The position numbers were made by a program, and so were the translations under genes. Positions 1 to 64,000 of a DNA stretch of 64,000 bases are shown piece after piece. Under the pieces are notes generated by a model. The model saw only the letters and a list, made by a program, of their open reading frames with translations, searched no databases and was not told where the DNA came from. The DNA comes from SAR116 cluster bacterium (lineage in GTDB: Bacteria; Pseudomonadota; Alphaproteobacteria; Puniceispirillales; Puniceispirillaceae): NCBI GenBank assembly GCA_004212735.1, contig SHBD01000001.1:186001-250000 (forward strand). The letters run 5' to 3'. Position 1 is the first letter of the stretch. Each line of letters opens with the position of its first letter.

Positions 1-172
1 TTGAGAAAACATTTCTGATCTGCCGGCCATCACGCGCATGGTTTTCAAGTCGCTGGCGCAGTGTATCTCCTACCGCCTCCAGAATATCTTCTGACACATA
101 GCCTGAGTAACTTAGGACGAATTCATCCCGAAGCAACAGCTGGCTAAATTTGAAAAACCGTTCAAACTCCAT
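1..172 (-). CDS. SiaB-like (DUF6272) protein, C-terminus cut by window edge
   Basis: The reverse strand reads an open frame from an ATG at 172 to the window edge, about 57 residues, starting MEFERFFKFSQLLLRDEFVL and continuing with LSYSGYVSEDILEAVGDTL. This start, with a 'xSYSGxVSxDILE' pattern near residue 25, resembles the N-terminus of SiaB-type (DUF6272) proteins, which act in Ser/Thr phospho-signalling modules; that match is from memory and the catalytic part lies outside the window. Only the N-terminus is present because the gene runs off the left end. The function is therefore tentative; the open frame itself is fairly secure. Confidence 0.45.
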   Translation of the reverse strand, partial: MEFERFFKFSQLLLRDEFVLSYSGYVSEDILEAVGDTLRQRLENHARDGRQIRNVFS

Positions 173-243
173 AACGGGGGCAGTGTTGTCGCAATTAGTA
201 ATTTGCGACTAACAAAATCTTCACCTGTCGTTTCCAGCGGCGT

Positions 244-696
244 TCAGCTCTGTCGCCAGGGGAGATTGTGGAATTTCCAGCCATCAAGGCTTGATCTGTG
301 TCCCTGCCGGTCAACAGATCCTTCAAATCCCTCAAGGATGTTGCAAACGTGAGAGTACCCCGAGGATTCTAGAAGGTGGCAGGCATTGGCCGATCTGCCA
401 CCAATTCGGCAGATGATGTATATCGGGGTGTCCGGACCAGCAATTTCGGCAATACGGGTGGTGAAATTTGCGTTTGGCTGACCTGTCTCGTCGGCGATGC
501 TCTCGAGAACAACCTGCTTGCCGATGCTCGATAGATCAGGAATGCCAACATAGAACCATTCGGCTCGAGTCCGGCAATCCACGAGGACCGCCCTGTCATT
601 ATTAGCCAGCTCTTCATAGGCCTGCGGTGGTGTTAGTTCTTTCATCAGCTGGTCATCAATCCCTTTAGCTCTTATCCGTGATATTGGTTTTTCCAA
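244..696 (-). CDS. Rhodanese-like sulfurtransferase-family protein
   Basis: A single rhodanese domain of 150 residues. The 'VLVDCRTRAEW' strand is at residues 37-47 and the active-site loop 'IICRIGGRSA' carries the candidate nucleophile Cys96, as in single-domain rhodaneses that move sulfane sulfur or act as phosphatase-like relatives. The C-terminus has the 'LEGFEGSVDRQGHR' type of ending common in alphaproteobacterial members. The longest start is a TTG at 696 with no clear Shine-Dalgarno; an ATG at 645 (MKELTPP) would give 133 residues and still hold the whole domain. It is divergent from acuI across about 100 bp. The sulfur acceptor is unknown. Confidence 0.85.
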   Translation of the reverse strand: MEKPISRIRAKGIDDQLMKELTPPQAYEELANNDRAVLVDCRTRAEWFYVGIPDLSSIGKQVVLESIADETGQPNANFTTRIAEIAGPDTPIYIICRIGGRSANACHLLESSGYSHVCNILEGFEGSVDRQGHRSSLDGWKFHNLPWRQS

Positions 697-796
697 ACAA
701 ACCCAACAGCGCTATTGCCGCGTCGATGGACTGGGCGATATAGTTCAGTCAGATGTATGGCAGCACCATCCCTTAATCTTAACAAAGGTAAACAAA

Positions 797-1789
797 ATGT
801 TTAAGGCGTTAATCATCGATCAGGCCGACGAAAACGCAATATCAGCGAGTGTTGAGGAGGTTTCAGAAGACCGACTGCCTCAAGATGGCGAGGTTGACAT
901 CGCTGTTGAATATTCGACCGTCAACTACAAGGATGGTCTGTGTCTCAATGGCCTTGGCCGTTTGGTAAAGACTTATCCGCATGTTCCCGGAGTCGATTTT
1001 GCCGGTTCGGTGATCAACAGCAGCGATGATCGTTTCAATCCGGGCGACAAGGTCATCATGCATGGATGGCGTGGTGGTGAAATCAGATGGGGTGGTTATG
1101 CGACAAAAGCCAATGAAAAGGCTGATTGGCTGACGCCGCTACCTGAGGGGCTCAGCAGTTTTGAGGCCATGTGTCTCGGCACCGCAGGCTTTACCGCTAT
1201 GCTGGCGATCAAACGTCTCGAGGGTGACGGGATGACCCCGGACAGTGGTGAAATCCTGGTCACGGGCGCTGGCGGCGGCGTTGGTTCGGTTGCCACCATC
1301 CTGTTGGCAAGCAAGGGCTACAAAGTTGCGGCGATGACCGGCCGCGCGGAAATTGCCGATTATCTGATGGGGCTTGGTGCGGCGCGCATCGTCACCCGTG
1401 ACGAAATGCTTGATGATCCCGGCAAGGTTCTGGAATCCAGCGTCTGGGGTGGTTGCATTGACAGTGTGGGGGGTGCGCTAATGGGGCGCATCCTCAAACA
1501 GCTGAATTATGGCGCGGGTCTGGCGTCGCTCGGCAACGCCGGGGGGGCTGAGCTCAGCGGCAATATCATGCCATTCCTGTTACGCGGAGTAAATGTGTTC
1601 GGCATCGATTCGGTCGCCTATCCGATGGATAAGCGCGCCAATATCTGGCAGGCACTCGCAACAGAAATGCCCAAGGGACCACTTGTTGAGATGGTGACAG
1701 AGATCGGCCTCGCTGAATTACCGTCCTATGGCAAGCAAATTCTCGAGGGGCAGGTCAGAGGCCGCGTTGTTGTAGATGTGAATAAATAG
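797..1789 (+). CDS. acuI: Acryloyl-CoA reductase (NADPH), AcuI/YhdH family
   Basis: Medium-chain dehydrogenase/reductase of 330 residues. AcuI reduces acryloyl-CoA to propionyl-CoA with NADPH and protects cells from toxic acrylate made from DMSP. The N-terminal catalytic domain has 'VNYKDGL' at 42-48; the Rossmann domain has 'VTGAGGGVGS' at 155-164; no structural zinc cysteine cluster is seen, as expected for the YhdH/AcuI group. The start follows 'aaaggtaaacaaa', an acceptable ribosome site. It lies about 60 bp upstream of dddP on the same strand, so the two probably form a DMSP-cleavage operon, which supports AcuI over a generic quinone-reductase-like role. Confidence 0.9.
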   Translation: MFKALIIDQADENAISASVEEVSEDRLPQDGEVDIAVEYSTVNYKDGLCLNGLGRLVKTYPHVPGVDFAGSVINSSDDRFNPGDKVIMHGWRGGEIRWGGYATKANEKADWLTPLPEGLSSFEAMCLGTAGFTAMLAIKRLEGDGMTPDSGEILVTGAGGGVGSVATILLASKGYKVAAMTGRAEIADYLMGLGAARIVTRDEMLDDPGKVLESSVWGGCIDSVGGALMGRILKQLNYGAGLASLGNAGGAELSGNIMPFLLRGVNVFGIDSVAYPMDKRANIWQALATEMPKGPLVEMVTEIGLAELPSYGKQILEGQVRGRVVVDVNK

Positions 1790-1853
1790 CGCTTGATTTA
1801 CCAATTGTAACGGGTCACCGTAATGTCACCTCCGGTCGGCAATGAGGTGCAAC

Positions 1854-3185
1854 ATGGATGACTTAATCGTTGGTTCCAATCGTAAGATTGACCCATCGCG
1901 CCGCGCGCACCTAAAACCTGACAATACCCCGAACGACAATGATCGCATCGAGATCGGACCGACCGCACTGGCCTTTGCCGAATGGGAAAATCTTGGCCTG
2001 TCGGCACCGGACATGCCGGCCTTGCGTGAATATCGGCTGTCACGCCTGCAAGACCAGATCCGCCAGCATGATTGCGCCGGTTTGCTGTTGTTTGATCCGT
2101 TGAACATCCGCTATGCGACTGACACCACCAACATGCAGCTGTGGATTGCCCACAATATGGCACGCGCGTGTTTCGTGCCGCCTGAGGGCAAGGTAATTTT
2201 ATGGGATTTTCACAATTGCGAACATCTGTCCGCGCATCTGTCGCTGGTTGGTGAGGTTCGCCATGGCGCGAGTTTTTTCTATTTTGAGACTGGTGATCAG
2301 ACAGAACAAGCCGCCGCCGCCTTTGCCGAGCAGGTGCTTGATGTGATGCGCCAACATGCAGGCACCAACAAGCGACTTGCTGTCGACAAGATTGAAAATA
2401 TTGGCTATGTCAGCCTGCGTTCCTGCGGCGTGGAAGTTCTGGAAGGTCAGGTGCTGACCGAGCATGCGCGGTCAATCAAGAATGAAAATGAGCTGAACGC
2501 CATGCGCTGTGCGATCGCCGCTTGTGAGGCTGCGGTCGAGGAAATGCGCACCATCATGCGCCCGGGCATTTCAGAAAATGAAATGTGGGCGGCACTGCAT
2601 GCCGGCAATATCAAACGTGGTGGTGAATGGATTGAGACGCGTATCCTCTCCTCGGGTCCGCGGACGAATCCCTGGTTCCAGGAATGTGGGCCCCGCATCA
2701 TGCAGAATGGCGATATCATGGCGTTCGATACCGATCTTGTCGGCACCTATGGCTATTGCTGTGACATCTCGCGCAGCTGGATTGTCGGCGATGCGAAGCC
2801 AAACGCTGAACAGCGGACGCTCTATCAGGTCGCCTATGAACATGTGATGACCAATATTGGCCTGATTGAGCCCGGCATGAGCTTTACCGAAATGACACGG
2901 ATTGCGCACCGGCTGCCAGAGGAATATCGGGCGCTACGCTATGGTGTTCTGGCACATGGTGTTGGGCTTTGTGATGAATATCCCTGTGTGCGCTATCCGG
3001 AAGATGTCGCGGCACATGGCTATGGCGGTAGTTTTGAGCCCGGAATGACCCTGTGCGTTGAGGCTTATGTTGGTGCCGTTGGTGGCCGTGAGGGGATCAA
3101 GCTGGAGGAACAGGTGCTGGTCACGGAAACTGGCGCTGTGCCGCTGTCACAGTATCGTTACGAGGATGATCTTCTGGACGTATGA
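1854..3185 (+). CDS. dddP: DMSP lyase DddP (M24 metallopeptidase fold)
   Basis: A 443-residue protein of the M24 creatinase/aminopeptidase P fold. DddP cleaves dimethylsulfoniopropionate to dimethyl sulfide and acrylate. Candidate iron ligands are Asp292, Asp294, Asp304, His368, Glu403 and Glu418, in the segments 'FDTDLVG', 'CDISRSW', 'LAHGVGLCDE', 'CVEAYVG' and 'IKLEEQV'. Each sits exactly three residues before the ligands I recall for Ruegeria lacuscaerulensis DddP (D295, D297, D307, H371, E406, E421), and the N-terminal 'RKIDPSR' and 'TPNDNDR.EIGPT' blocks also match the family. I chose ATG 1854 because 'gaggtg' lies just upstream; ATG 1842 would add four residues. The acuI partner strengthens the call. 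Confidence 0.95.
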   Translation: MDDLIVGSNRKIDPSRRAHLKPDNTPNDNDRIEIGPTALAFAEWENLGLSAPDMPALREYRLSRLQDQIRQHDCAGLLLFDPLNIRYATDTTNMQLWIAHNMARACFVPPEGKVILWDFHNCEHLSAHLSLVGEVRHGASFFYFETGDQTEQAAAAFAEQVLDVMRQHAGTNKRLAVDKIENIGYVSLRSCGVEVLEGQVLTEHARSIKNENELNAMRCAIAACEAAVEEMRTIMRPGISENEMWAALHAGNIKRGGEWIETRILSSGPRTNPWFQECGPRIMQNGDIMAFDTDLVGTYGYCCDISRSWIVGDAKPNAEQRTLYQVAYEHVMTNIGLIEPGMSFTEMTRIAHRLPEEYRALRYGVLAHGVGLCDEYPCVRYPEDVAAHGYGGSFEPGMTLCVEAYVGAVGGREGIKLEEQVLVTETGAVPLSQYRYEDDLLDV

Positions 3186-3223
3186 TCGTCTGGGCATATT
3201 ATCTTCTGCAAGGGCGGCTCTGG

Positions 3224-3763
3224 CTAGCCCCGGACAACGCCGATATGCGGCAGATTGCGTCCCTGCTGGGCGAAATCAATGCCATAGCCGATGACAAATT
3301 CATCTGGAATGTCAAAACCCACCCAATCGACATGGACGTCGATCTCGCGGCGTGAGGGTTTGTTCAGCAAGGTGCAGACCTTGAGTGATTTCGGTGAGCG
3401 CGTTTGCAGAATTTCATAGACCTGGCTCAATGTGTGGCCGGTATCGATGATGTCCTCTACGATCAGAACATCACGTCCGTCAATCGCCGTTTCCAGATCC
3501 TGAATGATCCGAACCTGACGGGAGGACACTTTCTTGTCGCCGTATGACGAGACCGTCATGAAATCTACCTCGACCGGCAGATCGATGCGCCGCACAAGGT
3601 CAGCAATAAAAACAAATGACCCCCTGAGCAACCCCACGACAACAAGTTGCTTTGTTCCGCGATAATGATCGGAAATGATATGGGCTAGTTGTGTCGTCCG
3701 CGCGGCAATCTCCGCCTCGGTGATGAGAATCTCGATCTCTTGCTGGCTGGACAGAACGGTCAT
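3224..3763 (-). CDS. hpt: Hypoxanthine phosphoribosyltransferase
   Basis: Purine salvage enzyme of 179 residues that joins hypoxanthine (or guanine) to PRPP to make IMP (or GMP). The PRPP-binding loop '[14 protein letters not shown]' is clear, with '[15 protein letters not shown]' near residues 42-56 for the first active-site loop and '[10 protein letters not shown]' for the flexible loop. Length and layout match bacterial Hpt. The reading frame ends convergently with dddP, only about 38 bp apart, and starts divergently from the next gene across about 150 bp. It looks like a stand-alone housekeeping gene. Confidence 0.93.
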
Positions 3764-3912
3764 GTGTTACTCTTTAATATGGGCGAGGCGACATTATAGA
3801 GTCGGCACGCTTGATTGATAAGATGTTATTCACCAGTTATGACAGCACGGCAATGATCAATACGCTCTGCTGGACCTGCAATTAAAATGAACAATAGAAA
3901 AGGCGGCATCAA

Positions 3913-4791
3913 ATGGCAAAGGTTGTATTTCTCGGGTTGGGTGTTATGGGCTATCCGATGGCAGGACATATTGCCACGGCAGGTCATGATGTAACGGTTT
4001 ACAATCGGACCACAGCAAAAGCCGAGAAATGGGTTGCCGAACATGGTGGCTCCTATGCCGTGACCCCTGCAGATGCTGTGGCGGACGCCGATTTCGTTTT
4101 TTCCTGCGTTGGTGACGACCCGGATGTGCTGGCCGTTGCCCTAGGGGAAAATGGGGGTAATGGCGCCATTGCCGCGATGAAGCCGGGTGCGATCTATGTT
4201 GATAACAGCACCGTCTCAGCCGATGTGGCAGGCCAGCTCTATGTAGCAGGAAAAGCCCGTTCTATCGGCGTTCTTGATGCACCTGTGTCCGGTGGGCAGG
4301 CTGGTGCTGAAAACGGCGCGCTCACTGTCATGGTTGGTGGCGATCAGGTTGCTTTTGATGCAGCGTTGCCAGTCATGGAATGTTACGGGGCGCGGGTGGT
4401 GCGCATGGGCGATGCCGGCAAGGGACAGCAGGCCAAGATGTGCAACCAAATCTGCATTGCTGGTCTTGTTCAAGGATTGTCAGAGGCGCTGAATTTTGCC
4501 ATTGCTGCGGATCTTGATACAGACGCCTTGCTCGAGGCAATCTCAGGCGGCGCTGCACAATCCTGGCAGATGGTCAATCGCGGTGACACCATGGTCAAAA
4601 ATGAGTTTGATTTTGGCTTCGCTGTCGATTGGATGCGCAAGGATCTGCGAATCTGCCTTGAGGAGGCGGCGCGTCACGATGCACCGCTGCCGGTAACCAA
4701 AATTGTCGCCGGATATTATGATGAACTGAGCCAGATGGGGCATGGGCGCAACGATACCTCAAGTCTGATCCGCCGCTTGCGCAGCAGCTAA
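3913..4791 (+). CDS. NAD(P)-dependent 3-hydroxyisobutyrate dehydrogenase family protein
   Basis: A beta-hydroxyacid dehydrogenase of 292 residues. The N-terminal Rossmann motif is 'FLGLGVMGYPMAGHI'; the substrate motif is 'DAPVSGGQAGAENGALTVMVGG', cut here as seen at about 121-142; the catalytic-lysine block is 'GKGQQAKMCNQI' near 171-182. The family oxidises 3-hydroxyisobutyrate or reduces tartronate semialdehyde, among other 3-hydroxyacids, and sequence alone does not decide the substrate. The start is preceded by 'aaaaggcggcatcaa'. Nearby DMSP and semialdehyde-dehydrogenase genes make a C3/C4 acid substrate reasonable, but that is inference. Confidence 0.85.
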   Translation: MAKVVFLGLGVMGYPMAGHIATAGHDVTVYNRTTAKAEKWVAEHGGSYAVTPADAVADADFVFSCVGDDPDVLAVALGENGGNGAIAAMKPGAIYVDNSTVSADVAGQLYVAGKARSIGVLDAPVSGGQAGAENGALTVMVGGDQVAFDAALPVMECYGARVVRMGDAGKGQQAKMCNQICIAGLVQGLSEALNFAIAADLDTDALLEAISGGAAQSWQMVNRGDTMVKNEFDFGFAVDWMRKDLRICLEEAARHDAPLPVTKIVAGYYDELSQMGHGRNDTSSLIRRLRSS

Positions 4792-4850
4792 CCATCAACG
4801 CCTCAATGCCGCGCGCTATACCTCCTTGGCCATTAAAATGAAATAAGAGC

Positions 4851-4877
4851 GGCCGGGCGGGAAATCCTGGCCCGGTC
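4851..4877 (-). terminator. Hairpin in the convergent gap, probable terminator for the minus-strand dehydrogenase gene
   Basis: Arms GGCCGGGC and GCCCGGTC form an 8-bp stem (one G-T pair) with an 11-base loop. Read on the minus strand, the stem is followed by a T-rich stretch (ctcttatttcatttt), so it better fits the end of the gene at 4923-6368 than of the plus-strand gene. Confidence 0.45.
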
Positions 4878-4922
4878 AACTACCCTGTCTGATGTTCTGT
4901 CTGATACCCTCTCTGGCCGTGG

Positions 4923-6368
4923 TTACATTCCGACGCAGACAAATTTGATTTCAAGAAATTCATCAATGCCATATTTGGAGCCTTCACGCCCAAGGCCGGA
5001 ATTCTTCAGACCGCCAAACGGTCCGACCTCGGAGGAGAAAATCCCGGTATTGACGGCAACGATGCCAAATTCCAGTGCTTCGCTGACGCGGAACAGGCGG
5101 GCTGCATTCTCGGTGAACAGATAGGCGGCAAGGCCAAATTCACTGTCATTGGCCATCGCTATGGCGTCATCCTCATCGTTGAATTTGAAGAGCGCGGCCA
5201 CCGGGCCAAATGTTTCCTCACGGAACAGCTGCATATCGGACGTCATCTCGGTCAGCACTGTCGGTTCGAAGAAGGTGCCGCCCAGCGCATGAGGTTTGCC
5301 ACCGGTTAGCAGGATGGCACCCTTGCCGACGGCATCCTCGACATGCCGTTTGATTTTGGCAAGACCCTGATCGTTAATAATGGGTCCCTGCTCGACTCCA
5401 TCGGTCATGCCATTGCCAACCTGCAGTGCGTCTGTTGCTTCGGCAAGCCGTTTGGCAAAGGCGTCATAGATTCCGTCCTGAACGAAAATGCGGTTCGCAC
5501 AGACGCATGTCTGGCCGGCATTGCGGAATTTTGACATCATTGCCCCGGTCACGGCCTTGTCGAGATCGGCATCATCAAACACCAGTAAAGGTGCATTGCC
5601 ACCAAGCTCCAGACTCATTTTCTTGACCGAATCGGCGCTCTGGCGCATCAGGATGCGGCCGACCTCGGTCGAGCCGGTAAAGGTCATTTTGCGAATGCGA
5701 TCATCCGCGCACATGGTCTCGCCGATCGCTGGTGCGTTCATGCCCGTGACGATGTTCATGATGCCGGCGGGAAGGCCGGCGCGTTCGGCCAGTTCGGCCA
5801 GCGCCAGTGCGGAAAGCGGCGTCTGTTCAGCAGGCTTCAGCACACAGGCGCATCCAGCGGCAATGCCGGGTGCCACCTTGCGGGTGATCATGGCAATCGG
5901 AAAATTCCACGGTGTAATCGCGCCAAAAACCCCGATTGGCTGTTTGAAGGTCAGCAGCCGCTTGTCCGCCTGTGGTGTTTCCAGCACATCACCGCAGACC
6001 CGGCGTGCCTCTTCGGCAAACCAGTCGATGAAGCTGGCACCATAGGCGATCTCACCCTTTGCTTCGGCCAGCGGTTTTCCCATCTCGGTGGTCAGAATGA
6101 CAGCCAGATCCTCGGCATTCGCCATCACCAGATCATACCATTTGCGCATGACCATGGCGCGGTCCTTGGCAGTTCGCTTGGCCCAAGCCTTTTGGGCTGG
6201 CACGGCTGCGTCAATGGCGGCTGTTACCTCGGCGCTTCCGAGATCAGCCACCTCGGCAATCACCTCGCCATTGGCTGGATTGGTCACGGCAAACCGCGTC
6301 TTGCCGGCAACCCAACCGCCATTGATATAGGAATCTACGTGTAAAAGAGTGGGGTCATTCAACTTCAT
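4923..6368 (-). CDS. gabD: NAD(P)-dependent succinate-semialdehyde dehydrogenase-type aldehyde dehydrogenase
   Basis: Aldehyde dehydrogenase superfamily member of about 481 residues. The general-base Glu is in 'LELGGNAPLLV' and the nucleophile Cys in 'RNAGQTCVCANRIFVQ'; 'ITPWNFPIAMITRK' is the usual cofactor-binding block. Ending, length and the 'KNSGLGREGSKYGIDEFLE' C-terminus are typical of GabD-type enzymes that oxidise succinate semialdehyde to succinate, although glutarate semialdehyde or other semialdehydes are possible. I prefer ATG 6368 because 'ggag' lies about nine bases upstream; the frame could start seven codons earlier at 6389. It is monocistronic, facing the 3-hydroxyacid dehydrogenase gene. 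Confidence 0.88.
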   Translation of the reverse strand: MKLNDPTLLHVDSYINGGWVAGKTRFAVTNPANGEVIAEVADLGSAEVTAAIDAAVPAQKAWAKRTAKDRAMVMRKWYDLVMANAEDLAVILTTEMGKPLAEAKGEIAYGASFIDWFAEEARRVCGDVLETPQADKRLLTFKQPIGVFGAITPWNFPIAMITRKVAPGIAAGCACVLKPAEQTPLSALALAELAERAGLPAGIMNIVTGMNAPAIGETMCADDRIRKMTFTGSTEVGRILMRQSADSVKKMSLELGGNAPLLVFDDADLDKAVTGAMMSKFRNAGQTCVCANRIFVQDGIYDAFAKRLAEATDALQVGNGMTDGVEQGPIINDQGLAKIKRHVEDAVGKGAILLTGGKPHALGGTFFEPTVLTEMTSDMQLFREETFGPVAALFKFNDEDDAIAMANDSEFGLAAYLFTENAARLFRVSEALEFGIVAVNTGIFSSEVGPFGGLKNSGLGREGSKYGIDEFLEIKFVCVGM

Positions 6369-6531
6369 GTCAGAAACTCCAATGAACAATGCCTTGTCAG
6401 CCTTGTTCCTGTCGGGGGTAAGGGTTGCGCCTCATCTTGATTAATCAGCTAAGAGAGACAAAAACCGCGATGGCTTGTCAACCTCGTTATTGGGTCCACA
6501 GGTGGGATGGTTTTTGCGCTGGCCTGCTGGC

Positions 6532-7146
6532 TTAGTCACGCGGTGGCAGGGGCCGTGTTTTCATGTGGGCGGCGAAGGGCGCTCCTGCTGTGCCGAGCCT
6601 GTGCGCACGCGCGACCTCCACATAATGCGCTGCTGATTTCTGGTTGAACTGCTTTTCATCCTCACTGAGATCACGCATTTTCTTGGCTGGCCGCCCTGCC
6701 CACAATTCGCCTGAGGGGATGCGCTTGCCCGGCGTGAGCATGGCACCTGCCGCCAGCATGCCTCCCGGCTCGATCACCGCACCGTCCATGACAATGGCTC
6801 CCATGCCGACAAAACCGCCATCGCCAATTTCACAGGCGTGAATGATGGCGCTATGGCCGATCGTGACATCATTGCCGATGATTGTCGGATATGTGCGGCT
6901 GTCGATATGAACGCAGCTATTATCCTGAATGTTGGTGTTCGCCCCGATGAGAATGTAATTATTGTCGCCGCGCACCGTTACCTGATGCCAGATGCTGCTG
7001 TGCGCGCCGATTCGAACAGCGCCCATGATGGCGGCTGTCGCCGCAACAAACACCGTATCCTCAATTTCTGGAACGAGGTCCAGAAAGGGTGCGATATAGG
7101 GCTTTTTATCACTGTCGCCCCTGTTATGGCTATTATCTGTCATCAT
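6532..7146 (-). CDS. Gamma-carbonic-anhydrase / hexapeptide acyltransferase family protein
   Basis: A 204-residue left-handed beta-helix protein with repeated hexapeptide turns through the middle (for example 'TNIQDNSCVHID', 'VTIGHSAIIHACEIGDG', 'AVIEPGGMLAAGAMLTPGK'). Histidines in 'CVHID' and 'IGHSAIIHAC' match the metal-ligand positions of gamma-class carbonic anhydrases, so the protein may bind zinc or iron; many such relatives (PaaY/CaiE/YrdA type) have other or unknown activity. The C-terminal helix 'KKMRDLSEDEKQFNQKSA' is typical of this group. It is divergent from sodB. Family secure, reaction not. Confidence 0.85.
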   Translation of the reverse strand: MMTDNSHNRGDSDKKPYIAPFLDLVPEIEDTVFVAATAAIMGAVRIGAHSSIWHQVTVRGDNNYILIGANTNIQDNSCVHIDSRTYPTIIGNDVTIGHSAIIHACEIGDGGFVGMGAIVMDGAVIEPGGMLAAGAMLTPGKRIPSGELWAGRPAKKMRDLSEDEKQFNQKSAAHYVEVARAHRLGTAGAPFAAHMKTRPLPPRD

Positions 7147-7324
7147 CTTCCACCTGTCATTGGCCCTAATGGCAACCCGTGATGGGAGCCCGGCATGAAA
7201 TTATTGAGTCGCCATGCAGCTTGTGTACCGGGAAAATAATACACATATCTACAACTTCATGTTTATCGAAAATCAATTGCGATGTATGTAGGGGAAGTTA
7301 ATTCCCAAACATCTGGAGGCTGAT

Positions 7325-7924
7325 ATGGCATTCTCTCTACCCGACCTTCCCTATTCACACGACGCACTGGCGGCACACGGCATGAGCGCAGAGACCATGG
7401 AATATCACCATGATCTGCATCACAACGCCTATGTGGTGAATGGCAACAAATTGATCGCTGGCACCGAGTGGGAGGACAAATCACTTGAAGATATCATTGT
7501 TGGCACTTACCAGTCTGGTGCCGTCGCCCAGAACGGTATTTTCAACAACGCCTCTCAGCATTGGAATCATATGCAGTTCTGGCAGATGATGGGCCCCGGC
7601 CAAAGCGGCATGCCCTCCGAGTTGGAAAAGGCGCTTGTCGATAGCTTCGGTTCTGTTGACGCTTTCAAAGACGAGTTCAAGGCGGCTGGTGCTGGCCAGT
7701 TTGGCTCCGGCTGGTGCTGGTTGGTGAAAAATACCGATGGTGGATTGCAGGTCACCAAAACCGAAAACGGTGTGAACCCGCTCTGTTTTGGTCAGACCGC
7801 ACTACTTGGTTGTGATGTGTGGGAACATTCCTACTACATTGATTTCAGAAACAAGCGCCCCGACTATCTGGCAAATTTCCTCGACAATCTGGTCGATTGG
7901 GAATTTGTTGCGGCGCAAATCTAG
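7325..7924 (+). CDS. sodB: Superoxide dismutase, iron type
   Basis: Superoxide dismutase of 199 residues, cytoplasmic, converting superoxide to hydrogen peroxide and oxygen. Metal ligands are His28 ('EYHHD'), His82 ('HWNHMQFW') and the Asp and His of 'DVWEHSYYIDF'. Gln78 in 'NNASQHWNH' sits at the position of Gln69 in E. coli FeSOD, which favours the Fe type over Mn. The start is preceded by 'ctggagg'. A long promoter region of about 180 bp lies upstream and a terminator follows, so the gene is probably transcribed alone. Confidence 0.96.
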   Translation: MAFSLPDLPYSHDALAAHGMSAETMEYHHDLHHNAYVVNGNKLIAGTEWEDKSLEDIIVGTYQSGAVAQNGIFNNASQHWNHMQFWQMMGPGQSGMPSELEKALVDSFGSVDAFKDEFKAAGAGQFGSGWCWLVKNTDGGLQVTKTENGVNPLCFGQTALLGCDVWEHSYYIDFRNKRPDYLANFLDNLVDWEFVAAQI

Positions 7925-7949
7925 CCCGTGTGCAGCGCCCCCTATTTTC

Positions 7950-7983
7950 AAATCCTGTCCGGCAGCGCTGGGCGGGATTTTTT
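7950..7983 (+). terminator. Rho-independent terminator after sodB
   Basis: The arms AAATCCTGTCCGG and CTGGGCGGGATTT pair over 13 positions with a few G-T wobbles around a five-base loop, and the stem runs directly into a T tract. It begins 25 bases after the sodB stop. Confidence 0.8.
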
Positions 7984-8068
7984 GTGTCATGATTTAACCC
8001 TAATGCTGCCACAAATCACGTCTATCCGTCATAGACAAATTCGAAAAATCTGATGTGGAGCGAGATAA

Positions 8069-8290
8069 ATGGAACTATTGGTGTTGGCTGCAGTCATCGG
8101 GCTGTTTAACAGTGACCCTGTGGTGGAGTTTGTCAGGGAAGGCAATGGCAATCCCGTGTACAAATTCGCCTATGTCGAGGACTGCGAGACAGGCAAGCGG
8201 GACAGTGGTTTTGCCTTGGCCCCGACAGGCAGCGTGGTGCTGAAACAGGTCAACCGTGATGGAACGATCGGCAACGTCTGCGAACGCTAG
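8069..8290 (+). CDS. Small protein of unknown function (73 aa)
   Basis: A 73-residue frame with a plausible ribosome site ('ggagcgagataa' before the ATG). Residues 3-14 are hydrophobic ([11 protein letters not shown]), which could be a short membrane anchor or signal segment; the rest is soluble-looking, with '[20 protein letters not shown]' and a C-terminal Cys, so two Cys (in 'EDCET' and 'NVCER') might form a disulfide if exported. I do not recognise the family. Its stop codon and the argG stop on the other strand share the same CTAG. An overlapping frame from 8055 lacks these features. Confidence 0.5.
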
Positions 8291-9525
8291 CCGCCAGCCC
8301 CATCACTTGTCATCTTGTTGACCCGCAGACGCAGGGCGTTCAGCCGGATGAAGCCATGCGCGTCACTGTGATCGTAATCCACAGCACCTTCCTCGAAAGT
8401 CACCAGATCCGCATTGTATAGCGAGTTTGGAGATTTCCTGCCGGTGACGATCACATTTCCTTTATAGAGTTTGACCCGCACGACGCCATTCACGGCATCA
8501 CGGCAACTGTCGATTGCGCTCTGCAGCATTTCACGCTCGGGTGAGAACCAGAAGCCATTATAGATCAGCTCCGCATAGCGCGGCATCAACTCGTCTTTCT
8601 GATGTGCCGCCCCCCGGTCCAGCGTGATTGACTCCATGGCCCGCCGTGCCGTCAGCAACACGGTTCCCCCCGGAGTTTCATAGACACCACGGGACTTCAT
8701 GCCAACAAACCGGTTTTCCACCATATCCAGGCGGCCAATGCCGTTGTCGCCGCCAAGCCTGTTCAACTCGGTCAGCAGGGTGGCTGGTGACATTTCAACA
8801 CCGTCAATTGCAACGGGATCACCGGATTTGAAGGTGATCTCAATTTCGGTTGGCGTGTCTGGCGCAGCTTCGGGAGAGACAGAGCGCGAGAAGATGTATT
8901 CTTCCGGCGCAACCCAGGGGTCCTCCAGCACTTTTCCCTCGGCTGAGATATGCAGGAGGTTGGCGTCGACACTGAACGGAGCCTCGCCGCGCTTGTCTTT
9001 TGGAATGGGAATCTGATTCTCTTCGGCATAGCTGATGAGCTTGGTGCGCGACCCAAGGTCCCATTCCCGCCAGGGGGCAATCACCTTTATATCGGGCTGC
9101 TGCGCATAGTAGGCGAGCTCAAAACGCACCTGATCATTGCCTTTTCCTGTTGCGCCATGCGAGACGGCGTCGGCCCCGACCGCGCGGGCGATCTCGATTT
9201 GGCGTTTGGCAATCAAGGGCCGTGCGATTGAGGTTCCAAGCAGATACATGCCCTCATAGAGCGGATTGGCCCGAAACATCGGGAACACGTAGTCGCGGAC
9301 GAATTCCTCGCGCAAATCCTCAATGAATATTTCTGTGATGCCAAGCAACTCTGCTTTCGCACGGGCGGGTTCGATATCCTCACCCTGCCCAATATCGGCA
9401 GTGAACGTCACCACCTCAGCATTATAATGGTCCTGCAGCCAGCGCAGGATAACAGAAGTGTCGAGACCACCGGAGTAAGCAAGGACGACCTTTTTGACAT
9501 CGGTATTTTTCATATGTTCACTCAT
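8287..9525 (-). CDS. argG: Argininosuccinate synthase
   Basis: Arginine biosynthesis enzyme that joins citrulline and aspartate with ATP. The ATP-binding '[17 protein letters not shown]' (PP-loop SGGxDTS) lies near the N-terminus, followed by '[10 protein letters not shown]' and '[15 protein letters not shown]', all diagnostic of ArgG. The open frame extends upstream to 9666, but that part is not conserved in character; starting at ATG 9525 (MSEHMKN) gives 412 residues, close to the usual length, and ATG 9513 is a second option. It stands alone, divergent from fhs, and meets the small gene at 8069-8290 tail to tail. Confidence 0.96.
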
Positions 9526-9929
9526 GCCGCACCATATAGCTGAAAGCGCCCCTGCCCGCAACGCGGATTTATCGGTGACATCTTGCTTTATTGGTGAGCG
9601 CCAGCGACTCTGTAGCGGGTCAATATAGGATGGTTTTAGCCACAAAACATACCAATTGCGGACCATTTAGCCCGAGTCTTGCTAAATTCGGGTTAGATTG
9701 GTCCTTTTTCTTGATTGTTTTTGGGTTGGGGGGTACGACAACAGACAATGCTGGCGCAGGGTGGTCTTGGTGCATCGCTTCAGGGTGAGTTCGTTGGCAG
9801 GTCGTTTCGGCGGGATTCAGCGGTTTTGTGGCGATGGCGACACAACGCGGTCTGGAACAGCCGTCAGGGTGAGAGGCCTTTTAGGTATTTCATTGGCAGA
9901 CGTTCATGGGAAGAAGGGAACCCGGGGGT
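9526..9929. other. Non-coding divergent region and long fhs leader
   Basis: About 400 bases between argG and fhs with no convincing gene. It holds a direct repeat TCAGGGTGAG at 9780-9789 and 9864-9873 and a small stem TTGTG (9826-9830) / CACAA (9841-9845), all within a GC-rich stretch leading to fhs. I checked by eye for tetrahydrofolate, SAM and glycine riboswitch cores and found no confident match. Confidence 0.4.
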
Positions 9930-11606
9930 ATGAGTCACAAGTCAGACATCGAGATTGCGCGCGAGGCAAACATGTTACCTATCCAGCAGATCGGGGCAAA
10001 ACTGGATATTCCGGAAAAGGATCTGCTGCCATTTGGTCATGACAAGGCAAAAATCTCTGCCGAATTCATCAAGGCGCAGCGCGATGGCAAGGATGGCAAG
10101 CTGGTTCTCGTGACCGCAATCAACCCCACCCCGGCGGGCGAAGGCAAGACAACGACCACGGTCGGTCTCGGCGACGGTCTCAATGCGCTTGGCAAGAAAG
10201 CGATGATCTGCATCCGCGAAGCCTCGCTTGGTCCCTGCTTCGGGATGAAGGGCGGTGCTGCTGGCGGCGGATATGCCCAGGTGGTGCCGATGGAAGAGAT
10301 GAACCTGCACTTCACGGGTGATTTTCATGCCATCACCTCGGCGCATAATCTGCTCTCGGCGATGATCGACAACCACATCTACTGGGGCAATGAGCTGGAG
10401 ATCGACCAGCGCCGTGTGACATGGCGCCGTGTTGTCGATATGAACGATCGGGCGCTGCGCGACATCGTCACCAGCCTTGGTGGTGTCTCCAACGGATTTC
10501 CCCGGCAGGCAGGCTTTGATATCACGGTTGCCTCCGAGGTTATGGCGATTCTCTGCCTTGCACTGGATATTGAGGATCTGCAAAAGCGTCTTGGTGACAT
10601 CATCGTTGCCTATCGCCGTGATCGCAGCCCGGTCTATTGCCGTGACATCAAAGCGGACGGTGCAATGACTGTTTTGCTCAGCCAGGCGATGCAGCCAAAT
10701 CTGGTGCAGACGTTGGAAAACAATCCTGCCTTTGTGCATGGCGGTCCTTTTGCCAATATCGCGCATGGCTGCAATTCGGTGGTGGCCACGACGACAGCAT
10801 TGAAACTGGCTGATTATGTCGTAACCGAGGCTGGTTTTGGTGCCGATCTGGGTGCCGAGAAATTCATGAATATCAAATGCCGCAAGGCGGGAATTGCGCC
10901 GAGCGTCGTTGTTCTGGTGGCAACGGTGCGGGCGATGAAGATGAATGGCGGTGTCGCCAAGGCTGATCTGGGTGCTGAGAATGTTGCCGCGGTTCAGGCG
11001 GGCTGCCCGAACCTCGGCCGCCATATCGAAAACATCAAATCCTTTGGTGTGCCTGTGGTTGTTGCGGTGAACCATTTTGTCACTGACACCGATGCTGAGG
11101 TCGCGGCTCTGCAGGATTATGTGGCTGAACAGGGTTCGGAAGCGATTGTCTCACGCCATTGGGAGCATGGGTCCAAGGGCGCGTTGGATCTTGCCACCCG
11201 AGTGGCTGAGGTTGCCGATTCCGGAATGGCGAATTTTTCGCCAATCTACCCCGATGACATGCCGCTTTTCGAAAAGATGGAGGCCATTGCCAAACGGATA
11301 TACCGCGCTGATGAGGTGCTTGCCGATCAAAAGATCCGCGACCAGCTCAGACAATGGGAAGATCAGGGATATGGCAATCTGCCCGTCTGCATGGCAAAGA
11401 CCCAATACAGCTTCAGCACGGATCCGACATTGCGCGGTGCGCCAACAGGCCACAGCGTCCCGGTCCGCGAGGTAAGGTTATCTGCCGGCGCTGGATTCAT
11501 TGTTGCCATATGCGGAGAGATCATGACGATGCCCGGCCTGCCGCGTGTTCCGTCTGCTGAGGCGATCATGCTGAACGATCAGGGTCAGATTGAGGGGTTG
11601 TTCTAG
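9930..11606 (+). CDS. fhs: Formate-tetrahydrofolate ligase
   Basis: ATP-dependent enzyme linking formate and 10-formyl-tetrahydrofolate; it can also run toward formate and ATP when cells oxidise methyl groups. The P-loop-like '[18 protein letters not shown]' near residue 60 and '[18 protein letters not shown]' are diagnostic, as is the C-terminal '[18 protein letters not shown]'. I chose ATG 9930 ([10 protein letters not shown]), giving 558 residues as usual for Fhs; the frame is open eight codons further up. It sits directly before tdm, a formaldehyde-releasing demethylase, and near other methyl-group oxidases, which fits a role in dissimilating one-carbon units. Confidence 0.96.
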
Positions 11607-11747
11607 ACTGACAGGCACTGCCAGAGTCACCATGCCGGTGCTTGCCGGATTGCCTGCCACTGGCTAGGATCTGAGACGGCCGATTTTTGTGGTGAGGTGA
11701 TGGCCCGGGCGCCATCCAACATTCGTCATTATGCTGGGGAGGTATTG

Positions 11748-14117
11748 ATGCCGGAGAGTTTCTATCCAGAGATCGTGGCGGGGCCGCCAAAGCCAAGCGC
11801 CATCATTCAGCCGCGCGCCTTCTCGCTGCCGCCAGGTACCGAGCGTTATGTTGTTGCCGGTGGTGGCGCGCTACTTGTCCCAATGGAGACAGGTGATACC
11901 CTCACCCTTACCAATGACGAGGGTGGCCAACTTTGTGAAATCATAGCCGCCGATGACAAGGGCAGGATTGATCCCGCTATGCTTGGGGGCAGCACCACAA
12001 GCAATGGTGATGGGCTGAAAGCATTGCTCATGTCGGGCGATGCGTCGCTCACCGGGCTTCGGCTTGGCATTGAAGCGCGCAAAATAGATCTGGCGGCAGC
12101 TGGGGCCATTGCCTGTTTCGGCGATTCGTCACCCGCCGGTGACACGGCCAGCTTTACTGCTGATCGTGTTGGTGTCGCGATCATCGCTGCGCCCGGCGGC
12201 ATGATGGATTTTGAGGCGCAGGACGCGGCCACCCCGCTGACTGTTCTGGTCAAACGTGCAACAATCAAATCGCAGGTGAAATTTGAGGTTCCGGAGCCCC
12301 TGGCCGATCCCGTGCTGGACCTTCATGTTTACACAAGCACAGCGAAATCCTTTTTTGTCAAAGCTGGGGATTACATCCAAATCATCGATGTTGATGGCCG
12401 CCAATGTACAGATTTCCAGTGTTTTGCCGCCCGTAAACTGGACCGTGGCATTGAGCATGCCCTCGATGTTACCACGACGCGAACGCTCATGCTGTCGGCC
12501 TATCCGATGCCGGGTCTGCACGCCAAATATTATGATCAGGATATGATTCCGCTCGTTGAGGTGGTACAGGACACATGTGGGCGTCACGATGCCTTTGCGC
12601 TTGCCTGTGCGGCAAAATATTATGATGACATTGGCTATCCCGGGCATGTGAATTGCTCGGATAATTTCAATCATGCGCTGGCTGATCATGGTGTCACCGC
12701 GCGGGCTGGCTGGATGGCCATCAATTTCTTTTTCAACACCGCCCTTGATGAGCATGGCCAGTTGGGCTCGGATGAGCCATGGTCGCGTCCCGGAGACTAT
12801 GTTTTGATGCGGGCGCTGACAGATCTGATTTGTGTCAGCTCGGCCTGCCCGGATGATACTTCACCAGCAAATGGCTGGAACCCGACAGATATTCACGTGC
12901 GCACCTACAGGGGTGAGGAAAATTTTCAGCGCGCTGTGGCCTTTCGCGCCACGCCAGATGCGGAGCCAAAAATGACCAAGGAAACAGGATTCCACCAGAG
13001 TTTTGCCAAACATACCCGCCATTTTGTTGAGTATAATGGCTACTGGCTTGCTGATCAGTTTGCTGCTGCCGGGCCGATTGATGAATATCACGCCTGCCGT
13101 GAAAAATGTGTTGTTCTTGATCTGTCGCCACTGCGCAAATTTGAGATCACCGGCCCCGATGCCGAGGCCTTGTGCCAATATATCTTCACGCGGAATGTGA
13201 AAAAAATGGCCGATGGTCAGGTGTCCTACACTGCGATGTGCTATCCACATGGTGGAATGATTGATGATGGCACGATCTTCCGACTTGGCCGGGACAATTT
13301 CCGCTGGATTGGTGGCTCGGACTATAGCGGTGAATGGATTCGTGAGACGGCTGCCGAGCTTGGCCTTAAAGCGCTTGTCCGGTCTTCGACAGATCAACAG
13401 CATAATATTGCCGTGCAGGGGCCGGAAAGCCGCGATCTGCTGAAAAAGATCATCTGGACAGCGCCGCATAATCCGACGGTTGAGGAGCTCGCCTGGTTCC
13501 GCTTCACGCCAGCGCGCATTGGTGATGATCAGGGTGCCCCCATTGTTCTGTCGCGCACCGGATACACCGGCGAACTTGGGTACGAGATCTTCTGTCATCC
13601 GCTCCATGCCAGCACTGTTTTTGACGCTGTCTGGGACGCGGGGCAGGCGCACGGGATCACCCCAATGGGTCTGAGCGCGCTCGACATGGTTCGGATCGAA
13701 GCTGGTTTGATTTTCGCTGGGTATGATTTTTCTGATCAGACCGACCCGTTTGAGGCAGGGATTGGCTTCACCGTTCCCCTGAAATCGAAAGAGGATGATT
13801 TCATTGGCCGGGAGGCGCTGATCCGCCGCAAGCAGACACCTTCGCGCAAACTGGTGGGTCTTGATATCGACAGTGCGGTTGATGTCGTGCACGGGGATTG
13901 TGTTCACATCGGCCGGGCGCAGATTGGGGAGATTACGTCCTCCATGCGCTCGCCGCTGCTTGGCAGGAACATCGCCCTTGCGCGTGTCGATGTGCATCAC
14001 AGCGAACTGGGGACAGCGGTAGAGGTTGGCAAGTTGGATGGTCATCAAAAACGACTGCCAGCAACAATTGTGCCCTTTGCCCATTACGATCCGAAGAAAA
14101 CCCGGCCACAATCCTAA
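11748..14117 (+). CDS. tdm: Trimethylamine N-oxide demethylase (DUF1989 + GcvT-like)
   Basis: A 789-residue two-domain protein. Residues about 1-370 are DUF1989-like, with cysteines at about 220, 225, 277 and 303 in 'DGRQCTDFQCF', 'DTCGRHDAF' and 'GHVNCSDNFNHAL', plus His280, which are candidate metal ligands. The C-terminal half is a GcvT/aminomethyltransferase-like tetrahydrofolate domain ('SRTGYTGELGYEIF', 'GLSALDMVRIEAG'). This architecture is that of Tdm, which splits TMAO to dimethylamine and formaldehyde. ATG 11748 follows 'ggggagg' at ideal spacing; an upstream start at 11697 is weaker. It sits between fhs and amtB, apart from tmm, which is about 18 kb away. DUF1989 also occurs in urea-amidolyase-associated proteins, but those lack the GcvT half. 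Confidence 0.85.
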   Translation: MPESFYPEIVAGPPKPSAIIQPRAFSLPPGTERYVVAGGGALLVPMETGDTLTLTNDEGGQLCEIIAADDKGRIDPAMLGGSTTSNGDGLKALLMSGDASLTGLRLGIEARKIDLAAAGAIACFGDSSPAGDTASFTADRVGVAIIAAPGGMMDFEAQDAATPLTVLVKRATIKSQVKFEVPEPLADPVLDLHVYTSTAKSFFVKAGDYIQIIDVDGRQCTDFQCFAARKLDRGIEHALDVTTTRTLMLSAYPMPGLHAKYYDQDMIPLVEVVQDTCGRHDAFALACAAKYYDDIGYPGHVNCSDNFNHALADHGVTARAGWMAINFFFNTALDEHGQLGSDEPWSRPGDYVLMRALTDLICVSSACPDDTSPANGWNPTDIHVRTYRGEENFQRAVAFRATPDAEPKMTKETGFHQSFAKHTRHFVEYNGYWLADQFAAAGPIDEYHACREKCVVLDLSPLRKFEITGPDAEALCQYIFTRNVKKMADGQVSYTAMCYPHGGMIDDGTIFRLGRDNFRWIGGSDYSGEWIRETAAELGLKALVRSSTDQQHNIAVQGPESRDLLKKIIWTAPHNPTVEELAWFRFTPARIGDDQGAPIVLSRTGYTGELGYEIFCHPLHASTVFDAVWDAGQAHGITPMGLSALDMVRIEAGLIFAGYDFSDQTDPFEAGIGFTVPLKSKEDDFIGREALIRRKQTPSRKLVGLDIDSAVDVVHGDCVHIGRAQIGEITSSMRSPLLGRNIALARVDVHHSELGTAVEVGKLDGHQKRLPATIVPFAHYDPKKTRPQS

Positions 14118-14362
14118 TCCGGTCAGATTTTGGCTCTGCTGACTCTTCTGGCTCTGGCATTCGTTATGTGGGTGTCGCTGCATGCTGGGCCTGTTGTGGC
14201 GATGTAATTAGTCTGTCTCCCGATGATACTTGCCTGGCCGTTTGCCGGTGAAACACATGTTGTGCTGCGCAACGCGGCTTTTTCTGTGGAAATATGCTGG
14301 CCAAAATTGGTCTAGTTGTGTCTCCATGGCTGTTCTGTCATCAGAGGTTCTTTGATGTAAAT

Positions 14363-14388
14363 TTTATCACATTGTTTTTATTGATAAA
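14363..14388. promoter_or_regulatory. Inverted repeat TTTATCA-N12-TGATAAA upstream of amtB
   Basis: Seven-base perfect arms with a 12-base spacer, in the amtB promoter region. Candidate protein-binding site; the regulator is unknown. Confidence 0.35.
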
Positions 14389-14394
14389 TATTGA

Positions 14395-14412
14395 TGTTTT
14401 CTTTGGAAAACA
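14395..14412. promoter_or_regulatory. Inverted repeat TGTTTTC-TTTG-GAAAACA upstream of amtB
   Basis: Seven-base perfect arms. Its centre is 52 bp, about five helical turns, from the centre of the similar repeat at 14447-14464; both contain GTTTT...AAAAC, so one regulator may bind both. Confidence 0.4.
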
Positions 14413-14446
14413 GAGTGATTTCAGATTAGAAAAATGAATTTATCAG

Positions 14447-14464
14447 CAGTTTTTCAGAAAACTG
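14447..14464. promoter_or_regulatory. Inverted repeat CAGTTTT-TCAG-AAAACTG upstream of amtB
   Basis: Seven-base perfect arms, about 190 bp before the amtB start; pairs with the repeat at 14395-14412. It could also fold as a weak RNA hairpin, but no T tract follows. Confidence 0.4.
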
Positions 14465-14656
14465 GGTTAATTTGTCCTCCTCGAAAACCCCAAAAAATCA
14501 AAAAAAAACTGGCCTGAGAGCTTTTCCTATGTATCAGTATCCAGACTGAAAGAATGTATCGCCTAATAAAACAAGGCAATATTGGTACATTTTCGGTATA
14601 GGCTCGTATTTATGAGGGCCTTTTACATTTGATGCTTTTCAATGGGGAGAATTAAC

Positions 14657-16039
14657 GTGGAAGAGCAACTTGCAGCATTGGCCGCCGAAGTGGCTGCCTT
14701 GAAAACTGTGGCGACAGTCGGAAATACCACCGTCGCTGAAATCTACTATTATGTAACCATTCCTTTGATGGTTCTCATTCATGCCGGCTTTCTTGCTTAT
14801 GAGATGGGCGCGTCACGTTCCAAGAACGTCCTTGCATCCGGCATCAAGAATATCTTAGCCTTCGCCTTTTTGGTGCCAACCTTCTATTTCTTTGGATGGT
14901 GGTGTTACTGGGCGTTCCCAACAGGCTTTGATCTGGGTGTTGGCCCGTTTGAGATCAGTGGCCTTGACTACGCGAATGCTGCGGGCAACCCGGCTGGCGA
15001 GGTTATGGGGCCGAGTCTTGCTGACAGCGCGTCTGGCGTGTTCTGGGGTGCATTTACCCTGTTTGGAGCAACCACGGCATCAATCATGTCAGGCTCAGTG
15101 ATTGAGCGGATTCGCCTTGTGCCATTCATTATCCTTGCGGTGGTTCTTGGATCATTTGCATGGGTGCTGGGTGCTGCCTGGGGCTGGCATGCCGATGGGT
15201 GGCTGGTCACCAAGTTCGGCTATCACGACTTTGGTGCTGCTGGCGTTGTGCATACAGTCGCTGGCTTCTTTGCCCTTGGTGTATTGATCAATCTCGGGCC
15301 GCGTGTTGGCAAATTCAACGCCGATGGCTCAGCCAATGATCTGCCCGGTCACAACATGCCGATGACCCTTGTTGGCCTGATGATGATTATCGTCGGTTTC
15401 TGGGGCTTCTTGATGGCTTGTGCGATCTTCCCGAATGAGGGCTGGTCCTGGTCAACAAGCGGCTTTACCAGCATCTATGGCACACCGCTGACTTTATCGG
15501 CGCTGACCTTCAACATTTTGATGGGCTTTGCCGGTGGAATCATTGGTGCCTGGATGGTGTCGCGTGACCCGTTCTGGATGATGTCAGGTGCGCTCGGTGG
15601 AATCATTTCCTGCGCAGCCGGTCTTGATCTCTGGTGGCCGCCTCTGGCTTTTGCCGTCGGCTTCATCGGTGGTGCCATCATGCCATCCATCGCCCGTTTT
15701 GTGGAGCGTATGGGCATTGATGATGCCGTTGGTGCCTTCACAGTGCATGGTGCGCTTGGCGTCTGGGGTGTTCTTGCCGTTGGTATCTTTGCCGCTGGCT
15801 ATCCGGCCATTCCGGGTGAGGGTGTTGCGATGACCAACTTCATGGGACAGCTGATTGGCGCTGTGGTCATGGTGCTTTGCGGTCTTGTGCCGGGCTACGT
15901 CCTGTCGTTGATCATGAAGTCGATGGGCGTTCTCCGTGTTCCGGAGAGTGCTGAGCTCGCAGGTCTTGATATAACCAAAGTACCGTCCAAGGCCTATCCT
16001 GAAGGCATGTCTGGCGGGTCAACCGCTCCGGCCGAATAA
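14657..16039 (+). CDS. amtB: Ammonium/methylammonium transporter
   Basis: Amt/Mep/Rh family channel of 460 residues with about 11 membrane segments. It carries ammonium (and can carry methylammonium) across the inner membrane. Family blocks include 'SGSVIERIRLVPF', 'GAAWGWHADGWL', 'DFGAAGVVHTVAGFFAL' (twin-His region) and 'DDAVGAFTVHGALGVWG' with the second pore His. I chose GTG 14657 because 'ggggagaa' lies just before it; an ATG at 14642 would overlap that ribosome site. The short hydrophilic start (EEQLAALAAEVAALK) may be helical. No glnK gene is adjacent. Its place inside a methylamine-catabolism island suggests recovery of ammonium or uptake of methylammonium. Confidence 0.95.
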   Translation: MEEQLAALAAEVAALKTVATVGNTTVAEIYYYVTIPLMVLIHAGFLAYEMGASRSKNVLASGIKNILAFAFLVPTFYFFGWWCYWAFPTGFDLGVGPFEISGLDYANAAGNPAGEVMGPSLADSASGVFWGAFTLFGATTASIMSGSVIERIRLVPFIILAVVLGSFAWVLGAAWGWHADGWLVTKFGYHDFGAAGVVHTVAGFFALGVLINLGPRVGKFNADGSANDLPGHNMPMTLVGLMMIIVGFWGFLMACAIFPNEGWSWSTSGFTSIYGTPLTLSALTFNILMGFAGGIIGAWMVSRDPFWMMSGALGGIISCAAGLDLWWPPLAFAVGFIGGAIMPSIARFVERMGIDDAVGAFTVHGALGVWGVLAVGIFAAGYPAIPGEGVAMTNFMGQLIGAVVMVLCGLVPGYVLSLIMKSMGVLRVPESAELAGLDITKVPSKAYPEGMSGGSTAPAE

Positions 16040-16066
16040 GCTGGTAGATAGAAAAGGAGTATGATC

Positions 16067-16237
16067 ATGGGATCACCATTTGATACAGGAACTTGGGACG
16101 GCGTTACGGGCGCCTATTATACCGGCTATGGCAGTGGCGAGATGATGTGGCTGCTTGTGGCGATTGCATTGTGCGTCGTCGCCTGCTGGGTTGGGCACCG
16201 TCACGAATCTGAGTCATTTGACAAGAATGGCGGCTGA
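16067..16237 (+). CDS. Small single-pass membrane protein behind amtB (56 aa)
   Basis: A 56-residue frame 27 bases after the amtB stop, with an excellent ribosome site 'aaaggagt' six bases before ATG 16067. The sequence has an aromatic, glycine-rich start (TGTWDGVTGAYYTGYGSG), one membrane segment at about 27-43 (MMWLLVAIALCVVACWV) and a charged tail (GHRHESESFDKNGG). The terminator at 16297-16322 follows, so amtB and this gene form one unit. I do not recognise a named family. Candidate roles are a transporter accessory or modulator; this is inference from position and topology only. Confidence 0.7.
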   Translation: MGSPFDTGTWDGVTGAYYTGYGSGEMMWLLVAIALCVVACWVGHRHESESFDKNGG

Positions 16238-16296
16238 ATCCGCTGGCAAATGAACTTGGACATAAAACTGTAAATAAAACCAACAAATGAAACTGG

Positions 16297-16322
16297 AAAG
16301 GCCGCCTTTGGGCGGCCTTTTT
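16297..16322 (+). terminator. Strong terminator after amtB and its small partner
   Basis: Arms AAAGGCCGCC (16297-16306) and GGCGGCCTTT (16311-16320) form a perfect 10-bp stem with a TTTG loop, running into T residues. Confidence 0.9.
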
Positions 16323-16566
16323 GCTGTTCTCCTGGACGGCAGCATCGATTGTGTCTGGCTCGGTTATTGAGCGTATTCGATGGACTGCCTTCTGGGTTCA
16401 TGCTGTTCTCATTGGGTCGGTTTTCTGGATCATCGATGCGGCATGGGGTTGGCATTATGGCGGATGGATGGTGCGCGCCCAGTTCAAGGCTGAAAGCCGC
16501 GAATTGGAGGCGTTCAGCGCTGTTCATGATAAGGACAAAATCAAGTTAGCCATTGACCGCTATTAA
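16321..16566 (+). pseudogene. Fragment of a second Amt transporter gene
   Basis: A frame of 81 codons opening at a TTG inside the T tract of the preceding terminator, without a ribosome site. Its first 50 residues are clearly Amt: 'AASIVSGSVIERIR' and 'DAAWGWHYGGWMV' align with 'TASIMSGSVIERIR' and 'GAAWGWHADGWLV' of the intact amtB next door, at the same spacing, covering about two membrane helices out of eleven. The last 30 residues (from 'RAQFKAESRELEAF') do not resemble Amt. The sequence differs enough from the neighbour to be a paralogue remnant and not a recent duplication. It is unlikely to make a working channel. Confidence 0.75.
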
Positions 16567-16639
16567 GACAGTGCGGCACAGGGGGTGTTCGCGCCTTCCT
16601 GTGTCCATCCCACACCCTCCATCCGTCCTTGGCGTGTAT

Positions 16640-17245
16640 CTAGAGGGCAGATTGCGCCATCGTCAACAGCGCATGATACATGGATGCGGCACCGGACCGC
16701 GGGCAGATCACGCTGAAATGCGTTGCCGCCTTTCGGCAAAGCAGGAAACAACCCAGATGCTCGATTGTGGTACGTGTCACTGCACCAGCCTGCATGCCTG
16801 CACTGTCGGCGGCACTTAGCCGTTCGAGAACAGAAACACAATCATCACCCGTCAGATCAAATCTGGCCCATCCATCATTCTGCTCGGTGACAGATGCGTT
16901 GTCCTTCACTGTGCTGCCAAGCTGCGCAGCAAGGTCAAAATGGCTTGCATAGGGCGCTTCAACCATCCATTGGTCTGCGCCAGTCCAGAAAATAGTAAGC
17001 ATACCCTTGCCAACTTTGATGGCTGCGCTTTCGCCGGGCGGCGGCGGTGAAATGCCAGTTGCCTTTTTTGCGGCGCGCTGGAAGCCGGTTTTGCGGCCAA
17101 GACGCATAGCCATCGACGCATAGGCAAAATCTGGCATCTCGCTGATGGTGACATTCCTGATTGTTTCGCTTTGCGCGCTGTCACCGCCGAGCGGCGTTAG
17201 TGGAACAAGATCATGCACGAAGACGTTCCCCCTCTGGATCAACAA
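16640..17245 (-). CDS. mgdD: N-methylglutamate dehydrogenase / sarcosine oxidase gamma subunit
   Basis: A 201-residue protein matching the gamma subunit of heterotetrameric sarcosine oxidases, a GcvT-like fold without its own cofactor: 'TPLGG' near residue 18, 'ISEMPDFAYASMAMR', then 'LGRKTGFQRAA' and a C-terminal 'FSVICPRSGAASMYHAL'. It is the last gene of a four-gene operon and overlaps the end of the large subunit gene by 35 bases, so translation is probably coupled. By the methylated-amine context I name it MgdD; SoxG of a true sarcosine oxidase is the alternative. Confidence 0.78.
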   Translation of the reverse strand: MLIQRGNVFVHDLVPLTPLGGDSAQSETIRNVTISEMPDFAYASMAMRLGRKTGFQRAAKKATGISPPPPGESAAIKVGKGMLTIFWTGADQWMVEAPYASHFDLAAQLGSTVKDNASVTEQNDGWARFDLTGDDCVSVLERLSAADSAGMQAGAVTRTTIEHLGCFLLCRKAATHFSVICPRSGAASMYHALLTMAQSAL

Positions 17246-20177
17246 AATGGGCGCTCACCACCTCGACCATGATCTCCGATCCCTCGACCGGGTTCATTGC
17301 GCGGATGATCTCGCCTTTGCGCGTTGCGCCATTTTCCAAAAAGCCGATGCCGATGGATGATTCCAGACACGGCGAATAGGCAGCTGAGGTGATGTAGCCC
17401 TGATCATGCGCGGCATTGGCCGGATCATCAATATTCATCAGATGCGATCCGGCGACCACCGGATCATTTGGGTCAACAGGTTTGAAGCCCACCTGGATCA
17501 GCGCATCATCGCGGGTCAGACCCTCACGCTCTGAGAGGATGGAGCCAATGCTATCCTTGGTCTTTGACACCATCCGGCCAAGCCCCAGATTCAGCGCAGT
17601 TGTCGTTCCATTAAGCTCATTACCGGCAGCATGGCCTTTTTCTATGCGCATCACTCCGAGCGCCTCCATGCCGTAAGGGGTGATGTCAAATTCCTCACCA
17701 GCTTCCATCAGACGTCGGATCAGCGCGTCACCATATCGGGTTGGCACGGCGATCTCATAGGCAAGCTCACCGGAGAAAGAAATCCGGAACAGCCGCGCTC
17801 GCAACCCACCACATACGGTAATTTCACCGCAAGCCATGAACGGAAAAGCATCATTGGAGATGTCAAACGCCGGATCTACTATCTTTTCCAGAACTTTTCG
17901 TGAATTTGGTCCGGCAACGGCAAACTGCGCCCAGGCTTCGGTTGTCGAGATAATCTGGACATCAAGATCGGGCCACAAACATTGGCGGGCAAATTCCATA
18001 TGGCGGAAAACGCCAACAGCATTTGCCGTTGTAGTGGTCATGACAAATTGCGTTTCACCAAGGCGCGCCGTGGTGCCGTCATCCATAACAATGCCGTCCT
18101 CGCGCAGCATCAGCCCATAGCGTGTCTTGCCAACAGGCAATTTGGCAAAGCCATTGCAATAGATCCGATTCAGAAAAGTTGCCGCATCAGCACCTTGCAC
18201 ATCGATTTTGCCAAGCGTTGTCACGTCACATACACCAACCGATCGGCGTGTTGCCAGCACCTCCCGGTCAACGGATTGACGCCATTCGGTTTCGCCTGCC
18301 TGCGGAAACCACTGGGCGCGCATCCACATGCCAACCTCAACAAACACGGCGCCTTGTTCGCTGGCCCATTTGTGCGATGGGGTCAAACGCACAGGCCGGA
18401 AGGTTTCGTCGCGCGAACGGCCGCCAAATGCGCCAATCGCTGTTGGCGTGTAGGGCGGGCGGTAGATGGTGGTGCCGACCTCAGGTATCGTCTTGCCGGC
18501 GATCTCTGCCATTACGGCAAGGCCGGCAATATTCGAGGTCTTGCCCTGATCGGTTGCCATGCCAAGCGTGGTGTAGCGTTTCAGATGTTCGACCGACTGA
18601 AAATTCTCCTGATGCGCCAGCTTCACATCCTTGACGGTGACGTCATTCTGCTGGTCAAGCCAGGCGCGGCCCTTGCCGGTGACATGCCAGAAAGCCGTGA
18701 TGCTCACCGGCGCGTCTTCAGCCTCCGGCATGGCCATGGCTTTGGCTTTGATGCCAATCTCACCAAGCGCATTTACAGCCGCCACCGCACCACCAGTCAG
18801 CGCTGCTGCCGTGCTGAACATGCCTGACGCTGCGCCGGCACTACTCAACCCGACCGGCCCGACCGCACCCGGAACAAAGGCGGCAATGGCTTCATTCCAG
18901 ACAGGGCGACCGCGTTGGTGACAGGTGAGATGCACATTCGGGTTCCAGCCACCTGACACGCCAAGCGCCCCGCACTTGATCCAGCGCTGGCTGCCATCTG
19001 CGCTCCTGACCTTGATTTTTGACAGGCCGAGTCGGCCACGACTGTCGGTGACACAGGCACCGGCAAGGACCTCGGCGTCGCCATGGTCGGGTGCGTCCGC
19101 ACGCGTGTCGATGATGGCGGTGACTTTCACGCCCTTGGCGGCAAGATCGCTTGCTGTCCGATGCCCGTCATCATTATTGGTAAAGACTGCCACCTCTGAT
19201 GCGGCGGCAACCGCCCATCTGTTGGCATAGGCGCGAAGCGCTCCGGCCTGCATGATTCCCGGGCGGTCATTATTGGCAAAGGCGATGGGCCTCTCGATTG
19301 ACCCGGCGCAGAGAATGGACCGCTTCGAATAAATCCGCCAAAGAACCTGCCGTGCCGTGCCGTCTGGCGCTGTTGCCAGATGGTCGGTCACCCGTTCAAC
19401 GGCGCCATAGATGCCATGGTCAAACGCACCAATGACAGTGGTGCGGGTCATCAGCCGGACATTGGGCATGCTGGCCAGTTCAGCGGCCACCTGCGCTGCC
19501 CATTCGGCTCCTGCGGCGTCGCCGACCGCAATGGTCTCGGCGTTCAGCCGCCCGCCAGGCAGAAAATCTTCGTCGGCAATGATCACCCGCGCACCCGATC
19601 TGCCAGCGGTCAACGCCGCGGCAAGGCCTGCGGGGCCGGCCCCGATGATCAGCAGGTCACAATGCAAAAAGCCCTTGTCATAACAATCGGGGTCAGACAT
19701 CCCCGAGAGCGCGCCAAGGCCAGCTGCATGGCGAATGATCGGCTCATAGATTTTTTCCCAGAATTTTGCAGGCCACATAAAAGTCTTGTAATAAAAGCCA
19801 GCGGTCAGAAAATCTGACATAATGTCATTCACTGCCATCGCATCAAAAGCAAGGGATGGCCATCGGTTCTGGCTTCTGGCGACAAGCCCGTCAAACAGCT
19901 CGGCTGTTGTTGCCCGGGTGTTTGGCTCGGTAAATGCGCCCTCGCGCAGCGCGACAATTGCATTTGGCTCCTCGGCGCCGGCACTCAGCACACCCCGCGG
20001 CCGATGATATTTGAACGACCGGCCCATCAACCGCACGCCATTTGCCAGCAGGGCTGATGCCAGCGTATCGCCGCCATATCCCTCTAGGGATTTGCCATCA
20101 AAACGGAAATTCAACTCAGCTGATCTGTCGATCAGGCCGCCATCAAGGCGATTTAACCCAGTCATTGCATCACTCAT
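17211..20177 (-). CDS. mgdC: N-methylglutamate dehydrogenase / sarcosine oxidase alpha (large) subunit
   Basis: A 988-residue flavoprotein subunit. The N-terminus is a ferredoxin-like domain without cluster cysteines ('GYGGDTLASALLANGVRLMG', 'RPRGVLSAGAEEPNAIV'); next is a dinucleotide-binding domain with 'LLIIGAGPAGLAAALTAG' near residue 175; the C-terminal 380 residues are a GcvT-like tetrahydrofolate domain ('SRKVLEKIVD', 'FSGELAYEIAVPT', 'YGMEALGVMRIEKGH'). Such subunits bind NAD and pass formaldehyde to tetrahydrofolate as 5,10-methylene-THF. Its start overlaps the mgdB stop by four bases (ATGA). Substrate is either N-methylglutamate or sarcosine; gmaS and mgsABC nearby favour the former. 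Confidence 0.82.
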   Translation of the reverse strand: MSDAMTGLNRLDGGLIDRSAELNFRFDGKSLEGYGGDTLASALLANGVRLMGRSFKYHRPRGVLSAGAEEPNAIVALREGAFTEPNTRATTAELFDGLVARSQNRWPSLAFDAMAVNDIMSDFLTAGFYYKTFMWPAKFWEKIYEPIIRHAAGLGALSGMSDPDCYDKGFLHCDLLIIGAGPAGLAAALTAGRSGARVIIADEDFLPGGRLNAETIAVGDAAGAEWAAQVAAELASMPNVRLMTRTTVIGAFDHGIYGAVERVTDHLATAPDGTARQVLWRIYSKRSILCAGSIERPIAFANNDRPGIMQAGALRAYANRWAVAAASEVAVFTNNDDGHRTASDLAAKGVKVTAIIDTRADAPDHGDAEVLAGACVTDSRGRLGLSKIKVRSADGSQRWIKCGALGVSGGWNPNVHLTCHQRGRPVWNEAIAAFVPGAVGPVGLSSAGAASGMFSTAAALTGGAVAAVNALGEIGIKAKAMAMPEAEDAPVSITAFWHVTGKGRAWLDQQNDVTVKDVKLAHQENFQSVEHLKRYTTLGMATDQGKTSNIAGLAVMAEIAGKTIPEVGTTIYRPPYTPTAIGAFGGRSRDETFRPVRLTPSHKWASEQGAVFVEVGMWMRAQWFPQAGETEWRQSVDREVLATRRSVGVCDVTTLGKIDVQGADAATFLNRIYCNGFAKLPVGKTRYGLMLREDGIVMDDGTTARLGETQFVMTTTTANAVGVFRHMEFARQCLWPDLDVQIISTTEAWAQFAVAGPNSRKVLEKIVDPAFDISNDAFPFMACGEITVCGGLRARLFRISFSGELAYEIAVPTRYGDALIRRLMEAGEEFDITPYGMEALGVMRIEKGHAAGNELNGTTTALNLGLGRMVSKTKDSIGSILSEREGLTRDDALIQVGFKPVDPNDPVVAGSHLMNIDDPANAAHDQGYITSAAYSPCLESSIGIGFLENGATRKGEIIRAMNPVEGSEIMVEVVSAHFVDPEGERLRA

Positions 20178-20461
20178 TTGCTGCGTCCCCGGGCTCTCGC
20201 CACATCGCGGGCAAGTTCGACCTTGGTGATTTCATGCGTTACCGTGTTGCGGGTTACAACGAGCCAGCTGCGGTCACCCGCCTCATGGTACCAGAGCTCC
20301 TGATGCTCTCCTGCCGGATTGTTCCGCAGATACTGATATTCATAGAATTTGTCGGCAGCTTTTTTGTCCTGCCAATCGGGACGGTCAATCAGATTGGCAT
20401 CGCCAAGATAGGTAAATTCTGCGCTGTCACGCGGGCCGAGAAGGGGATGATGAATAATCAT
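20174..20461 (-). CDS. mgdB: N-methylglutamate dehydrogenase / sarcosine oxidase delta subunit, without the usual zinc cysteines
   Basis: A 95-residue delta-type subunit: 'GPRDSAEFTYLGDANL' at about 9-24, 'YEYQYLRNNPAGEHQELWYH' at about 40-59 and 'RSWLVVTRNTVTHEI' are the family blocks. Known sarcosine oxidase delta subunits bind zinc through cysteines starting with a CPxCG motif at the N-terminus; here that place reads HPLLG and the whole protein has no cysteine, so zinc cannot be bound in the usual way. It lies 20 bases after mgdA and overlaps mgdC. Confidence 0.82.
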   Translation of the reverse strand: MIIHHPLLGPRDSAEFTYLGDANLIDRPDWQDKKAADKFYEYQYLRNNPAGEHQELWYHEAGDRSWLVVTRNTVTHEITKVELARDVARARGRSK

Positions 20462-20481
20462 GGCTTCGCCTCCTGTCTGAC

Positions 20482-21756
20482 CTAGTGCAGGTTCGGCTGT
20501 GCGCCGGACCCTTTTTCGTCAATCATGTAACCGCGCTGGAACCGGTCAAAGCGCAGCTCGGTCGCGGTCTGGTGTGGCTCGTCATTTGCCAGCAGATGGG
20601 CGAACACCCAGCCTGATCCCGGCGTCGCCTTGAACCCGCCATAGCACCAGCCGCCATTGAAATAGAGCCCCTCGATGCCGGTCTTGTCGATGATCGGCGA
20701 GCCATCCATGCTCATATCCATGATGCCGCCCCACATTCGCAAAAGGCGAGCCCGGCCAATCATCGGCATCAGGGCCATGCCGCCCTCGCAGACATCTTCA
20801 ACGACCGGAAGATTGCCGCGCTGCGCATAGGAATTATAACCATCAATGTCGCCGCCAAAGACAAGGCCGCCCTTGTCTGACTGGCTGACATAGAAATGAC
20901 CGGCGCCAAAAGTAACCACGCCCGGGATGATTGGTTTCAGGCCCTCAGAGACAAAAGCCTGCAACACATGGCTCTCGATCGGCAACCGCATGCCCGCCAT
21001 GCTCATCACCTTGCCGGAATTACCAGCAACTGCGACGCCGACTTTCTTTGCGCCGATAAACCCTTTCGATGTCTCGACACCGCTGCATTTGCCGTTCTTG
21101 ATGCGAAAGCCGGTGGCTTCGCAATTCTGGATGATATCGACGCCAAAACTATCAGCAGAGCGCGCATAGCCCCAAGCCACAGCGTCGTGCCGTACGGTGC
21201 CACCGCGCCGCTGGGCAAGGCCACCCTTGATTGGAAACCGGTTATTGTCAAAATTCAGGAACGGACATTCGGCGCGCACCTGCTCGGCAGACAGCAACTC
21301 CGCATCTGCGCCATTCAGTAGCATTGCGTTGCCTCTGCGGCGATAGGCATCGCGCTGGCCGTCGGTGTGGATCAAATTCAAGATACCGCGCTGGCTGACC
21401 ATTGCGTTGTAATTGACGTCCTGTTCCAACCCTTCCCACAGCTTTAGCGAGAATTCATAGAATGGCTCATTGCCGTCAAGCAAATAATTTGAGCGGATGA
21501 TGGTCGTGTTTCGGCCGACATTACCGCCGCCAATCCAGCCCTTTTCGATGACCGCGACTGATGTGATGTTGAATTTGCTCGCCAGATAATGTGCTGTGGC
21601 CAGACCGTGGCCGCCGCCGCCGACAATGATGATGTCATATTCTTTTTGTGGCTCCGGATCCCGCCAGGCTGGTTTCCAGCCGCGATGGCCGGTCAACGCT
21701 TCTTTGATCACCCGCAGACCTGAATACCGCCCGGAGTTTTTTCCTGTCACTCGCAT
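20482..21756 (-). CDS. mgdA: N-methylglutamate dehydrogenase / sarcosine oxidase beta subunit
   Basis: FAD-dependent amine oxidase fold, 424 residues. The FAD-binding 'YDIIIVGGGGHGLATAHYL' is near residue 40; 'GGTVRHDAVAWG' holds the His expected to carry covalent FMN at the beta/alpha interface in this family; the C-terminal 'LYFNGGWCYGGFKATPGSG' is typical. This subunit oxidises the N-methyl amine. I chose ATG 21756 because 'gagagg' precedes it and the length then fits the family; the frame is open to 21843. It is the first gene of mgdABCD and is divergent from the dimethylglycine-dehydrogenase-type gene, with about 340 bp between. Confidence 0.82.
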   Translation of the reverse strand: MRVTGKNSGRYSGLRVIKEALTGHRGWKPAWRDPEPQKEYDIIIVGGGGHGLATAHYLASKFNITSVAVIEKGWIGGGNVGRNTTIIRSNYLLDGNEPFYEFSLKLWEGLEQDVNYNAMVSQRGILNLIHTDGQRDAYRRRGNAMLLNGADAELLSAEQVRAECPFLNFDNNRFPIKGGLAQRRGGTVRHDAVAWGYARSADSFGVDIIQNCEATGFRIKNGKCSGVETSKGFIGAKKVGVAVAGNSGKVMSMAGMRLPIESHVLQAFVSEGLKPIIPGVVTFGAGHFYVSQSDKGGLVFGGDIDGYNSYAQRGNLPVVEDVCEGGMALMPMIGRARLLRMWGGIMDMSMDGSPIIDKTGIEGLYFNGGWCYGGFKATPGSGWVFAHLLANDEPHQTATELRFDRFQRGYMIDEKGSGAQPNLH

Positions 21757-21999
21757 CGCTTGTCCTCTCATCACTGTGATGATGGCGGTGGCCACCGGAT
21801 CGTTAAGTCTGAAATCGGACGATATCATGACAAAGGACGACACCGTTGGCAGAATGAAGTTGGCAAATCTTTCTTTTTGCAGGGTTCAACAACCGAATGG
21901 GCTGTGAAACATAGCTATACCGAAATTGGACAGGTTTGCCCCGGTCGTCAAGAGCCGTTTTGTGTATTTTGTTTCTGAAATACGTTACTGAACATTATT

Positions 22000-22011
22000 C
22001 TATTGCAATAG
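22000..22011. promoter_or_regulatory. Perfect palindrome CTATTGCAATAG in the mgdA / flavoprotein divergent promoter region
   Basis: A 12-bp perfect palindrome 84 bp before the start at 22095. A looser inverted repeat, GTATTT (21964-21969) / AAATAC (21978-21983), lies beside it. Possible operator controlling one or both divergent units. Confidence 0.35.
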
Positions 22012-22094
22012 GCCAGAAAATTGAACAGCATATCTCCCCATTATGTTTCGCAGAAGAAATATACCAATTTATGACCAATTGGGGGGTCAATCAC

Positions 22095-24536
22095 ATGAGT
22101 GAAGAAATGCAAACCACTGCCCGCGTCGTCGTGATTGGCGGCGGTGTTGTTGGTGCTTCGGTGCTGTATCATCTCACGAAGCTCGGCTGGACGGATGTTG
22201 TTATGCTTGAGCGCTCGGAACTCACATCCGGGTCCACCTGGCATGCTGCCGGTGGGATGCACACCATCAATGGCGACCCGAATGTCGCCAAGCTGCAGCA
22301 ATATACGATCAACCTCTACAAGGAAATCGAGGAGCTGTCAGGCCAGGACATCACACTTCACATGACGGGCGGTGTAATGCTGGCCGCAACTCAGGAACGG
22401 TTTGATTGGCTTAAAGGCGTCTATGCCAAGGGCAAATATCTCGGCATGGATGATCTGGAGATCATTACACCGGAGCGGGCGCATGAATTGCTGCCGCTGA
22501 TTGACCCGTCGCAATTTGTAGGTGCCATGTATGACCCGATTGAGGGCCATGTCGACCCCTATGGCGTGACCCACGCCTACGCGAAGGCTGCGCGCAAGAA
22601 TGGTGCCCAATTCCACACCCACACAAAGGTGGAAAATTTGTCGCAGGACCCTGATGGCACATGGCAGGTGGTGACCAATAAAGGAACGATTGCAGCCGAA
22701 CATGTGGTCAATGCTGCTGGGCTCTGGGCGCGTGAAGTCGGCCGCATGGTGGGTCTTGAGCTGCCCGTGCTGGCGATGGAGCATATGTACCTTCTCACCG
22801 AGGACATGCCGGAGGTGGCAGAAGTGAATGCGGCCACCGGGTCTGAGGTCATTCACGCTGTTGATTTTGATGGTGAGATATATGTGCGTCAGGAACGGGG
22901 CGGCATGTTGATGGGTACCTATGAACGCGCTGGCAAACCATGGGCGGAAAAGACCACCTCCTGGGAGTTTGGTCACCAGCTGCTCGAACCTGACATTGAC
23001 AGGATCGCGCCATCGCTTGAGATTGGATTCCAGCATTTCCCGGCATTTGAGCGCGCCGGCATCAAGCAAATCATCAACGGCCCCTTCACCTTCTCGCCTG
23101 ATGGCAACCCGCTTGTTGGTCCGGTGAAGGGCATGACCAATTTCTGGTCGGCATGTGCTGTCATGGCTGGTTTCAGTCAGGGTGGCGGCGTCGGTCTCTC
23201 GCTTGCCAATTGGATGGTCAATGGTGACCCCGGCTTTGATGTCTGGGCGATGGATGTCAGCCGATTTGGCGATTATACCAGCATGGCCTTTACCAATGCC
23301 CGGGTGCGGGAGAATTATTCACGCCGGTTCTCGATTCGCTACCCGAATGAAGAACTGACGGCAGCCCGTCCATTTTTGACAACGCCCGTCTATGAACGGC
23401 AAAAGGAAGCTGGCGCCCAATTTGGTGCGGCTTACGGGTTGGAAATTCCGCTCTGGTACGCGCCTGAAGGTGTCGTTGATGAATTTTCCTGGCGGCGGTC
23501 AACGGATTTTGATCATGTTGCTGCAGAATGCAACGCGGTCCGCGCCTCGGTCGGGCTTGGCGATACCTCTGGCTTTGCCAAATACAGCATTTCCGGGCCC
23601 GGAGCGCGTGCCTGGCTTGACAAGATGCTGGCAGCCAAAATTCCGGCAAAGGGCCGGATGACTCTGGCACCGATGCTGAAAGAGGATGGCAGGGTCATCG
23701 GTGATTTCTCGCTTGCCACGCTTGCTGATGATCGTTTCCTGATCATCGGTTCTGGTGCCGCTGAGAGCTATCACATGCGCTGGTTCCTCTCGCATTTGCC
23801 AGATGATGGTTTGGTCGATCTGGTCTCACACAATCTCGGTCTCGTTGGTTTAACACTTGCCGGCCCGAATGCGCGCGCTGTGCTGCAGGCCTGCACGGAC
23901 GATGATGTCTCGCATGAAGCGATGAAATTCATGGCTGTGCGCGAAATGGATATTGGCATGGTCCCGGCGATTGTTGGCCGAGTCAGCTTCACCGGTGATC
24001 TTGGGTACGAGATCTGGGTGAAGCCGGAATATCAGTTGAATTTGTTTGACCAGCTGATGCAGGCCGGCGCCGAGCATAATATCAGCCTGTTTGGCTCTCG
24101 CGCTCTAAACGCGCTGCGCCTGGAAAAGAATTTCGGCACCTGGGCGCGGGAGTACCGGCCGATCTATGGCCCCATTGAAACCGGCCTTGATCGGTTCGTT
24201 GCTTATGAGAAGGACACTGATTTCATCGGCCGGACAGGCGCCCATGCTGAGCGCGACTCGGGTGGCACCTTGCGGCTGCGCAGCTTTGTTGTCGCGGCAA
24301 AGGATGCCGATGTCATTGGGGATGAACCGATTTCACATGGTGGCAAGGTCGTTGGCTGGGTAACGTCAGGCGGCTATGCCCATGCTTCGGGTGTTTCCAT
24401 GGCTCAGGGTTATGTGCCAAAAGAGCTTGCAGACGAGGTTGAGGGGTGGGAGATTGAGTTGCTCGATGAACAGCTTGCGGCCACTCTGCAGGCACAACCG
24501 CTCTTTGATGCCAATTCTGGGCGCATGCGCAGCTAG
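22095..24536 (+). CDS. Dimethylglycine dehydrogenase-type FAD/tetrahydrofolate enzyme
   Basis: An 813-residue enzyme with an N-terminal FAD amine-oxidase domain ('RVVVIGGGVVGASVLYHL', 'ERSELTSGSTWHAAGG' with the family's covalent-FAD histidine region), a linker 'GIKQIINGPFTFSPDGNPLVG', and a C-terminal GcvT domain ('GRVSFTGDLGYEIWVKPE', 'RALNALRLEKNFGTWAREY'). This is the architecture of dimethylglycine and sarcosine dehydrogenases, which demethylate secondary or tertiary amines and load the carbon onto tetrahydrofolate. ATG 22095 follows 'ggggggtcaatcac'; the frame runs 53 codons further up. No dimethylamine monooxygenase is present in the window, so dimethylamine or a derived compound is a second possible substrate, by inference only. 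Confidence 0.85.
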   Translation: MSEEMQTTARVVVIGGGVVGASVLYHLTKLGWTDVVMLERSELTSGSTWHAAGGMHTINGDPNVAKLQQYTINLYKEIEELSGQDITLHMTGGVMLAATQERFDWLKGVYAKGKYLGMDDLEIITPERAHELLPLIDPSQFVGAMYDPIEGHVDPYGVTHAYAKAARKNGAQFHTHTKVENLSQDPDGTWQVVTNKGTIAAEHVVNAAGLWAREVGRMVGLELPVLAMEHMYLLTEDMPEVAEVNAATGSEVIHAVDFDGEIYVRQERGGMLMGTYERAGKPWAEKTTSWEFGHQLLEPDIDRIAPSLEIGFQHFPAFERAGIKQIINGPFTFSPDGNPLVGPVKGMTNFWSACAVMAGFSQGGGVGLSLANWMVNGDPGFDVWAMDVSRFGDYTSMAFTNARVRENYSRRFSIRYPNEELTAARPFLTTPVYERQKEAGAQFGAAYGLEIPLWYAPEGVVDEFSWRRSTDFDHVAAECNAVRASVGLGDTSGFAKYSISGPGARAWLDKMLAAKIPAKGRMTLAPMLKEDGRVIGDFSLATLADDRFLIIGSGAAESYHMRWFLSHLPDDGLVDLVSHNLGLVGLTLAGPNARAVLQACTDDDVSHEAMKFMAVREMDIGMVPAIVGRVSFTGDLGYEIWVKPEYQLNLFDQLMQAGAEHNISLFGSRALNALRLEKNFGTWAREYRPIYGPIETGLDRFVAYEKDTDFIGRTGAHAERDSGGTLRLRSFVVAAKDADVIGDEPISHGGKVVGWVTSGGYAHASGVSMAQGYVPKELADEVEGWEIELLDEQLAATLQAQPLFDANSGRMRS

Positions 24537-24582
24537 GCCTGACTGATCGGGGGACGACCGTCATTTTGAGGAAGCCATTACC

Positions 24583-25305
24583 ATGAATATTCTGGTCCTG
24601 CAGCATGCCGAGGCAGAGCATCCCGGTGTTTTCCGCTCATTCCTTGATGAGGACGGGCATAGCTGGACAACGGTTCATCTGTATCGTGGCGACCCTTTGC
24701 CCGAATCCATGGCTGGCTACGATGCGCTCTGGGTGCTTGGTGGCCCGATGGATGTCTGGCAGGAAGATGAAAACCCCTGGCTTGTTGCCGAAAAGACCTT
24801 CATCCGGCGGGCGGTGATGGATGAGGGTTTCCCGTTTTTGGGCTTGTGTCTTGGCCATCAGCTGTTGGCCGAAGTCGTTGGCGGCACAGTTGGGCCAGCG
24901 GCCGAACCGGAGATCGGTGTCCTGCCGGTCAATATGACCGTTGAAGGCGCATCGGGCATTCTTTTTGATGGCATTGACCCGGTGTTTCCGGTGCTGCAAT
25001 GGCACAGCGCGATGGTGACGGCTCTGCCCTCGGACTGCAAGGTGCTGGCGACAACTGACGCATGTCCGGTGCAGGCGTTCAGCTGGCAGACGCGTGCGCA
25101 TGGCGTGCAGTTCCATCTCGAGGTTGAGAGTGACACGGTCGAAAGCTGGGCTGCCATTCCGGAATATGCGGCGGCACTTGATCTGGCGTTGGGGCAGAAT
25201 GGTGTTGAAATAATGCGCACTGCCTGCGCCGACAATGCCGAAAAATTCGCCAGTACCGCCGAACGCTTCTATATCAATTGGATGCAGTGCTGCGCCCAGG
25301 CTTGA
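24583..25305 (+). CDS. Class I glutamine amidotransferase-like protein (GMP-synthase-like)
   Basis: A 240-residue stand-alone class I amidotransferase domain. The nucleophile elbow 'FLGLCLGHQLLAEVVGG' gives a Cys near residue 88 and the partner His and Glu are in 'GVQFHLEVES' near residue 176-180, so the catalytic triad is intact. No synthetase domain is attached. It starts 46 bases after the flavoprotein stop, likely co-transcribed. Family members hydrolyse glutamine or related gamma-glutamyl compounds; in this island gamma-glutamylmethylamide is an attractive but untested substrate. The true partner is unknown. Confidence 0.8.
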   Translation: MNILVLQHAEAEHPGVFRSFLDEDGHSWTTVHLYRGDPLPESMAGYDALWVLGGPMDVWQEDENPWLVAEKTFIRRAVMDEGFPFLGLCLGHQLLAEVVGGTVGPAAEPEIGVLPVNMTVEGASGILFDGIDPVFPVLQWHSAMVTALPSDCKVLATTDACPVQAFSWQTRAHGVQFHLEVESDTVESWAAIPEYAAALDLALGQNGVEIMRTACADNAEKFASTAERFYINWMQCCAQA

Positions 25306-25333
25306 TCTGGGTATCCTGATCTGGAGTCTCTTT

Positions 25334-25385
25334 TCCAGATTCCCTGTTCTGGATTTCCAGCTCTGAATTTCCAGTTCTGGATTTT
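25334..25385. repeat. 14-bp degenerate tandem repeat in a convergent gap
   Basis: Units TCTGGATTTCCAGC (25348-25361) and TCTGAATTTCCAGT (25362-25375), then a partial TCTGGATTTT, preceded by a more diverged copy from 25334. The internal CCAGTTCTGG is palindromic and a T run follows, so the block may also end transcription of the amidotransferase-like gene. Confidence 0.7.
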
Positions 25386-25414
25386 TGCTCAGGCAGCTTG
25401 TCTGGCTCCGGGCA

Positions 25415-26119
25415 TCAGGTGTCCATCGCCGTGGTGATCGACAATCGGGCGCTTTGCAGGTGATCGCGCATTAGACGTGCTGCCAGATCGGCGTCCCGCG
25501 CGCGGATCGCCTCGACCAATGCCCGATGCGCGATGTTGTAGTCCCTGATCATCTCCTGATTCAATGTCAGACTCAGCATGCTCAGCCATTCGCTGTTGTT
25601 TCGCACAGCGTTGATCTGTTGGATGATCCATACAAGAAGCTGGTTACGCGTGGTTTCGGCGAGTCGGGCATGGAATAGCGTGTCGCATTTGCTGAAGCGT
25701 TCCGGATCATTCAGGCTGGCTTCCATCTCCGCAAGAAGAGCCTCCATCTGTTCAAAATCATCGGCACCGGCGTTAAGAACGCAAAGCCGACAGATATGCG
25801 GCTCGATGGCAAATCTGACATCGATCAACTCCAGTGGGCGGGCGTCACGAATCGGGTCTGAGCCGGTCATTTCCGGCTGATAGGTGATGTAGGTCCCGCT
25901 GCCACGCCTTTTTTCCACCAAACCTTCTCGGGTCAGCGTGCGCAACGCGCCTCGAATCGTGCCACGCGCCACATTATGCTGGATGGCAAGCTCGCGTTCC
26001 GAGGGCAACCGGTCCAAATGCTTCAAACGACATTCATGGATCTCATTCCGCAGCATGGAGGCCACCTCAAACTGCCCCTTACGTTGCGTTTCCACGTTAT
26101 TTTGATTGGCTTCATTCAT
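25415..26119 (-). CDS. GntR-family transcriptional regulator (FCD/FadR subfamily)
   Basis: A 234-residue regulator. The N-terminal winged helix-turn-helix contains 'RLPSERELAIQHNVARGTIR' at about 42-61 and 'LVEKRRGSGTYIT'; the C-terminal FCD all-helical domain contains 'DVRFAIEPHICRLCVLNAG' and 'FHARLAETTRNQLLVWII', where the Asp/His residues usually bind a metal and an organic acid ligand. It is divergent from gmaS across 265 bp holding a strong palindrome, so it is a candidate local regulator of the gmaS-mgsABC unit. Whether it represses or activates is not visible. Confidence 0.88.
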   Translation of the reverse strand: MNEANQNNVETQRKGQFEVASMLRNEIHECRLKHLDRLPSERELAIQHNVARGTIRGALRTLTREGLVEKRRGSGTYITYQPEMTGSDPIRDARPLELIDVRFAIEPHICRLCVLNAGADDFEQMEALLAEMEASLNDPERFSKCDTLFHARLAETTRNQLLVWIIQQINAVRNNSEWLSMLSLTLNQEMIRDYNIAHRALVEAIRARDADLAARLMRDHLQSARLSITTAMDT

Positions 26120-26176
26120 GACACTATGTTGCTTTCCACATTCCAGTTATTAGACCAAAAATATACCAAATAAGCA

Positions 26177-26191
26177 ATATTTGTCAAATAT
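26177..26191. promoter_or_regulatory. Candidate GntR operator ATATTTG-T-CAAATAT
   Basis: A perfect 7+1+7 dyad midway between the divergent gntR gene and gmaS, inside an AT-rich stretch. It is flanked symmetrically by TACCAA (26164-26169) and TTGGTA (26199-26204), making a nested inverted repeat of 41 bp in all. Confidence 0.5.
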
Positions 26192-26384
26192 CATAGAATT
26201 GGTACAAAAATAGTTGCTATCTGGATATTCTTTGGTCATTCTCAAACCCGGCGCAAATAGTTTTGTTCAGTGGGTTCCTGCATGGCCTAATTCGCGGAAC
26301 GAAAGCACCAGAACACGGTGTTACCATTGCCGACATTCGGTGTCTTGCGGTGGCCCGTGAAAATAAAGCAAAGGGGAGAAAATA

Positions 26385-27863
26385 ATGGCTACTGATCTGG
26401 AACGTTTTGTCGAGGCTCCGGGCCGCGACGAAAAAATCAAAGAAGTCCGTGAGATGATTGATCGGATGGGGGTTGAGTATCTCTATCTTCAGTTTGTGTC
26501 GATCACCGGCAAGATTATGGGCAAGGGCATCCCGGCCGACCATTGGGAAAGCGTTGCGAAAAAGGGTTTCCAGCTCGTTTATGGCGCGACGGTCAATCTG
26601 TTCACCGACCGCGCAGGTAATTACCTTGGCTACGGACCGGAAGCGGCTGAGCTGATCGGCATTCCCGAGCCTGAGACCTTCATGCAGCTGCCATGGGCGC
26701 CCAAAATTGGACGTTTTTATTGCACCCTGTTCCGCAACCGCGAGGAGAAGCAAAATCCGGGCAGTTACCTGACTGCGGATTCGCGCGGTAATTTGCGCCG
26801 GATGCACGAGGAATTCACTAAGAAGCATAACGGCCTGAAGCTGCGTGTCGGTACCGAGCCGGAGATGATGTGGCTGAAGTTTAATGAGAATGGTCAGCCT
26901 GAAGATGGTTATTCAAAGCCTTACTGTTATCACATCGATCAGTTTGAGAGCCTGCGGCCCGTCACCATGAAAGTGATGGAATATACCCGCAAGATGGGTC
27001 TCGATATGATTCAGGGCGACCATGAGGATGCGCCGGGCCAGCTCGAACTCAACTGGATGTTTGATGATGTGCTGCGTAATGCCGACCGTCTGACAACATA
27101 CCGCCAGATCTGTGCGCAGGTGGCCCGTGAATTTGGCATCTTTGCCTGTTTCATGACAAAGCCGTTCATGGGTGTCTCGGCATCAGGGTGTCACCACAAT
27201 ATGTCGTTGTGGCGCGACGGTGAGGACCAGTTTGTCAAATGCGGCAATGATGAGAACAACCTGCCGGGCATGCGCGAAAACTACATGTATGTCAAAGGCG
27301 GCCATAACACCTTTATGCCAGAGGGTGATGATCCACAGATGCCAAGCAAGGAAGGCCTTGTCGCCATTGGCGGCATTGTCCAGCATCTGCGTGCGCTGAC
27401 GGCGATTGGGTGTTCCACCGTGAACTCATATCGGCGTCTGTGGGATACCGGTTTTTGGGCACCTGTCTTTGCTGATTGGGGCTTCCAGAACCGCACCACC
27501 GGCCTTCGCGTGTCGGCCCCCGGCCGTTTCGAGTATCGTTCGGTTGATTCAATGGTGAACCCGTATCTGATGGGCTCGTGCATTCTGGCGGCGGCTGATG
27601 ACGGCATCGACAACCAGCTGGACCCGGGTGAGCCGGAAGAGCGCAATATTTATGAAGCCATTGAGGCTGGTAAGCAGGTCAAGAAGCTGCCGATGTCACT
27701 GGGTGAGGCGCTCGACGCCCTTGAGGCTGATGAGGTTGTTCGCCGCGGCATGCCGGGCGAGATGTACGGCCTCTATCACGAATACAAATATGACGAATGG
27801 GCGCGGTTTATGTCCACCGTCACTGAGTGGGACAAGGAAAGATACATGGAGTGCCTTCCATAG
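26385..27863 (+). CDS. gmaS: Glutamine-synthetase-like enzyme, probable gamma-glutamylmethylamide synthetase
   Basis: A 492-residue enzyme of the glutamine synthetase fold. Catalytic blocks are present: 'GTEPEMMW' (metal Glu), 'HEDAPGQLELNW', 'SASGCHHNMSLW' (His of the metal site), 'NSYRRL' (ATP/glutamate Arg) and 'YRSVDSMVNPYL'. The C-terminal adenylylation Tyr block of GlnA is absent. Such proteins upstream of mgsABC join glutamate and methylamine with ATP; a true ammonia-using glutamine synthetase or another glutamyl-amine ligase cannot be excluded from sequence. The ribosome site 'aaaggggagaaaata' is strong. It heads the gmaS-mgsABC operon, divergent from gntR. It is longer than GmaS proteins I can recall from roseobacters. 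Confidence 0.72.
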   Translation: MATDLERFVEAPGRDEKIKEVREMIDRMGVEYLYLQFVSITGKIMGKGIPADHWESVAKKGFQLVYGATVNLFTDRAGNYLGYGPEAAELIGIPEPETFMQLPWAPKIGRFYCTLFRNREEKQNPGSYLTADSRGNLRRMHEEFTKKHNGLKLRVGTEPEMMWLKFNENGQPEDGYSKPYCYHIDQFESLRPVTMKVMEYTRKMGLDMIQGDHEDAPGQLELNWMFDDVLRNADRLTTYRQICAQVAREFGIFACFMTKPFMGVSASGCHHNMSLWRDGEDQFVKCGNDENNLPGMRENYMYVKGGHNTFMPEGDDPQMPSKEGLVAIGGIVQHLRALTAIGCSTVNSYRRLWDTGFWAPVFADWGFQNRTTGLRVSAPGRFEYRSVDSMVNPYLMGSCILAAADDGIDNQLDPGEPEERNIYEAIEAGKQVKKLPMSLGEALDALEADEVVRRGMPGEMYGLYHEYKYDEWARFMSTVTEWDKERYMECLP

Positions 27864-27941
27864 GTTTCCAGCCCCTTGCCACCGGGGCTAGTCGTCCCGG
27901 TGGTGATTTTAACGACCCTTTTTGCATGGAGCATCGCCAAC

Positions 27942-28877
27942 ATGTGTGGAATTGCAGGAATTATTCATCGCGGGAAAAGCTCGAACGTCGGTCAGGAGAT
28001 GACCTCGATGCTGCGCTCGCTCAAACATCGCGGCCCTGACAGCACGGGTTTTGCTGTCTATGGCGCAAACACCCCTGGCGACTATGTCATGCGTTTTGTG
28101 CTGGCTGAACAGGAAGATATGTCAAAGGGATTTGACATGAAGAAAATCGTTGAGGAACGGCTGGAGCTTGTTGAGGAACGTCTTGCTGAGCATGGCGCAG
28201 AGGTAAAGCACCGCGAATCCGCAACGGATTATGCCAAGCGTTTTATCATCCACCACACAGGTGATACCGAATTGATGGCCCGCCATATCGAAGATATTGA
28301 GGGCGTCGAGATTCTCTCGATGGGCAACTCACTTGAGTTGATCAAGGACCTTGGTGACGCCGATGTGGTGTCGGATCAATATGGCCTTGGTGCCTTTGAG
28401 GGTACGCATGGCATCGGCCATACCCGCATGGCCACCGAATCTGACGTTGATATCCGGTCTGCGCACCCCTACTGGGCGTTTCCCTATAATGACGTATCGG
28501 TCGTGCATAACGGCCAGATCACCAATTACTGGATCATGCGCCGCCAGCTTGAGCGTCAGGGACACCGGTTCATGTCGCATTGTGATAGCGAGTTGCTGGC
28601 CGTCTACACTGCCAACAATCTGGCAAATGGCGTAACGCTTGAGGACAGCATGCGCCGGTCCATTGGGGAAATTGACGGTGTCTTTACCTATCTGGTCGCA
28701 ACGAAGGACCAGCTCGGCATGGCAAAGGATACGATGGCGGCAAAGCCACTGGTTCTCTACCAGAGCGATGATTTGATCGTGATGGCCTCGGAAGAAGTTG
28801 CCATCCGCTCGATCCTGCCTCAGGAAATTGACACGACTGACCCGTATGATGAGGAGGTTTTCGTATGGCAAGCGTAA
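27942..28877 (+). CDS. mgsA: N-methylglutamate synthase subunit A (class II amidotransferase domain)
   Basis: A 311-residue class II (Ntn) amidotransferase. The start is fixed by the need for an N-terminal Cys: 'MCGIAGIIHRG' begins at ATG 27942, although the frame is open 22 codons earlier. Other active-site blocks are 'IGHTRMATES', 'SVVHNGQITNYW' and 'CDSELLAVYT'. In N-methylglutamate synthase this subunit takes the gamma-glutamyl compound apart; the same set in rhizobia is called glxB. Its stop overlaps the mgsB start by 13 bases, showing tight coupling. Confidence 0.85.
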   Translation: MCGIAGIIHRGKSSNVGQEMTSMLRSLKHRGPDSTGFAVYGANTPGDYVMRFVLAEQEDMSKGFDMKKIVEERLELVEERLAEHGAEVKHRESATDYAKRFIIHHTGDTELMARHIEDIEGVEILSMGNSLELIKDLGDADVVSDQYGLGAFEGTHGIGHTRMATESDVDIRSAHPYWAFPYNDVSVVHNGQITNYWIMRRQLERQGHRFMSHCDSELLAVYTANNLANGVTLEDSMRRSIGEIDGVFTYLVATKDQLGMAKDTMAAKPLVLYQSDDLIVMASEEVAIRSILPQEIDTTDPYDEEVFVWQA

Positions 28878-29734
28878 CAGATCAGGAGCTGAAGCAGATG
28901 TCTCAGGAAGAGCGCGTCACCGCGTTTGGCATGCGCACTGAGCAGCTCACAGGCCGTTCCCTCTATATCGAGTTCGAAGAGGATGAAGGGTCGAATTTCA
29001 CCTATCCGTGGGCGCCTGATGTTGATTTCAACAAACGTGTCGAGATTGACGCTGATGAGTTTGATACGACAGGGGCGAACAACAAGATCCGCGAGTTGAT
29101 GGAAGAGGGCTACGGCACCATTGTCATCAAGAATCCGCGTGGCAAGCACAGCCTTGGCGTCGGCATCTTGAGCCGCCTCAATCTAATCATCGAGGGGTCG
29201 ACAGGATATTTTGGTGTCGGCCTGATTGACGGGCCCAACGTCCGTATCAATGGTCGTGTTGGCTGGTCATGTGGTGAAAACATGATGTCAGGCACTGTCT
29301 TGATCGAAAAGAACGCCGGTTCAACCTTCGGCGCCGCAATCCGCGGTGGTGATCTGGTGTGCCGCGGGTCGGTTGGCTCGCGCACAGGCATCGACATGAA
29401 AGGCGGCACGATCATCGTTGGTGGTGATACGGGCGCGCTGTCCGGCTTCATGATGCAGCGTGGCCGCATGGTTGTTTGCGGAAATGCTGGCAAGAATCTT
29501 GGTGACAGCATGTATGACGGCACCATCTATGTTGGCGGCGAAATTCAGTCGCTTGGTGTTGATGCAGTCCCCGCCGAACTCACCCAGCTCGACAAGGACT
29601 GGCTGACGCGCAAATTGTCGCAATACGACCTGATGCCGGAAACGGGTGTTGACCATTTCACCAAGGTCGTTGCCGGTAAACAATTATGGAACTACGACAA
29701 TCTCGAACCAAATGAAAAGAAACTTATCCTGTAA
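28865..29734 (+). CDS. mgsB: N-methylglutamate synthase subunit B (GXGXG domain)
   Basis: A 289-residue protein made mainly of the right-handed beta-helix 'GXGXG' domain that forms the C-terminal part of large glutamate synthases. Repeats such as 'STGYFGVGLIDGPNVRINGRVG', shortened here as read from about 107-128, then 'NAGSTFGAAIRGGDLVCRG' and 'GNAGKNLGDSMYDGTIYVGG', follow one another. It has a structural and channelling role between amidotransferase and FMN subunits. It overlaps mgsA and lies 20 bases before mgsC, whose product completes the split enzyme. Confidence 0.85.
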   Translation: MASVTDQELKQMSQEERVTAFGMRTEQLTGRSLYIEFEEDEGSNFTYPWAPDVDFNKRVEIDADEFDTTGANNKIRELMEEGYGTIVIKNPRGKHSLGVGILSRLNLIIEGSTGYFGVGLIDGPNVRINGRVGWSCGENMMSGTVLIEKNAGSTFGAAIRGGDLVCRGSVGSRTGIDMKGGTIIVGGDTGALSGFMMQRGRMVVCGNAGKNLGDSMYDGTIYVGGEIQSLGVDAVPAELTQLDKDWLTRKLSQYDLMPETGVDHFTKVVAGKQLWNYDNLEPNEKKLIL

Positions 29735-29754
29735 GTACAAGAAGGGGTTTTATT

Positions 29755-31113
29755 ATGCCTGACGGAATTTCAAAAAAGCCTTTGGGGCGTGACGTAAATC
29801 GGCTGGGCAATTCATTTGTCTTTACGCCGCAGGTGATGGACGACATTCACATTAAGTCCGAACTTGGCCGCTACCGTATGCGTGGTTTCTCGCTGTTCAA
29901 GAAAATCCCGCATTGGGATGATCTGACCTTTCTGCCCGGAACGCTGACCCGTTTCGTGATTGAGGGTTACCGCGAGAAATGTGAGACGAAAACAGTGATC
30001 GGTCCACGGGCCAAACGCCCGCTGGAACTTGATATTCCAGTCTATGTGACAGGGATGAGCTTTGGTGCTTTGTCCTATGAGGCAAAGACCGCGCTTGCCC
30101 GTGGTGCGACCATGGCGGGCACAGCAACCTGTTCCGGCGAGGGTGGTATGATCCCAGATGAGCGCCGCTATTCGTCAAAATGGTTCTACCAGTGCATCCA
30201 GTCACGCTATGGCTTCAACCCGAACCACCTCGTTCTGGCTGACGGCTGTGAATTCTTCATCGGTCAGGGCTGTAAAGTTGGTCTTGGTGGCCATTTGATG
30301 GGCCAGAAGGTGACAGATCAGGTCGCTGAAATGCGGTCATTGCCTGCGGGTATCGACCAGCGCTCACCTGCGCGTCACCCTGATTGGCTTGGCCCGGATG
30401 ATTTGGCGCTGAAAATTCAGGAGATCCGGGAAGCAACAGACTGGCAGATTCCGATCCAGCTGAAACTGGGTGCGGCCCGTGTCTATGATGATGTGCGTAT
30501 GGCGGTCAAATGTGACCCTGACAGCATCTATATTGACGGTATGGAAGGCGGTACCGGTGCTGGCCCGCATCTGGCGACAGAAGATACAGGTGTGCCGGGC
30601 ATGGCAGCCATTCGCCAGGCACGCCGGGCGATTGACGATCTTGGCAAGCGTGGTGAGATTTCTCTGATCTATGCCGGCGGCATCAGAAATGGTGCAGATG
30701 TTGCCAAGGCGATTGCTCTTGGTGCCGATGCCATTGCGCTTGGCCATTCGGTAATGATGGCGATGAACTGTAACAAGGACATCGAGGAAGCTGATTTTCC
30801 GAACGAGATTGGTGCCGAGCCCGGCTATTGCTACCATTGCCACACTGGCCGTTGTCCGGTCGGTATTGCCACCCAGGACCCGGCATTGCGCAAGCGTCTG
30901 GACCCTGATGAAGCCGCTGAGCGTGTGTATAACTTCCTGCACACTCTGACCATTGAAGCACAGCTCTTTGCCCGTGCCTGCGGTAAAACCCACCTGCATA
31001 GCCTCGAGCCTGAGGATCTGGCTGCCCTGACGATGGAAGCATCGGCAATGGCGGGCGTTCCTTTGGCGGGCACCAACCACACTGTTGGTGTCGAGGATTA
31101 TCACAAGCTCTAG
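29755..31113 (+). CDS. mgsC: N-methylglutamate synthase subunit C (FMN-binding glutamate synthase domain)
   Basis: A 452-residue catalytic subunit with the FMN-binding (beta/alpha)8 barrel of glutamate synthase: 'VTGMSFGALSYEAKTALARG', 'GGHLMGQKVTDQVAEMR', 'IYIDGMEGGTGAGP' and 'IYAGGIRNGADVAKAIALGA'. A cysteine group in 'GYCYHCHTGRCPVGIATQDP' matches the iron-sulfur site of the family. In the methylamine pathway it reduces 2-oxoglutarate plus the methylamine-derived group to N-methylglutamate. A glutamate-synthase-like role (GlxD) is the alternative. Its stop is 12 bases before the next small gene, with the ribosome site 'taggagg' between. Confidence 0.85.
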   Translation: MPDGISKKPLGRDVNRLGNSFVFTPQVMDDIHIKSELGRYRMRGFSLFKKIPHWDDLTFLPGTLTRFVIEGYREKCETKTVIGPRAKRPLELDIPVYVTGMSFGALSYEAKTALARGATMAGTATCSGEGGMIPDERRYSSKWFYQCIQSRYGFNPNHLVLADGCEFFIGQGCKVGLGGHLMGQKVTDQVAEMRSLPAGIDQRSPARHPDWLGPDDLALKIQEIREATDWQIPIQLKLGAARVYDDVRMAVKCDPDSIYIDGMEGGTGAGPHLATEDTGVPGMAAIRQARRAIDDLGKRGEISLIYAGGIRNGADVAKAIALGADAIALGHSVMMAMNCNKDIEEADFPNEIGAEPGYCYHCHTGRCPVGIATQDPALRKRLDPDEAAERVYNFLHTLTIEAQLFARACGKTHLHSLEPEDLAALTMEASAMAGVPLAGTNHTVGVEDYHKL

Positions 31114-31125
31114 GAGGCCTTAGTC

Positions 31126-31539
31126 ATGGCAGGCACACAGTATCGAGGTTCAGAAATCACTGATGTTGATCAGTTCCTCAAAGACGCAGGCGGCCTTGAG
31201 TCAGAGCGTGAAAAGGAAATCGGCCAGCATATTGGCTACCGCTACGATGTAAATCTGGTTCCAGATTATGACCGTCTGACACCCTTTCTTGCCGAATATA
31301 TGGAAGTCATGGGATGGGATGATCTGAACTGGCTCGAAGATGTTCACATGGGATATGAAGAGGGCATGCCAGCCGTTTTCGACCGCAACATCAATGGCTG
31401 GGTCCGGGTGCCGGACAGTATCAGCCTTCCTGACAACCAGCAGGATCGTGACATGATCGCGCGTGAGCTTCTGGTCAAGTTTCAGATGTCGGAGCGCCAC
31501 CCCCTTGTGGCCCTTCGCAAGGTCTACATGAAATTCTGA
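31126..31539 (+). CDS. Unknown acidic protein tightly linked to mgsC (137 aa)
   Basis: A 137-residue soluble, acidic protein with no Cys, no membrane segment and no motif I recognise. It has aromatic and acid-rich stretches such as 'EYMEVMGWDDLNWLEDVHMG' (about 63-82) and ends 'RHPLVALRKVYMKF'. It follows mgsC by 12 bases with ribosome site 'taggagg', so it is very likely translated from the gmaS-mgsABC transcript. A small accessory, assembly or electron-donor-docking role for the split synthase is possible but purely inferred from position. Confidence 0.72.
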   Translation: MAGTQYRGSEITDVDQFLKDAGGLESEREKEIGQHIGYRYDVNLVPDYDRLTPFLAEYMEVMGWDDLNWLEDVHMGYEEGMPAVFDRNINGWVRVPDSISLPDNQQDRDMIARELLVKFQMSERHPLVALRKVYMKF

Positions 31540-31647
31540 TCGGCGCTCAGCTGAAACATAAAACAGGATCGCCATGATCTGATGGCGGTCCTGTCGCCGG
31601 ACAGGCCAAGATTAAACAAAACAGGGACCACATGACAGAGACCATAT

Positions 31648-32253
31648 ATGAGTGATGTGAGCGAAATGTTTGGCGTTGACAGGGCATCCCTTGCCCTGAA
31701 GGACGCGTTTTTACGCTGGCAATGCCGTGTCCGCATGATGGCGATGCGTGACAAGCAGGGACGACCTGATGACGCTGTGATGCCCGATCTGTTTTTGCCT
31801 GGCGAGAGCGAGGCGATGGGGCAGATCATCACGGTGCTGTCAAAATCGCCGATGTTCAGCAAGACACCAGAACTCAAACATATGGTCATGCGCACCAATG
31901 ACCCAGCGCAGCGGCGCGAAAAAGCGCTGCAGCTGTTCTCGGAAACCTATTTCCAGAGATCACGTGAATTTTCTGACGTCCTGACCGCCAGCTTTGCGGG
32001 CAAGACAGCTGCTGTCGAAAAAATTCTGGCAGCACAGAAATGCAGGCTGCATTTTTCCGCCTATAATCAGACGTTTGAAATTGCCTGCACAGTCTCTGAA
32101 CTCGAGTCCACGGATCCGATGTATCAATCGACATGGTGGCACAATCACCTGTTCAATCCTGACATGTCCTCGTCGGCGGTCGTCGTTGCTTTTGCGCCCC
32201 TGTGGTCAGACAGCAATGCGGAGCCACCGGTGTTGACAGCGGCACAACGCTAG
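31648..32253 (+). CDS. Unknown protein between mgs operon and tmm (201 aa)
   Basis: A 201-residue protein I cannot assign. The N-terminal half is helical and Met/Arg-rich ('ALKDAFLRWQCRVRMMAMRD', 'MFSKTPELKHMVMRTNDPAQ'); the C-terminal half has a block with Cys, Trp and His ('FEIACTVSELESTDPMYQST' then 'WWHNHLFNPDMSSSAVVVAF'). No signal peptide or membrane segment. It lies about 110 bases after the previous unknown gene and 70 bases before tmm on the same strand. Position suggests a role in TMA/TMAO or N-methylglutamate metabolism; the sequence does not show which. Confidence 0.65.
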   Translation: MSDVSEMFGVDRASLALKDAFLRWQCRVRMMAMRDKQGRPDDAVMPDLFLPGESEAMGQIITVLSKSPMFSKTPELKHMVMRTNDPAQRREKALQLFSETYFQRSREFSDVLTASFAGKTAAVEKILAAQKCRLHFSAYNQTFEIACTVSELESTDPMYQSTWWHNHLFNPDMSSSAVVVAFAPLWSDSNAEPPVLTAAQR

Positions 32254-32322
32254 ACAAGGCTAGGGTCAGGTAAACAAATCATTAATACTCCGTAAAAAAG
32301 GAGTGTACCTGGGGAGGTAGTG

Positions 32323-33663
32323 ATGACAAAGAAAGTGGCAATCATTGGGGCAGGGCCGAGCGGACTTGCACAATTGCGTGCTTTTCAGTCAGCGGCCAGC
32401 AAAGGCGCTGAAATCCCGGAAATTGTGTGTTTCGAAAAACAGTCGGATTGGGGTGGTCTGTGGAATTACACATGGCGCACCGGCGTTGATGAGCATGGCA
32501 ATCCCTGTCACGGCTCCATGTATCGGTATCTATGGTCGAACGGTCCCAAGGAAGGGCTTGAGTTTGCCGATTACACCTTCGAGGAGCATTTCGGCAAGCC
32601 AATCGCCAGCTATCCCCCTCGCCCGGTGCTTTTTGACTACATAAAAGGGCGCGTGGAAAAAGCCGGCGTTCGCAAATATATCCGCTTCAACACCAATGTG
32701 CGTGATGTGCGCTACGATCCTGCCTCGGCGAAATTCACTGTCACCGCGCGTGACGGCCTGAGTGATACCGAAACCATCGAGGATTATGACCATGTGATTG
32801 TTGCATCGGGACATTTCTCGATGCCCAACGTTCCCTATTATGAGGGGTTTGAGAGCTTCAATGGGCGCATTCTGCATGCCCATGATTTTCGTGATGCACG
32901 TGAATTTGCCGGGCAGGACATCCTGATTCTGGGAACCAGCTATTCGGCAGAGGATATCGGGTCGCAATGCTGGAAATATGGCTGCAAGTCGGTGACCGTT
33001 GCCCATCGCACTGCGCCAATCGGCTATGAATGGCCGGACAATTGGCAGGAGGTTCCCGCACTGGTCAAAATTGAAAAGGGCGTTGCCCATTTCAGGGACG
33101 GCCAGTCAAAGAAGGTTGACTCGATCATCCTTTGCACCGGTTACAAGCATCATTTCGGCTTCCTGCCGGACAGCCTGCGCCTGAAAACGGATAATCGTCT
33201 GGCATCGTCAGACCTCTACAAGGGTGTGGTCTTCAACCCGAATCCGGCGATGTTCTACCTTGGCATGCAGGACCAATGGTACACATTCAATATGTTTGAC
33301 GCGCAGGCGTGGTATGTGCGCGATCTCATCATGGGGCGAATTGCACTTCCCGATGCAGCGGCCATGGAGGCTGACGTGATCGCCCGGCAAAAAGCCGAAG
33401 ACGCTCTGGAAGATGATTATGCCTGCATTCGCTACCAGGGCGCCTACACAGGCGAGCTGATTGATGAAACCGATTATCCCACCTTCGACATCGATGCTGC
33501 CAATCAGGCATTCATCGAATGGAAGGGCCACAAGAAAAAAGGGATCATGACATTCCGCGATCATGGCTATACTTCGCCAATGACCGGAACACTTGCCCCA
33601 GCGCACCACACTAGCTGGGTCGAGGCTCTGGACGACAGTCTGGAGTCGTATCTGCAAGAATAA
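32323..33663 (+). CDS. tmm: Trimethylamine monooxygenase (flavin-containing)
   Basis: A 446-residue class B flavin monooxygenase that oxidises trimethylamine to TMAO with NADPH and oxygen. The FAD motif 'GAGPSGL' is at 9-15, the FMO fingerprint FxGxxxHxxxF is '[11 protein letters not shown]' at 179-189, and the NADPH motif '[10 protein letters not shown]' is at 204-213. Long blocks such as '[12 protein letters not shown]', '[18 protein letters not shown]' and the C-terminal '[15 protein letters not shown]' agree closely with my memory of characterised bacterial TMA monooxygenase (Methylophaga/Methylocella). ATG 32323 is chosen over GTG 32320; 'ggggagg' precedes it. An ACTCC/GGAGT hairpin at 32287-32304 lies in the leader. 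Confidence 0.95.
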
Positions 33664-33711
33664 CGAAAAGCAACTTGCTTAACCAACAGGTGTTTAAAAG
33701 GGAGGTAATAA

Positions 33712-34662
33712 ATGTCCAAGACACTGAAAACCGCTGTTATCGGAGCCGCGTTAGCGGCTTTTACGGCACTGCCAATGGTGGCTTCTGCTGACAGCAGTGG
33801 CACAATCAAAATTCCAACACATAACTGGTCAAGCCAGCTTGTCGGCGCCGAAGTTGTCGGCGAATTGTTCAAGATGGTGGGTGAAGAGATCGAATATGTC
33901 CCAATGGACAGCCAGACCGTCTATCAGGCAATGGCTGATGGCGATATCGATATTGTTCACGAGGTTTGGGAAGGTGCGTTTGGCGCCTCTTTTACCAAGT
34001 CTCTTGAGACGGGCAATGTCATCGACCTTTTGACACATGATGCCGTCACCCGCGAAGACTGGTGGTATCCCGAATATATAGAGGAAGTCTGCCCGGGTCT
34101 GCCTGACTGGAAGGCGCTGGACAAATGTTCAGATATGTTTGCCCGTGCCGATTCTGGTGGCAAAGGCGTGTTCATTGGCGGTCCGGTTGACTGGCTGAAG
34201 CATGATGCCGAAAAGGTTGAAGCTCTGGGAATGAATTTTGTTGTCCGTAACGCTGGTTCTGCTGGTGCTATCTGGGCAGAGCTTGATGCGGCAGCAGCGC
34301 AGAAGAAGCCGGTTGTGATCTTCAATTGGTCACCAAACTTCATCGGCGCAAAATATGCCGGTAAGTTTGTCGAGTTCCCGACCCATGATCCAAAATGTAC
34401 ATCTGACGCATCATGGGGTGTGAACCCGAATGCGCTTTATGACTGTGGCAACCCTGCCACCGGTTATCTGAAAATTGGCGTGAACAAGGATTTCGAGAAG
34501 AACCATCCAAAGGCATTCAAGGTTGCCCAGCAGATGAACTTCTCTGGTCCTGACATCGACAAGATGGCCAACTATGTTGACACAGATGGTCTCGAGGTTC
34601 CAGAAGCCGCGCAGCAGTGGCTGAACGACCATGAGTCAAAATGGAAAGAGTGGATTAAGTAA
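33712..34662 (+). CDS. tmoX: TMAO/betaine-type ABC transporter substrate-binding protein
   Basis: A 316-residue periplasmic binding protein of the OpuAC/ProX type. A signal peptide ends at about 'VASA' (residue 26), ahead of 'DSSGTIKIPTHNWSSQL'. Several Trp and Tyr residues (for example in 'HEVWEGAFG', 'DWWYPEYIEE', 'NWSPNFIG') could form the aromatic cage that binds a quaternary or N-oxide amine. Next to tmm and followed by an ATPase and permease, it fits TmoX of TMAO importers; choline or glycine betaine are alternatives. The ribosome site is 'gggaggtaataa'. A terminator-like hairpin separates it from the ATPase gene. Confidence 0.85.
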   Translation: MSKTLKTAVIGAALAAFTALPMVASADSSGTIKIPTHNWSSQLVGAEVVGELFKMVGEEIEYVPMDSQTVYQAMADGDIDIVHEVWEGAFGASFTKSLETGNVIDLLTHDAVTREDWWYPEYIEEVCPGLPDWKALDKCSDMFARADSGGKGVFIGGPVDWLKHDAEKVEALGMNFVVRNAGSAGAIWAELDAAAAQKKPVVIFNWSPNFIGAKYAGKFVEFPTHDPKCTSDASWGVNPNALYDCGNPATGYLKIGVNKDFEKNHPKAFKVAQQMNFSGPDIDKMANYVDTDGLEVPEAAQQWLNDHESKWKEWIK

Positions 34663-34683
34663 TCCCTCCTGACTTGCCGTTAC

Positions 34684-34721
34684 GGCCCAACCGGATTTTC
34701 GGTTGGGCCATTACTGTTTTT
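34684..34721 (+). terminator. Intercistronic hairpin between tmoX and tmoV
   Basis: Arms GGCCCAACCG (34684-34693) and CGGTTGGGCC (34700-34709) pair perfectly over 10 bp, followed after 'attactg' by seven T. It probably stops part of the transcripts, giving more binding protein than ATPase and permease. Confidence 0.8.
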
Positions 34722-34741
34722 TTGATTTCAGGCGTATCGTG

Positions 34742-35782
34742 ATGACTGACGAAAAGAAAATTTCCTGCCGCAATGTCTGGAAACTCTACGGAGATGACCC
34801 GGCGGGGTTTTTGGCGTCACACAACAACAAGCCCACCACCCAGGCGATTCGTGATGGCAATTACATTCCGGCTGTTCGCGATGCCACGATCGATGTCCAT
34901 ACCGGTGAAATTCTTGTCATTATGGGGCTCAGCGGGTCTGGCAAATCAACGCTGGTTCGCTGCATGTCAAAACTCATCGACCCGACGGGTGGTGAGATTG
35001 ATTTTGATGGCACTGATCTGCTGCGTGCCAGCAAAGAGGAATTGATTGAAATCCGGCGTCATAAGATGGGCATGGTCTTTCAGAATTTCGCCCTTTTGCC
35101 GCACCGCAACGTCATTCAGAACATCGCTTTTCCGCTTGAGGTGCAGGGGATCAACAAAGAGGAGAGAGAGGCCAAGGCCCGCGAGATCATTGAACTGGTT
35201 GGTCTTGAAGGGCGTGATAAATATTTCCCGCGTGAGCTGTCTGGTGGCCAGCAACAGCGTGTCGGCCTTGCCCGTTCGCTTGCGGCTGAGCCTGATGTCT
35301 GGTTCCTCGATGAACCATTTTCGGCACTTGATCCACTGATCCGCAAGGAAATGCAGAACGAATTTCTGCGGCTGCAGAACATGTTGCATAAAACCATCGT
35401 GTTTATCACGCATGATTTTGACGAGGCCATCCGCCTGGCAGACCGGATCGCCATCATGTTTGAGGGGGAGATCGTTCAGGTTGGCACGGCCGAGGAATTG
35501 ATCACCAATCCGGCAACGGACTATGTGGCTGAATTCACAAGGGACATTCCCCGGGCAAAGCTGTTGTCGGTGGCCAGCCTGATGCAGCCTACCAAAAAGA
35601 AAAAGGCAGGAAAGCTCAGCGTCAAAGCAAGTGATCGGATTGCCTCGGTGGCGTCGGCGGTGCTGATGCAGCCGGATGACGTCACGGTGCTGGATGATGC
35701 GGGCAAGATTTGTGGTGAGCTGTCGCGTGATCAGGTCGCCGCCATCCTGTTCGACACTGAAACCACCTCGGCTGGAGCCTGA
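34742..35782 (+). CDS. tmoV: TMAO/betaine-type ABC transporter ATP-binding protein
   Basis: A 346-residue ProV-like ATPase. Walker A 'GLSGSGKST' is at 62-70, the signature 'LSGGQQQRVGLARSLA' at about 160 and Walker B 'DVWFLDEPFSALD' just after. The N-terminal extension before the Walker domain and the C-terminal tail with 'RIASVASAVLMQPDDVTVLD' (a CBS-like remnant) fit glycine-betaine-type importers. I start at ATG 34742 (MTDEKKIS); the frame is open 13 codons higher, inside the upstream hairpin region. Two bases separate its stop from the permease start. The name follows the ProVWX convention (V = ATPase). Confidence 0.87.
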   Translation: MTDEKKISCRNVWKLYGDDPAGFLASHNNKPTTQAIRDGNYIPAVRDATIDVHTGEILVIMGLSGSGKSTLVRCMSKLIDPTGGEIDFDGTDLLRASKEELIEIRRHKMGMVFQNFALLPHRNVIQNIAFPLEVQGINKEEREAKAREIIELVGLEGRDKYFPRELSGGQQQRVGLARSLAAEPDVWFLDEPFSALDPLIRKEMQNEFLRLQNMLHKTIVFITHDFDEAIRLADRIAIMFEGEIVQVGTAEELITNPATDYVAEFTRDIPRAKLLSVASLMQPTKKKKAGKLSVKASDRIASVASAVLMQPDDVTVLDDAGKICGELSRDQVAAILFDTETTSAGA

Positions 35783-35784
35783 TC

Positions 35785-37782
35785 ATGGCTGGTCCGGTTC
35801 CGGCGACTGAGCAGATGCCATCACGCCTGAACATGATGGCACCGATGATCCCCTTTGCCCTCCTGTGGCTGTTCAAGCCGTTGCTGCCGTCTTGGGCGAT
35901 TGTCCCACCCAAGAGCTGTCTTGGTGGCTGCGGGACGATCGAGGGTCTGATCCCATTTGTTGACTGGGTTAATGCCGGGATACAATTTCTGCGCTCCTAC
36001 GAAATCTTTGGCCTGTTCACTTTCCGTGATATCACGCGTTCGATCGCTCGGGGCATTGATGTGCCGCTCGATTTCACCGAGGCGCTCCTCTACAAGGGAT
36101 TTGGTGCCGTTGGCCCAATGCCATGGGTGATGATCGTTGGTCTGATGATTGTTTTCGGTCTCTATCTTCGCGGCTGGCGGTTGGCGCTGCTTGGCGGCGG
36201 CACCTTCTTCTACCTCTCGCTGTTTAGCCTGCGCGGGATCTGGGAGTTGTCGATGAAGACATTGTCGGCCATCGCCGTGTCGGTGCCGCTTGCCGCCATC
36301 ATCGGTCTGCTGATCGGCATTGCGGCGGCAAAGCGCCAGAGAATTGCCATGGTGGTTGCGCCGATGCTCAACATCCTGCAGTCATTGCCGCATTTTTCCT
36401 ATCTGATTATTGTCGCCATCTTCTTTGGTGTCGGGGCAAAGGCCGGTGTTATTGCCACGGTGATTTTTGCCTTTCCCCCAATGACCCGTCTGACAATGCT
36501 GGGTCTGCGCGAGATTTCCAGCGAAGTTCGTGAGGCTGGGATCATGGCTGGCTGCACCCGTTGGCAGATGCTCTACAAGGTCGAAATCCCCTCGGCACGT
36601 TCGGCGCTGATGCTGGGTGTCAATCAGGTGATCATGCAATGTCTTGCCATGGTGGTAATCGCCTCTTTCATTGGCCAGCCCGGGCTTGGCCATGATCTGC
36701 TTACGCGGCTGCAAAATCTGCGCCTTGGCCAGGCCTTTGAGATTGGCGTTGCCGTCGTCCTGATCGCCGTGACTCTTGATCGCTTCAGCCAGGCACTTGT
36801 CGAAAAGGAGCCGGAACGAATCAAGGATGGCCCGCTCTGGGTGCGGCATCCCTATCTCTGCGCCATAGCGTTGATCATTGTCGGCTCGATCGGTCTTGCC
36901 AGCCTGACAGAGGCCGCCGTGCAATTGCCAAAGGAATATACCGTCTCGATCTCCAGCTATCTGGATGCGATGATCAAATTCATCACAACCTCGCTGTTTA
37001 CCCCGCTTGGAATCCTGCGTGATTTTCTGCTTGTCTATGTGTTCATGCCGACCAAGGCGACCTTCCAATCGATGCCGTGGGTGGCAGTGATGGCGCTGAT
37101 CGGGTGTGTCGGCTGGAAACTTGGTCGCTGGAAGCTGGCTTTGACCGTCATGGCCTTTGTTTTCTTCATTGCCGCCTCGGGCTATTGGGTGCGTGCCGTG
37201 ATCACGCTCTATATGGTCTTTGTGGCTTTGTGCATTTGCGCCGCCATTGGCATTCCACTGGGAATCTGGGCGGCAAAAAAGGACCGGCGGACGAAATTTG
37301 TTCTGGGCTTGTGTGATACCTTTCAGACCTTCCCATCTTTCATCTACCTCCTGCCAGCCGTGATGCTGTTCCAGATCAGTGATGTTTCGGCAATCTTCGC
37401 CATTGTTGTCTATGCCACCATTCCGATCACCCGCTATACGATTTTTGGTCTGCGCAACGTTCCAAGCCAGATTGTTGAGGCGGCGCTGACCTCGGGATGC
37501 ACTGAACGCCAGATGCTGTGGAAGGTGCGGATGCCGATGGCCTTTCCCGAAATGCTGCTTGGCCTCAACCAGACGCTGATGTTTGCGCTGTTCATGGTGA
37601 TGATTGCCGGCTTTATCGGCACGGTTGACCTCAGCCAGGAAATTTTTCGGGCGCTGTCATTCAATGATGGTGGCAAGGGTCTGGTGATCGGGCTGTGCGT
37701 CTCCCTGATCGGCCTGACGGCTGACCGTTTGCTGGTCGAATGGTCGAACCAGCAGAAAAAACGCCTCGGTTTCGCCAATTAG
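35785..37782 (+). CDS. tmoW: TMAO/betaine-type ABC transporter permease, two fused permease domains
   Basis: A 665-residue inner-membrane protein with two binding-protein-dependent permease domains in tandem. Each has its EAA-type coupling loop: 'EVREAGIMAGCTRWQMLYKV' in the first half and 'QIVEAALTSGCTERQMLWKV' in the second, both followed by the usual membrane helices. Many osmolyte importers use a single permease as a homodimer, so this fused form supplies both halves in one chain. The gene's last four bases overlap the end of the minus-strand ftsX-like gene (37779-37782). Confidence 0.88.
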   Translation: MAGPVPATEQMPSRLNMMAPMIPFALLWLFKPLLPSWAIVPPKSCLGGCGTIEGLIPFVDWVNAGIQFLRSYEIFGLFTFRDITRSIARGIDVPLDFTEALLYKGFGAVGPMPWVMIVGLMIVFGLYLRGWRLALLGGGTFFYLSLFSLRGIWELSMKTLSAIAVSVPLAAIIGLLIGIAAAKRQRIAMVVAPMLNILQSLPHFSYLIIVAIFFGVGAKAGVIATVIFAFPPMTRLTMLGLREISSEVREAGIMAGCTRWQMLYKVEIPSARSALMLGVNQVIMQCLAMVVIASFIGQPGLGHDLLTRLQNLRLGQAFEIGVAVVLIAVTLDRFSQALVEKEPERIKDGPLWVRHPYLCAIALIIVGSIGLASLTEAAVQLPKEYTVSISSYLDAMIKFITTSLFTPLGILRDFLLVYVFMPTKATFQSMPWVAVMALIGCVGWKLGRWKLALTVMAFVFFIAASGYWVRAVITLYMVFVALCICAAIGIPLGIWAAKKDRRTKFVLGLCDTFQTFPSFIYLLPAVMLFQISDVSAIFAIVVYATIPITRYTIFGLRNVPSQIVEAALTSGCTERQMLWKVRMPMAFPEMLLGLNQTLMFALFMVMIAGFIGTVDLSQEIFRALSFNDGGKGLVIGLCVSLIGLTADRLLVEWSNQQKKRLGFAN

Positions 37783-40349
37783 GCCTCGCGCAATAACGGC
37801 GCAGGTTTGCGCCCCAATGTGCGGGTGGCTCCGGCTAGCCCCAATAGAGCAGTTGCGCCAGCGCCGGCAAAGCTGGTGGTCAGCACGAGCTTGCCATAGA
37901 ACACGAAATCAGCCTGCAGAAATTGCGTGATCAAGGCCCAGCTTGCGAGCGATCCAATCAATGTTGCGGCAAAGGCGGTCAACACGCCAAGCAACGCATA
38001 TTCAAAGAACCATGCAATCACGATTGAGATTCGGGTGGCCCCAAGCACCTTGAGGATGACTGAATCGGCCAGTCGCTGCGCCTCGGTACTGGCAACGGTG
38101 CCAGCCAGAACGGCGATGCCGGCCACAAGTGTGATCAGCGCGGTCAGCTGGACGGCGCTGCCAAGCAGGCCGATAATGCGCTGTGCGGTGGCCACCGCCT
38201 CACGTACCGAGATTGCCGAGACATTGGAAAATCTGTCCGTTACCCTGATCTCGACACGGTCTGCGGCGAGATCGTCGCTCACATGTGTTGTCGCCATCCA
38301 GCTGTGGGGCGCAGCCTCCAGCATTCCGGGCGATAGAATGAAAACGAAATTCAGCGAGAAACTCTCCCACTCCACATCCCTTATGTTGGTGATGGTGGCC
38401 TCGAATTTACGCCCAAGCACATTAAAAGCAACGCTGTCCCCAATCCACACGCCCAGCTCCAGGGCTTCTTCTTGCGACATGGAAACAAGGGGTGTGCCCT
38501 GATAATCAGCTGGCCACCAATCGCCAGCGATTACGTCAGCGCCGGCAGGTGGTGCGCCGGCCCATGTCAACGCCCGGTCACCGCGCAAAACCCACGCCGC
38601 GCCATTTTGCGGGTCAAAATCACTGGCCGGACGACCGCCGATTGCCGTGACACGCCCGCGTAGCATCGGCGTTTGGGTGATCTCCGTCACCCCCTGTGTC
38701 GCCGTGGCGATCTTGAGGAACTCGTCGATCTGTTGCGGCTGGATGTCGATGAAGAACCAGGCAGGCGCTTCCTCGGCAACGCGCATGTCGATCTGTCGGC
38801 TTAGATTGGCCTGTGAGAGAGCAACGGCAACCAGCACCGAGAGCCCTAGGCCAAATGCGATGATCACGGCGCGCACCGGTGATCCGGGGCGGGTGATCGC
38901 CGACAGCGCCAGCCGTGCTGGCACATAGCGTGGCGATGGTACCTGCCGCATCACCCGCATCAATAACTCACCAAGCCCGGCGAGCAGCACCAATGCGGCA
39001 ATCGACCCGCCGATAAAGCTGACGGTCAAAGCAAGATTGCGTGTTGCCAGAAACGCCAGCAGCGCCAGCGCCCCAAGCGCCGCGCCTGTCATCACCAGAT
39101 AGATTGTCCGGGGGCGGCCCTGCGGCATCTCGACAAGGCTGCGGAACAGATGGGCGGCCCGCACCTCCTCAGCTTTTGCAACTGGCCAGAGGGCGAACAG
39201 AAACGATGTAACAAGGCCGAAGCTGGCGGCGATGGCAAGCGGCACCGGATAGACTGACAGCGTCAGCGGAACGGTGATGTAAGCGCCAAGAATATCAAGC
39301 GCGAGTGCCGGTGCCACGGCTGCCAGAATCACACCAAGGCAGACACCAAGGCTGGCGATCAGCATCACCTGCAACAGATAGACCCGGAAAATCAGCCGCG
39401 CCGGAGCGCCAAGACATTTCAACGTGGCAATGACCGGCATCCGGCTGGCGAGCCAGGCCCGCACCGCACCTGCCACGCCAAGGCCGCCAATCAGCAGCGC
39501 TGTCAATCCGACCAGCACCAAAAAGACTTCCGCCCTGTCGATAAATTCCTCGAAACCGGGTGCCGCATCGTCAACATCGCGGACCCTGACATTGGTGTCC
39601 GCCGTCACCGTTTCCAGCGTTTCGACGGCCTGTTTGGCACTGGTGATATCGTCCAGCAATAGCCGCGATTTATAGGTGATGAAGGCGCCGGGCTGTGCAA
39701 GACCGGTTGCCACCAACGTTTCAGCAGAAATCAGCACGCGGGGGCCAAAGCTGATGAAGCTCACGGATCTGTCCGGTTCATAGAGCAGTGCCGCAGAGAC
39801 GCGGACGGTTGCCTCGCCAAGCCGCGCCGTGTCGCCGGGCGACAATCCCATCATCCGCAGCAATTGCGCGTCGGCAACCATGCCATTATCGGCAAGGGCG
39901 GTCTCCAGGCTCAGATTGCCGCCAGTCGTCTCATCCAGTTCGGCCGCACCAACCAGCGGCCAATTTTGATCAACGGCCTTTAACTCAACCAGCTTGCGGT
40001 CATCATTGGTTTGCAGCATGGCCCGCATCTGCACGGTATTTGACAGGGTGCCATAGCGGGCAGCCGCCTCGCGCACCGCCATCTCAGGCGCTGTGTGCCG
40101 GCTCCGCAATTCAATATCACCGCCCAACAACACCCGGGCATTATTGGCAATGCCATCCCGCATCGCCTCGGCGACTGAGCCAACAGTGCCAATCGCGGCG
40201 ACGCCGAGAAGCAGAGCCATCAGGAAAACGCGAAAACGCCGCACACTGCCACGCACCTCGCGGCGGGCAAAGCGCCAGGCCAGTAACCAGTCGCTGCGTC
40301 CGGTTGTGGCCTGTGGATTATTCTGCTGGCTCGCGATGTCTTTCGTCAT
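37779..40349 (-). CDS. FtsX-like ABC transporter permease (YbbP type)
   Basis: An 856-residue membrane protein with two FtsX/MacB-type permease regions and large periplasmic loops; about ten membrane helices are seen, for example 'FLVLVGLTALLIGGLGVAGAV' (residues about 275-295) and 'LTALITLVAGIAVLAGTVAS' near 750. This size and partner gene match the YbbA-YbbP system, which lies beside tesA in many proteobacteria and is thought to handle lipids or envelope substrates. Its start overlaps the ATPase gene by four bases. The exact substrate is unknown. Confidence 0.85.
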   Translation of the reverse strand: MTKDIASQQNNPQATTGRSDWLLAWRFARREVRGSVRRFRVFLMALLLGVAAIGTVGSVAEAMRDGIANNARVLLGGDIELRSRHTAPEMAVREAAARYGTLSNTVQMRAMLQTNDDRKLVELKAVDQNWPLVGAAELDETTGGNLSLETALADNGMVADAQLLRMMGLSPGDTARLGEATVRVSAALLYEPDRSVSFISFGPRVLISAETLVATGLAQPGAFITYKSRLLLDDITSAKQAVETLETVTADTNVRVRDVDDAAPGFEEFIDRAEVFLVLVGLTALLIGGLGVAGAVRAWLASRMPVIATLKCLGAPARLIFRVYLLQVMLIASLGVCLGVILAAVAPALALDILGAYITVPLTLSVYPVPLAIAASFGLVTSFLFALWPVAKAEEVRAAHLFRSLVEMPQGRPRTIYLVMTGAALGALALLAFLATRNLALTVSFIGGSIAALVLLAGLGELLMRVMRQVPSPRYVPARLALSAITRPGSPVRAVIIAFGLGLSVLVAVALSQANLSRQIDMRVAEEAPAWFFIDIQPQQIDEFLKIATATQGVTEITQTPMLRGRVTAIGGRPASDFDPQNGAAWVLRGDRALTWAGAPPAGADVIAGDWWPADYQGTPLVSMSQEEALELGVWIGDSVAFNVLGRKFEATITNIRDVEWESFSLNFVFILSPGMLEAAPHSWMATTHVSDDLAADRVEIRVTDRFSNVSAISVREAVATAQRIIGLLGSAVQLTALITLVAGIAVLAGTVASTEAQRLADSVILKVLGATRISIVIAWFFEYALLGVLTAFAATLIGSLASWALITQFLQADFVFYGKLVLTTSFAGAGATALLGLAGATRTLGRKPAPLLREA

Positions 40350-41155
40350 GACGCGTGAACAGCGCTGTCATGAACCAACAGGCCGTCCTCTATATGCAGA
40401 ACACGGGAACAGCGTTTGGCAAGACCCGCATCATGCGTGACCAGCACCAGTGCGGCACCAGCGGCTTTTGCTGCGGCAAACAGCGTGTTGATAACGTTTT
40501 CACCGGTGGCGCTGTCGAGGTTTCCGGTCGGCTCATCAGCAAGAAGAATCTGCGGGCGCGGTGCAATGGCTCTGGCGATGGCGACACGCTGTTGTTCTCC
40601 CCCCGAGAGCTGGTCTGGCAAATGTGTCAACCGGTGTCCAAGCCCTACGGATTCGAGCGCCACCTGCGCCAGTGTTTCGGCCTCACGATTTCCCGCAAGT
40701 TCCAACGGCACCGCCACATTCTGGATTGCCGTCATTGACGGGATTAGACGAAAAGCCTGAAAAACGATACCAACCTTGTCGCGGCGCAGTGCTGCCAGCG
40801 AGTCCTCACCCATTTCCGTGATGTCCTGATTGGCAAGCTCGATGGTGCCACTGCTCAGGCTCTCCAGCCCGGACATGATCATCAACAGACTGGTCTTGCC
40901 AGCGCCGCTGGGGCCAAGAATGCCAACGCTCTCTCCCGCCGAGATGGTAAGTGAAATGCCTTTGAGGATATCAATCATGCCATCTGCACTTTTCAGTGCC
41001 AGCCGGGCATTATCGAGCATGATGACGGGTGTCGGCGCGGCGTGTGCCTTGGCGGTGGTTGGCATTTCAGGGCTTTCTGACTTGGTAATTGGTTTGGCTA
41101 TTCGGTTTGGCTTACTTGAGGATTTGATCTGGAATATGTTTAGGGGTATTCCCAC
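40346..41155 (-). CDS. ABC transporter ATP-binding protein (YbbA/LolD type)
   Basis: ATPase of up to 269 residues. Walker A 'GILGPSGAGKTSLLMIMSG', signature 'LSGGEQQRVAIARAIA' and Walker B 'ILLADEPTGNLD' place it in the LolD/MacB/YbbA group that powers FtsX-like permeases. The first 30 residues of the longest frame (MGIPLNIFQIK...) are not typical; ATG 41065 (MPTTAKAH) would give 239 residues and is a good alternative. It is co-transcribed with the ftsX-like gene and divergent from the tesA-like esterase, the classic tesA-ybbA-ybbP arrangement. Confidence 0.88.
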   Translation of the reverse strand: MGIPLNIFQIKSSSKPNRIAKPITKSESPEMPTTAKAHAAPTPVIMLDNARLALKSADGMIDILKGISLTISAGESVGILGPSGAGKTSLLMIMSGLESLSSGTIELANQDITEMGEDSLAALRRDKVGIVFQAFRLIPSMTAIQNVAVPLELAGNREAETLAQVALESVGLGHRLTHLPDQLSGGEQQRVAIARAIAPRPQILLADEPTGNLDSATGENVINTLFAAAKAAGAALVLVTHDAGLAKRCSRVLHIEDGLLVHDSAVHAS

Positions 41156-41253
41156 ATCACCATAGAAAGGGCAACGACTATCCTGGCGGAGCCGTTGATC
41201 CAGACGTCGCCATCTCTAATCGATATGGGCGTTAACCGAGGGGGGTCAATCAT

Positions 41254-41988
41254 TTGTTCACTGTTTTTTTGTCTGTGAAGTCTGCATCAATGCGCGACCT
41301 GTGGTCTACACGCCAACGGGCACTTGACCGTCTATTGATCATGCTGTTGATCACGCCACTGTTTCTGGTGTGCCTCTCTGCCTTCGCGGATGGCGCAGAA
41401 AGCGCAGAAGGCGCAGATGGTGACAACAGGCCACGGCTGATGATTCTGGGTGACTCGCTCGTCGCGGGTCACGGCCTGCCGCAGGGCCAGGCCTTTCCTG
41501 ATATTCTGCGGATGGAACTGGTTGCCGCCGGGCATGATGTTGAGGTGTTGAATGCGGGCGTGTCGGGTGACACCACAGCCGGCGGTTTGGCGCGCCTTGA
41601 TTGGTCGTTTGCCGAGAACCCGGATGCCCTGATCATCGTCCTTGGTGGCAATGATCTGCTGCGTGGCCTCGAGCCTGAAGCGACAAAAGCCAATCTGGCG
41701 GCGATTATTGACCGTGCCATCAGTCAGAAAATCGTGGTGATGCTGGCTGGCATGCAGGCGCCACGTAATCTTGGTGCAGATTATGCTGGGGAATTTGACG
41801 CCATCTATACCCAGCTGGGAGCGCGTGACGAGGTTATTTTCTATCCCTTCTTTCTGGATGGGGTGGCCCTCGTTCCAGAATTCAACCAGCCAGATGGCAT
41901 GCATCCCAACCGGGCAGGTGTCGATGAAATAGCCAGACGGATCCGGCCAACGGTTGAGGCATTGTTGGCGGCGGTGCCAAATGACTGA
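41254..41988 (+). CDS. tesA: SGNH/GDSL esterase, TesA-like arylesterase
   Basis: A secreted lipase/esterase of about 244 residues. The catalytic Ser is in 'LMILGDSLVAGHGLP', the oxyanion Asn in 'VLGGNDLLRG' and the Asp-His pair in 'DGMHPNRAGVDEIA'. A hydrophobic stretch (LLIMLLITPLFLVCLSAFADG) before the domain is a probable signal peptide to the periplasm. The longest frame starts at a TTG 41254 preceded by 'gaggggggtcaatcat'; ATG 41290 (MRDLWSTR) lacks so good a ribosome site. It is divergent from ybbA, whose product pair is often linked to this esterase. Confidence 0.88.
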   Translation: MFTVFLSVKSASMRDLWSTRQRALDRLLIMLLITPLFLVCLSAFADGAESAEGADGDNRPRLMILGDSLVAGHGLPQGQAFPDILRMELVAAGHDVEVLNAGVSGDTTAGGLARLDWSFAENPDALIIVLGGNDLLRGLEPEATKANLAAIIDRAISQKIVVMLAGMQAPRNLGADYAGEFDAIYTQLGARDEVIFYPFFLDGVALVPEFNQPDGMHPNRAGVDEIARRIRPTVEALLAAVPND

Positions 41989-42213
41989 TGGTGGGCAGAA
42001 CAGAGGCTGCAAAATACTTTGAATTGCGTGGCGCACTGGCCTATAACTGCGCCGGGCCGTTCGGTGCTTGGCAACATCGCGCAGCTACGGCATATTGTTG
42101 CCATATGACGGACCAAATAATGGCCTGATTACGGCTAGAATCGCCGTTAACGGTGGCGCAGCATGCGCCGCTTTCTGTCGGTATTGAGGATAACAACTGG
42201 GATATTGTTGGGA

Positions 42214-42744
42214 ATGATGCGTTTAACAAGAAAACTGACGTTTGCAGTGACTTTGGCTTTCGGGCTTGTTGGTTTGGGCACCGTAATGCCGGCAGCGGCG
42301 CAACCGGTTCAGATGTTGGCTGAAAAGGACTGGGTGGCATACCGTGTTGATGATGGTGGCAAACGGACCTGCTTCATCAGCAGTGTACCAACCAAGAGTG
42401 TTGGCAAATATGATCCTGCAAACCGCGGTGAGACGCGCGTTTATGTCTCGCATGGGCCGGTCCCCGAAGAACGCAATGTGGTGCAGTTCCTGGCTGGTTA
42501 CAAACACAAGCAACAGACAGATGTAAAAGTGACGATCGACACGCGCACCTTCACCTTGTTCACCCTTGAGGGTCGGTCCTACGCCGAGAGTGAGGAAGAC
42601 GATGTTGCGATGATCAAGGCGATGAAACGGGGCAGCAAAATGAAGGTCGTCGGCATTTCCAGCCGGGGAACGAAAACGACAGACACCTATTCGCTTGCCG
42701 GTTTCACCAAGACCAAGAATTTGATAGACAAGACCTGTAAATAA
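42214..42744 (+). CDS. IalB-family (invasion associated locus B) exported protein
   Basis: A 176-residue exported protein from this start. A signal peptide ends at about 'PAAA' ahead of 'QPVQMLAEKDWVAYRVDDG'; the mature part has 'RTCFISSVPTKS', 'VYVSHGPVPEERNVVQF' and 'SRGTKTTDTYSLAGF', the pattern of IalB proteins, which are widespread in Alphaproteobacteria and of unclear function outside Bartonella. Two Cys (in 'RTCF' and the C-terminal 'KTCK') could form a disulfide. The frame also opens at 42163, adding 17 residues with a second hydrophobic stretch. Confidence 0.75.
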   Translation: MMRLTRKLTFAVTLAFGLVGLGTVMPAAAQPVQMLAEKDWVAYRVDDGGKRTCFISSVPTKSVGKYDPANRGETRVYVSHGPVPEERNVVQFLAGYKHKQQTDVKVTIDTRTFTLFTLEGRSYAESEEDDVAMIKAMKRGSKMKVVGISSRGTKTTDTYSLAGFTKTKNLIDKTCK

Positions 42745-42831
42745 GCACCTGTATGAAGGCTAATGGCGGCCGTTTCTGGCCGCGCTCTGGTATGAAAACG
42801 GCGCGGTGCCAGGCGCCATGAAAGCAAAGCA

Positions 42832-43971
42832 ATGACCACTCAGCTTGCCCAGACGCCAATGCCAGACACCGCACCGCATCCGGATGCGCCGGTGCGCCAA
42901 AGCCTGCTTGGCCTGTCACCGGCGGACCTTGAGGCGCAGATCGTTGCCGCGGGCCTGCCAAAATTTCGCGCCCGTCAGTTGTGGCGGTGGGTCTGGCGGC
43001 ATGGCTTGACCAATTTTGACGAGATGAGCGATCTTGGCAAAACAGTCCGCGCCCAGTTTTCCGAGATGTTTCACGCGGATCGGCCCGTGGTGACGCGCCG
43101 CCTGCAATCCAGTGATGGCACGATCAAATGGCTGCTCCGCTTTCCCGATGGCACTGAGGCCGAGACGGTCTACATCCCCGATAGGGAGCGGGGCACTCTC
43201 TGCATCTCCTCGCAGATCGGGTGCACGCTGACCTGTAGTTTTTGCCATACCGGAACGCAGAAGCTGGTGCGCAATCTCAGCACTGCTGAAATCTGCGGTC
43301 AGGTGATGCTGGCCATGGACGAGCTGGGTGACTGGCCAGCGGGCAAGCCAAACCGCCGCCTGACCAATATCGTCCTGATGGGGATGGGTGAGCCGCTGTT
43401 CAATTATGAAAATGTGGCGGCGGCAATGCGCATTATCATGAGCGGTGAGGGCGTTGGTCTGTCAAGGCGCCGGATCACCCTGTCAACCTCCGGTGTGGTG
43501 CCGGAGATCAAGCGGGCGGGTGAGGAGCTTGGCGTCAATCTGGCGATTTCGCTGCATGCTGTGCGTGATGAGCTGCGTGACGAGCTTGTGCCAATCAATC
43601 GCAAATACCCGCTTGCCGCATTAATTGATGCCTGTCGGAATTATCCGGGCCTGTCCAACGCGCGGCGGATCACCTGGGAATATGTGATGCTGGATGGGGT
43701 GAATGACAGCGATGAGGATTGCCGAGAGTTATTGGCATTGATCAAGGGCATCCCGTCAAAACTCAATCTAATCCCCTTCAACCCATGGCCCGGCAGCCCC
43801 TATAAATGTTCCGGTCCAGAGCGGATAGAGGCCTTTGCCCGCAAGGTTTTGAAAGCAGGCTACGCCTCGCCCGTCCGCACGCCGCGTGGTCAGGATATCA
43901 TGGCGGCATGTGGTCAGTTGAAATCGGCCTCCGAGCGGCAGAGACGCCAGAAAACAGGCGTTGCTGGCTAA
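42832..43971 (+). CDS. rlmN: Dual-specificity 23S rRNA / tRNA adenine C2 methyltransferase
   Basis: Radical-SAM methyltransferase of 379 residues that methylates A2503 of 23S rRNA and A37 of some tRNAs. The 4Fe-4S motif CxxxCxxC is 'CTLTCSFC' near residue 132-139; SAM-binding '[12 protein letters not shown]' and the C-terminal '[19 protein letters not shown]' with the catalytic Cys are present, and a second catalytic Cys is in '[10 protein letters not shown]' or nearby. The start after 'aagcaaagca' has a weak ribosome site. It is probably monocistronic. Confidence 0.95.
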
Positions 43972-44103
43972 ATCTTTTTCATGTCGCCAAGGTGGGTGCC
44001 AAGCTGGGCACAAAGGTGGGTAAAGCTATGTCGATGAGACTTGAACAAAACCATGACAGACACTAAGTTATAGGCAACCAATCAGCTATTTGGGGGTTAC
44101 AAA

Positions 44104-44847
44104 ATGGCAGATAATCGTTTTATGAATACAGCAGCAGCCGATGCGTCGCAAATTGACGTTGGCCTGCGCTCCTACATGCTTGGCGTATACAACCACATGA
44201 CAATCGCGTTGTTGTTCAGCGGATTGTTCGCTTTTGGCACCAAGATGCTGACCACTGTAACGGGTCCTGATGGCGGTCTTTACCTCACATCACTGGGTCA
44301 GTTGATCTACGCATCGCCGCTGAAATGGGTGATCATGCTGGCACCGCTTGGCATGGTTTTCTGGCTGTCAGCCCGGATAAACTCCATGTCTGCGTCAAAA
44401 GCCCGCACCATGTTTTATGTCTACAGCGCGTTGATGGGGCTTTCCCTGTCATCAATCCTGTTGACCTTCAGCATGCCAAGCGTTGCCCGGGCGTTCTTCG
44501 TGACCGCCGGTGCCTTCGCCGCACTCAGCCTTTATGGCTACACGACAAAACGCAGCCTGTCAGCGCTGGGCTCGTTCCTGATGATCGGCCTTTTCGGTCT
44601 GATCATTGCCAGTGTGGTCAACATTTTCATGGCATCAACGGCCATGCATTTTGTGATCTCGGTTGGCGGCGTGTTGATTTTTGCTGGCCTGACCGCTTAT
44701 GACACGCAGGACATCAAGAACATGTATCGCGCTGGCGACAGCTCAGAAGTATCAGCGAAGAAATCGATCTTTGGGGCGCTGCGCCTCTATCTTGATTTTA
44801 TCAACATGTTCCTGTTTATCCTGCAGCTGTTTGGCAACCGGGAATAG
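44104..44847 (+). CDS. BAX inhibitor-1 / YccA family membrane protein
   Basis: A 247-residue inner-membrane protein with about seven helices. The family C-terminal signature is visible: 'LTAYDTQDIKNMYRAGD' with two buried aspartates, which in BI-1 relatives form the pH sensor of a calcium leak channel, followed by a last helix ending 'FLFILQLFGNRE'. YccA relatives also modulate FtsH protease. It ends at a strong terminator and is not in an operon with its neighbours. Confidence 0.9.
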   Translation: MADNRFMNTAAADASQIDVGLRSYMLGVYNHMTIALLFSGLFAFGTKMLTTVTGPDGGLYLTSLGQLIYASPLKWVIMLAPLGMVFWLSARINSMSASKARTMFYVYSALMGLSLSSILLTFSMPSVARAFFVTAGAFAALSLYGYTTKRSLSALGSFLMIGLFGLIIASVVNIFMASTAMHFVISVGGVLIFAGLTAYDTQDIKNMYRAGDSSEVSAKKSIFGALRLYLDFINMFLFILQLFGNRE

Positions 44848-44887
44848 CCGCGAACGGATCGTTCATAGATGACGACATGAACAACCA

Positions 44888-44921
44888 CGCCCGGTGACAC
44901 TCTGCACCGGGCGTTTTTTTT
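44888..44921 (+). terminator. Strong terminator after the BI-1 gene
   Basis: Arms CGCCCGGTG (44888-44896) and CACCGGGCG (44905-44913) pair perfectly around an eight-base loop and run into eight T. Confidence 0.92.
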
Positions 44922-44958
44922 GATAGCGGTCAATGTGACCGTATTTTGGCGACATAAC

Positions 44959-45912
44959 ATGACTGACCTTCGCAACTATATCTCAACCCACTCTTTGGGA
45001 TCGCCGCTCCAAGCGGCTGCCGGTGAGGCAATCCTCGCGTTGTCTGACGCCGCTGCCCAGATTGCCACATTGATCCGTGAACCAGATTCCTCAGCAGATT
45101 TTGCCGCCGCTCAGGGTAGTGCCAATGCCGATGGCGACACGCAAAAAGCGCTGGATGTGATCTGTGACGAGATTGTTGCGAGCGCGCTGGCGGCGGCTGG
45201 CGTTTCCACCTACCTGTCGGAAGAGCGCGAGGAGCCCGTGTCGATGGATAAGGATGGGCTGGTGATCGTTGCCTGTGATCCACTGGACGGCTCCTCAAAC
45301 ATTGACACCAATCTGTCCATTGGCACAATTTTCTCTTTGCTGCCTGCGGCGACAGGGCCACTCCAGCCTGGCCGCAACCAGCTTGCCTCCGGCTTTTTCG
45401 TCTATGGCCCGCAAACCACATTATTGCTGACCATGGGAGAGGGTGTTCATGCCTTCCAGATGGATGCCTCCGGTGTGTTTCATCTGCTGGACTGGGCTGT
45501 CAGCATTCCGGCGCAAACGTCCGAATTTGCCATCAATGCGGCCAACGCCCGATTTTGGCATGCACCGGCTGCTGCCTATGTCGCTGATTGTATCGCCGGT
45601 GCCGAGGGGTCGCGTGGGCGTGATTTCAATATGCGCTGGCTTGGCTCGCTGGTCGCTGACAGCTGGCGGATTTTCCGACGCGGCGGTGTGTTTCTCTATC
45701 CCGGAGATCGGCGCGCGGGTTACAGTGAGGGCCGGTTGCGGCTCATTTATGAGGCTGCGCCTGTTGCCTTCCTTGTTGAACAGGCCGGTGGCCGCGCGAC
45801 GGATGGCAAAAACGCGATCATGGATATTGTTCCTGAATTTTTGCATCAGCGTGTGCCATTTATGTTCGGATCCGACACCGAAATGGAAGAAATAATCAGG
45901 CATCATTCATGA
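44959..45912 (+). CDS. fbp: Fructose-1,6-bisphosphatase, class I
   Basis: Gluconeogenic enzyme of 317 residues that removes the 1-phosphate of fructose 1,6-bisphosphate. The metal-binding signature 'ACDPLDGSSNIDTNLSIGT' (VDPLDGSSN-like) is clear, and 'YPGDRRAGYSEGRLRLIYEA' is the usual phosphate-binding segment, read at about residues 247-266. ATG 44959 (MTDLRNYIST) is chosen because the earlier ATG at 44920 lies inside the preceding terminator. The fba gene follows after 31 bases, so the two steps of the hexose-bisphosphate interconversion are co-expressed. Confidence 0.94.
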   Translation: MTDLRNYISTHSLGSPLQAAAGEAILALSDAAAQIATLIREPDSSADFAAAQGSANADGDTQKALDVICDEIVASALAAAGVSTYLSEEREEPVSMDKDGLVIVACDPLDGSSNIDTNLSIGTIFSLLPAATGPLQPGRNQLASGFFVYGPQTTLLLTMGEGVHAFQMDASGVFHLLDWAVSIPAQTSEFAINAANARFWHAPAAAYVADCIAGAEGSRGRDFNMRWLGSLVADSWRIFRRGGVFLYPGDRRAGYSEGRLRLIYEAAPVAFLVEQAGGRATDGKNAIMDIVPEFLHQRVPFMFGSDTEMEEIIRHHS

Positions 45913-45943
45913 TTAGAGCCACCCATCCAAAAGGAGCGATCCC

Positions 45944-47005
45944 ATGTTGATTTCACTGCGCCAACTGCTGGACGATGCTGCTGAGCGCGGCTATGGCGTT
46001 CCGGCTTTCAACATCAACAATATGGAACAGGGGCTGGCCATTCTGCAGGCCGCAGACAAAGTTGATGCGCCGGTGATTATTCAGGCAAGCCGGGGTGCCC
46101 GGAACTATGCCGGTGACATCATGTTGCAGGCGATGGTCAAGGCGCTGGCTGAGATGTATCCGCATATTCCGGTCTGCATGCATCAGGACCACGGCAACAA
46201 CCAGGCCACCTGCATGACGGCCATTCAATATGGCTTCACGTCGGTGATGATGGATGGCTCGCTCGAGGCAGACGCCAAAACCCCGGCATCCTATGAGTAC
46301 AATCTGGCGATCACCAGACAGGTCACCCAGATGGCGCACCATGCGGGTGTTTCGGTGGAGGGAGAACTCGGCATTCTGGGCTCGCTGGAAACAGGTGAGG
46401 GCGAACAGGAAGACGGCCATGGTGCTGAGGGCAAACTGTCTGAGGAGCAGCTTCTCACTGACCCTGATCAGGCCGTCGATTTCGTCAGGCAGACAAAGGT
46501 CGATGCGCTGGCCATTGCGATGGGAACCAGCCATGGTGCCTATAAATTCACCCGCAAGCCGGATGGCGACATTCTGGCGATGAATGTGGTCGAGGAAATC
46601 AACCGCCGGCTGCCAAACATTCATCTTGTCATGCATGGGTCATCCAGCGTACCGCAGGAATTGCAGGATGTGTTCAACGCCCATGGTGGCGAGATGCCAC
46701 AGACATGGGGGGTGCCGCTTGAGGAAATTGAGCGGGGCATCAAGCATGGTGTGCGCAAGGTCAACATCGACACTGATTGCCGGCTGGCAATGCTGGGTGT
46801 GATTCGCAAGGTCGCCACCGAAAACAAGTCAGAATTCGACCCACGGAAATTTTTCAAGCCAGCCATGCAGGCCATGGCCGACCTTTGCGCCGACAGGCTG
46901 GAGCGTTTCGGCACGGCCGGCAATGCCTCACGGATCAAGCCATTGTCACTTCAAACGATGGCATCGCGTTACGCTGCCGGCGGGCTTGACCCGGTCACTG
47001 GCTAG
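45944..47005 (+). CDS. fba: Fructose-bisphosphate aldolase, class II
   Basis: Zinc-dependent aldolase of 353 residues, CbbA type. Metal-site and substrate blocks are 'CMHQDHGNN' near residue 80, '[13 protein letters not shown]' near 139, and '[17 protein letters not shown]' near 270. It interconverts fructose 1,6-bisphosphate with dihydroxyacetone phosphate and glyceraldehyde 3-phosphate. Downstream of fbp with the ribosome site 'aaaaggagcgatccc'. Its end faces the epimerase-like gene, 13 bases away. Confidence 0.95.
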
Positions 47006-47018
47006 CCTTTCGCCGCCG

Positions 47019-47879
47019 TCAGCCGCCCTCAGCCTCAAGAATTGCCGCAAGGCCGCTCTCATAGTCGGGATAGAGCAGATCAAGACCCAATTCCGGCTTG
47101 ATCACGCGTGAGCCAACACGCCGCCTCGATACATAAAAGCTGCGGGCCATTGCTGACAGATTTGCTTCTTCAAGGGTCTGTGGTTCTGGTGGGGCTACCC
47201 CCAGAATTTTGGCGGCATGTCGCACAACGTCACCCTGTGGTGCCGGCTTTTCATCGGCCAGATTGATGATCCGGCCGCGCCGGGGCTGCGCCATTGCGGC
47301 GTGGATGATTCGGCAGATATCATCAACATGAATTCTGTTGAAAACCTGTCCTTCGCGCTCGATGATCCGCGCTGTGCCGGCACGCAGCCCGTCAAAGGCA
47401 CTTCGTCCAGGGCCGTAAATGCCTGCCGCCCGGAAAATTTCAGCGCCCAGCAGAGCCAGCCAGCGCCCTTCCGCAGCCAGGCGGGCGCGTCCCCGCGCCG
47501 TTGCCGGTTCCGGCGGCGTGTCCTCATAACAAAAACCCAGCGGCTTGTCTGGATAGATTGAGGTCGCGGAGACATAGCCTGTCCAGCCGGCGAAATTGCG
47601 CAACTCGTCGCCATGGGCGTCGAGCACCGGATCGCTACCACCGATTGCAGTGATCGTGCTGACCAGCGCGTCCACTCCCTCAAGCGCCGATTTAGGATCG
47701 CGCAACGGTTGGCTGTCGCTAAAGGGATGGATCTGCCATCCGGCAGCAATCTCATCCGCCAGCTTTTCGGGTGTGCGGGTGGTGCCACGGATTTGCCAGC
47801 CTGCCTTTGCCAGCAGATGACCCAAGGGCCGGCCAACATAGCCGATGCCGAAAATGAAAATGACGGGTGGTTTTGTCAT
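47019..47879 (-). CDS. NAD-dependent epimerase/dehydratase-like SDR protein (YeeZ type)
   Basis: An atypical short-chain dehydrogenase of 286 residues. The N-terminal 'IFIFGIGYVGRPLGHLLAKA' is the Rossmann motif; 'YVSATSIYPD' and 'GIYGPGRSAFDGLRAG' are family blocks, and 'RRVGSRVIKPELGLDLLYPD' closes the protein. YeeZ-type members have no firm substrate. ATG 47879 (MTKPPVIF) is preferred; the frame is open to 47930. It follows the M23 peptidase gene by 28 bases on the same strand. Confidence 0.82.
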   Translation of the reverse strand: MTKPPVIFIFGIGYVGRPLGHLLAKAGWQIRGTTRTPEKLADEIAAGWQIHPFSDSQPLRDPKSALEGVDALVSTITAIGGSDPVLDAHGDELRNFAGWTGYVSATSIYPDKPLGFCYEDTPPEPATARGRARLAAEGRWLALLGAEIFRAAGIYGPGRSAFDGLRAGTARIIEREGQVFNRIHVDDICRIIHAAMAQPRRGRIINLADEKPAPQGDVVRHAAKILGVAPPEPQTLEEANLSAMARSFYVSRRRVGSRVIKPELGLDLLYPDYESGLAAILEAEGG

Positions 47880-47907
47880 CGCGTCAGACCGGTTCTGGCA
47901 GGTTCGA

Positions 47908-48777
47908 TCATTGCGGCATCGGGCCGGCAATCAGGGCGGCGTCAAGTCTGCGCCCCTGCCAGTCCAGCCGCCAGTCAAGATGGGGCCCGGTTGACCTGCC
48001 GCTCGATCCGACCCATCCCAGCAATGTGCCACGCTGAACCGTCTCGCCTGTGGAAACGGCGACCTGATCGAGATGGAGAAAGCTGGAGTTAAGTCCAAGG
48101 CCATGCGCCATCAGAATGGTCCAGCCTGAATAATAAAGGTCCATGACCAGTGTCACCCTGCCACTGGCCGGGGCCAGAACGGCTGTTCCCTTCGGGGCGG
48201 CAATATCAATGCCGTAATGCGGTGCCCGTGGCTTGCCGTTGAGAATGCGCTGGCTGCCGAAAACGCCGGAAATCCGGCCCCTTACCGGCCAATCGAAGCC
48301 ATCAACAAAATCACCAAGTGGGGCAATCCGTGTCCGCGCTTCGCGTACAGCCTTGGAGTCACTCTTGATGCGTTTGATGACATCTTCAGGCGGTGTCACC
48401 ATTTTTGGTTCGAGACCGTCAATCCGCTGGATGTCATAGTCGCGCTGCACCGGCGTCACCACCGTGCTGTGTCGCCCACCATCACCGCTGGTTATCCGGA
48501 TTGTCTGCGGTGTATCGCTTTGATGATGAAACCCGACAAGGAACAATCCGGTGCCGCTGACGGGAACCGCCGTGCCATCAATTTCGACCCGGCTGCCTGG
48601 CGTTGTGCGGGCGATGATTAAACCACCCTCAATGGCTGAGCCGGTGATCACATCGGCGCCATTGATTACGGCTGTCTGGGTTTGCTGGGCGGCGCTGCCT
48701 GTCATCGGCAACAGCACAGAAATAGACGCAAACGCAAGAAAAAGCAGGCAGAGGTGGGTAAATGATCTTGGCTTCAT
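47908..48777 (-). CDS. M23-family metallopeptidase-like exported protein
   Basis: A 289-residue exported protein with a signal peptide ending near 'GSAA' (residue 30). The C-terminal 110 residues form an M23 (LytM-like) domain: 'HYGIDIAAPKGTAVLAPASG' gives the HxxxD metal motif, but the second metal motif, normally HxH, reads 'GPHLDWRL', with Asp in place of the last His. The peptidase may therefore be altered, although related alphaproteobacterial proteins may share this form. Expected role is peptidoglycan remodelling or activation of another hydrolase in the periplasm. Confidence 0.85.
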   Translation of the reverse strand: MKPRSFTHLCLLFLAFASISVLLPMTGSAAQQTQTAVINGADVITGSAIEGGLIIARTTPGSRVEIDGTAVPVSGTGLFLVGFHHQSDTPQTIRITSGDGGRHSTVVTPVQRDYDIQRIDGLEPKMVTPPEDVIKRIKSDSKAVREARTRIAPLGDFVDGFDWPVRGRISGVFGSQRILNGKPRAPHYGIDIAAPKGTAVLAPASGRVTLVMDLYYSGWTILMAHGLGLNSSFLHLDQVAVSTGETVQRGTLLGWVGSSGRSTGPHLDWRLDWQGRRLDAALIAGPMPQ

Positions 48778-48947
48778 AATGCGGCAAGGGTACCATTATT
48801 CTATGTCCAATACACGCCGAAACATTTTGTTCCGGCATGCAAGGCAAGCTTGCAAAGCCAGCTTGCGGGGGGCGTGTTTTTATTTGACTGGCTGATTGTC
48901 GACCTGCTGCATGTCGACTGGCCAATTGTCCTTGCAGGAGACGTTCA

Positions 48948-49913
48948 ATGGCAAGTGTGCCCTCCCAATCATCCCCCCAAGCTGTGCCCCATGAGCAGGT
49001 CGTCATTATTGGCGCTGGCGCGGCTGGTCTGACGGCTGGCATCTACACCGCGCGGGCCAATCTGAGCCCTGTCATTCTTGCTGGGCTGCAGCCCGGCGGT
49101 CAAATGACGATCACCACCGATGTTGAGAATTATCCGGGTTTTGCCAATGTCATTCAGGGGCCATGGCTGATGACCGAGATGCAGTCACAGGCTGAAAATG
49201 TGGGCGCGCGCGTTATCTATGACATCGTGACAGCGGTTGACGCCTCGTCGCGGCCCTTCGTCCTGAGCCTTGATTCCGGGGGCCAGATGACGGCGGATAC
49301 AATCATTCTGGCGACCGGCGCACAGGCGCGCTGGCTTGGGCTTGAATCTGAACAGGCCTTCAATGGGCGCGGCGTGTCTGCCTGTGCCACCTGCGATGGG
49401 TTTTTCTACAAGGGGCGTGAGGTTGCCGTGATTGGGGGTGGCAATACGGCGGTTGAGGAAGCGCTGTATCTGGCCAATATCTGTGAAAAGGTGACGCTGG
49501 TGCATCGCCGTGACACCCTGCGGGCTGAACAGATCATGCAGGACCGGTTGCTTCGGAACGAGAAAATTGAGGTTCTCTGGAACCGTCAGGTTGCCGAGGT
49601 TCTGGGCGATGATGGCGGTGTCTCGGGTCTGCGTCTGGCATCAACCGTTGGCGAGGCGGAGCTGGAAATTGCCGTGCATGGCATGTTTGTTGCCATTGGC
49701 CATGATCCGGCAACAGCCGCCTTTGCCCGCGTCGTTGATCTCGATGACGAGGGGTATATCCTTGCCGAAAAGGGAGGAACGCGCACGTCGGTTTCCGGTA
49801 TTTTTGCCGCCGGTGATTGCGTTGACAAGATTTACCGTCAGGCGGTAACGGCTGCTGGCATGGGCTGCATGGCGGCGCTTGATGCCGAGCGCTGGCTTGG
49901 TGAGCAGGAGTAA
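48948..49913 (+). CDS. trxB: Thioredoxin reductase
   Basis: NADPH-dependent flavoprotein of 321 residues that reduces thioredoxin. FAD motif 'VVIIGAGAAGLTAGIYTARA' near residue 17, redox pair in 'SACATCDGFFYKG', NADPH motif 'VAVIGGGNTAVEEALYLA' and C-terminal 'GIFAAGDCVDKIYRQAVTAA' are all present. The first 15 residues (MASVPSQSSPQAVPH) form a short extra tail. Ribosome site 'caggagacgttca'. It is divergent from the M23 gene and convergent with the MFS gene 20 bases away. Confidence 0.96.
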   Translation: MASVPSQSSPQAVPHEQVVIIGAGAAGLTAGIYTARANLSPVILAGLQPGGQMTITTDVENYPGFANVIQGPWLMTEMQSQAENVGARVIYDIVTAVDASSRPFVLSLDSGGQMTADTIILATGAQARWLGLESEQAFNGRGVSACATCDGFFYKGREVAVIGGGNTAVEEALYLANICEKVTLVHRRDTLRAEQIMQDRLLRNEKIEVLWNRQVAEVLGDDGGVSGLRLASTVGEAELEIAVHGMFVAIGHDPATAAFARVVDLDDEGYILAEKGGTRTSVSGIFAAGDCVDKIYRQAVTAAGMGCMAALDAERWLGEQE

Positions 49914-49933
49914 ACTGTCTTTTTTGCAGTGTC

Positions 49934-51160
49934 TCAGGCTCTGGCTGTTTGCGGCATGATCGGTGCTTCGCGGATCAGCCAATTGATGCCAAAGGCAAAA
50001 AGACCGGCCGCCACATTCAGCCACCACATCAGCTCATAGCTGGCGTTCAGATCATAGAGATACCCGCCAAGCCAGGCGCCGACAAACGAGCCCAACTGGT
50101 GTGACAGAAACACGATGCCATAGAGCATGCTCAGATGTTTTGGGCCAAAAAACACCACAATCAACCCGCTGGTGAGTGGGATTGTCCCCAGCCATAACAG
50201 GCCCATCGCCGCCCCGAAGATCAGCGCACTTGTCGCGCTTGGTGGAGTGATGACAAAGGCGGCAATCACCAGTCCGCGGAGCAGATAGACGGTTGCCAGC
50301 GTTTTGCGCTTCGATAATTTGCCTCCCAGCCATCCGCAGACAAAAGCCCCCAGAATGTTGAACAGCCCGACCAGCGCCAATGCCCAGCTGGCTATATTGC
50401 CGGAAATCGCATGGTCTCTTAGATAAACAGGCAGGTGCGTTGTGATGAACACAAGCTGCAGGCCGCAGACAAAAAACCCCGTTGTCAGCAACAGATAGTC
50501 GCGGCTGCGCACCGCCAGTTGCAGTGCCTCGCCGGTGGTGACTGCGGCGACGTCACGGGTGCTGCCGGGCTTGTCGCTACGCATGCCAAGTGCCACCGCC
50601 ATCATCGCTCCCATCAGCACTGACAGGATGATCAGGGCCATCTGCCAGCCATAGCCGCCGATGAGCAATTGTGTAATCGGCAACAGGGCAAACTGGCCAA
50701 ATGAGCCGAAACTTGTCACCATGCCGAACGCGAGTGAGTGTTTCTCGGGCGGAACGGCTCTGGCCACGGCACCAATGGCGATCGAAATTCCGGCACTTCC
50801 CATGCCGATGCCGATCAATATTTGCCCCAGAAAAATTCCGGCCTCAGTTACCATCAAGGCCGTGAACAGCAATCCGGCACTATAGATTAATGCGCCAAGC
50901 GCTGCCACTTTCCACGCGCCGATCTTGTCGGCAAGCGCTCCAAACAGAGGTGATGACGCACCCCATAGCAGGTTCTGCGCGGCAATCGCCAGCGAGAATG
51001 TCTGCAGTCCGGTGCCAAGCTCATTCGATATCGGCACCATGAACAGGCCGAAAACCTGCCGGATACCAAGCGTCACCGTGACAATACACGACCCGGCAAT
51101 CAACACCATAACCCAGGGCGCGAACATGGATGATGGGGATGAGGGCTGTGTGTTGCTCAT
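49934..51160 (-). CDS. Major facilitator superfamily transporter
   Basis: A 408-residue protein with twelve predicted membrane helices and the MFS loop motif in 'GALADKIGAWKVAALGALIY' (near residues 61-80). Layout resembles the oxalate/formate or monocarboxylate-type MFS group, so a carboxylate substrate is likely, but no residue fixes it. About 40 bp upstream is a 16-bp dyad, so the gene is probably regulated by a dedicated DNA-binding protein, and a direct repeat lies in the leader. No co-transcribed enzyme hints at the substrate. Confidence 0.82.
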   Translation of the reverse strand: MSNTQPSSPSSMFAPWVMVLIAGSCIVTVTLGIRQVFGLFMVPISNELGTGLQTFSLAIAAQNLLWGASSPLFGALADKIGAWKVAALGALIYSAGLLFTALMVTEAGIFLGQILIGIGMGSAGISIAIGAVARAVPPEKHSLAFGMVTSFGSFGQFALLPITQLLIGGYGWQMALIILSVLMGAMMAVALGMRSDKPGSTRDVAAVTTGEALQLAVRSRDYLLLTTGFFVCGLQLVFITTHLPVYLRDHAISGNIASWALALVGLFNILGAFVCGWLGGKLSKRKTLATVYLLRGLVIAAFVITPPSATSALIFGAAMGLLWLGTIPLTSGLIVVFFGPKHLSMLYGIVFLSHQLGSFVGAWLGGYLYDLNASYELMWWLNVAAGLFAFGINWLIREAPIMPQTARA

Positions 51161-51462
51161 TCGTATGATCCGGGCTCAAGGTAACGTGTTCAAGGTAAGA
51201 TGCGTCATGTGACGCACGGCATGCGCAGCACCACGCTAGTTCTCAACCCAGCTCAAGTATAGTGAAATCGACTGTTGGCTGAATTTGCCGGGCGATGATG
51301 CCCACCACGGTCATGCACCTAGGCGCTCATAGCACCATCAATCTCTGCGGGTGTTCCCAAGATTATTCCCGAGATTACTTATTTACCCATTCCTGCAAGG
51401 GGTACCTGCGTCTGCAGAAGGTGACTACTCTTGCAAGGGGTAACTGCTTCTGCAGGAGGTGA
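51161..51462. other. Intergenic stretch with an operator-like dyad and a tandem repeat
   Basis: About 300 bases without a supported gene. The left part is the promoter region of the minus-strand MFS gene; the right part holds a 38-bp tandem repeat that runs into the end of the cold-shock gene. Confidence 0.6.
51201..51216. promoter_or_regulatory. Operator-like dyad TGCGTCA-TG-TGACGCA upstream of the MFS gene
   Basis: A perfect inverted repeat 41-56 bp before the MFS start. Between it and the start lies a direct repeat TCAAGGTAA at 51176-51184 and 51190-51198. Confidence 0.5.
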
Positions 51463-51478
51463 CTACTCCTGCAAGAGG
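51394..51478. repeat. 38-bp tandem repeat at the 3-prime end of the cold-shock gene
   Basis: Units at 51394-51431 and 51432-51469 share most positions, then a partial third copy starts at 51470. TGCAGGAG (51451-51458) and CTCCTGCA (51466-51473) form a perfect hairpin overlapping the stop codon. On the minus strand this could slow decay of, or end, the cold-shock mRNA. Confidence 0.7.
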
Positions 51479-51933
51479 CGGACAGCCTGAACCTGTGGTC
51501 CACGCCCTGAATCATCCACTTTCACCAGAAGTTTCTGGCCCTGCATCAGCGAATGAAAGCCGCAGTCGTTAAGAACGCGGCTATGAACAAAGACATCTTC
51601 CTCAAGCTCGTCAGCCGTGACAAAGCCATAGCCCCGCAGATCATTGAAGAATTTGACCACGGCACGAACTTCATCTTCAGCGGGCTCTGCGGCCGCTGGT
51701 GGTGATGGTGAGACAGGCCTGTTGACCGTCAGTAGATCTTGAATGACCTGCCCATGCTCGTTCGTTGTCAGGGACACGCTGACCCTGTCACCGGTGAGGA
51801 GTCTGATCAAACCGAATCGATCCAGTGTAGACCGGTGCAGAAAAACCTCTGCATCACCGATTTTAACAAATCCATACCCTTTGCGCTCATTGTACCAGAT
51901 GAGCTCACCTTCACGGACCTCTACTTCACTCAC
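51463..51933 (-). CDS. Protein with two cold-shock domains
   Basis: A 156-residue protein with two tandem cold-shock (OB-fold) domains, residues about 8-70 and 90-155. Each has an RNP1-like motif, 'KGYGFVKIG' and 'RGYGFVTADE', and an RNP2-like 'VFLHRS' or 'VFVHSR'. A Pro/Ala/Glu-rich linker joins them. Two-domain forms are common in Alphaproteobacteria and bind single-stranded RNA or DNA, acting as RNA chaperones. The last codons lie inside the tandem repeat. Ribosome site on the minus strand is 'taagaaagctaagtg' or nearby, weak. Confidence 0.9.
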   Translation of the reverse strand: MSEVEVREGELIWYNERKGYGFVKIGDAEVFLHRSTLDRFGLIRLLTGDRVSVSLTTNEHGQVIQDLLTVNRPVSPSPPAAAEPAEDEVRAVVKFFNDLRGYGFVTADELEEDVFVHSRVLNDCGFHSLMQGQKLLVKVDDSGRGPQVQAVRLLQE

Positions 51934-52147
51934 AACACTTAGCTTTCTTACCTAGATTAACACTCTGCTTATTGGAAGAACGCTCCAACCTGCCAAGCAT
52001 TCGCCGGATTAAACATTTCGCCCCAAGCAAAATCTGACGTGGTAACGCAGTTGTGAATTTCAAAGGATAATGTGGGTATTGCGGCGGCAGTCACCGGCGG
52101 TGCGGTATGCCATGCCAGAGATGTCGAATCTGAGCTGATTTGGTGTG

Positions 52148-53044
52148 TTAACCGGTGGGGCTCAACGCCGCTTTATTGGCGTCTACTGTATCAGAAATCG
52201 CTTTATTCCAGTCACTTATAGACTTTGCGTCTGCCGCTGCGGCAGGGAAAATCAGACCGCGTGTGCTGTTTACCAGCCCCCCTTCCCAGCCAAATTTACC
52301 ACGCTTCAGCCCGGCAAGCGCTTTTTCCGGCCCGGCACCCTGAGCGCCAAATCCCGGAACCAGAAACGGCGAATCGGGCAAAATGGCGCGCAGACGGCGT
52401 GCATCCTCTGGCCAGGTGGCACCTGCAACGATGCCAAGTGATGACCAGCCGCTGGCACCGCGCCGGTCTGCGGCGAGTGGCGCCAGCATCCCGGCAAGAT
52501 GGTGATAGAGAGGTTGGCCGTCGACAAGCTGGTCCTGCAGATCACCGGCCCCCGGATTGCTCGTTCGGTTCAAAATGAACAGGCCGCTGCCGGTTGCGTC
52601 AGCCCGTTGCAGAAACGGCTCCAGCGTATCAAGGCCAAGCCAGGGGTTGATCGTGAGTGCGTCTGATGGAAAGGCGGCGTCATGCCCGATCCAGCCAGCG
52701 GCATAGGCGGTTGAGGTGCTGCCAATATCACCGCGTTTTGCGTCCATCACCACCAGCAGACCGGCCCTCACCGCGTCGCGGCCAAGTTCGGCGAGCACCT
52801 GCATGCCACCCGAGCCATGCTGTTCGAAAAAGGCTGCCTGCGGTTTGATTGCGGCAACCTTGCCAATCGCCTGACCAAGACAGGCATTGGCAAAATCCCT
52901 AATCGCAGCGATGCTGGCATCGCTGCCGGGCGCTCCGCCGCCAAACAGCGCCGGAATCATCGTCATATGCGGGTCAATCCCCATGCAAAGAACGGTGCCG
53001 GTTTGCCGGTTGGCCTCGGTCAGCCTGTCTGCAAAAACTGTCAT
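52148..53044 (-). CDS. pyrF: Orotidine 5-phosphate decarboxylase, long (type 2) form
   Basis: Pyrimidine biosynthesis enzyme of 298 residues that turns OMP into UMP. The catalytic block 'VVMDAKRGDIGSTSTAYA' holds the Lys/Asp network; 'CMGIDPHMTMIP' and 'VPGFGAQGAGPEKAL' are further family blocks. Its length matches the type 2 (mycobacterial/Myxococcus-like) group, longer than the E. coli form. It follows gapR after 17 bases, so it sits in a DUF1244-gapR-pyrF gene series on the minus strand. Confidence 0.93.
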   Translation of the reverse strand: MTVFADRLTEANRQTGTVLCMGIDPHMTMIPALFGGGAPGSDASIAAIRDFANACLGQAIGKVAAIKPQAAFFEQHGSGGMQVLAELGRDAVRAGLLVVMDAKRGDIGSTSTAYAAGWIGHDAAFPSDALTINPWLGLDTLEPFLQRADATGSGLFILNRTSNPGAGDLQDQLVDGQPLYHHLAGMLAPLAADRRGASGWSSLGIVAGATWPEDARRLRAILPDSPFLVPGFGAQGAGPEKALAGLKRGKFGWEGGLVNSTRGLIFPAAAADAKSISDWNKAISDTVDANKAALSPTG

Positions 53045-53061
53045 GCCTTGGCCCGCTTTTG

Positions 53062-53313
53062 TCAGACCAGACCAAGCGCGGTGCGATAGGTTGTTAGCAA
53101 TTCATCCTGTTCGTTCAGCAATTCGCGGTCCATGCCCCGCAGCCGCACGATCTGGCGCATGATTTTCGGCTCAAAGCCTGTTGCCTTTGCATCGGCATAG
53201 ACATCCTTGATATCTGCCATCAGCGCCCGTTTTTCTTCCTCCAACCGCTCAATCCGCTCAATGAATTGTTGTAGCTGCTCGGCGCCAGCACCGGTTCCGG
53301 GGATGATTGCCAT
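53062..53313 (-). CDS. gapR: GapR-type nucleoid protein (DUF2312)
   Basis: An 83-residue, mostly coiled-coil protein. The DUF2312 sequence is plain: 'QQFIERIERLEEEKRALMAD' then 'DVYADAKATGFEPKIMRQIV' and 'RLRGMDRELLNEQDELLTTY'. GapR proteins clamp overtwisted DNA ahead of replication and transcription and stimulate topoisomerases; they are nearly confined to Alphaproteobacteria and their phages. Chromosomal context with pyrF and a DUF1244 gene argues for the host copy. Confidence 0.95.
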   Translation of the reverse strand: MAIIPGTGAGAEQLQQFIERIERLEEEKRALMADIKDVYADAKATGFEPKIMRQIVRLRGMDRELLNEQDELLTTYRTALGLV

Positions 53314-53396
53314 GAATGTTCCTACCTTAAGATGTCTGTTGTTGGTCAGTCAGTGTGACGATTAATGTGACCCGGAGAATGTGACGCGATGATCGG

Positions 53397-53699
53397 CTAT
53401 TTCTTCACCGCAGCATGACTCTTTTCATAGGCGGCTTTTTGTTCAGCTGTCGCCTCGGTCTGGTATTGCGCTTTCCAGTCGGCATATTCCATCCCATAGA
53501 CGATGGCGCGTGCCTCGGTTTCGGTCATTTCGATGTCGCGGTCCTCGGCTGCCTGCCGATACCATCGGGACATGCAGTTGCGACAGAAACCCGATAAATT
53601 CATCATATCGATATTCTGCACGTCGGTGCGGTTTTGCAGATGGGCAACGAGACGGCGAAATGCAGCGGCTTCCAGTTCGGTTGTCGTTGTCTTATCCAT
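53397..53699 (-). CDS. DUF1244 protein
   Basis: A 100-residue protein of the DUF1244 family, small, helical and conserved in Proteobacteria, of unknown function. Diagnostic block 'NLSGFCRNCMSRWYRQAAED' at about 35-54 includes a CxxC pair that might bind a metal, and 'EARAIVYGMEYADWKAQYQ' follows. It is 83 bases upstream of gapR on the same strand. An inverted repeat TTCCC-gaa-GGGAA at 53745-53757 lies in its promoter region. Confidence 0.88.
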   Translation of the reverse strand: MDKTTTTELEAAAFRRLVAHLQNRTDVQNIDMMNLSGFCRNCMSRWYRQAAEDRDIEMTETEARAIVYGMEYADWKAQYQTEATAEQKAAYEKSHAAVKK

Positions 53700-53866
53700 G
53701 GATCACAATCTCCCTTTCCTCAGGGTCCCCGCTTCAGGACTCCCTTCCCGAAGGGAACATAGTCATCCGGCAGCGCCCACGCAACCCAATTGCTGGTGCT
53801 GGCGGCTGTTGATCGCCGGCTGTTCGCAGCTGGCTGGGACATGTCCTGCCCCTGTAGTTTGAAACG

Positions 53867-53904
53867 ATTCCAAAATTTTTTGGCATGGCTAAACTTTTTG
53901 GAAT
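53867..53904. promoter_or_regulatory. Inverted repeat upstream of mntR
   Basis: Perfect 9-base arms ATTCCAAAA (53867-53875) and TTTTGGAAT (53896-53904), 20 bases apart. Inside the left part, CCAAAA-TT-TTTTGG (53870-53883) is a second perfect dyad sharing the left arm. They lie 53 to 90 bp before the mntR start, a fitting place for autoregulation. Confidence 0.45.
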
Positions 53905-53956
53905 TCTTTATAAACTTTATGCAATTTTGATGGTCGGCTTACCCGGGACAAGGAAG

Positions 53957-54418
53957 ATGGCGCAGCGAGAGACACAGCGAGAGACAAAAAGCAGCGATGA
54001 TATGGACGTCAGCGAGAGCGCTGCGAAGTTCGACCGGATTCGCAAGGCGCATCAAAGCGAGGTTGCTGAGGATTACGTCGAGTTGATTGCCGATCTGATT
54101 GACGAAAATGGTGAGGCGCGGACCGTTGATCTTGCTGCCCGTTTTGGCGTGACCAGCCCGACCGTGAACGCCATCGTTCAGCGTTTGGTGCGAGAGGATT
54201 TGGTCGAGACCAAGCCATATCGCTCGATTTTCCTGACCGAAAAGGGCATGGCTCTTGCCGAGGCAAGCCGCCAGCGACACAAGATTGTCCGTGATTTTCT
54301 GGTATCGATCGGCGTTCCAGAAGCGATCGCCGAGGAAGATGCCGAAGGTGTTGAACATCATGTGAGCCCGGAAACGCTGGATATTTTTGCCCGCATCACC
54401 GGTGCGCAGAAAGCCTGA
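53957..54418 (+). CDS. mntR: Manganese-responsive transcriptional regulator (DtxR family)
   Basis: A 153-residue DtxR/MntR repressor. The winged-helix block 'ARTVDLAARFGVTSPTVNAI' at about 55-74 and the dimer/metal domain with 'AEEDAEGVEHHVSPETLDIF' match E. coli MntR closely, including 'AEDYVELIADLI' at the start of the fold. It senses Mn(II) and controls uptake and efflux. ATG 53957 (MAQRETQ) follows 'aaggaag'; the frame extends to 53885, but that part overlaps the inverted-repeat region. No mntH gene is next to it. Confidence 0.9.
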   Translation: MAQRETQRETKSSDDMDVSESAAKFDRIRKAHQSEVAEDYVELIADLIDENGEARTVDLAARFGVTSPTVNAIVQRLVREDLVETKPYRSIFLTEKGMALAEASRQRHKIVRDFLVSIGVPEAIAEEDAEGVEHHVSPETLDIFARITGAQKA

Positions 54419-54435
54419 CAATCAGACATGGGGAA

Positions 54436-55941
54436 TTAGATATCCGGCCGTTCACGCCCGTGATGCAGATAAATTATCCGGCGGCGCTTATCGCTGATCA
54501 CCACGTCTGAAACCGCTGGTGACCCCATCCATTCCACGCTGTCCAGGGCAGGGGCATCCGGCGCGCCGCTCAGCATCAGAATTTGCCGTCCCGGCTGTGA
54601 CGTCCAGGGGTAATTCGCCTCAAAATGGTTGCTTGGAATGCCGTCTGCATCATTAATCAGGATGGTGACGTCACGCTGATGAAAATGCCAGTTCAACAGC
54701 GCCGCCGATGCCCGTCTGTCAGTGATGACGGTTCGCGCGCCGGAGGCGGTCAGCGCCATATCCACATCATCGGCCAGCAGTGACCAGCCCTTGAGCCGGC
54801 GCAGCGGATCGGATTTTGGTGTGAGGGGCCCCATATCGGCGGCAGCGCTGACAGCCAGAAATATCAGCGCAATGCCGCCATTGATCCCAGCGCTGAGAAG
54901 ACCCCATCGCCAGCCGTCCCGCGTGATCCAGCCTGACAGCCAGACCACCAGCGCGGGCATCGCCGTCAGCGCCCAATTTGCGTTGGCCTCGCTGACAAAA
55001 GCCTGCAGTGACATGAGGGCAAGCGGTGGCACAGACAGACAGATCAACAGCCGGTCTGCCGACGTGCTTTGCCGTGGCCATATGATCAGCAGCATCAACG
55101 CAAAACAGAGCGGTCCGGCCGTAATGAACTGGGCGCCCAGAAATGCGGCGCTTCCTGCCAGACTGAAGGATTGTTTTGCCAGATTTGCATTGTCTCCGAG
55201 ATGCCGCACCGTGGCAAAATCATGCAGCAGATTCCAGCCGAGATTCGGGCTTGCCGCCAGCAGCATGCCAGCCAGCAACAGGCCGATCTGCCGCGCTGAG
55301 AGATCACCGAATTCCATGTCTGGTGACGGTCGGCTGCGTCGATGGCGGCGTTGCCAAACCCAAAAAAGCACGATGCCAACAGCAAAATAGACAGCCGCAT
55401 ATTTCGCCAGCATTCCGCCACCAATCATGACACCGGCAAGCGCCATGCCGGAGGTGGGGGCGATCTTCTGGCGGAGCGTGCCAACGACAAACATCAGAGC
55501 GGCGCTCCAGAAGAACAGCAACGGCGTGTCGGTGGACATGATGAAGCTGCCAAGGCTGACGGCGGGAAGCACCATCCACAACACCGCCCCCCAGCGTCCG
55601 GCAGCATCCCCATAGAGCCACCGCGCGGTCTGCCAGATCATCAGGCCCGTGCCAAGATGAAGCCAGGGGGCGGCAATCCGTACGGCCCAGCTCTCATGCC
55701 CGAGCAGCCCATGGGTGAGAGCGATAATCCAGCTGGTCATCGGCGGTTTTGTGTAATACCCAAAATCGAAATTCTGGCTCCACAGCCAGTATTGTGCTTC
55801 GTCAACACCCAGCTCCAGCGGCGTGGCAAAAAGGGCGAGCGAGCGCAGCAAAGCCACCCCGACAAGAGCGATCAGCACATATCTGTCATGCCGGCGCATC
55901 TGTGCGGTGGTGGAAACAGATGTAGCCTTCGCTGCGTGCAT
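54436..55941 (-). CDS. GT39/ArnT-like membrane glycosyltransferase
   Basis: A 501-residue protein with about eleven membrane helices. The first periplasmic loop 'ELGVDEAQYWLWSQNFDFGY' has the acidic DE pair of GT-C enzymes, then 'YTKPPMTSWIIALTHGLLG' as in ArnT/PMT-like GT39 family members, which move a sugar from a polyprenyl carrier to lipid A or protein. The short C-terminal soluble domain (from about 400) holds 'TDRRASAALLNWHFHQRDVT'. Acceptor and sugar cannot be told. It is divergent from mutA. Confidence 0.85.
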   Translation of the reverse strand: MHAAKATSVSTTAQMRRHDRYVLIALVGVALLRSLALFATPLELGVDEAQYWLWSQNFDFGYYTKPPMTSWIIALTHGLLGHESWAVRIAAPWLHLGTGLMIWQTARWLYGDAAGRWGAVLWMVLPAVSLGSFIMSTDTPLLFFWSAALMFVVGTLRQKIAPTSGMALAGVMIGGGMLAKYAAVYFAVGIVLFWVWQRRHRRSRPSPDMEFGDLSARQIGLLLAGMLLAASPNLGWNLLHDFATVRHLGDNANLAKQSFSLAGSAAFLGAQFITAGPLCFALMLLIIWPRQSTSADRLLICLSVPPLALMSLQAFVSEANANWALTAMPALVVWLSGWITRDGWRWGLLSAGINGGIALIFLAVSAAADMGPLTPKSDPLRRLKGWSLLADDVDMALTASGARTVITDRRASAALLNWHFHQRDVTILINDADGIPSNHFEANYPWTSQPGRQILMLSGAPDAPALDSVEWMGSPAVSDVVISDKRRRIIYLHHGRERPDI

Positions 55942-56026
55942 TGGGTATCCTTACCTCAGCTTTTGGGCGGACCAGCTGTGCCGCCCAGTCCCGGGTTTCA
56001 TCCTGCTGGCGATTGCAAAACCTGGC

Positions 56027-56062
56027 GGGACCATAAAAACAATCGGGACTATAAAAACAATA
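56027..56062. repeat. 18-bp tandem duplication upstream of mutA
   Basis: GGGACCATAAAAACAATC (56027-56044) is followed directly by GGGACTATAAAAACAATA (56045-56062), two changes in 18. It ends eight bases before the mutA start, so it covers the leader and perhaps the -10 region. Confidence 0.75.
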
Positions 56063-56070
56063 GGTGTGAC

Positions 56071-57783
56071 ATGTCATCAGATGAAAGTGTTTTTGCGACC
56101 GCATCACACGCTGATTGGGCCCAAATGGTCACAAAACTGCTCGGCGGTGCGCCGCCCGAGAGTCTGAACCGCCATGATGAGGATGGTCTGATGGTGTCGG
56201 TTCTCTATCCGATTGACCCGTCTGTCGGAACAAGGGCCCGTCTCACGCCACAAATTCCGCAGGCACCAGCTGACCGGGTCAGATATGGCTGGGACATCTG
56301 CCAGCCGATCCACCTTGCCGATCTTCAAGATGCCACGGTAAAGGCCGCCAACACCCATAGTCTTGCCGCGCTCGCATCTGGTGCCAGCAGTCTCTGGCTG
56401 TCCAGTGATCAGGATATCACGCCAGTGCTGCCAGCGCTGTTTGATCGCGTGGTTCTGTCGGCAATCACAGTGATCATCGACACACCTGCCGGAGCCGATG
56501 ATGTGCTGCGCGCCGTGCAGGCACTTTATGGTGAGGAGCCGCTATCGCTCTGTTTTACCCACTCACCTGTCTGCTCGTCCAGCATCGCCGCTGGTCTTGC
56601 GCTGGCTGACAATCTCGAACATCCCGACAATCCCGAACTTACCGGCATTTTTATGGCTGATGGCTGGGCGCTGCATAACCAAGGTCACACCGCCATTGCC
56701 GAGTTGGCTGCCGTGCTTGCCGGTGTTGCCGCAATTCTGCGTGCCGGTCATTCGGCCGGTCATTCAGCAGGTCATTCAGGAATTCACGATCTGGCCACAC
56801 TCATCGGCCAGATTTGTCTGACGGTTGCGCTGCCTGCCGACATGTTTGACGGCATTGCCAAACTGCGTGCGATGCGCCAGCTGCTGGCCAACCTTCTCGT
56901 CGGCCTCGGCCTTGATCCAACAAAACAGCCGCGCCTGATCGGGCGGCCATCCCTGCGCATGATGTCGCTTCTTGATCCCGAGGAGAACATGCTGCGCACC
57001 ACAACGGCATTGCTTGGCGGGGCAATCGGTGGTGCGGATGCGATGGCGGCATTTGGTCATGATTATCTGTCCGGCGAGAGTGAGGCGGCGCGCCGTCTTG
57101 CCCGCATGACACAAATGATGATGATCGAGGAATCCGGTCTGGCGCGTTCGCTCGATCCTGCTGGCGGTTCCGCCTTCATCGAGGCCAGAACGAATGATAT
57201 GGCGAACGCCGCCTGGTCGCAGTTTCAGACAATCGAGGCACAGGGCGGGTTGCCGGCATTTGTTGAGGCGGGGTCATTGGCGGCCTTGGTTGAGGCGGCG
57301 AATGTCAGACGCGAGGCGGCGCTGCGGGCTGGCAAGACCCAACTTGTCGGCGTCACGCTGCAACCAGCCCCGGATGAGCCGTCACCACTGGCTGCGCTGC
57401 CGGAAGCACCTGTCCGTCCAGCCGCACTGGTTGAGGTGATCCGCCGTGAGGCGGCGGCCACCCCGCTGCGTATTCTGGTCTTGCAGGCCAGCAATCCCGA
57501 CATGGCGCAATCATCGCGGCAAAAAGCGGTGATGAATTTGCTGGCAATTGCCGGTCTGCATCCGGTGGTGCTTGGCTGGTGTGCTGATCAGGATGCAGCG
57601 TTGGCAGCCGCGAGACCCGATATCATCATCAACTGTCTCGGTTATAATGAGGGCGATGGAGATGATGATGATGATCCGATTGTGCCGCCGCCCGGGTGCC
57701 AGATGGCCGATGCGGGTGAATTGCTGGCGGATGCCGACCAGCTTGGCAGATTGCGCGCGATGATTGCGGGGGCAGCAACATGA
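56071..57783 (+). CDS. mutA: Methylmalonyl-CoA mutase small subunit
   Basis: A 570-residue beta-type subunit of the heterodimeric mutase, a structural relative of the catalytic subunit. The barrel blocks '[17 protein letters not shown]' and 'RIGYGWDI'-type segments are present, while the C-terminal cobalamin-like domain ('[20 protein letters not shown]') lacks the DxHxxG motif, so it does not bind B12, as in known MutA. ATG 56071 (MSSDESVF) is right; the open frame upstream to 55342 is antisense to the GT39 gene. A GHS-rich run ([13 protein letters not shown]) lies near residue 229. Its stop overlaps the mutB start (ATGA). Confidence 0.9.
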
Positions 57784-59954
57784 CCACAAGGACATTTCCA
57801 GATTTCACCAAAATGGATTTCAGACCTGTGGCCAGCACGCCATCATCTGCCGTGCCCGCCGATCAAATGCCCGCTGATCACATGACCGCGGAGCAGATCG
57901 CCATTCCCGCGATCGTGTCGCCAAACCCGGACGCCATCGCCATGGCCGCCCGCACCATGCCGGGGACGGCGCCATTTCTGCGCGGCCCCTATCCGACCAT
58001 GTATGCAACGCGGCCCTGGACAATTCGCCAATATGCCGGTTTCTCGACAGCTGAGGAGTCCAACGCTTTCTACCGGCGCAATCTTGCCGCAGGGCAGATG
58101 GGGCTGTCGGTGGCCTTTGATCTGCCAACGCACCGCGGGTATGATTCGGATGATGATCTGGTCGCTGATGATGTTGGTATGGCCGGGGTGGCGATTGATT
58201 CGATTGCGGATATGAACACATTGTTCCGCGATATTCCGCTGGACAGGATGAGTGTCTCGATGACGATGAATGGTGCGGTCCTGCCGGTGCTTGCCCTGTT
58301 CATCAGCGCCGCTGGCGAGCAGGGTGTGCCGCCCGAGGCATTGGCTGGCACTATCCAGAATGATGTGCTGAAAGAATTCATGGTGCGCAACACCTATATC
58401 TATCCGCCGGCGCCCTCGATGCGGATCATTTCGGATATTTTTGGCTATTGCGCCCATCACATGCCGAAATTCAACTTCATTTCGGTGTCCGGCTATCACA
58501 TGCAGGAAGCCGGCGCCTCGGCGGATCTGGAGCTTGCCTACACGCTTGCTGATGGTCTGGAATATGTGCGCGCCGGTGTTGCCGCGGGCCTTGATGTCGA
58601 TGCCTTTGCCCCGCGCCTGTCCTTCTTCTTTGCCATCGGCATGAATTACTTCATGGAAGTGGCAAAGCTGCGCGCGGCGCGGCTGCTCTGGGCGGAGATG
58701 ATGCAGGCACATTTCGCACCGCAAAATCCCAAATCACTGATGCTGCGCACCCATTGCCAGACTTCGGGCTGGTCGCTTGCGGCACAGGATGTTTTCAACA
58801 ATGTCGCGCGCACCTGCATTGAGGGCAGCGCCGCCGTTGCCGGACATACCCAATCACTGCATACCAACTCGCTCGATGAGGCCCTCGGTCTGCCCACCGA
58901 TTATGCTGCGCGTATCGCCCGCAACACACAGCTGCATCTGCAGACCGAAGCCAACATGGCGCATGTCATCGACCCCTTCGGTGGCTCATATCTTGTTGAG
59001 ACAATGACGCAGGAGCTGGCCAGCAAGGCCCGTGCGCACATCGCCGAGATTGAGGGACTTGGCGGAATGGCCGCGGCAATTGAAGAAGGCGTGCCAAAGC
59101 TGCGGATTGAGGAGGTGGCAACCGCCACCCAGGCGCAAATTGATTCCGGTGACCAGATCATTGTAGGCGTCAACAGATACCAACCGGCAACCACCGCCTC
59201 CACCACCGAGGAGGTACAGGTGCGCCGCATTGACAATCGCGGGGTCCGCGCCCAGCAGATAGCCGGTCTGAAAAAAATCAAAGCCGAGCGTGATCCAGCG
59301 CGTGTTGGTGCGGCGCTGGAGGCGCTTGCCGCGGCCGCGGCAAGCACTGAAAACCTGATGCCACGCGCCATCGAGGCAGCCCGCGCACGGGCAACAGTCG
59401 GCGAGATGTCAGAGGCGCTTGCCACGCATTTTGGCCGTCACAAGGCCAAAATCAATGGTGTGCGGGGTGTGTGGAAACGCCATATGCACGGGGCCAGGGA
59501 TATCGAAATTCTCCAGGACCGGGTCGACTCCTTTGTTGCGGCAACGGGCAGGCCACCGCGCATTCTGGTTGCCAAACTTGGTCAGGATGGGCATGACCGC
59601 GGCCAGAAGGTAATCGCCTCAGCCTTTGCCGATCTGGGGTTCGAGGTCACAACCGGCCCTTTGTTTCAAAGCCCGGATGAGGTCTATGATCTGGCGATTG
59701 CGCATGATGTCGATGCGGTTGGTGTTTCGACATTGGCAGCCAGCCATCTCACTCAGGTTCCCGCCCTGCGCCGCCGCCTCGACAGGGGTGAGGGGCGGCA
59801 TATTGAACTTGTCGTTGGCGGTGTCATTCCGCCGGGGGATATTCCCGCGCTTGAGGCTGCTGGTGCAGCCGCAGTGTTTCTGCCGGGAACAAAATCAACC
59901 GATGCTGCCGCTCGGCTTCTTGATCTTCTGGCCCGCCGTCGCAATATCAGCTAG
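57780..59954 (+). CDS. mutB: Methylmalonyl-CoA mutase large (catalytic) subunit
   Basis: A 724-residue B12-dependent mutase that turns (R)-methylmalonyl-CoA into succinyl-CoA. Substrate-barrel blocks include '[20 protein letters not shown]' and '[20 protein letters not shown]'; the C-terminal B12 domain has the DxHxxG motif in '[20 protein letters not shown]' and '[20 protein letters not shown]'. Together with mutA it completes propionyl-CoA use; here propionyl-CoA is a product of DMSP cleavage through AcuI. The carboxylase, epimerase and MeaB genes are not in the window. Confidence 0.96.
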
Positions 59955-60008
59955 GCCGCGCTCAAGACGCGCCATTCCAACGGACTGAGTATTTGACAGG
60001 TAAACATC

Positions 60009-60416
60009 ATGAACAGAGCCGCCGAAGCTGCCACTGAAATTACCGAGGAATTTGGGTTTCTGGATGATTGGGAAGACCGGTATCAGCTACTGATCGATCA
60101 GGGGCGCCGGCTGTCCCCCCTGCCAAGCCAGTATCATCAGGATGAATATCGTCTGCGTGGTTGCCAGTCGGTTGTGCATTTTGCTGCCGAGAAATCGGCC
60201 AATGATGAGATTGTCTTCCACGCTGCATCTGATGCTGCGATTGTTCAGGGGTTGATTGCGCTGCTGCTGCGTGTCTATTCCGGGCGCACGGCTGAGGAGA
60301 TTCGGGCAACCGAACCTGAATTTCTCCGCGAGATCGGGCTTGACTCACATTTGTCGGCAACGCGAAAGAACGGCCTTGCCAGCATGGTCACGGCAATCAA
60401 GGCCGCCGCCGGTTAG
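60009..60416 (+). CDS. sufE: Cysteine desulfuration protein SufE
   Basis: A 135-residue sulfur acceptor that takes sulfur from the desulfurase SufS for iron-sulfur cluster assembly. The reactive Cys is in 'EYRLRGCQSVVHF' near residue 52, and 'YQLLIDQGRRLSPLP' and 'RANGLASMV'-like ends are family blocks ('TRKNGLASMVTAIK' here). It stands alone after mutB; the suf operon is elsewhere. Confidence 0.93.
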   Translation: MNRAAEAATEITEEFGFLDDWEDRYQLLIDQGRRLSPLPSQYHQDEYRLRGCQSVVHFAAEKSANDEIVFHAASDAAIVQGLIALLLRVYSGRTAEEIRATEPEFLREIGLDSHLSATRKNGLASMVTAIKAAAG

Positions 60417-60418
60417 CA

Positions 60419-60463
60419 CCCTCTCAAGCCCCGAACCCTCTCAAGCCCCGAACCCTCTCAAGC
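60419..60463. repeat. 17-bp tandem repeat between sufE and the AraC-type regulator
   Basis: CCCTCTCAAGCCCCGAA occurs at 60419-60435 and 60436-60452, then 11 bases of a third copy; looser CCCTCT copies follow to about 60495. It fills the convergent gap. Confidence 0.8.
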
Positions 60464-60491
60464 TAGTGACCCTCTTGCAATTGACGCCCTC

Positions 60492-61487
60492 TCAGGCTGG
60501 CGCCCGTTCGGCACGCGGTGTGCAGCCATAGCATTCGCGATAGCATTTTGAAAAATGCGATGCCGAGACAAAACCACAGGCAAGCGCCACCGACAGGATG
60601 GACATTGATGTCTGGCGCAGGAGATGGCGCGCTCTGGCGAGGCGCAGATTGAGATAATAGCGCGTCGGCGTGGTGTTCAGATATTTTCTGAACAGTCGCT
60701 CAAGCTGCCGCGTTGACAGATTTGTCATCCGGGCGATATCGGTCTGCGCCAGCGGTTCTTCCAGATTGTCTTCCATGGTTTTGACGACGGCCAGCAATTT
60801 TGGGTGGCTCACCCCCAGCCGTGACCGTAATTCCATCCGCTGCCGGTCGGTTGGCTCGCGAATCCGGTCATGGATGAACTGGTCTGATATCTCGGCGGCA
60901 AGCGCCGCCCCATGCGCCTGGGTGATCAGGTTCAGCATCATATCCAATGATGCCGTCCCGCCCGAGCAGGTGACACGTGTTCCATCCACCTCAAACAGAT
61001 CATTGGTGATTTCCAGCTCGGGAAACTCCTCTGACAAGCCGTCAATATTCTCCCAATGGATCGTGCAGCGCCGCCCATCAAGCAGGCCAGCGGCAGCCAT
61101 GACATAAGTGCCGGTGCAGATCGCGCCAATGACTGCGCCATTTCGGTCAAGTCGGCGGATCAGATTGAGCACGTTCCTATCGGTATTGCTGCGCACATTT
61201 ACCCCGGCGCACACAAACACCATGCGGCATTCCTGTAAAATTGTGAGATCACCATCGGCCCGCACCTCGACACCATTGCTGGCTATCGCCACCGTCCCGC
61301 CGGGGTTGGCGATCACCCAGTTGAAAAGATCTCTATTGGATTGTCTGTTTGCCGCCCGCAACGGCTCCAGCGCCGAGGCAAAAGCAAGCATCGAAAACTC
61401 ATTGAGCAACAAGAATCCTATTTGCTGGGGACGCGTTGGGTCTTCGTGTCGAAGCAGGCTTTCAATTGTCTGGATACTCATCGCCAC
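60492..61487 (-). CDS. GlxA-like AraC-family regulator with a DJ-1/PfpI domain
   Basis: A 331-residue regulator with an N-terminal DJ-1/PfpI-like domain ('IGFLLLNEFSMLAFASALEP' at 23-42 and 'GAICTGTYVMAAAGLLDGRR' with the elbow Cys) and a C-terminal AraC DNA-binding domain ('IARMTNLSTRQLERLFRKYL', 'SILSVALACGFVSASHFSKC'). This architecture includes GbdR, SouR and CdhR, regulators of glycine betaine, sarcosine and carnitine catabolism in Pseudomonas. A link to the dimethylglycine-type and sarcosine-oxidase-like genes of this window is possible, but they are about 35 kb away. Confidence 0.88.
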   Translation of the reverse strand: MAMSIQTIESLLRHEDPTRPQQIGFLLLNEFSMLAFASALEPLRAANRQSNRDLFNWVIANPGGTVAIASNGVEVRADGDLTILQECRMVFVCAGVNVRSNTDRNVLNLIRRLDRNGAVIGAICTGTYVMAAAGLLDGRRCTIHWENIDGLSEEFPELEITNDLFEVDGTRVTCSGGTASLDMMLNLITQAHGAALAAEISDQFIHDRIREPTDRQRMELRSRLGVSHPKLLAVVKTMEDNLEEPLAQTDIARMTNLSTRQLERLFRKYLNTTPTRYYLNLRLARARHLLRQTSMSILSVALACGFVSASHFSKCYRECYGCTPRAERAPA

Positions 61488-61679
61488 CCCCTGATATGCG
61501 TGCGATCATCGGGCCATGGTGTAACACCAATCACCAAATTCCTAGTACGACAGTTTTTGTCGGAAACAAAACAAAAAATATGCACCAGTTTCTTTTTTCT
61601 GTTGCGGGCGATAATCACCCCAAAACCAGCCCCGCTGATGATCTATCACCCCGTGCTGCTTTCTGCTAAACCATCCGTC

Positions 61680-62498
61680 ATGACATCATCAATCGCCGCC
61701 ATACCCGCGCCAATTACCAGCGCTGCAAATGCCGAGGTCAAACGGCTGCGATCCCTGCATGAACGCAAATACCGCCGCCAGACAGGCTGGTTTCTTGCCG
61801 AGGGAACGCGCATCTGCACCGAAGCGGCGGCGCTTGGCTGGGAGATGCACAGGCTCGCCTTTCTTGCCGGGCGCGAGAATGACAAACACGTCCGCTCACT
61901 ACTTGGCGCACTTGGCGAGGCCGGGGGGCGCGCCTTACCGATGACCGAATCCCTGCTACAGCGGATCAGTCGCAAGGACAACCCGCAGATGGTGCTTGGT
62001 GCCTTTGCCCAGCGCCATATCGGCCTGGCTGACATTCACCCAGATCCGTCTGACATATGGGTGGCGCTCGACCGTGTGCGTGATCCGGGTAATCTGGGCA
62101 CAATCATGCGCACCATTGATGCAACCGGTGCACGCGGCCTGATTCTGATTGATGATTGCACCGACCCCTATTCCGTCGAAGCGGTACGCGCCTCGATGGG
62201 GGCGGTGTTCAATGTCGCCATTGCCAGCTGCAGCCAGCCGGAGTTTCTGGCATTTGCCAGCGACTGGCCCGGCCGCATCCTTGGCACGGCATTGCCTGCC
62301 AGCGCCGATTATCGCACCGCGGCCTATGATGGGCCGTTGATTGTGATGATGGGGAATGAGCAGGCAGGTCTGCCGGATCCTCTAATGCAAATCTGCACAC
62401 AGCTTATCCGCATGCCGATGCGGGGCCGCTCAGACTCGCTCAATCTTGCGGTGGCAACGGGCGTGGCGCTGTATGAGGCGGTGCGCAACCGCGACTAG
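61680..62498 (+). CDS. TrmH/SpoU-family RNA 2-prime-O-methyltransferase
   Basis: A 272-residue SPOUT methyltransferase. An N-terminal substrate domain starts 'EVKRLRSLHERKYRRQTGWF'; the SAM-binding knot has motif 1 'ALDRVRDPGNLGTIMRTIDA', motif 2 'LIVMMGNEQAGLPD' and motif 3 'IPMRGRSDSLNLAVATGVAL'. It adds a methyl group to a ribose in rRNA or tRNA; the site is not visible. ATG 61680 (MTSSIAAI) is my choice; ATG 61638 is in frame and the open frame runs higher into the divergent AraC gene. It overlaps the next gene by four bases at the stops. Confidence 0.88.
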   Translation: MTSSIAAIPAPITSAANAEVKRLRSLHERKYRRQTGWFLAEGTRICTEAAALGWEMHRLAFLAGRENDKHVRSLLGALGEAGGRALPMTESLLQRISRKDNPQMVLGAFAQRHIGLADIHPDPSDIWVALDRVRDPGNLGTIMRTIDATGARGLILIDDCTDPYSVEAVRASMGAVFNVAIASCSQPEFLAFASDWPGRILGTALPASADYRTAAYDGPLIVMMGNEQAGLPDPLMQICTQLIRMPMRGRSDSLNLAVATGVALYEAVRNRD

Positions 62499-63463
62499 CT
62501 GGCCGGCTGCCAGCGGGCGAAATTGGCCTGCGAGATGATCCGTGGGTTGGCCTGCGCCTCGGCAACGGCGAGTTCCCCCGATGTCACCTGTCCCCCCGTC
62601 ATCACCTCGCGCATTGCGTAATGCGCTGCCTGCGATGAGGCGCGGATCGCATAGATTGTCAGCAGCATGAACAAGGGCGTGTCTGATAGCAGATCACGGC
62701 AAGCCGATAGCAACGGCACCAGATCCTGTTCGACCCGCCAAATCTCGCCTTTTGGGCCGCGCCCATATTTTGGCGGGTCCATGATAATGCCATCATAGCA
62801 CCGCCCACGCCGTAACTCGCGCTCGACAAACCGCATTGCATCATCGGTGATAAACCTGATCGGTGCGTCCTGAAGCCCGGCCGCATCGCGGTTTTCAAAG
62901 GCATGCGTGATCGCTTTTTTGCTGGCATCAACATGTGTCACCTCGGCACCGGCTTCGGCGGCGTGCAGGCTGGCAATGCCGGAATAGGCAAACAAATTGA
63001 GGATGCGGGGCCGGCTGTCCGGTGATCCGGCCGTGGTGGCAGCCCGGATTTTTGCCGCGCACCAGTCCCAGTGACACGCCTGTTCGGGGAAAAAGCCAAG
63101 ATGGCGAAAGGGCGTTGGTCGGGCGCGAAAGCGCAGCGATTGATAGCCGATCTCCCAATCAGCAGGCAGGCCGTTGCGTAGTTTCCAACCGCCGCCCTTA
63201 CTGTCATTACCGTCATTACCATCATCACCATCTTCGCCATCACGGCGGCTTGTCTGCGATGCGATGAAGGTGCCATCAGCCTGCCAGTGATTGGCGTCAA
63301 GCCGTGGTTTCCACATTGCCTGTGGTTCTGGCCGCACAAAACAATAGGGTCCGAAACGCTCCAGCTTCAGCAGATTGCCACTGTCTAGCAGGGCATAATC
63401 ATCCCACTGGTCGGCGATCAGAATCTCAATTGTTGCTTTATCATCATTCATGGCGCGGATCAT
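62495..63463 (-). CDS. Class I SAM-dependent rRNA methyltransferase (RlmI/RlmK-like)
   Basis: A 322-residue Rossmann-fold methyltransferase with the SAM motif 'ILNLFAYSGIASLHAAEAGA' (near 153-172) and catalytic motif 'GIIMDPPKYGRGP' near 228, as in 23S rRNA cytosine-5 methyltransferase RlmI and the RlmK part of RlmKL. An internal low-complexity insert 'DGEDGDDGNDGNDSKGGG' at about 75-92 looks like slippage growth of a GAC/GAT-type repeat. ATG 63451 (MNDDKATI) is an alternative start. Target base uncertain. Confidence 0.82.
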   Translation of the reverse strand: MIRAMNDDKATIEILIADQWDDYALLDSGNLLKLERFGPYCFVRPEPQAMWKPRLDANHWQADGTFIASQTSRRDGEDGDDGNDGNDSKGGGWKLRNGLPADWEIGYQSLRFRARPTPFRHLGFFPEQACHWDWCAAKIRAATTAGSPDSRPRILNLFAYSGIASLHAAEAGAEVTHVDASKKAITHAFENRDAAGLQDAPIRFITDDAMRFVERELRRGRCYDGIIMDPPKYGRGPKGEIWRVEQDLVPLLSACRDLLSDTPLFMLLTIYAIRASSQAAHYAMREVMTGGQVTSGELAVAEAQANPRIISQANFARWQPAS

Positions 63464-63540
63464 GCCGGTCTCAATGCGTTATGGCAAGTCCCGGCACTGA
63501 CCAGATTTCAGCATGTCCAAAATCAAAATATTTGTAAAAA

Positions 63541-63580
63541 TTTTGCTATATTCCAGATTAAGGGGATGAATTTAGCAAAA
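63541..63580. promoter_or_regulatory. Inverted repeat TTTTGCTA / TAGCAAAA upstream of the Lrp-type gene
   Basis: Perfect 8-base arms at 63541-63548 and 63573-63580, centres 32 bp (about three turns) apart. A direct repeat AAATATTTG at 63526-63534 and 63608-63616 flanks it. Candidate site for autoregulation by the Lrp-type protein, which usually binds AT-rich dyads. Confidence 0.4.
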
Positions 63581-63670
63581 ATCACGACTAATATCTTATA
63601 CAAACAGAAATATTTGGTGTTTCCTCCCACTCCCAGAATGAGGGCGCATCATTATTGGAGGCAGGTCTCG

Positions 63671-64000
63671 ATGGACAGAATTGATCGTCAAATTCTCCAG
63701 CATCTTCAGGAAAATGCGGCCCAGCCGGTCGCAGATATTGCCCGCAAGGTTGGCTTGTCTGTCACGCCGTGCTGGCGGCGCATTCAGCGGCTGGAGGAAT
63801 CAGGCATCATCCGCCAGCGCGTGGCTCTGCTCGATGCCCAGAAACTCGGTGTTGGCATGTCGGTCTTTGTTGCGGTCCGCACGGACCAGCACAATGCCGA
63901 TTGGCTCAGCCAGTTTGCCGCGATGGTCTCGGCGATGCCCGAAGTTGTCGAATTTTACCGGATGAGCGGTGAGGTGGATTACATGCTGCGCGTTGTGGTC
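63671..64000 (+). CDS. Lrp/AsnC-family transcriptional regulator, C-terminus cut by window edge
   Basis: The first 110 residues of an Lrp/AsnC regulator. The helix-turn-helix is 'VADIARKVGLSVTPCWRRIQ' at about 20-39, starting after 'MDRIDRQILQHLQENA'; the RAM ligand domain begins with 'LGVGMSVFVAVRTDQHNADW' and reads 'GEVDYMLRVVV' at the edge. The ATG at 63671 follows 'ggaggcaggtctcg'. Such regulators usually respond to amino acids and control a nearby transporter or catabolic gene, which lies beyond the window. Confidence 0.93.
   Translation, partial: MDRIDRQILQHLQENAAQPVADIARKVGLSVTPCWRRIQRLEESGIIRQRVALLDAQKLGVGMSVFVAVRTDQHNADWLSQFAAMVSAMPEVVEFYRMSGEVDYMLRVVV

Follow-up and report, generated by a model that had tools for sequence, protein, structure and literature searches.

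The 137-aa protein X137 occurred strictly together with, and directly adjacent to, the FMN subunit (subunit C) of a three-gene, glutamate synthase-like enzyme, and we lean towards X137 being a dedicated small subunit of that synthase, translated directly behind the FMN subunit. We call this X137-linked module type A, a paralogue of the class of the characterised N-methylglutamate synthase MgsABC with its ligase GmaS, which we call type B. In the window, the whole stretch of 64,000 nucleotides that was analysed, X137 (31126-31539, plus strand) began with ATG at 31126, ran for 137 codons and ended with TGA at 31537-31539. Twelve nt separated its ATG from the stop codon of the upstream subunit C gene (TAG, 31111-31113), and direct reading placed an AGGAGG ribosome site (31112-31117, plus strand) across that stop codon, 8 nt 5' of the ATG, so both the 12-base spacing and the strong ribosome site described in the initial annotation held. 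G+C at codon positions 1, 2 and 3 was 0.65, 0.32 and 0.58, a coding pattern, and X137 is a real gene under strong conservation.

A scan of named genomes yielded 460 X137 relatives, from which the best 80 were retained by similarity to X137; in 80 of 80 of these loci (the best 80 of 460) X137 lay directly 3' of subunit C on the same strand. Most of these 80 nearest named relatives (best 80 of 460) would belong to Rhodobacteraceae. Because the loci had been selected for similarity to X137, genome samples free of that bias were also taken. Among 385 alphaproteobacterial genomes, 38 carried type A C (defined in this sample as a subunit C at no less than 78% identity), and X137 was present in 37 of the 38, always adjoining C on the same strand, and absent from the remaining 347, i.e., those without type A C. 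The sole miss (G232) had a contig that ended ~110 nt past C. The best C match of G131 and G347 was on another contig, and a C fragment stood immediately 5' of X137 in both (L102, L106). A sample of 350 gammaproteobacterial genomes, from the class to which a bin named Granulosicoccaceae belongs, held type A C in 17 (one as two fragments), with X137 in 17 of 17 and in none of the 11 genomes carrying paralogues only. The order of Methyloligella (382 genomes) had type A C in 25 genomes and X137 in all 25, one of which was the sample centre, picked because X137 was present. These three samples may have genomes in common; X137 was never found away from C in any of them, and genomes found with only the ~52%-identical, type B-like paralogue of C had no X137. 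The initial annotation had taken tight linkage to a split, three-subunit synthase as a sign of a fourth subunit or assembly factor and had named beforehand, as evidence against it, orthologues lying mostly away from the synthase genes; orthologues did not lie mostly elsewhere, and linkage to a split glutamate synthase-like enzyme is stronger than was supposed.

Median gaps between C and X137 were 13 to 15.5 nt, with a distance of at most 100 nt in 147 of 151 locus pairs and a ribosome-binding-site-like string before X137 in 140 of the 151 (some genomes repeated). No natural fusion of C and X137 was noticed among the loci. Locus L134 was considered as a possible fusion and rejected: an in-frame TAG lies between the two, and X137 begins at a later ATG. 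Mirror trees do not single out C as the partner of X137; correlations with X137 across 64 named loci were r = 0.50 for C, 0.42 to 0.48 for the ligase, A and B, and 0.45 for the downstream gene orf201, and across 62 sample loci B (0.66) ranked above C (0.60). The cluster was found in 2 of 398 genomes of a phylum-wide sample and in 1 of 61 genomes of the window's own family, a rarity that suggests it was probably gained by transfer.

Upstream of X137 on the plus strand, the window encoded a glutamine synthetase (GS)-like ligase of 492 aa (26385-27863; profile and alignment); subunit A, a class II glutamine amidotransferase with a Cys2 nucleophile (27942-28877; Pfam E 1.7e-19); subunit B, a 289-aa protein with a GXGXG domain (28865-29734; Pfam E 3.1e-15); and subunit C, with an FMN/glutamate-synthase domain (PF01645) and a CxxCxxxxCP motif (29755-31113; Pfam E 7.9e-91). 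The amidotransferase with its N-terminal Cys, the GXGXG domain and the FMN domain were thus on separate genes (Pfam), as in a split glutamate synthase-like enzyme. The Cys nucleophile of subunit A occurred in 38 of 39 aligned rows, the remaining row having no letter at that position. Type A C had the three-Cys motif CxxCxxxxCP[VI]G in every one of 187 locus copies (genomes repeated). All 37 aligned type A ligases had Trp in place of the GS flap Glu (Trp358 in the window). GmaS of Rhodovulum has Trp300 at the flap position, according to the available portion of its description (PMC7948447), and two type B ligases read ATWAPN at the flap. The ligase position aligned with the ammonia-binding Asp50', where the alignment is uncertain, had Asp in 29 and Asn in 7 of the 37 rows, with one row unaligned. 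Against TIGR03105 (type III glutamate-ammonia ligase; cut-off 469.6 bits), the window ligase scored 317.5 bits, below the cut-off, and a type B ligase 651.7 bits.

The initial annotation had called the upstream neighbour mgsC of the known MgsABC; instead, subunit C was a paralogue, 53% identical to the MgsC of two type B clusters. These references, the annotated clusters of Paracoccus aminovorans and Ruegeria conchae, adjoin dimethylamine monooxygenase genes, and the window was 29 to 30% identical to them in the ligase, 29 to 32% in A and 39 to 40% in B. A tree of 50 C proteins, one of them a distant row on a very long branch, placed 41 X137-linked proteins on one side of a branch with support 94/95. 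For Methylobacterium extorquens DM4, the available part of the published account (PMC6237917) names the best database match of each protein: for GMAS a 432-aa type III ligase, for MgsC a 442-aa protein, for MgsA a GlxB-type protein of 300 aa and for MgsB GlxC of 225 aa. It also lists consecutive gene tags for mgsC and gmaS and reports that mgsABC alone gave N-methylglutamate in P. putida; we assigned this set to type B by those published best matches. The order mgsABC-gmaS is likewise found on a plasmid of P. aminophilus in the available text of PMC4543880, and we put this organism with type B by gene order. The accessible part of PMC5023235 gives tags for mgsC and mgdA without a gap in M. universalis FAM5, which may be of either type. 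A search of 72,556 plasmid records at E <= 1e-3 found no X137; window C matched 262 plasmid records, all at less than 60% identity, 138 of which were Rhizobium. The lack of X137 in these records, together with the P. aminophilus plasmid cluster as far as PMC4543880 describes it, supports the split between type A and type B. On the published clusters, the plasmid data, the 29 to 53% identities and the C tree, we assigned the window module to type A, a paralogue of the characterised N-methylglutamate synthase class. What survived of the proposed link to MgsABC was the split three-subunit synthase; identity with the known MgsABC did not, as sequence (29 to 53% identity), gene order and length all differed. 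A converse reading, with the ~52% paralogue as an unrelated GlxD and the window set as the true N-methylglutamate synthase, was overturned by the plasmid records and published clusters. An assignment of R. pomeroyi SPO1554-1560 to type A was dropped, SPO1557 being fhs-1 in the available portion of PMC4744692.

Like the type A module, MgsABC with GmaS (METDI2324-2327 in M. extorquens DM4) combines a three-domain split synthase with a GS-like ligase, has Trp replacing the Glu of the GS flap and is set in a methylated-amine neighbourhood. The two differ in gene order, mgsABC-gmaS versus mostly ligase-A-B-C-X137, and X137 is absent from MgsABC with GmaS; subunit B is ~225 aa versus 289 aa in type A and the ligase ~432 aa versus 492 aa, both type B lengths being those of best matches in the available text of PMC6237917. 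GltB, the large subunit of NADPH glutamate synthase, has amidotransferase, FMN and GXGXG domains in common with type A (Pfam), and type A subunit C matched a GltB structure at E 2e-31, but type A is split over three genes and no X137-like part was recognised in GltB. The cysteine spacing of GltB is unlike that of type A C. The split, glutamate synthase-like set of rhizobia, which we take to be named GlxBCD-GlnT, resembles type A in pairing split subunits with a type III GS. It represents the under-60% class of the 262 plasmid records, belongs by sequence with type B and had no X137 in the plasmid records searched.

X137 belonged to no known family, as the initial annotation had supposed. Pfam, NCBIfam and PADLOC gave no match for it, and the best PHROGs hit was only at E 0.072; Pfam searches with 41 diverse members returned two matches, in one member each, with a best E of 0.083. 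A local PDB-profile match to a single protein, Toxoplasma TLAP2 (best E 0.006), was taken as chance. We found no description of X137 in the open-access literature, subscription papers lying outside this search. An alignment of 41 diverse members had 45 invariant columns (gaps tolerated in at most a tenth of rows), of which 23 were polar or charged, and the invariant charged residues included D66, E71, D72, H74, D86 and R87. The core was conserved from about residue 36 onward, and the N-terminal tail was variable and sometimes lysine/alanine-rich; a lysine/alanine-rich N-terminal extension of ~20 residues was seen at loci L096, L097 and L105. The window protein was acidic and soluble by composition (pI 4.6, GRAVY -0.56), without any recognised cofactor motif and without Cys, which was absent from 50 of 51 members and present in one.

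From 40 genomes we took the stretch of up to 20 kb that surrounds the type A module, and in these neighbourhoods median identity to the window was 85.5% for C (n=40), 76.0% for X137 (n=40), 68.1% for the ligase (n=36), 67.3% for B (n=39) and 64.8% for A (n=38). X137 was thus better conserved than subunits A and B in the 40 neighbourhoods. Other loci agreed, with medians of 86.5% for C (n=45), 75.3% for X137 (n=38) and 67.5% for B (n=42), and in 65 complete named loci, a set biased towards X137, the medians were 85.7% (ligase), 75.2% (A), 82.7% (B), 93.1% (C) and 88.3% (X137). Such a level of conservation fits what may be a tight interface or an active site. Predicted alone, the X137 structure had a pLDDT of 72.3, with moderate confidence from residue 48 on; a Foldseek search with this model returned nothing at E <= 0.001, and the best VIA match had Z 2.4 and an rmsd of 5.8 across 54 residues. 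When C and X137 were modelled as a single read-through chain, with an input alignment of type A relatives only and no type B, the result (pLDDT 56.7, pTM 0.59) was too poor to judge contact.

Of the 40 neighbourhoods, 37 contained the type A ligase; stretches L209 and L234 stop before the ligase position, and in L246 the ligase lay behind X137, not in front. In the window X137 was followed by orf201 (31648-32253, plus strand), of unknown family (best Pfam match DUF1488 at E 0.11). In 78 of 80 named loci (best 80 of 460) this gene either followed X137 or lay on the opposite strand, and it was frequent but not universal in the diverse neighbourhoods (25 of 40); its copies were 31 to 60% identical, conservation far below that of X137. 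A ~446-aa FAD oxidoreductase of the DAO kind, weakly SoxB-like, occurred in 28 of 40 neighbourhoods (e.g., L216:3841-5178), and in 26 of the 28 it preceded the ligase on the same strand by at most 700 nt. Of the 80 named loci (best 80 of 460), several of which end too early, 30 had this gene; it was absent from the window, and the window's own genome had no close copy (best 26%). The 40 neighbourhoods also included a GntR-type gene (21), an Amt-like gene (19), a type B GmaS at 56% identity or above (7) and formate-tetrahydrofolate ligase (5), and their GcvT-like matches were weak. The window encoded the trimethylamine monooxygenase tmm (32320-33663, plus strand; NCBIfam NF058570, 810 bits against a cut-off of 675), but a link to trimethylamine is not general, as tmm was found in only 1 of 40 neighbourhoods. 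Behind it were three genes of a betaine/choline-type ABC transporter (33712-37782, plus strand; profile matches), which presumably stands in place of tmoXVW. Also in the window were four mgdABCD/soxBDAG-like genes of the heterotetrameric sarcosine-oxidase type (16643-21843, minus strand; soxA and soxB above cut-offs, soxD and soxG below) and a Tdm-like fusion of FAD oxidoreductase and GcvT, identified by profile match far under the Tdm cut-off (22095-24536, plus strand). The neighbourhood genes suggest a pathway of ligase, synthase, dehydrogenase and C1 steps that acts on an N-alkyl compound.

Following the known logic of glutamate synthase and N-methylglutamate synthase, the type A synthase probably takes an alkylamine off a gamma-glutamyl-amide and transfers it to 2-oxoglutarate. 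The ligase, a GS-like protein or, in one genome, a canonical GmaS, would turn the alkylamine into the gamma-glutamyl-amide. This amine is most likely methylamine or a close relative; methylamine is favoured by genome G287, which has a canonical GmaS before type A and mgd genes after it. Subunit A would then cleave the gamma-glutamyl-amide by hydrolysis via Cys2, and the released amine would go to subunit C, where FMN chemistry would couple it to 2-oxoglutarate to form an N-alkylglutamate that nearby Mgd-type or single-chain FAD enzymes could oxidise. X137 would bind to C, or where A, B and C meet, and either complete the complex or gate it. We infer the contact between X137 and C, the amine substrate, the reaction and the gating; since type B works without X137, the chemistry in general needs no such protein. 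A broader and more tentative possibility is that X137 marks a second, unstudied amine route via glutamate, running beside the N-methylglutamate pathway with a split synthase of its own that has an obligate extra subunit. The hosts of this route may be marine and methylotrophic Proteobacteria, and it would usually include a separate ligase and often a separate single-chain FAD dehydrogenase. Its substrate may be an amine with an unexplained fate, for example dimethylamine where bacteria have no Dmm; X137 may then represent a novel type of synthase subunit, one that fits glutamate synthase to a bulky amine.

Type A could also be a second form of N-methylglutamate synthase with X137 as its fourth subunit, a reading compatible with the others that we consider doubtful. 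It draws on the methylated-amine neighbourhoods of type A and on G287 (L210), where a single stretch (5659-19697) contained GmaS, type A A-B-C-X137, a carbon-nitrogen hydrolase, orf201 and mgdABC, with the canonical GmaS (57% identity) at the place of the type A ligase; this stretch is possibly an N-methylglutamate pathway built on a type A synthase. Type B GmaS stood beside type A in G287 and, at 56% and 60% identity and next to a complete type A module, in G266 and G1025 (L232, L248). Searches of these three genomes, of a kind that overlooked a broken type B copy in G000, turned up no type B MgsC. Against this, type A usually comes with its own ligase, no X137 occurred among the plasmid records, and the studied synthases of M. 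extorquens and P. aminophilus, as far as the available parts of their descriptions go, belong with type B. Co-occurrence of the two modules argues the same way: the window's own genome had type B mgsC fragments (82 to 83% identity) at the starts of two short contigs (C56:1-591 and C9:3-92; L262, L264), from which the organism probably carries both type A and type B modules, and type B-like C was also present in 18 of the 38 type A genomes of the alphaproteobacterial sample, a lower bound because broken copies were missed. In the small genomes G090 and G394 (L231, L233), type A and type B modules were neighbours within 20 kb, and an Amt gene and a type B GmaS lay there too.

Two further explanations would place X137 outside the mature synthase. 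An assembly or maturation factor for type A C, for instance one that loads FMN or a presumed Fe-S cluster and then departs, would suit a small, acidic protein, soluble by composition, whose gene adjoins C and was not found with the type B class sharing the same cofactor domain. We regard this as unlikely, since type B C proteins at L161 and L163 have the same Cys motif without X137 (our script missed the motif in L162 and L182), X137 is conserved above subunits A and B, and 50 of 51 members have no Cys with which to hold a cluster. X137 might instead work on its own, as a small enzyme or a regulator that handles an intermediate of this pathway, but that is distinctly unlikely: no catalytic family matched it in Pfam or NCBIfam, and it was always beside C, never apart, in the genomes searched. 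Its 45 invariant columns (23 polar or charged) are nonetheless much for a mere scaffold, and the invariant charged residues would suit an enzyme as well. We prefer the reading of X137 as a dedicated type A synthase subunit.

A large pool of marine nitrogen is bound in methylated amines, and consumers of methylamine are traced with gmaS as a marker. To judge from its sequence, the type A synthase is an unstudied relative of a known methylamine enzyme, and its module is easily taken for gmaS-mgsABC, so that an annotated step may be misread. Since the module has an obligate fifth protein, an amine-turnover step in widespread bacteria may lack assignment; in the genomes examined, the presence of X137 separated type A from type B modules. 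Further genes were seen close to the module. A class I glutamine amidotransferase (24583-25305) lay near it in the window. Relatives of this gene recur around the module in many named loci, and hydrolysis of gamma-glutamyl-amides could be their role. In a Ruegeria locus, a carbon-nitrogen hydrolase gene (PF00795; L032:8419-9267) lay between X137 and orf201, and a gap the size of a PF00795 gene separated X137 from orf201 in many Rhodobacterales loci, whereas the window had no such gap.
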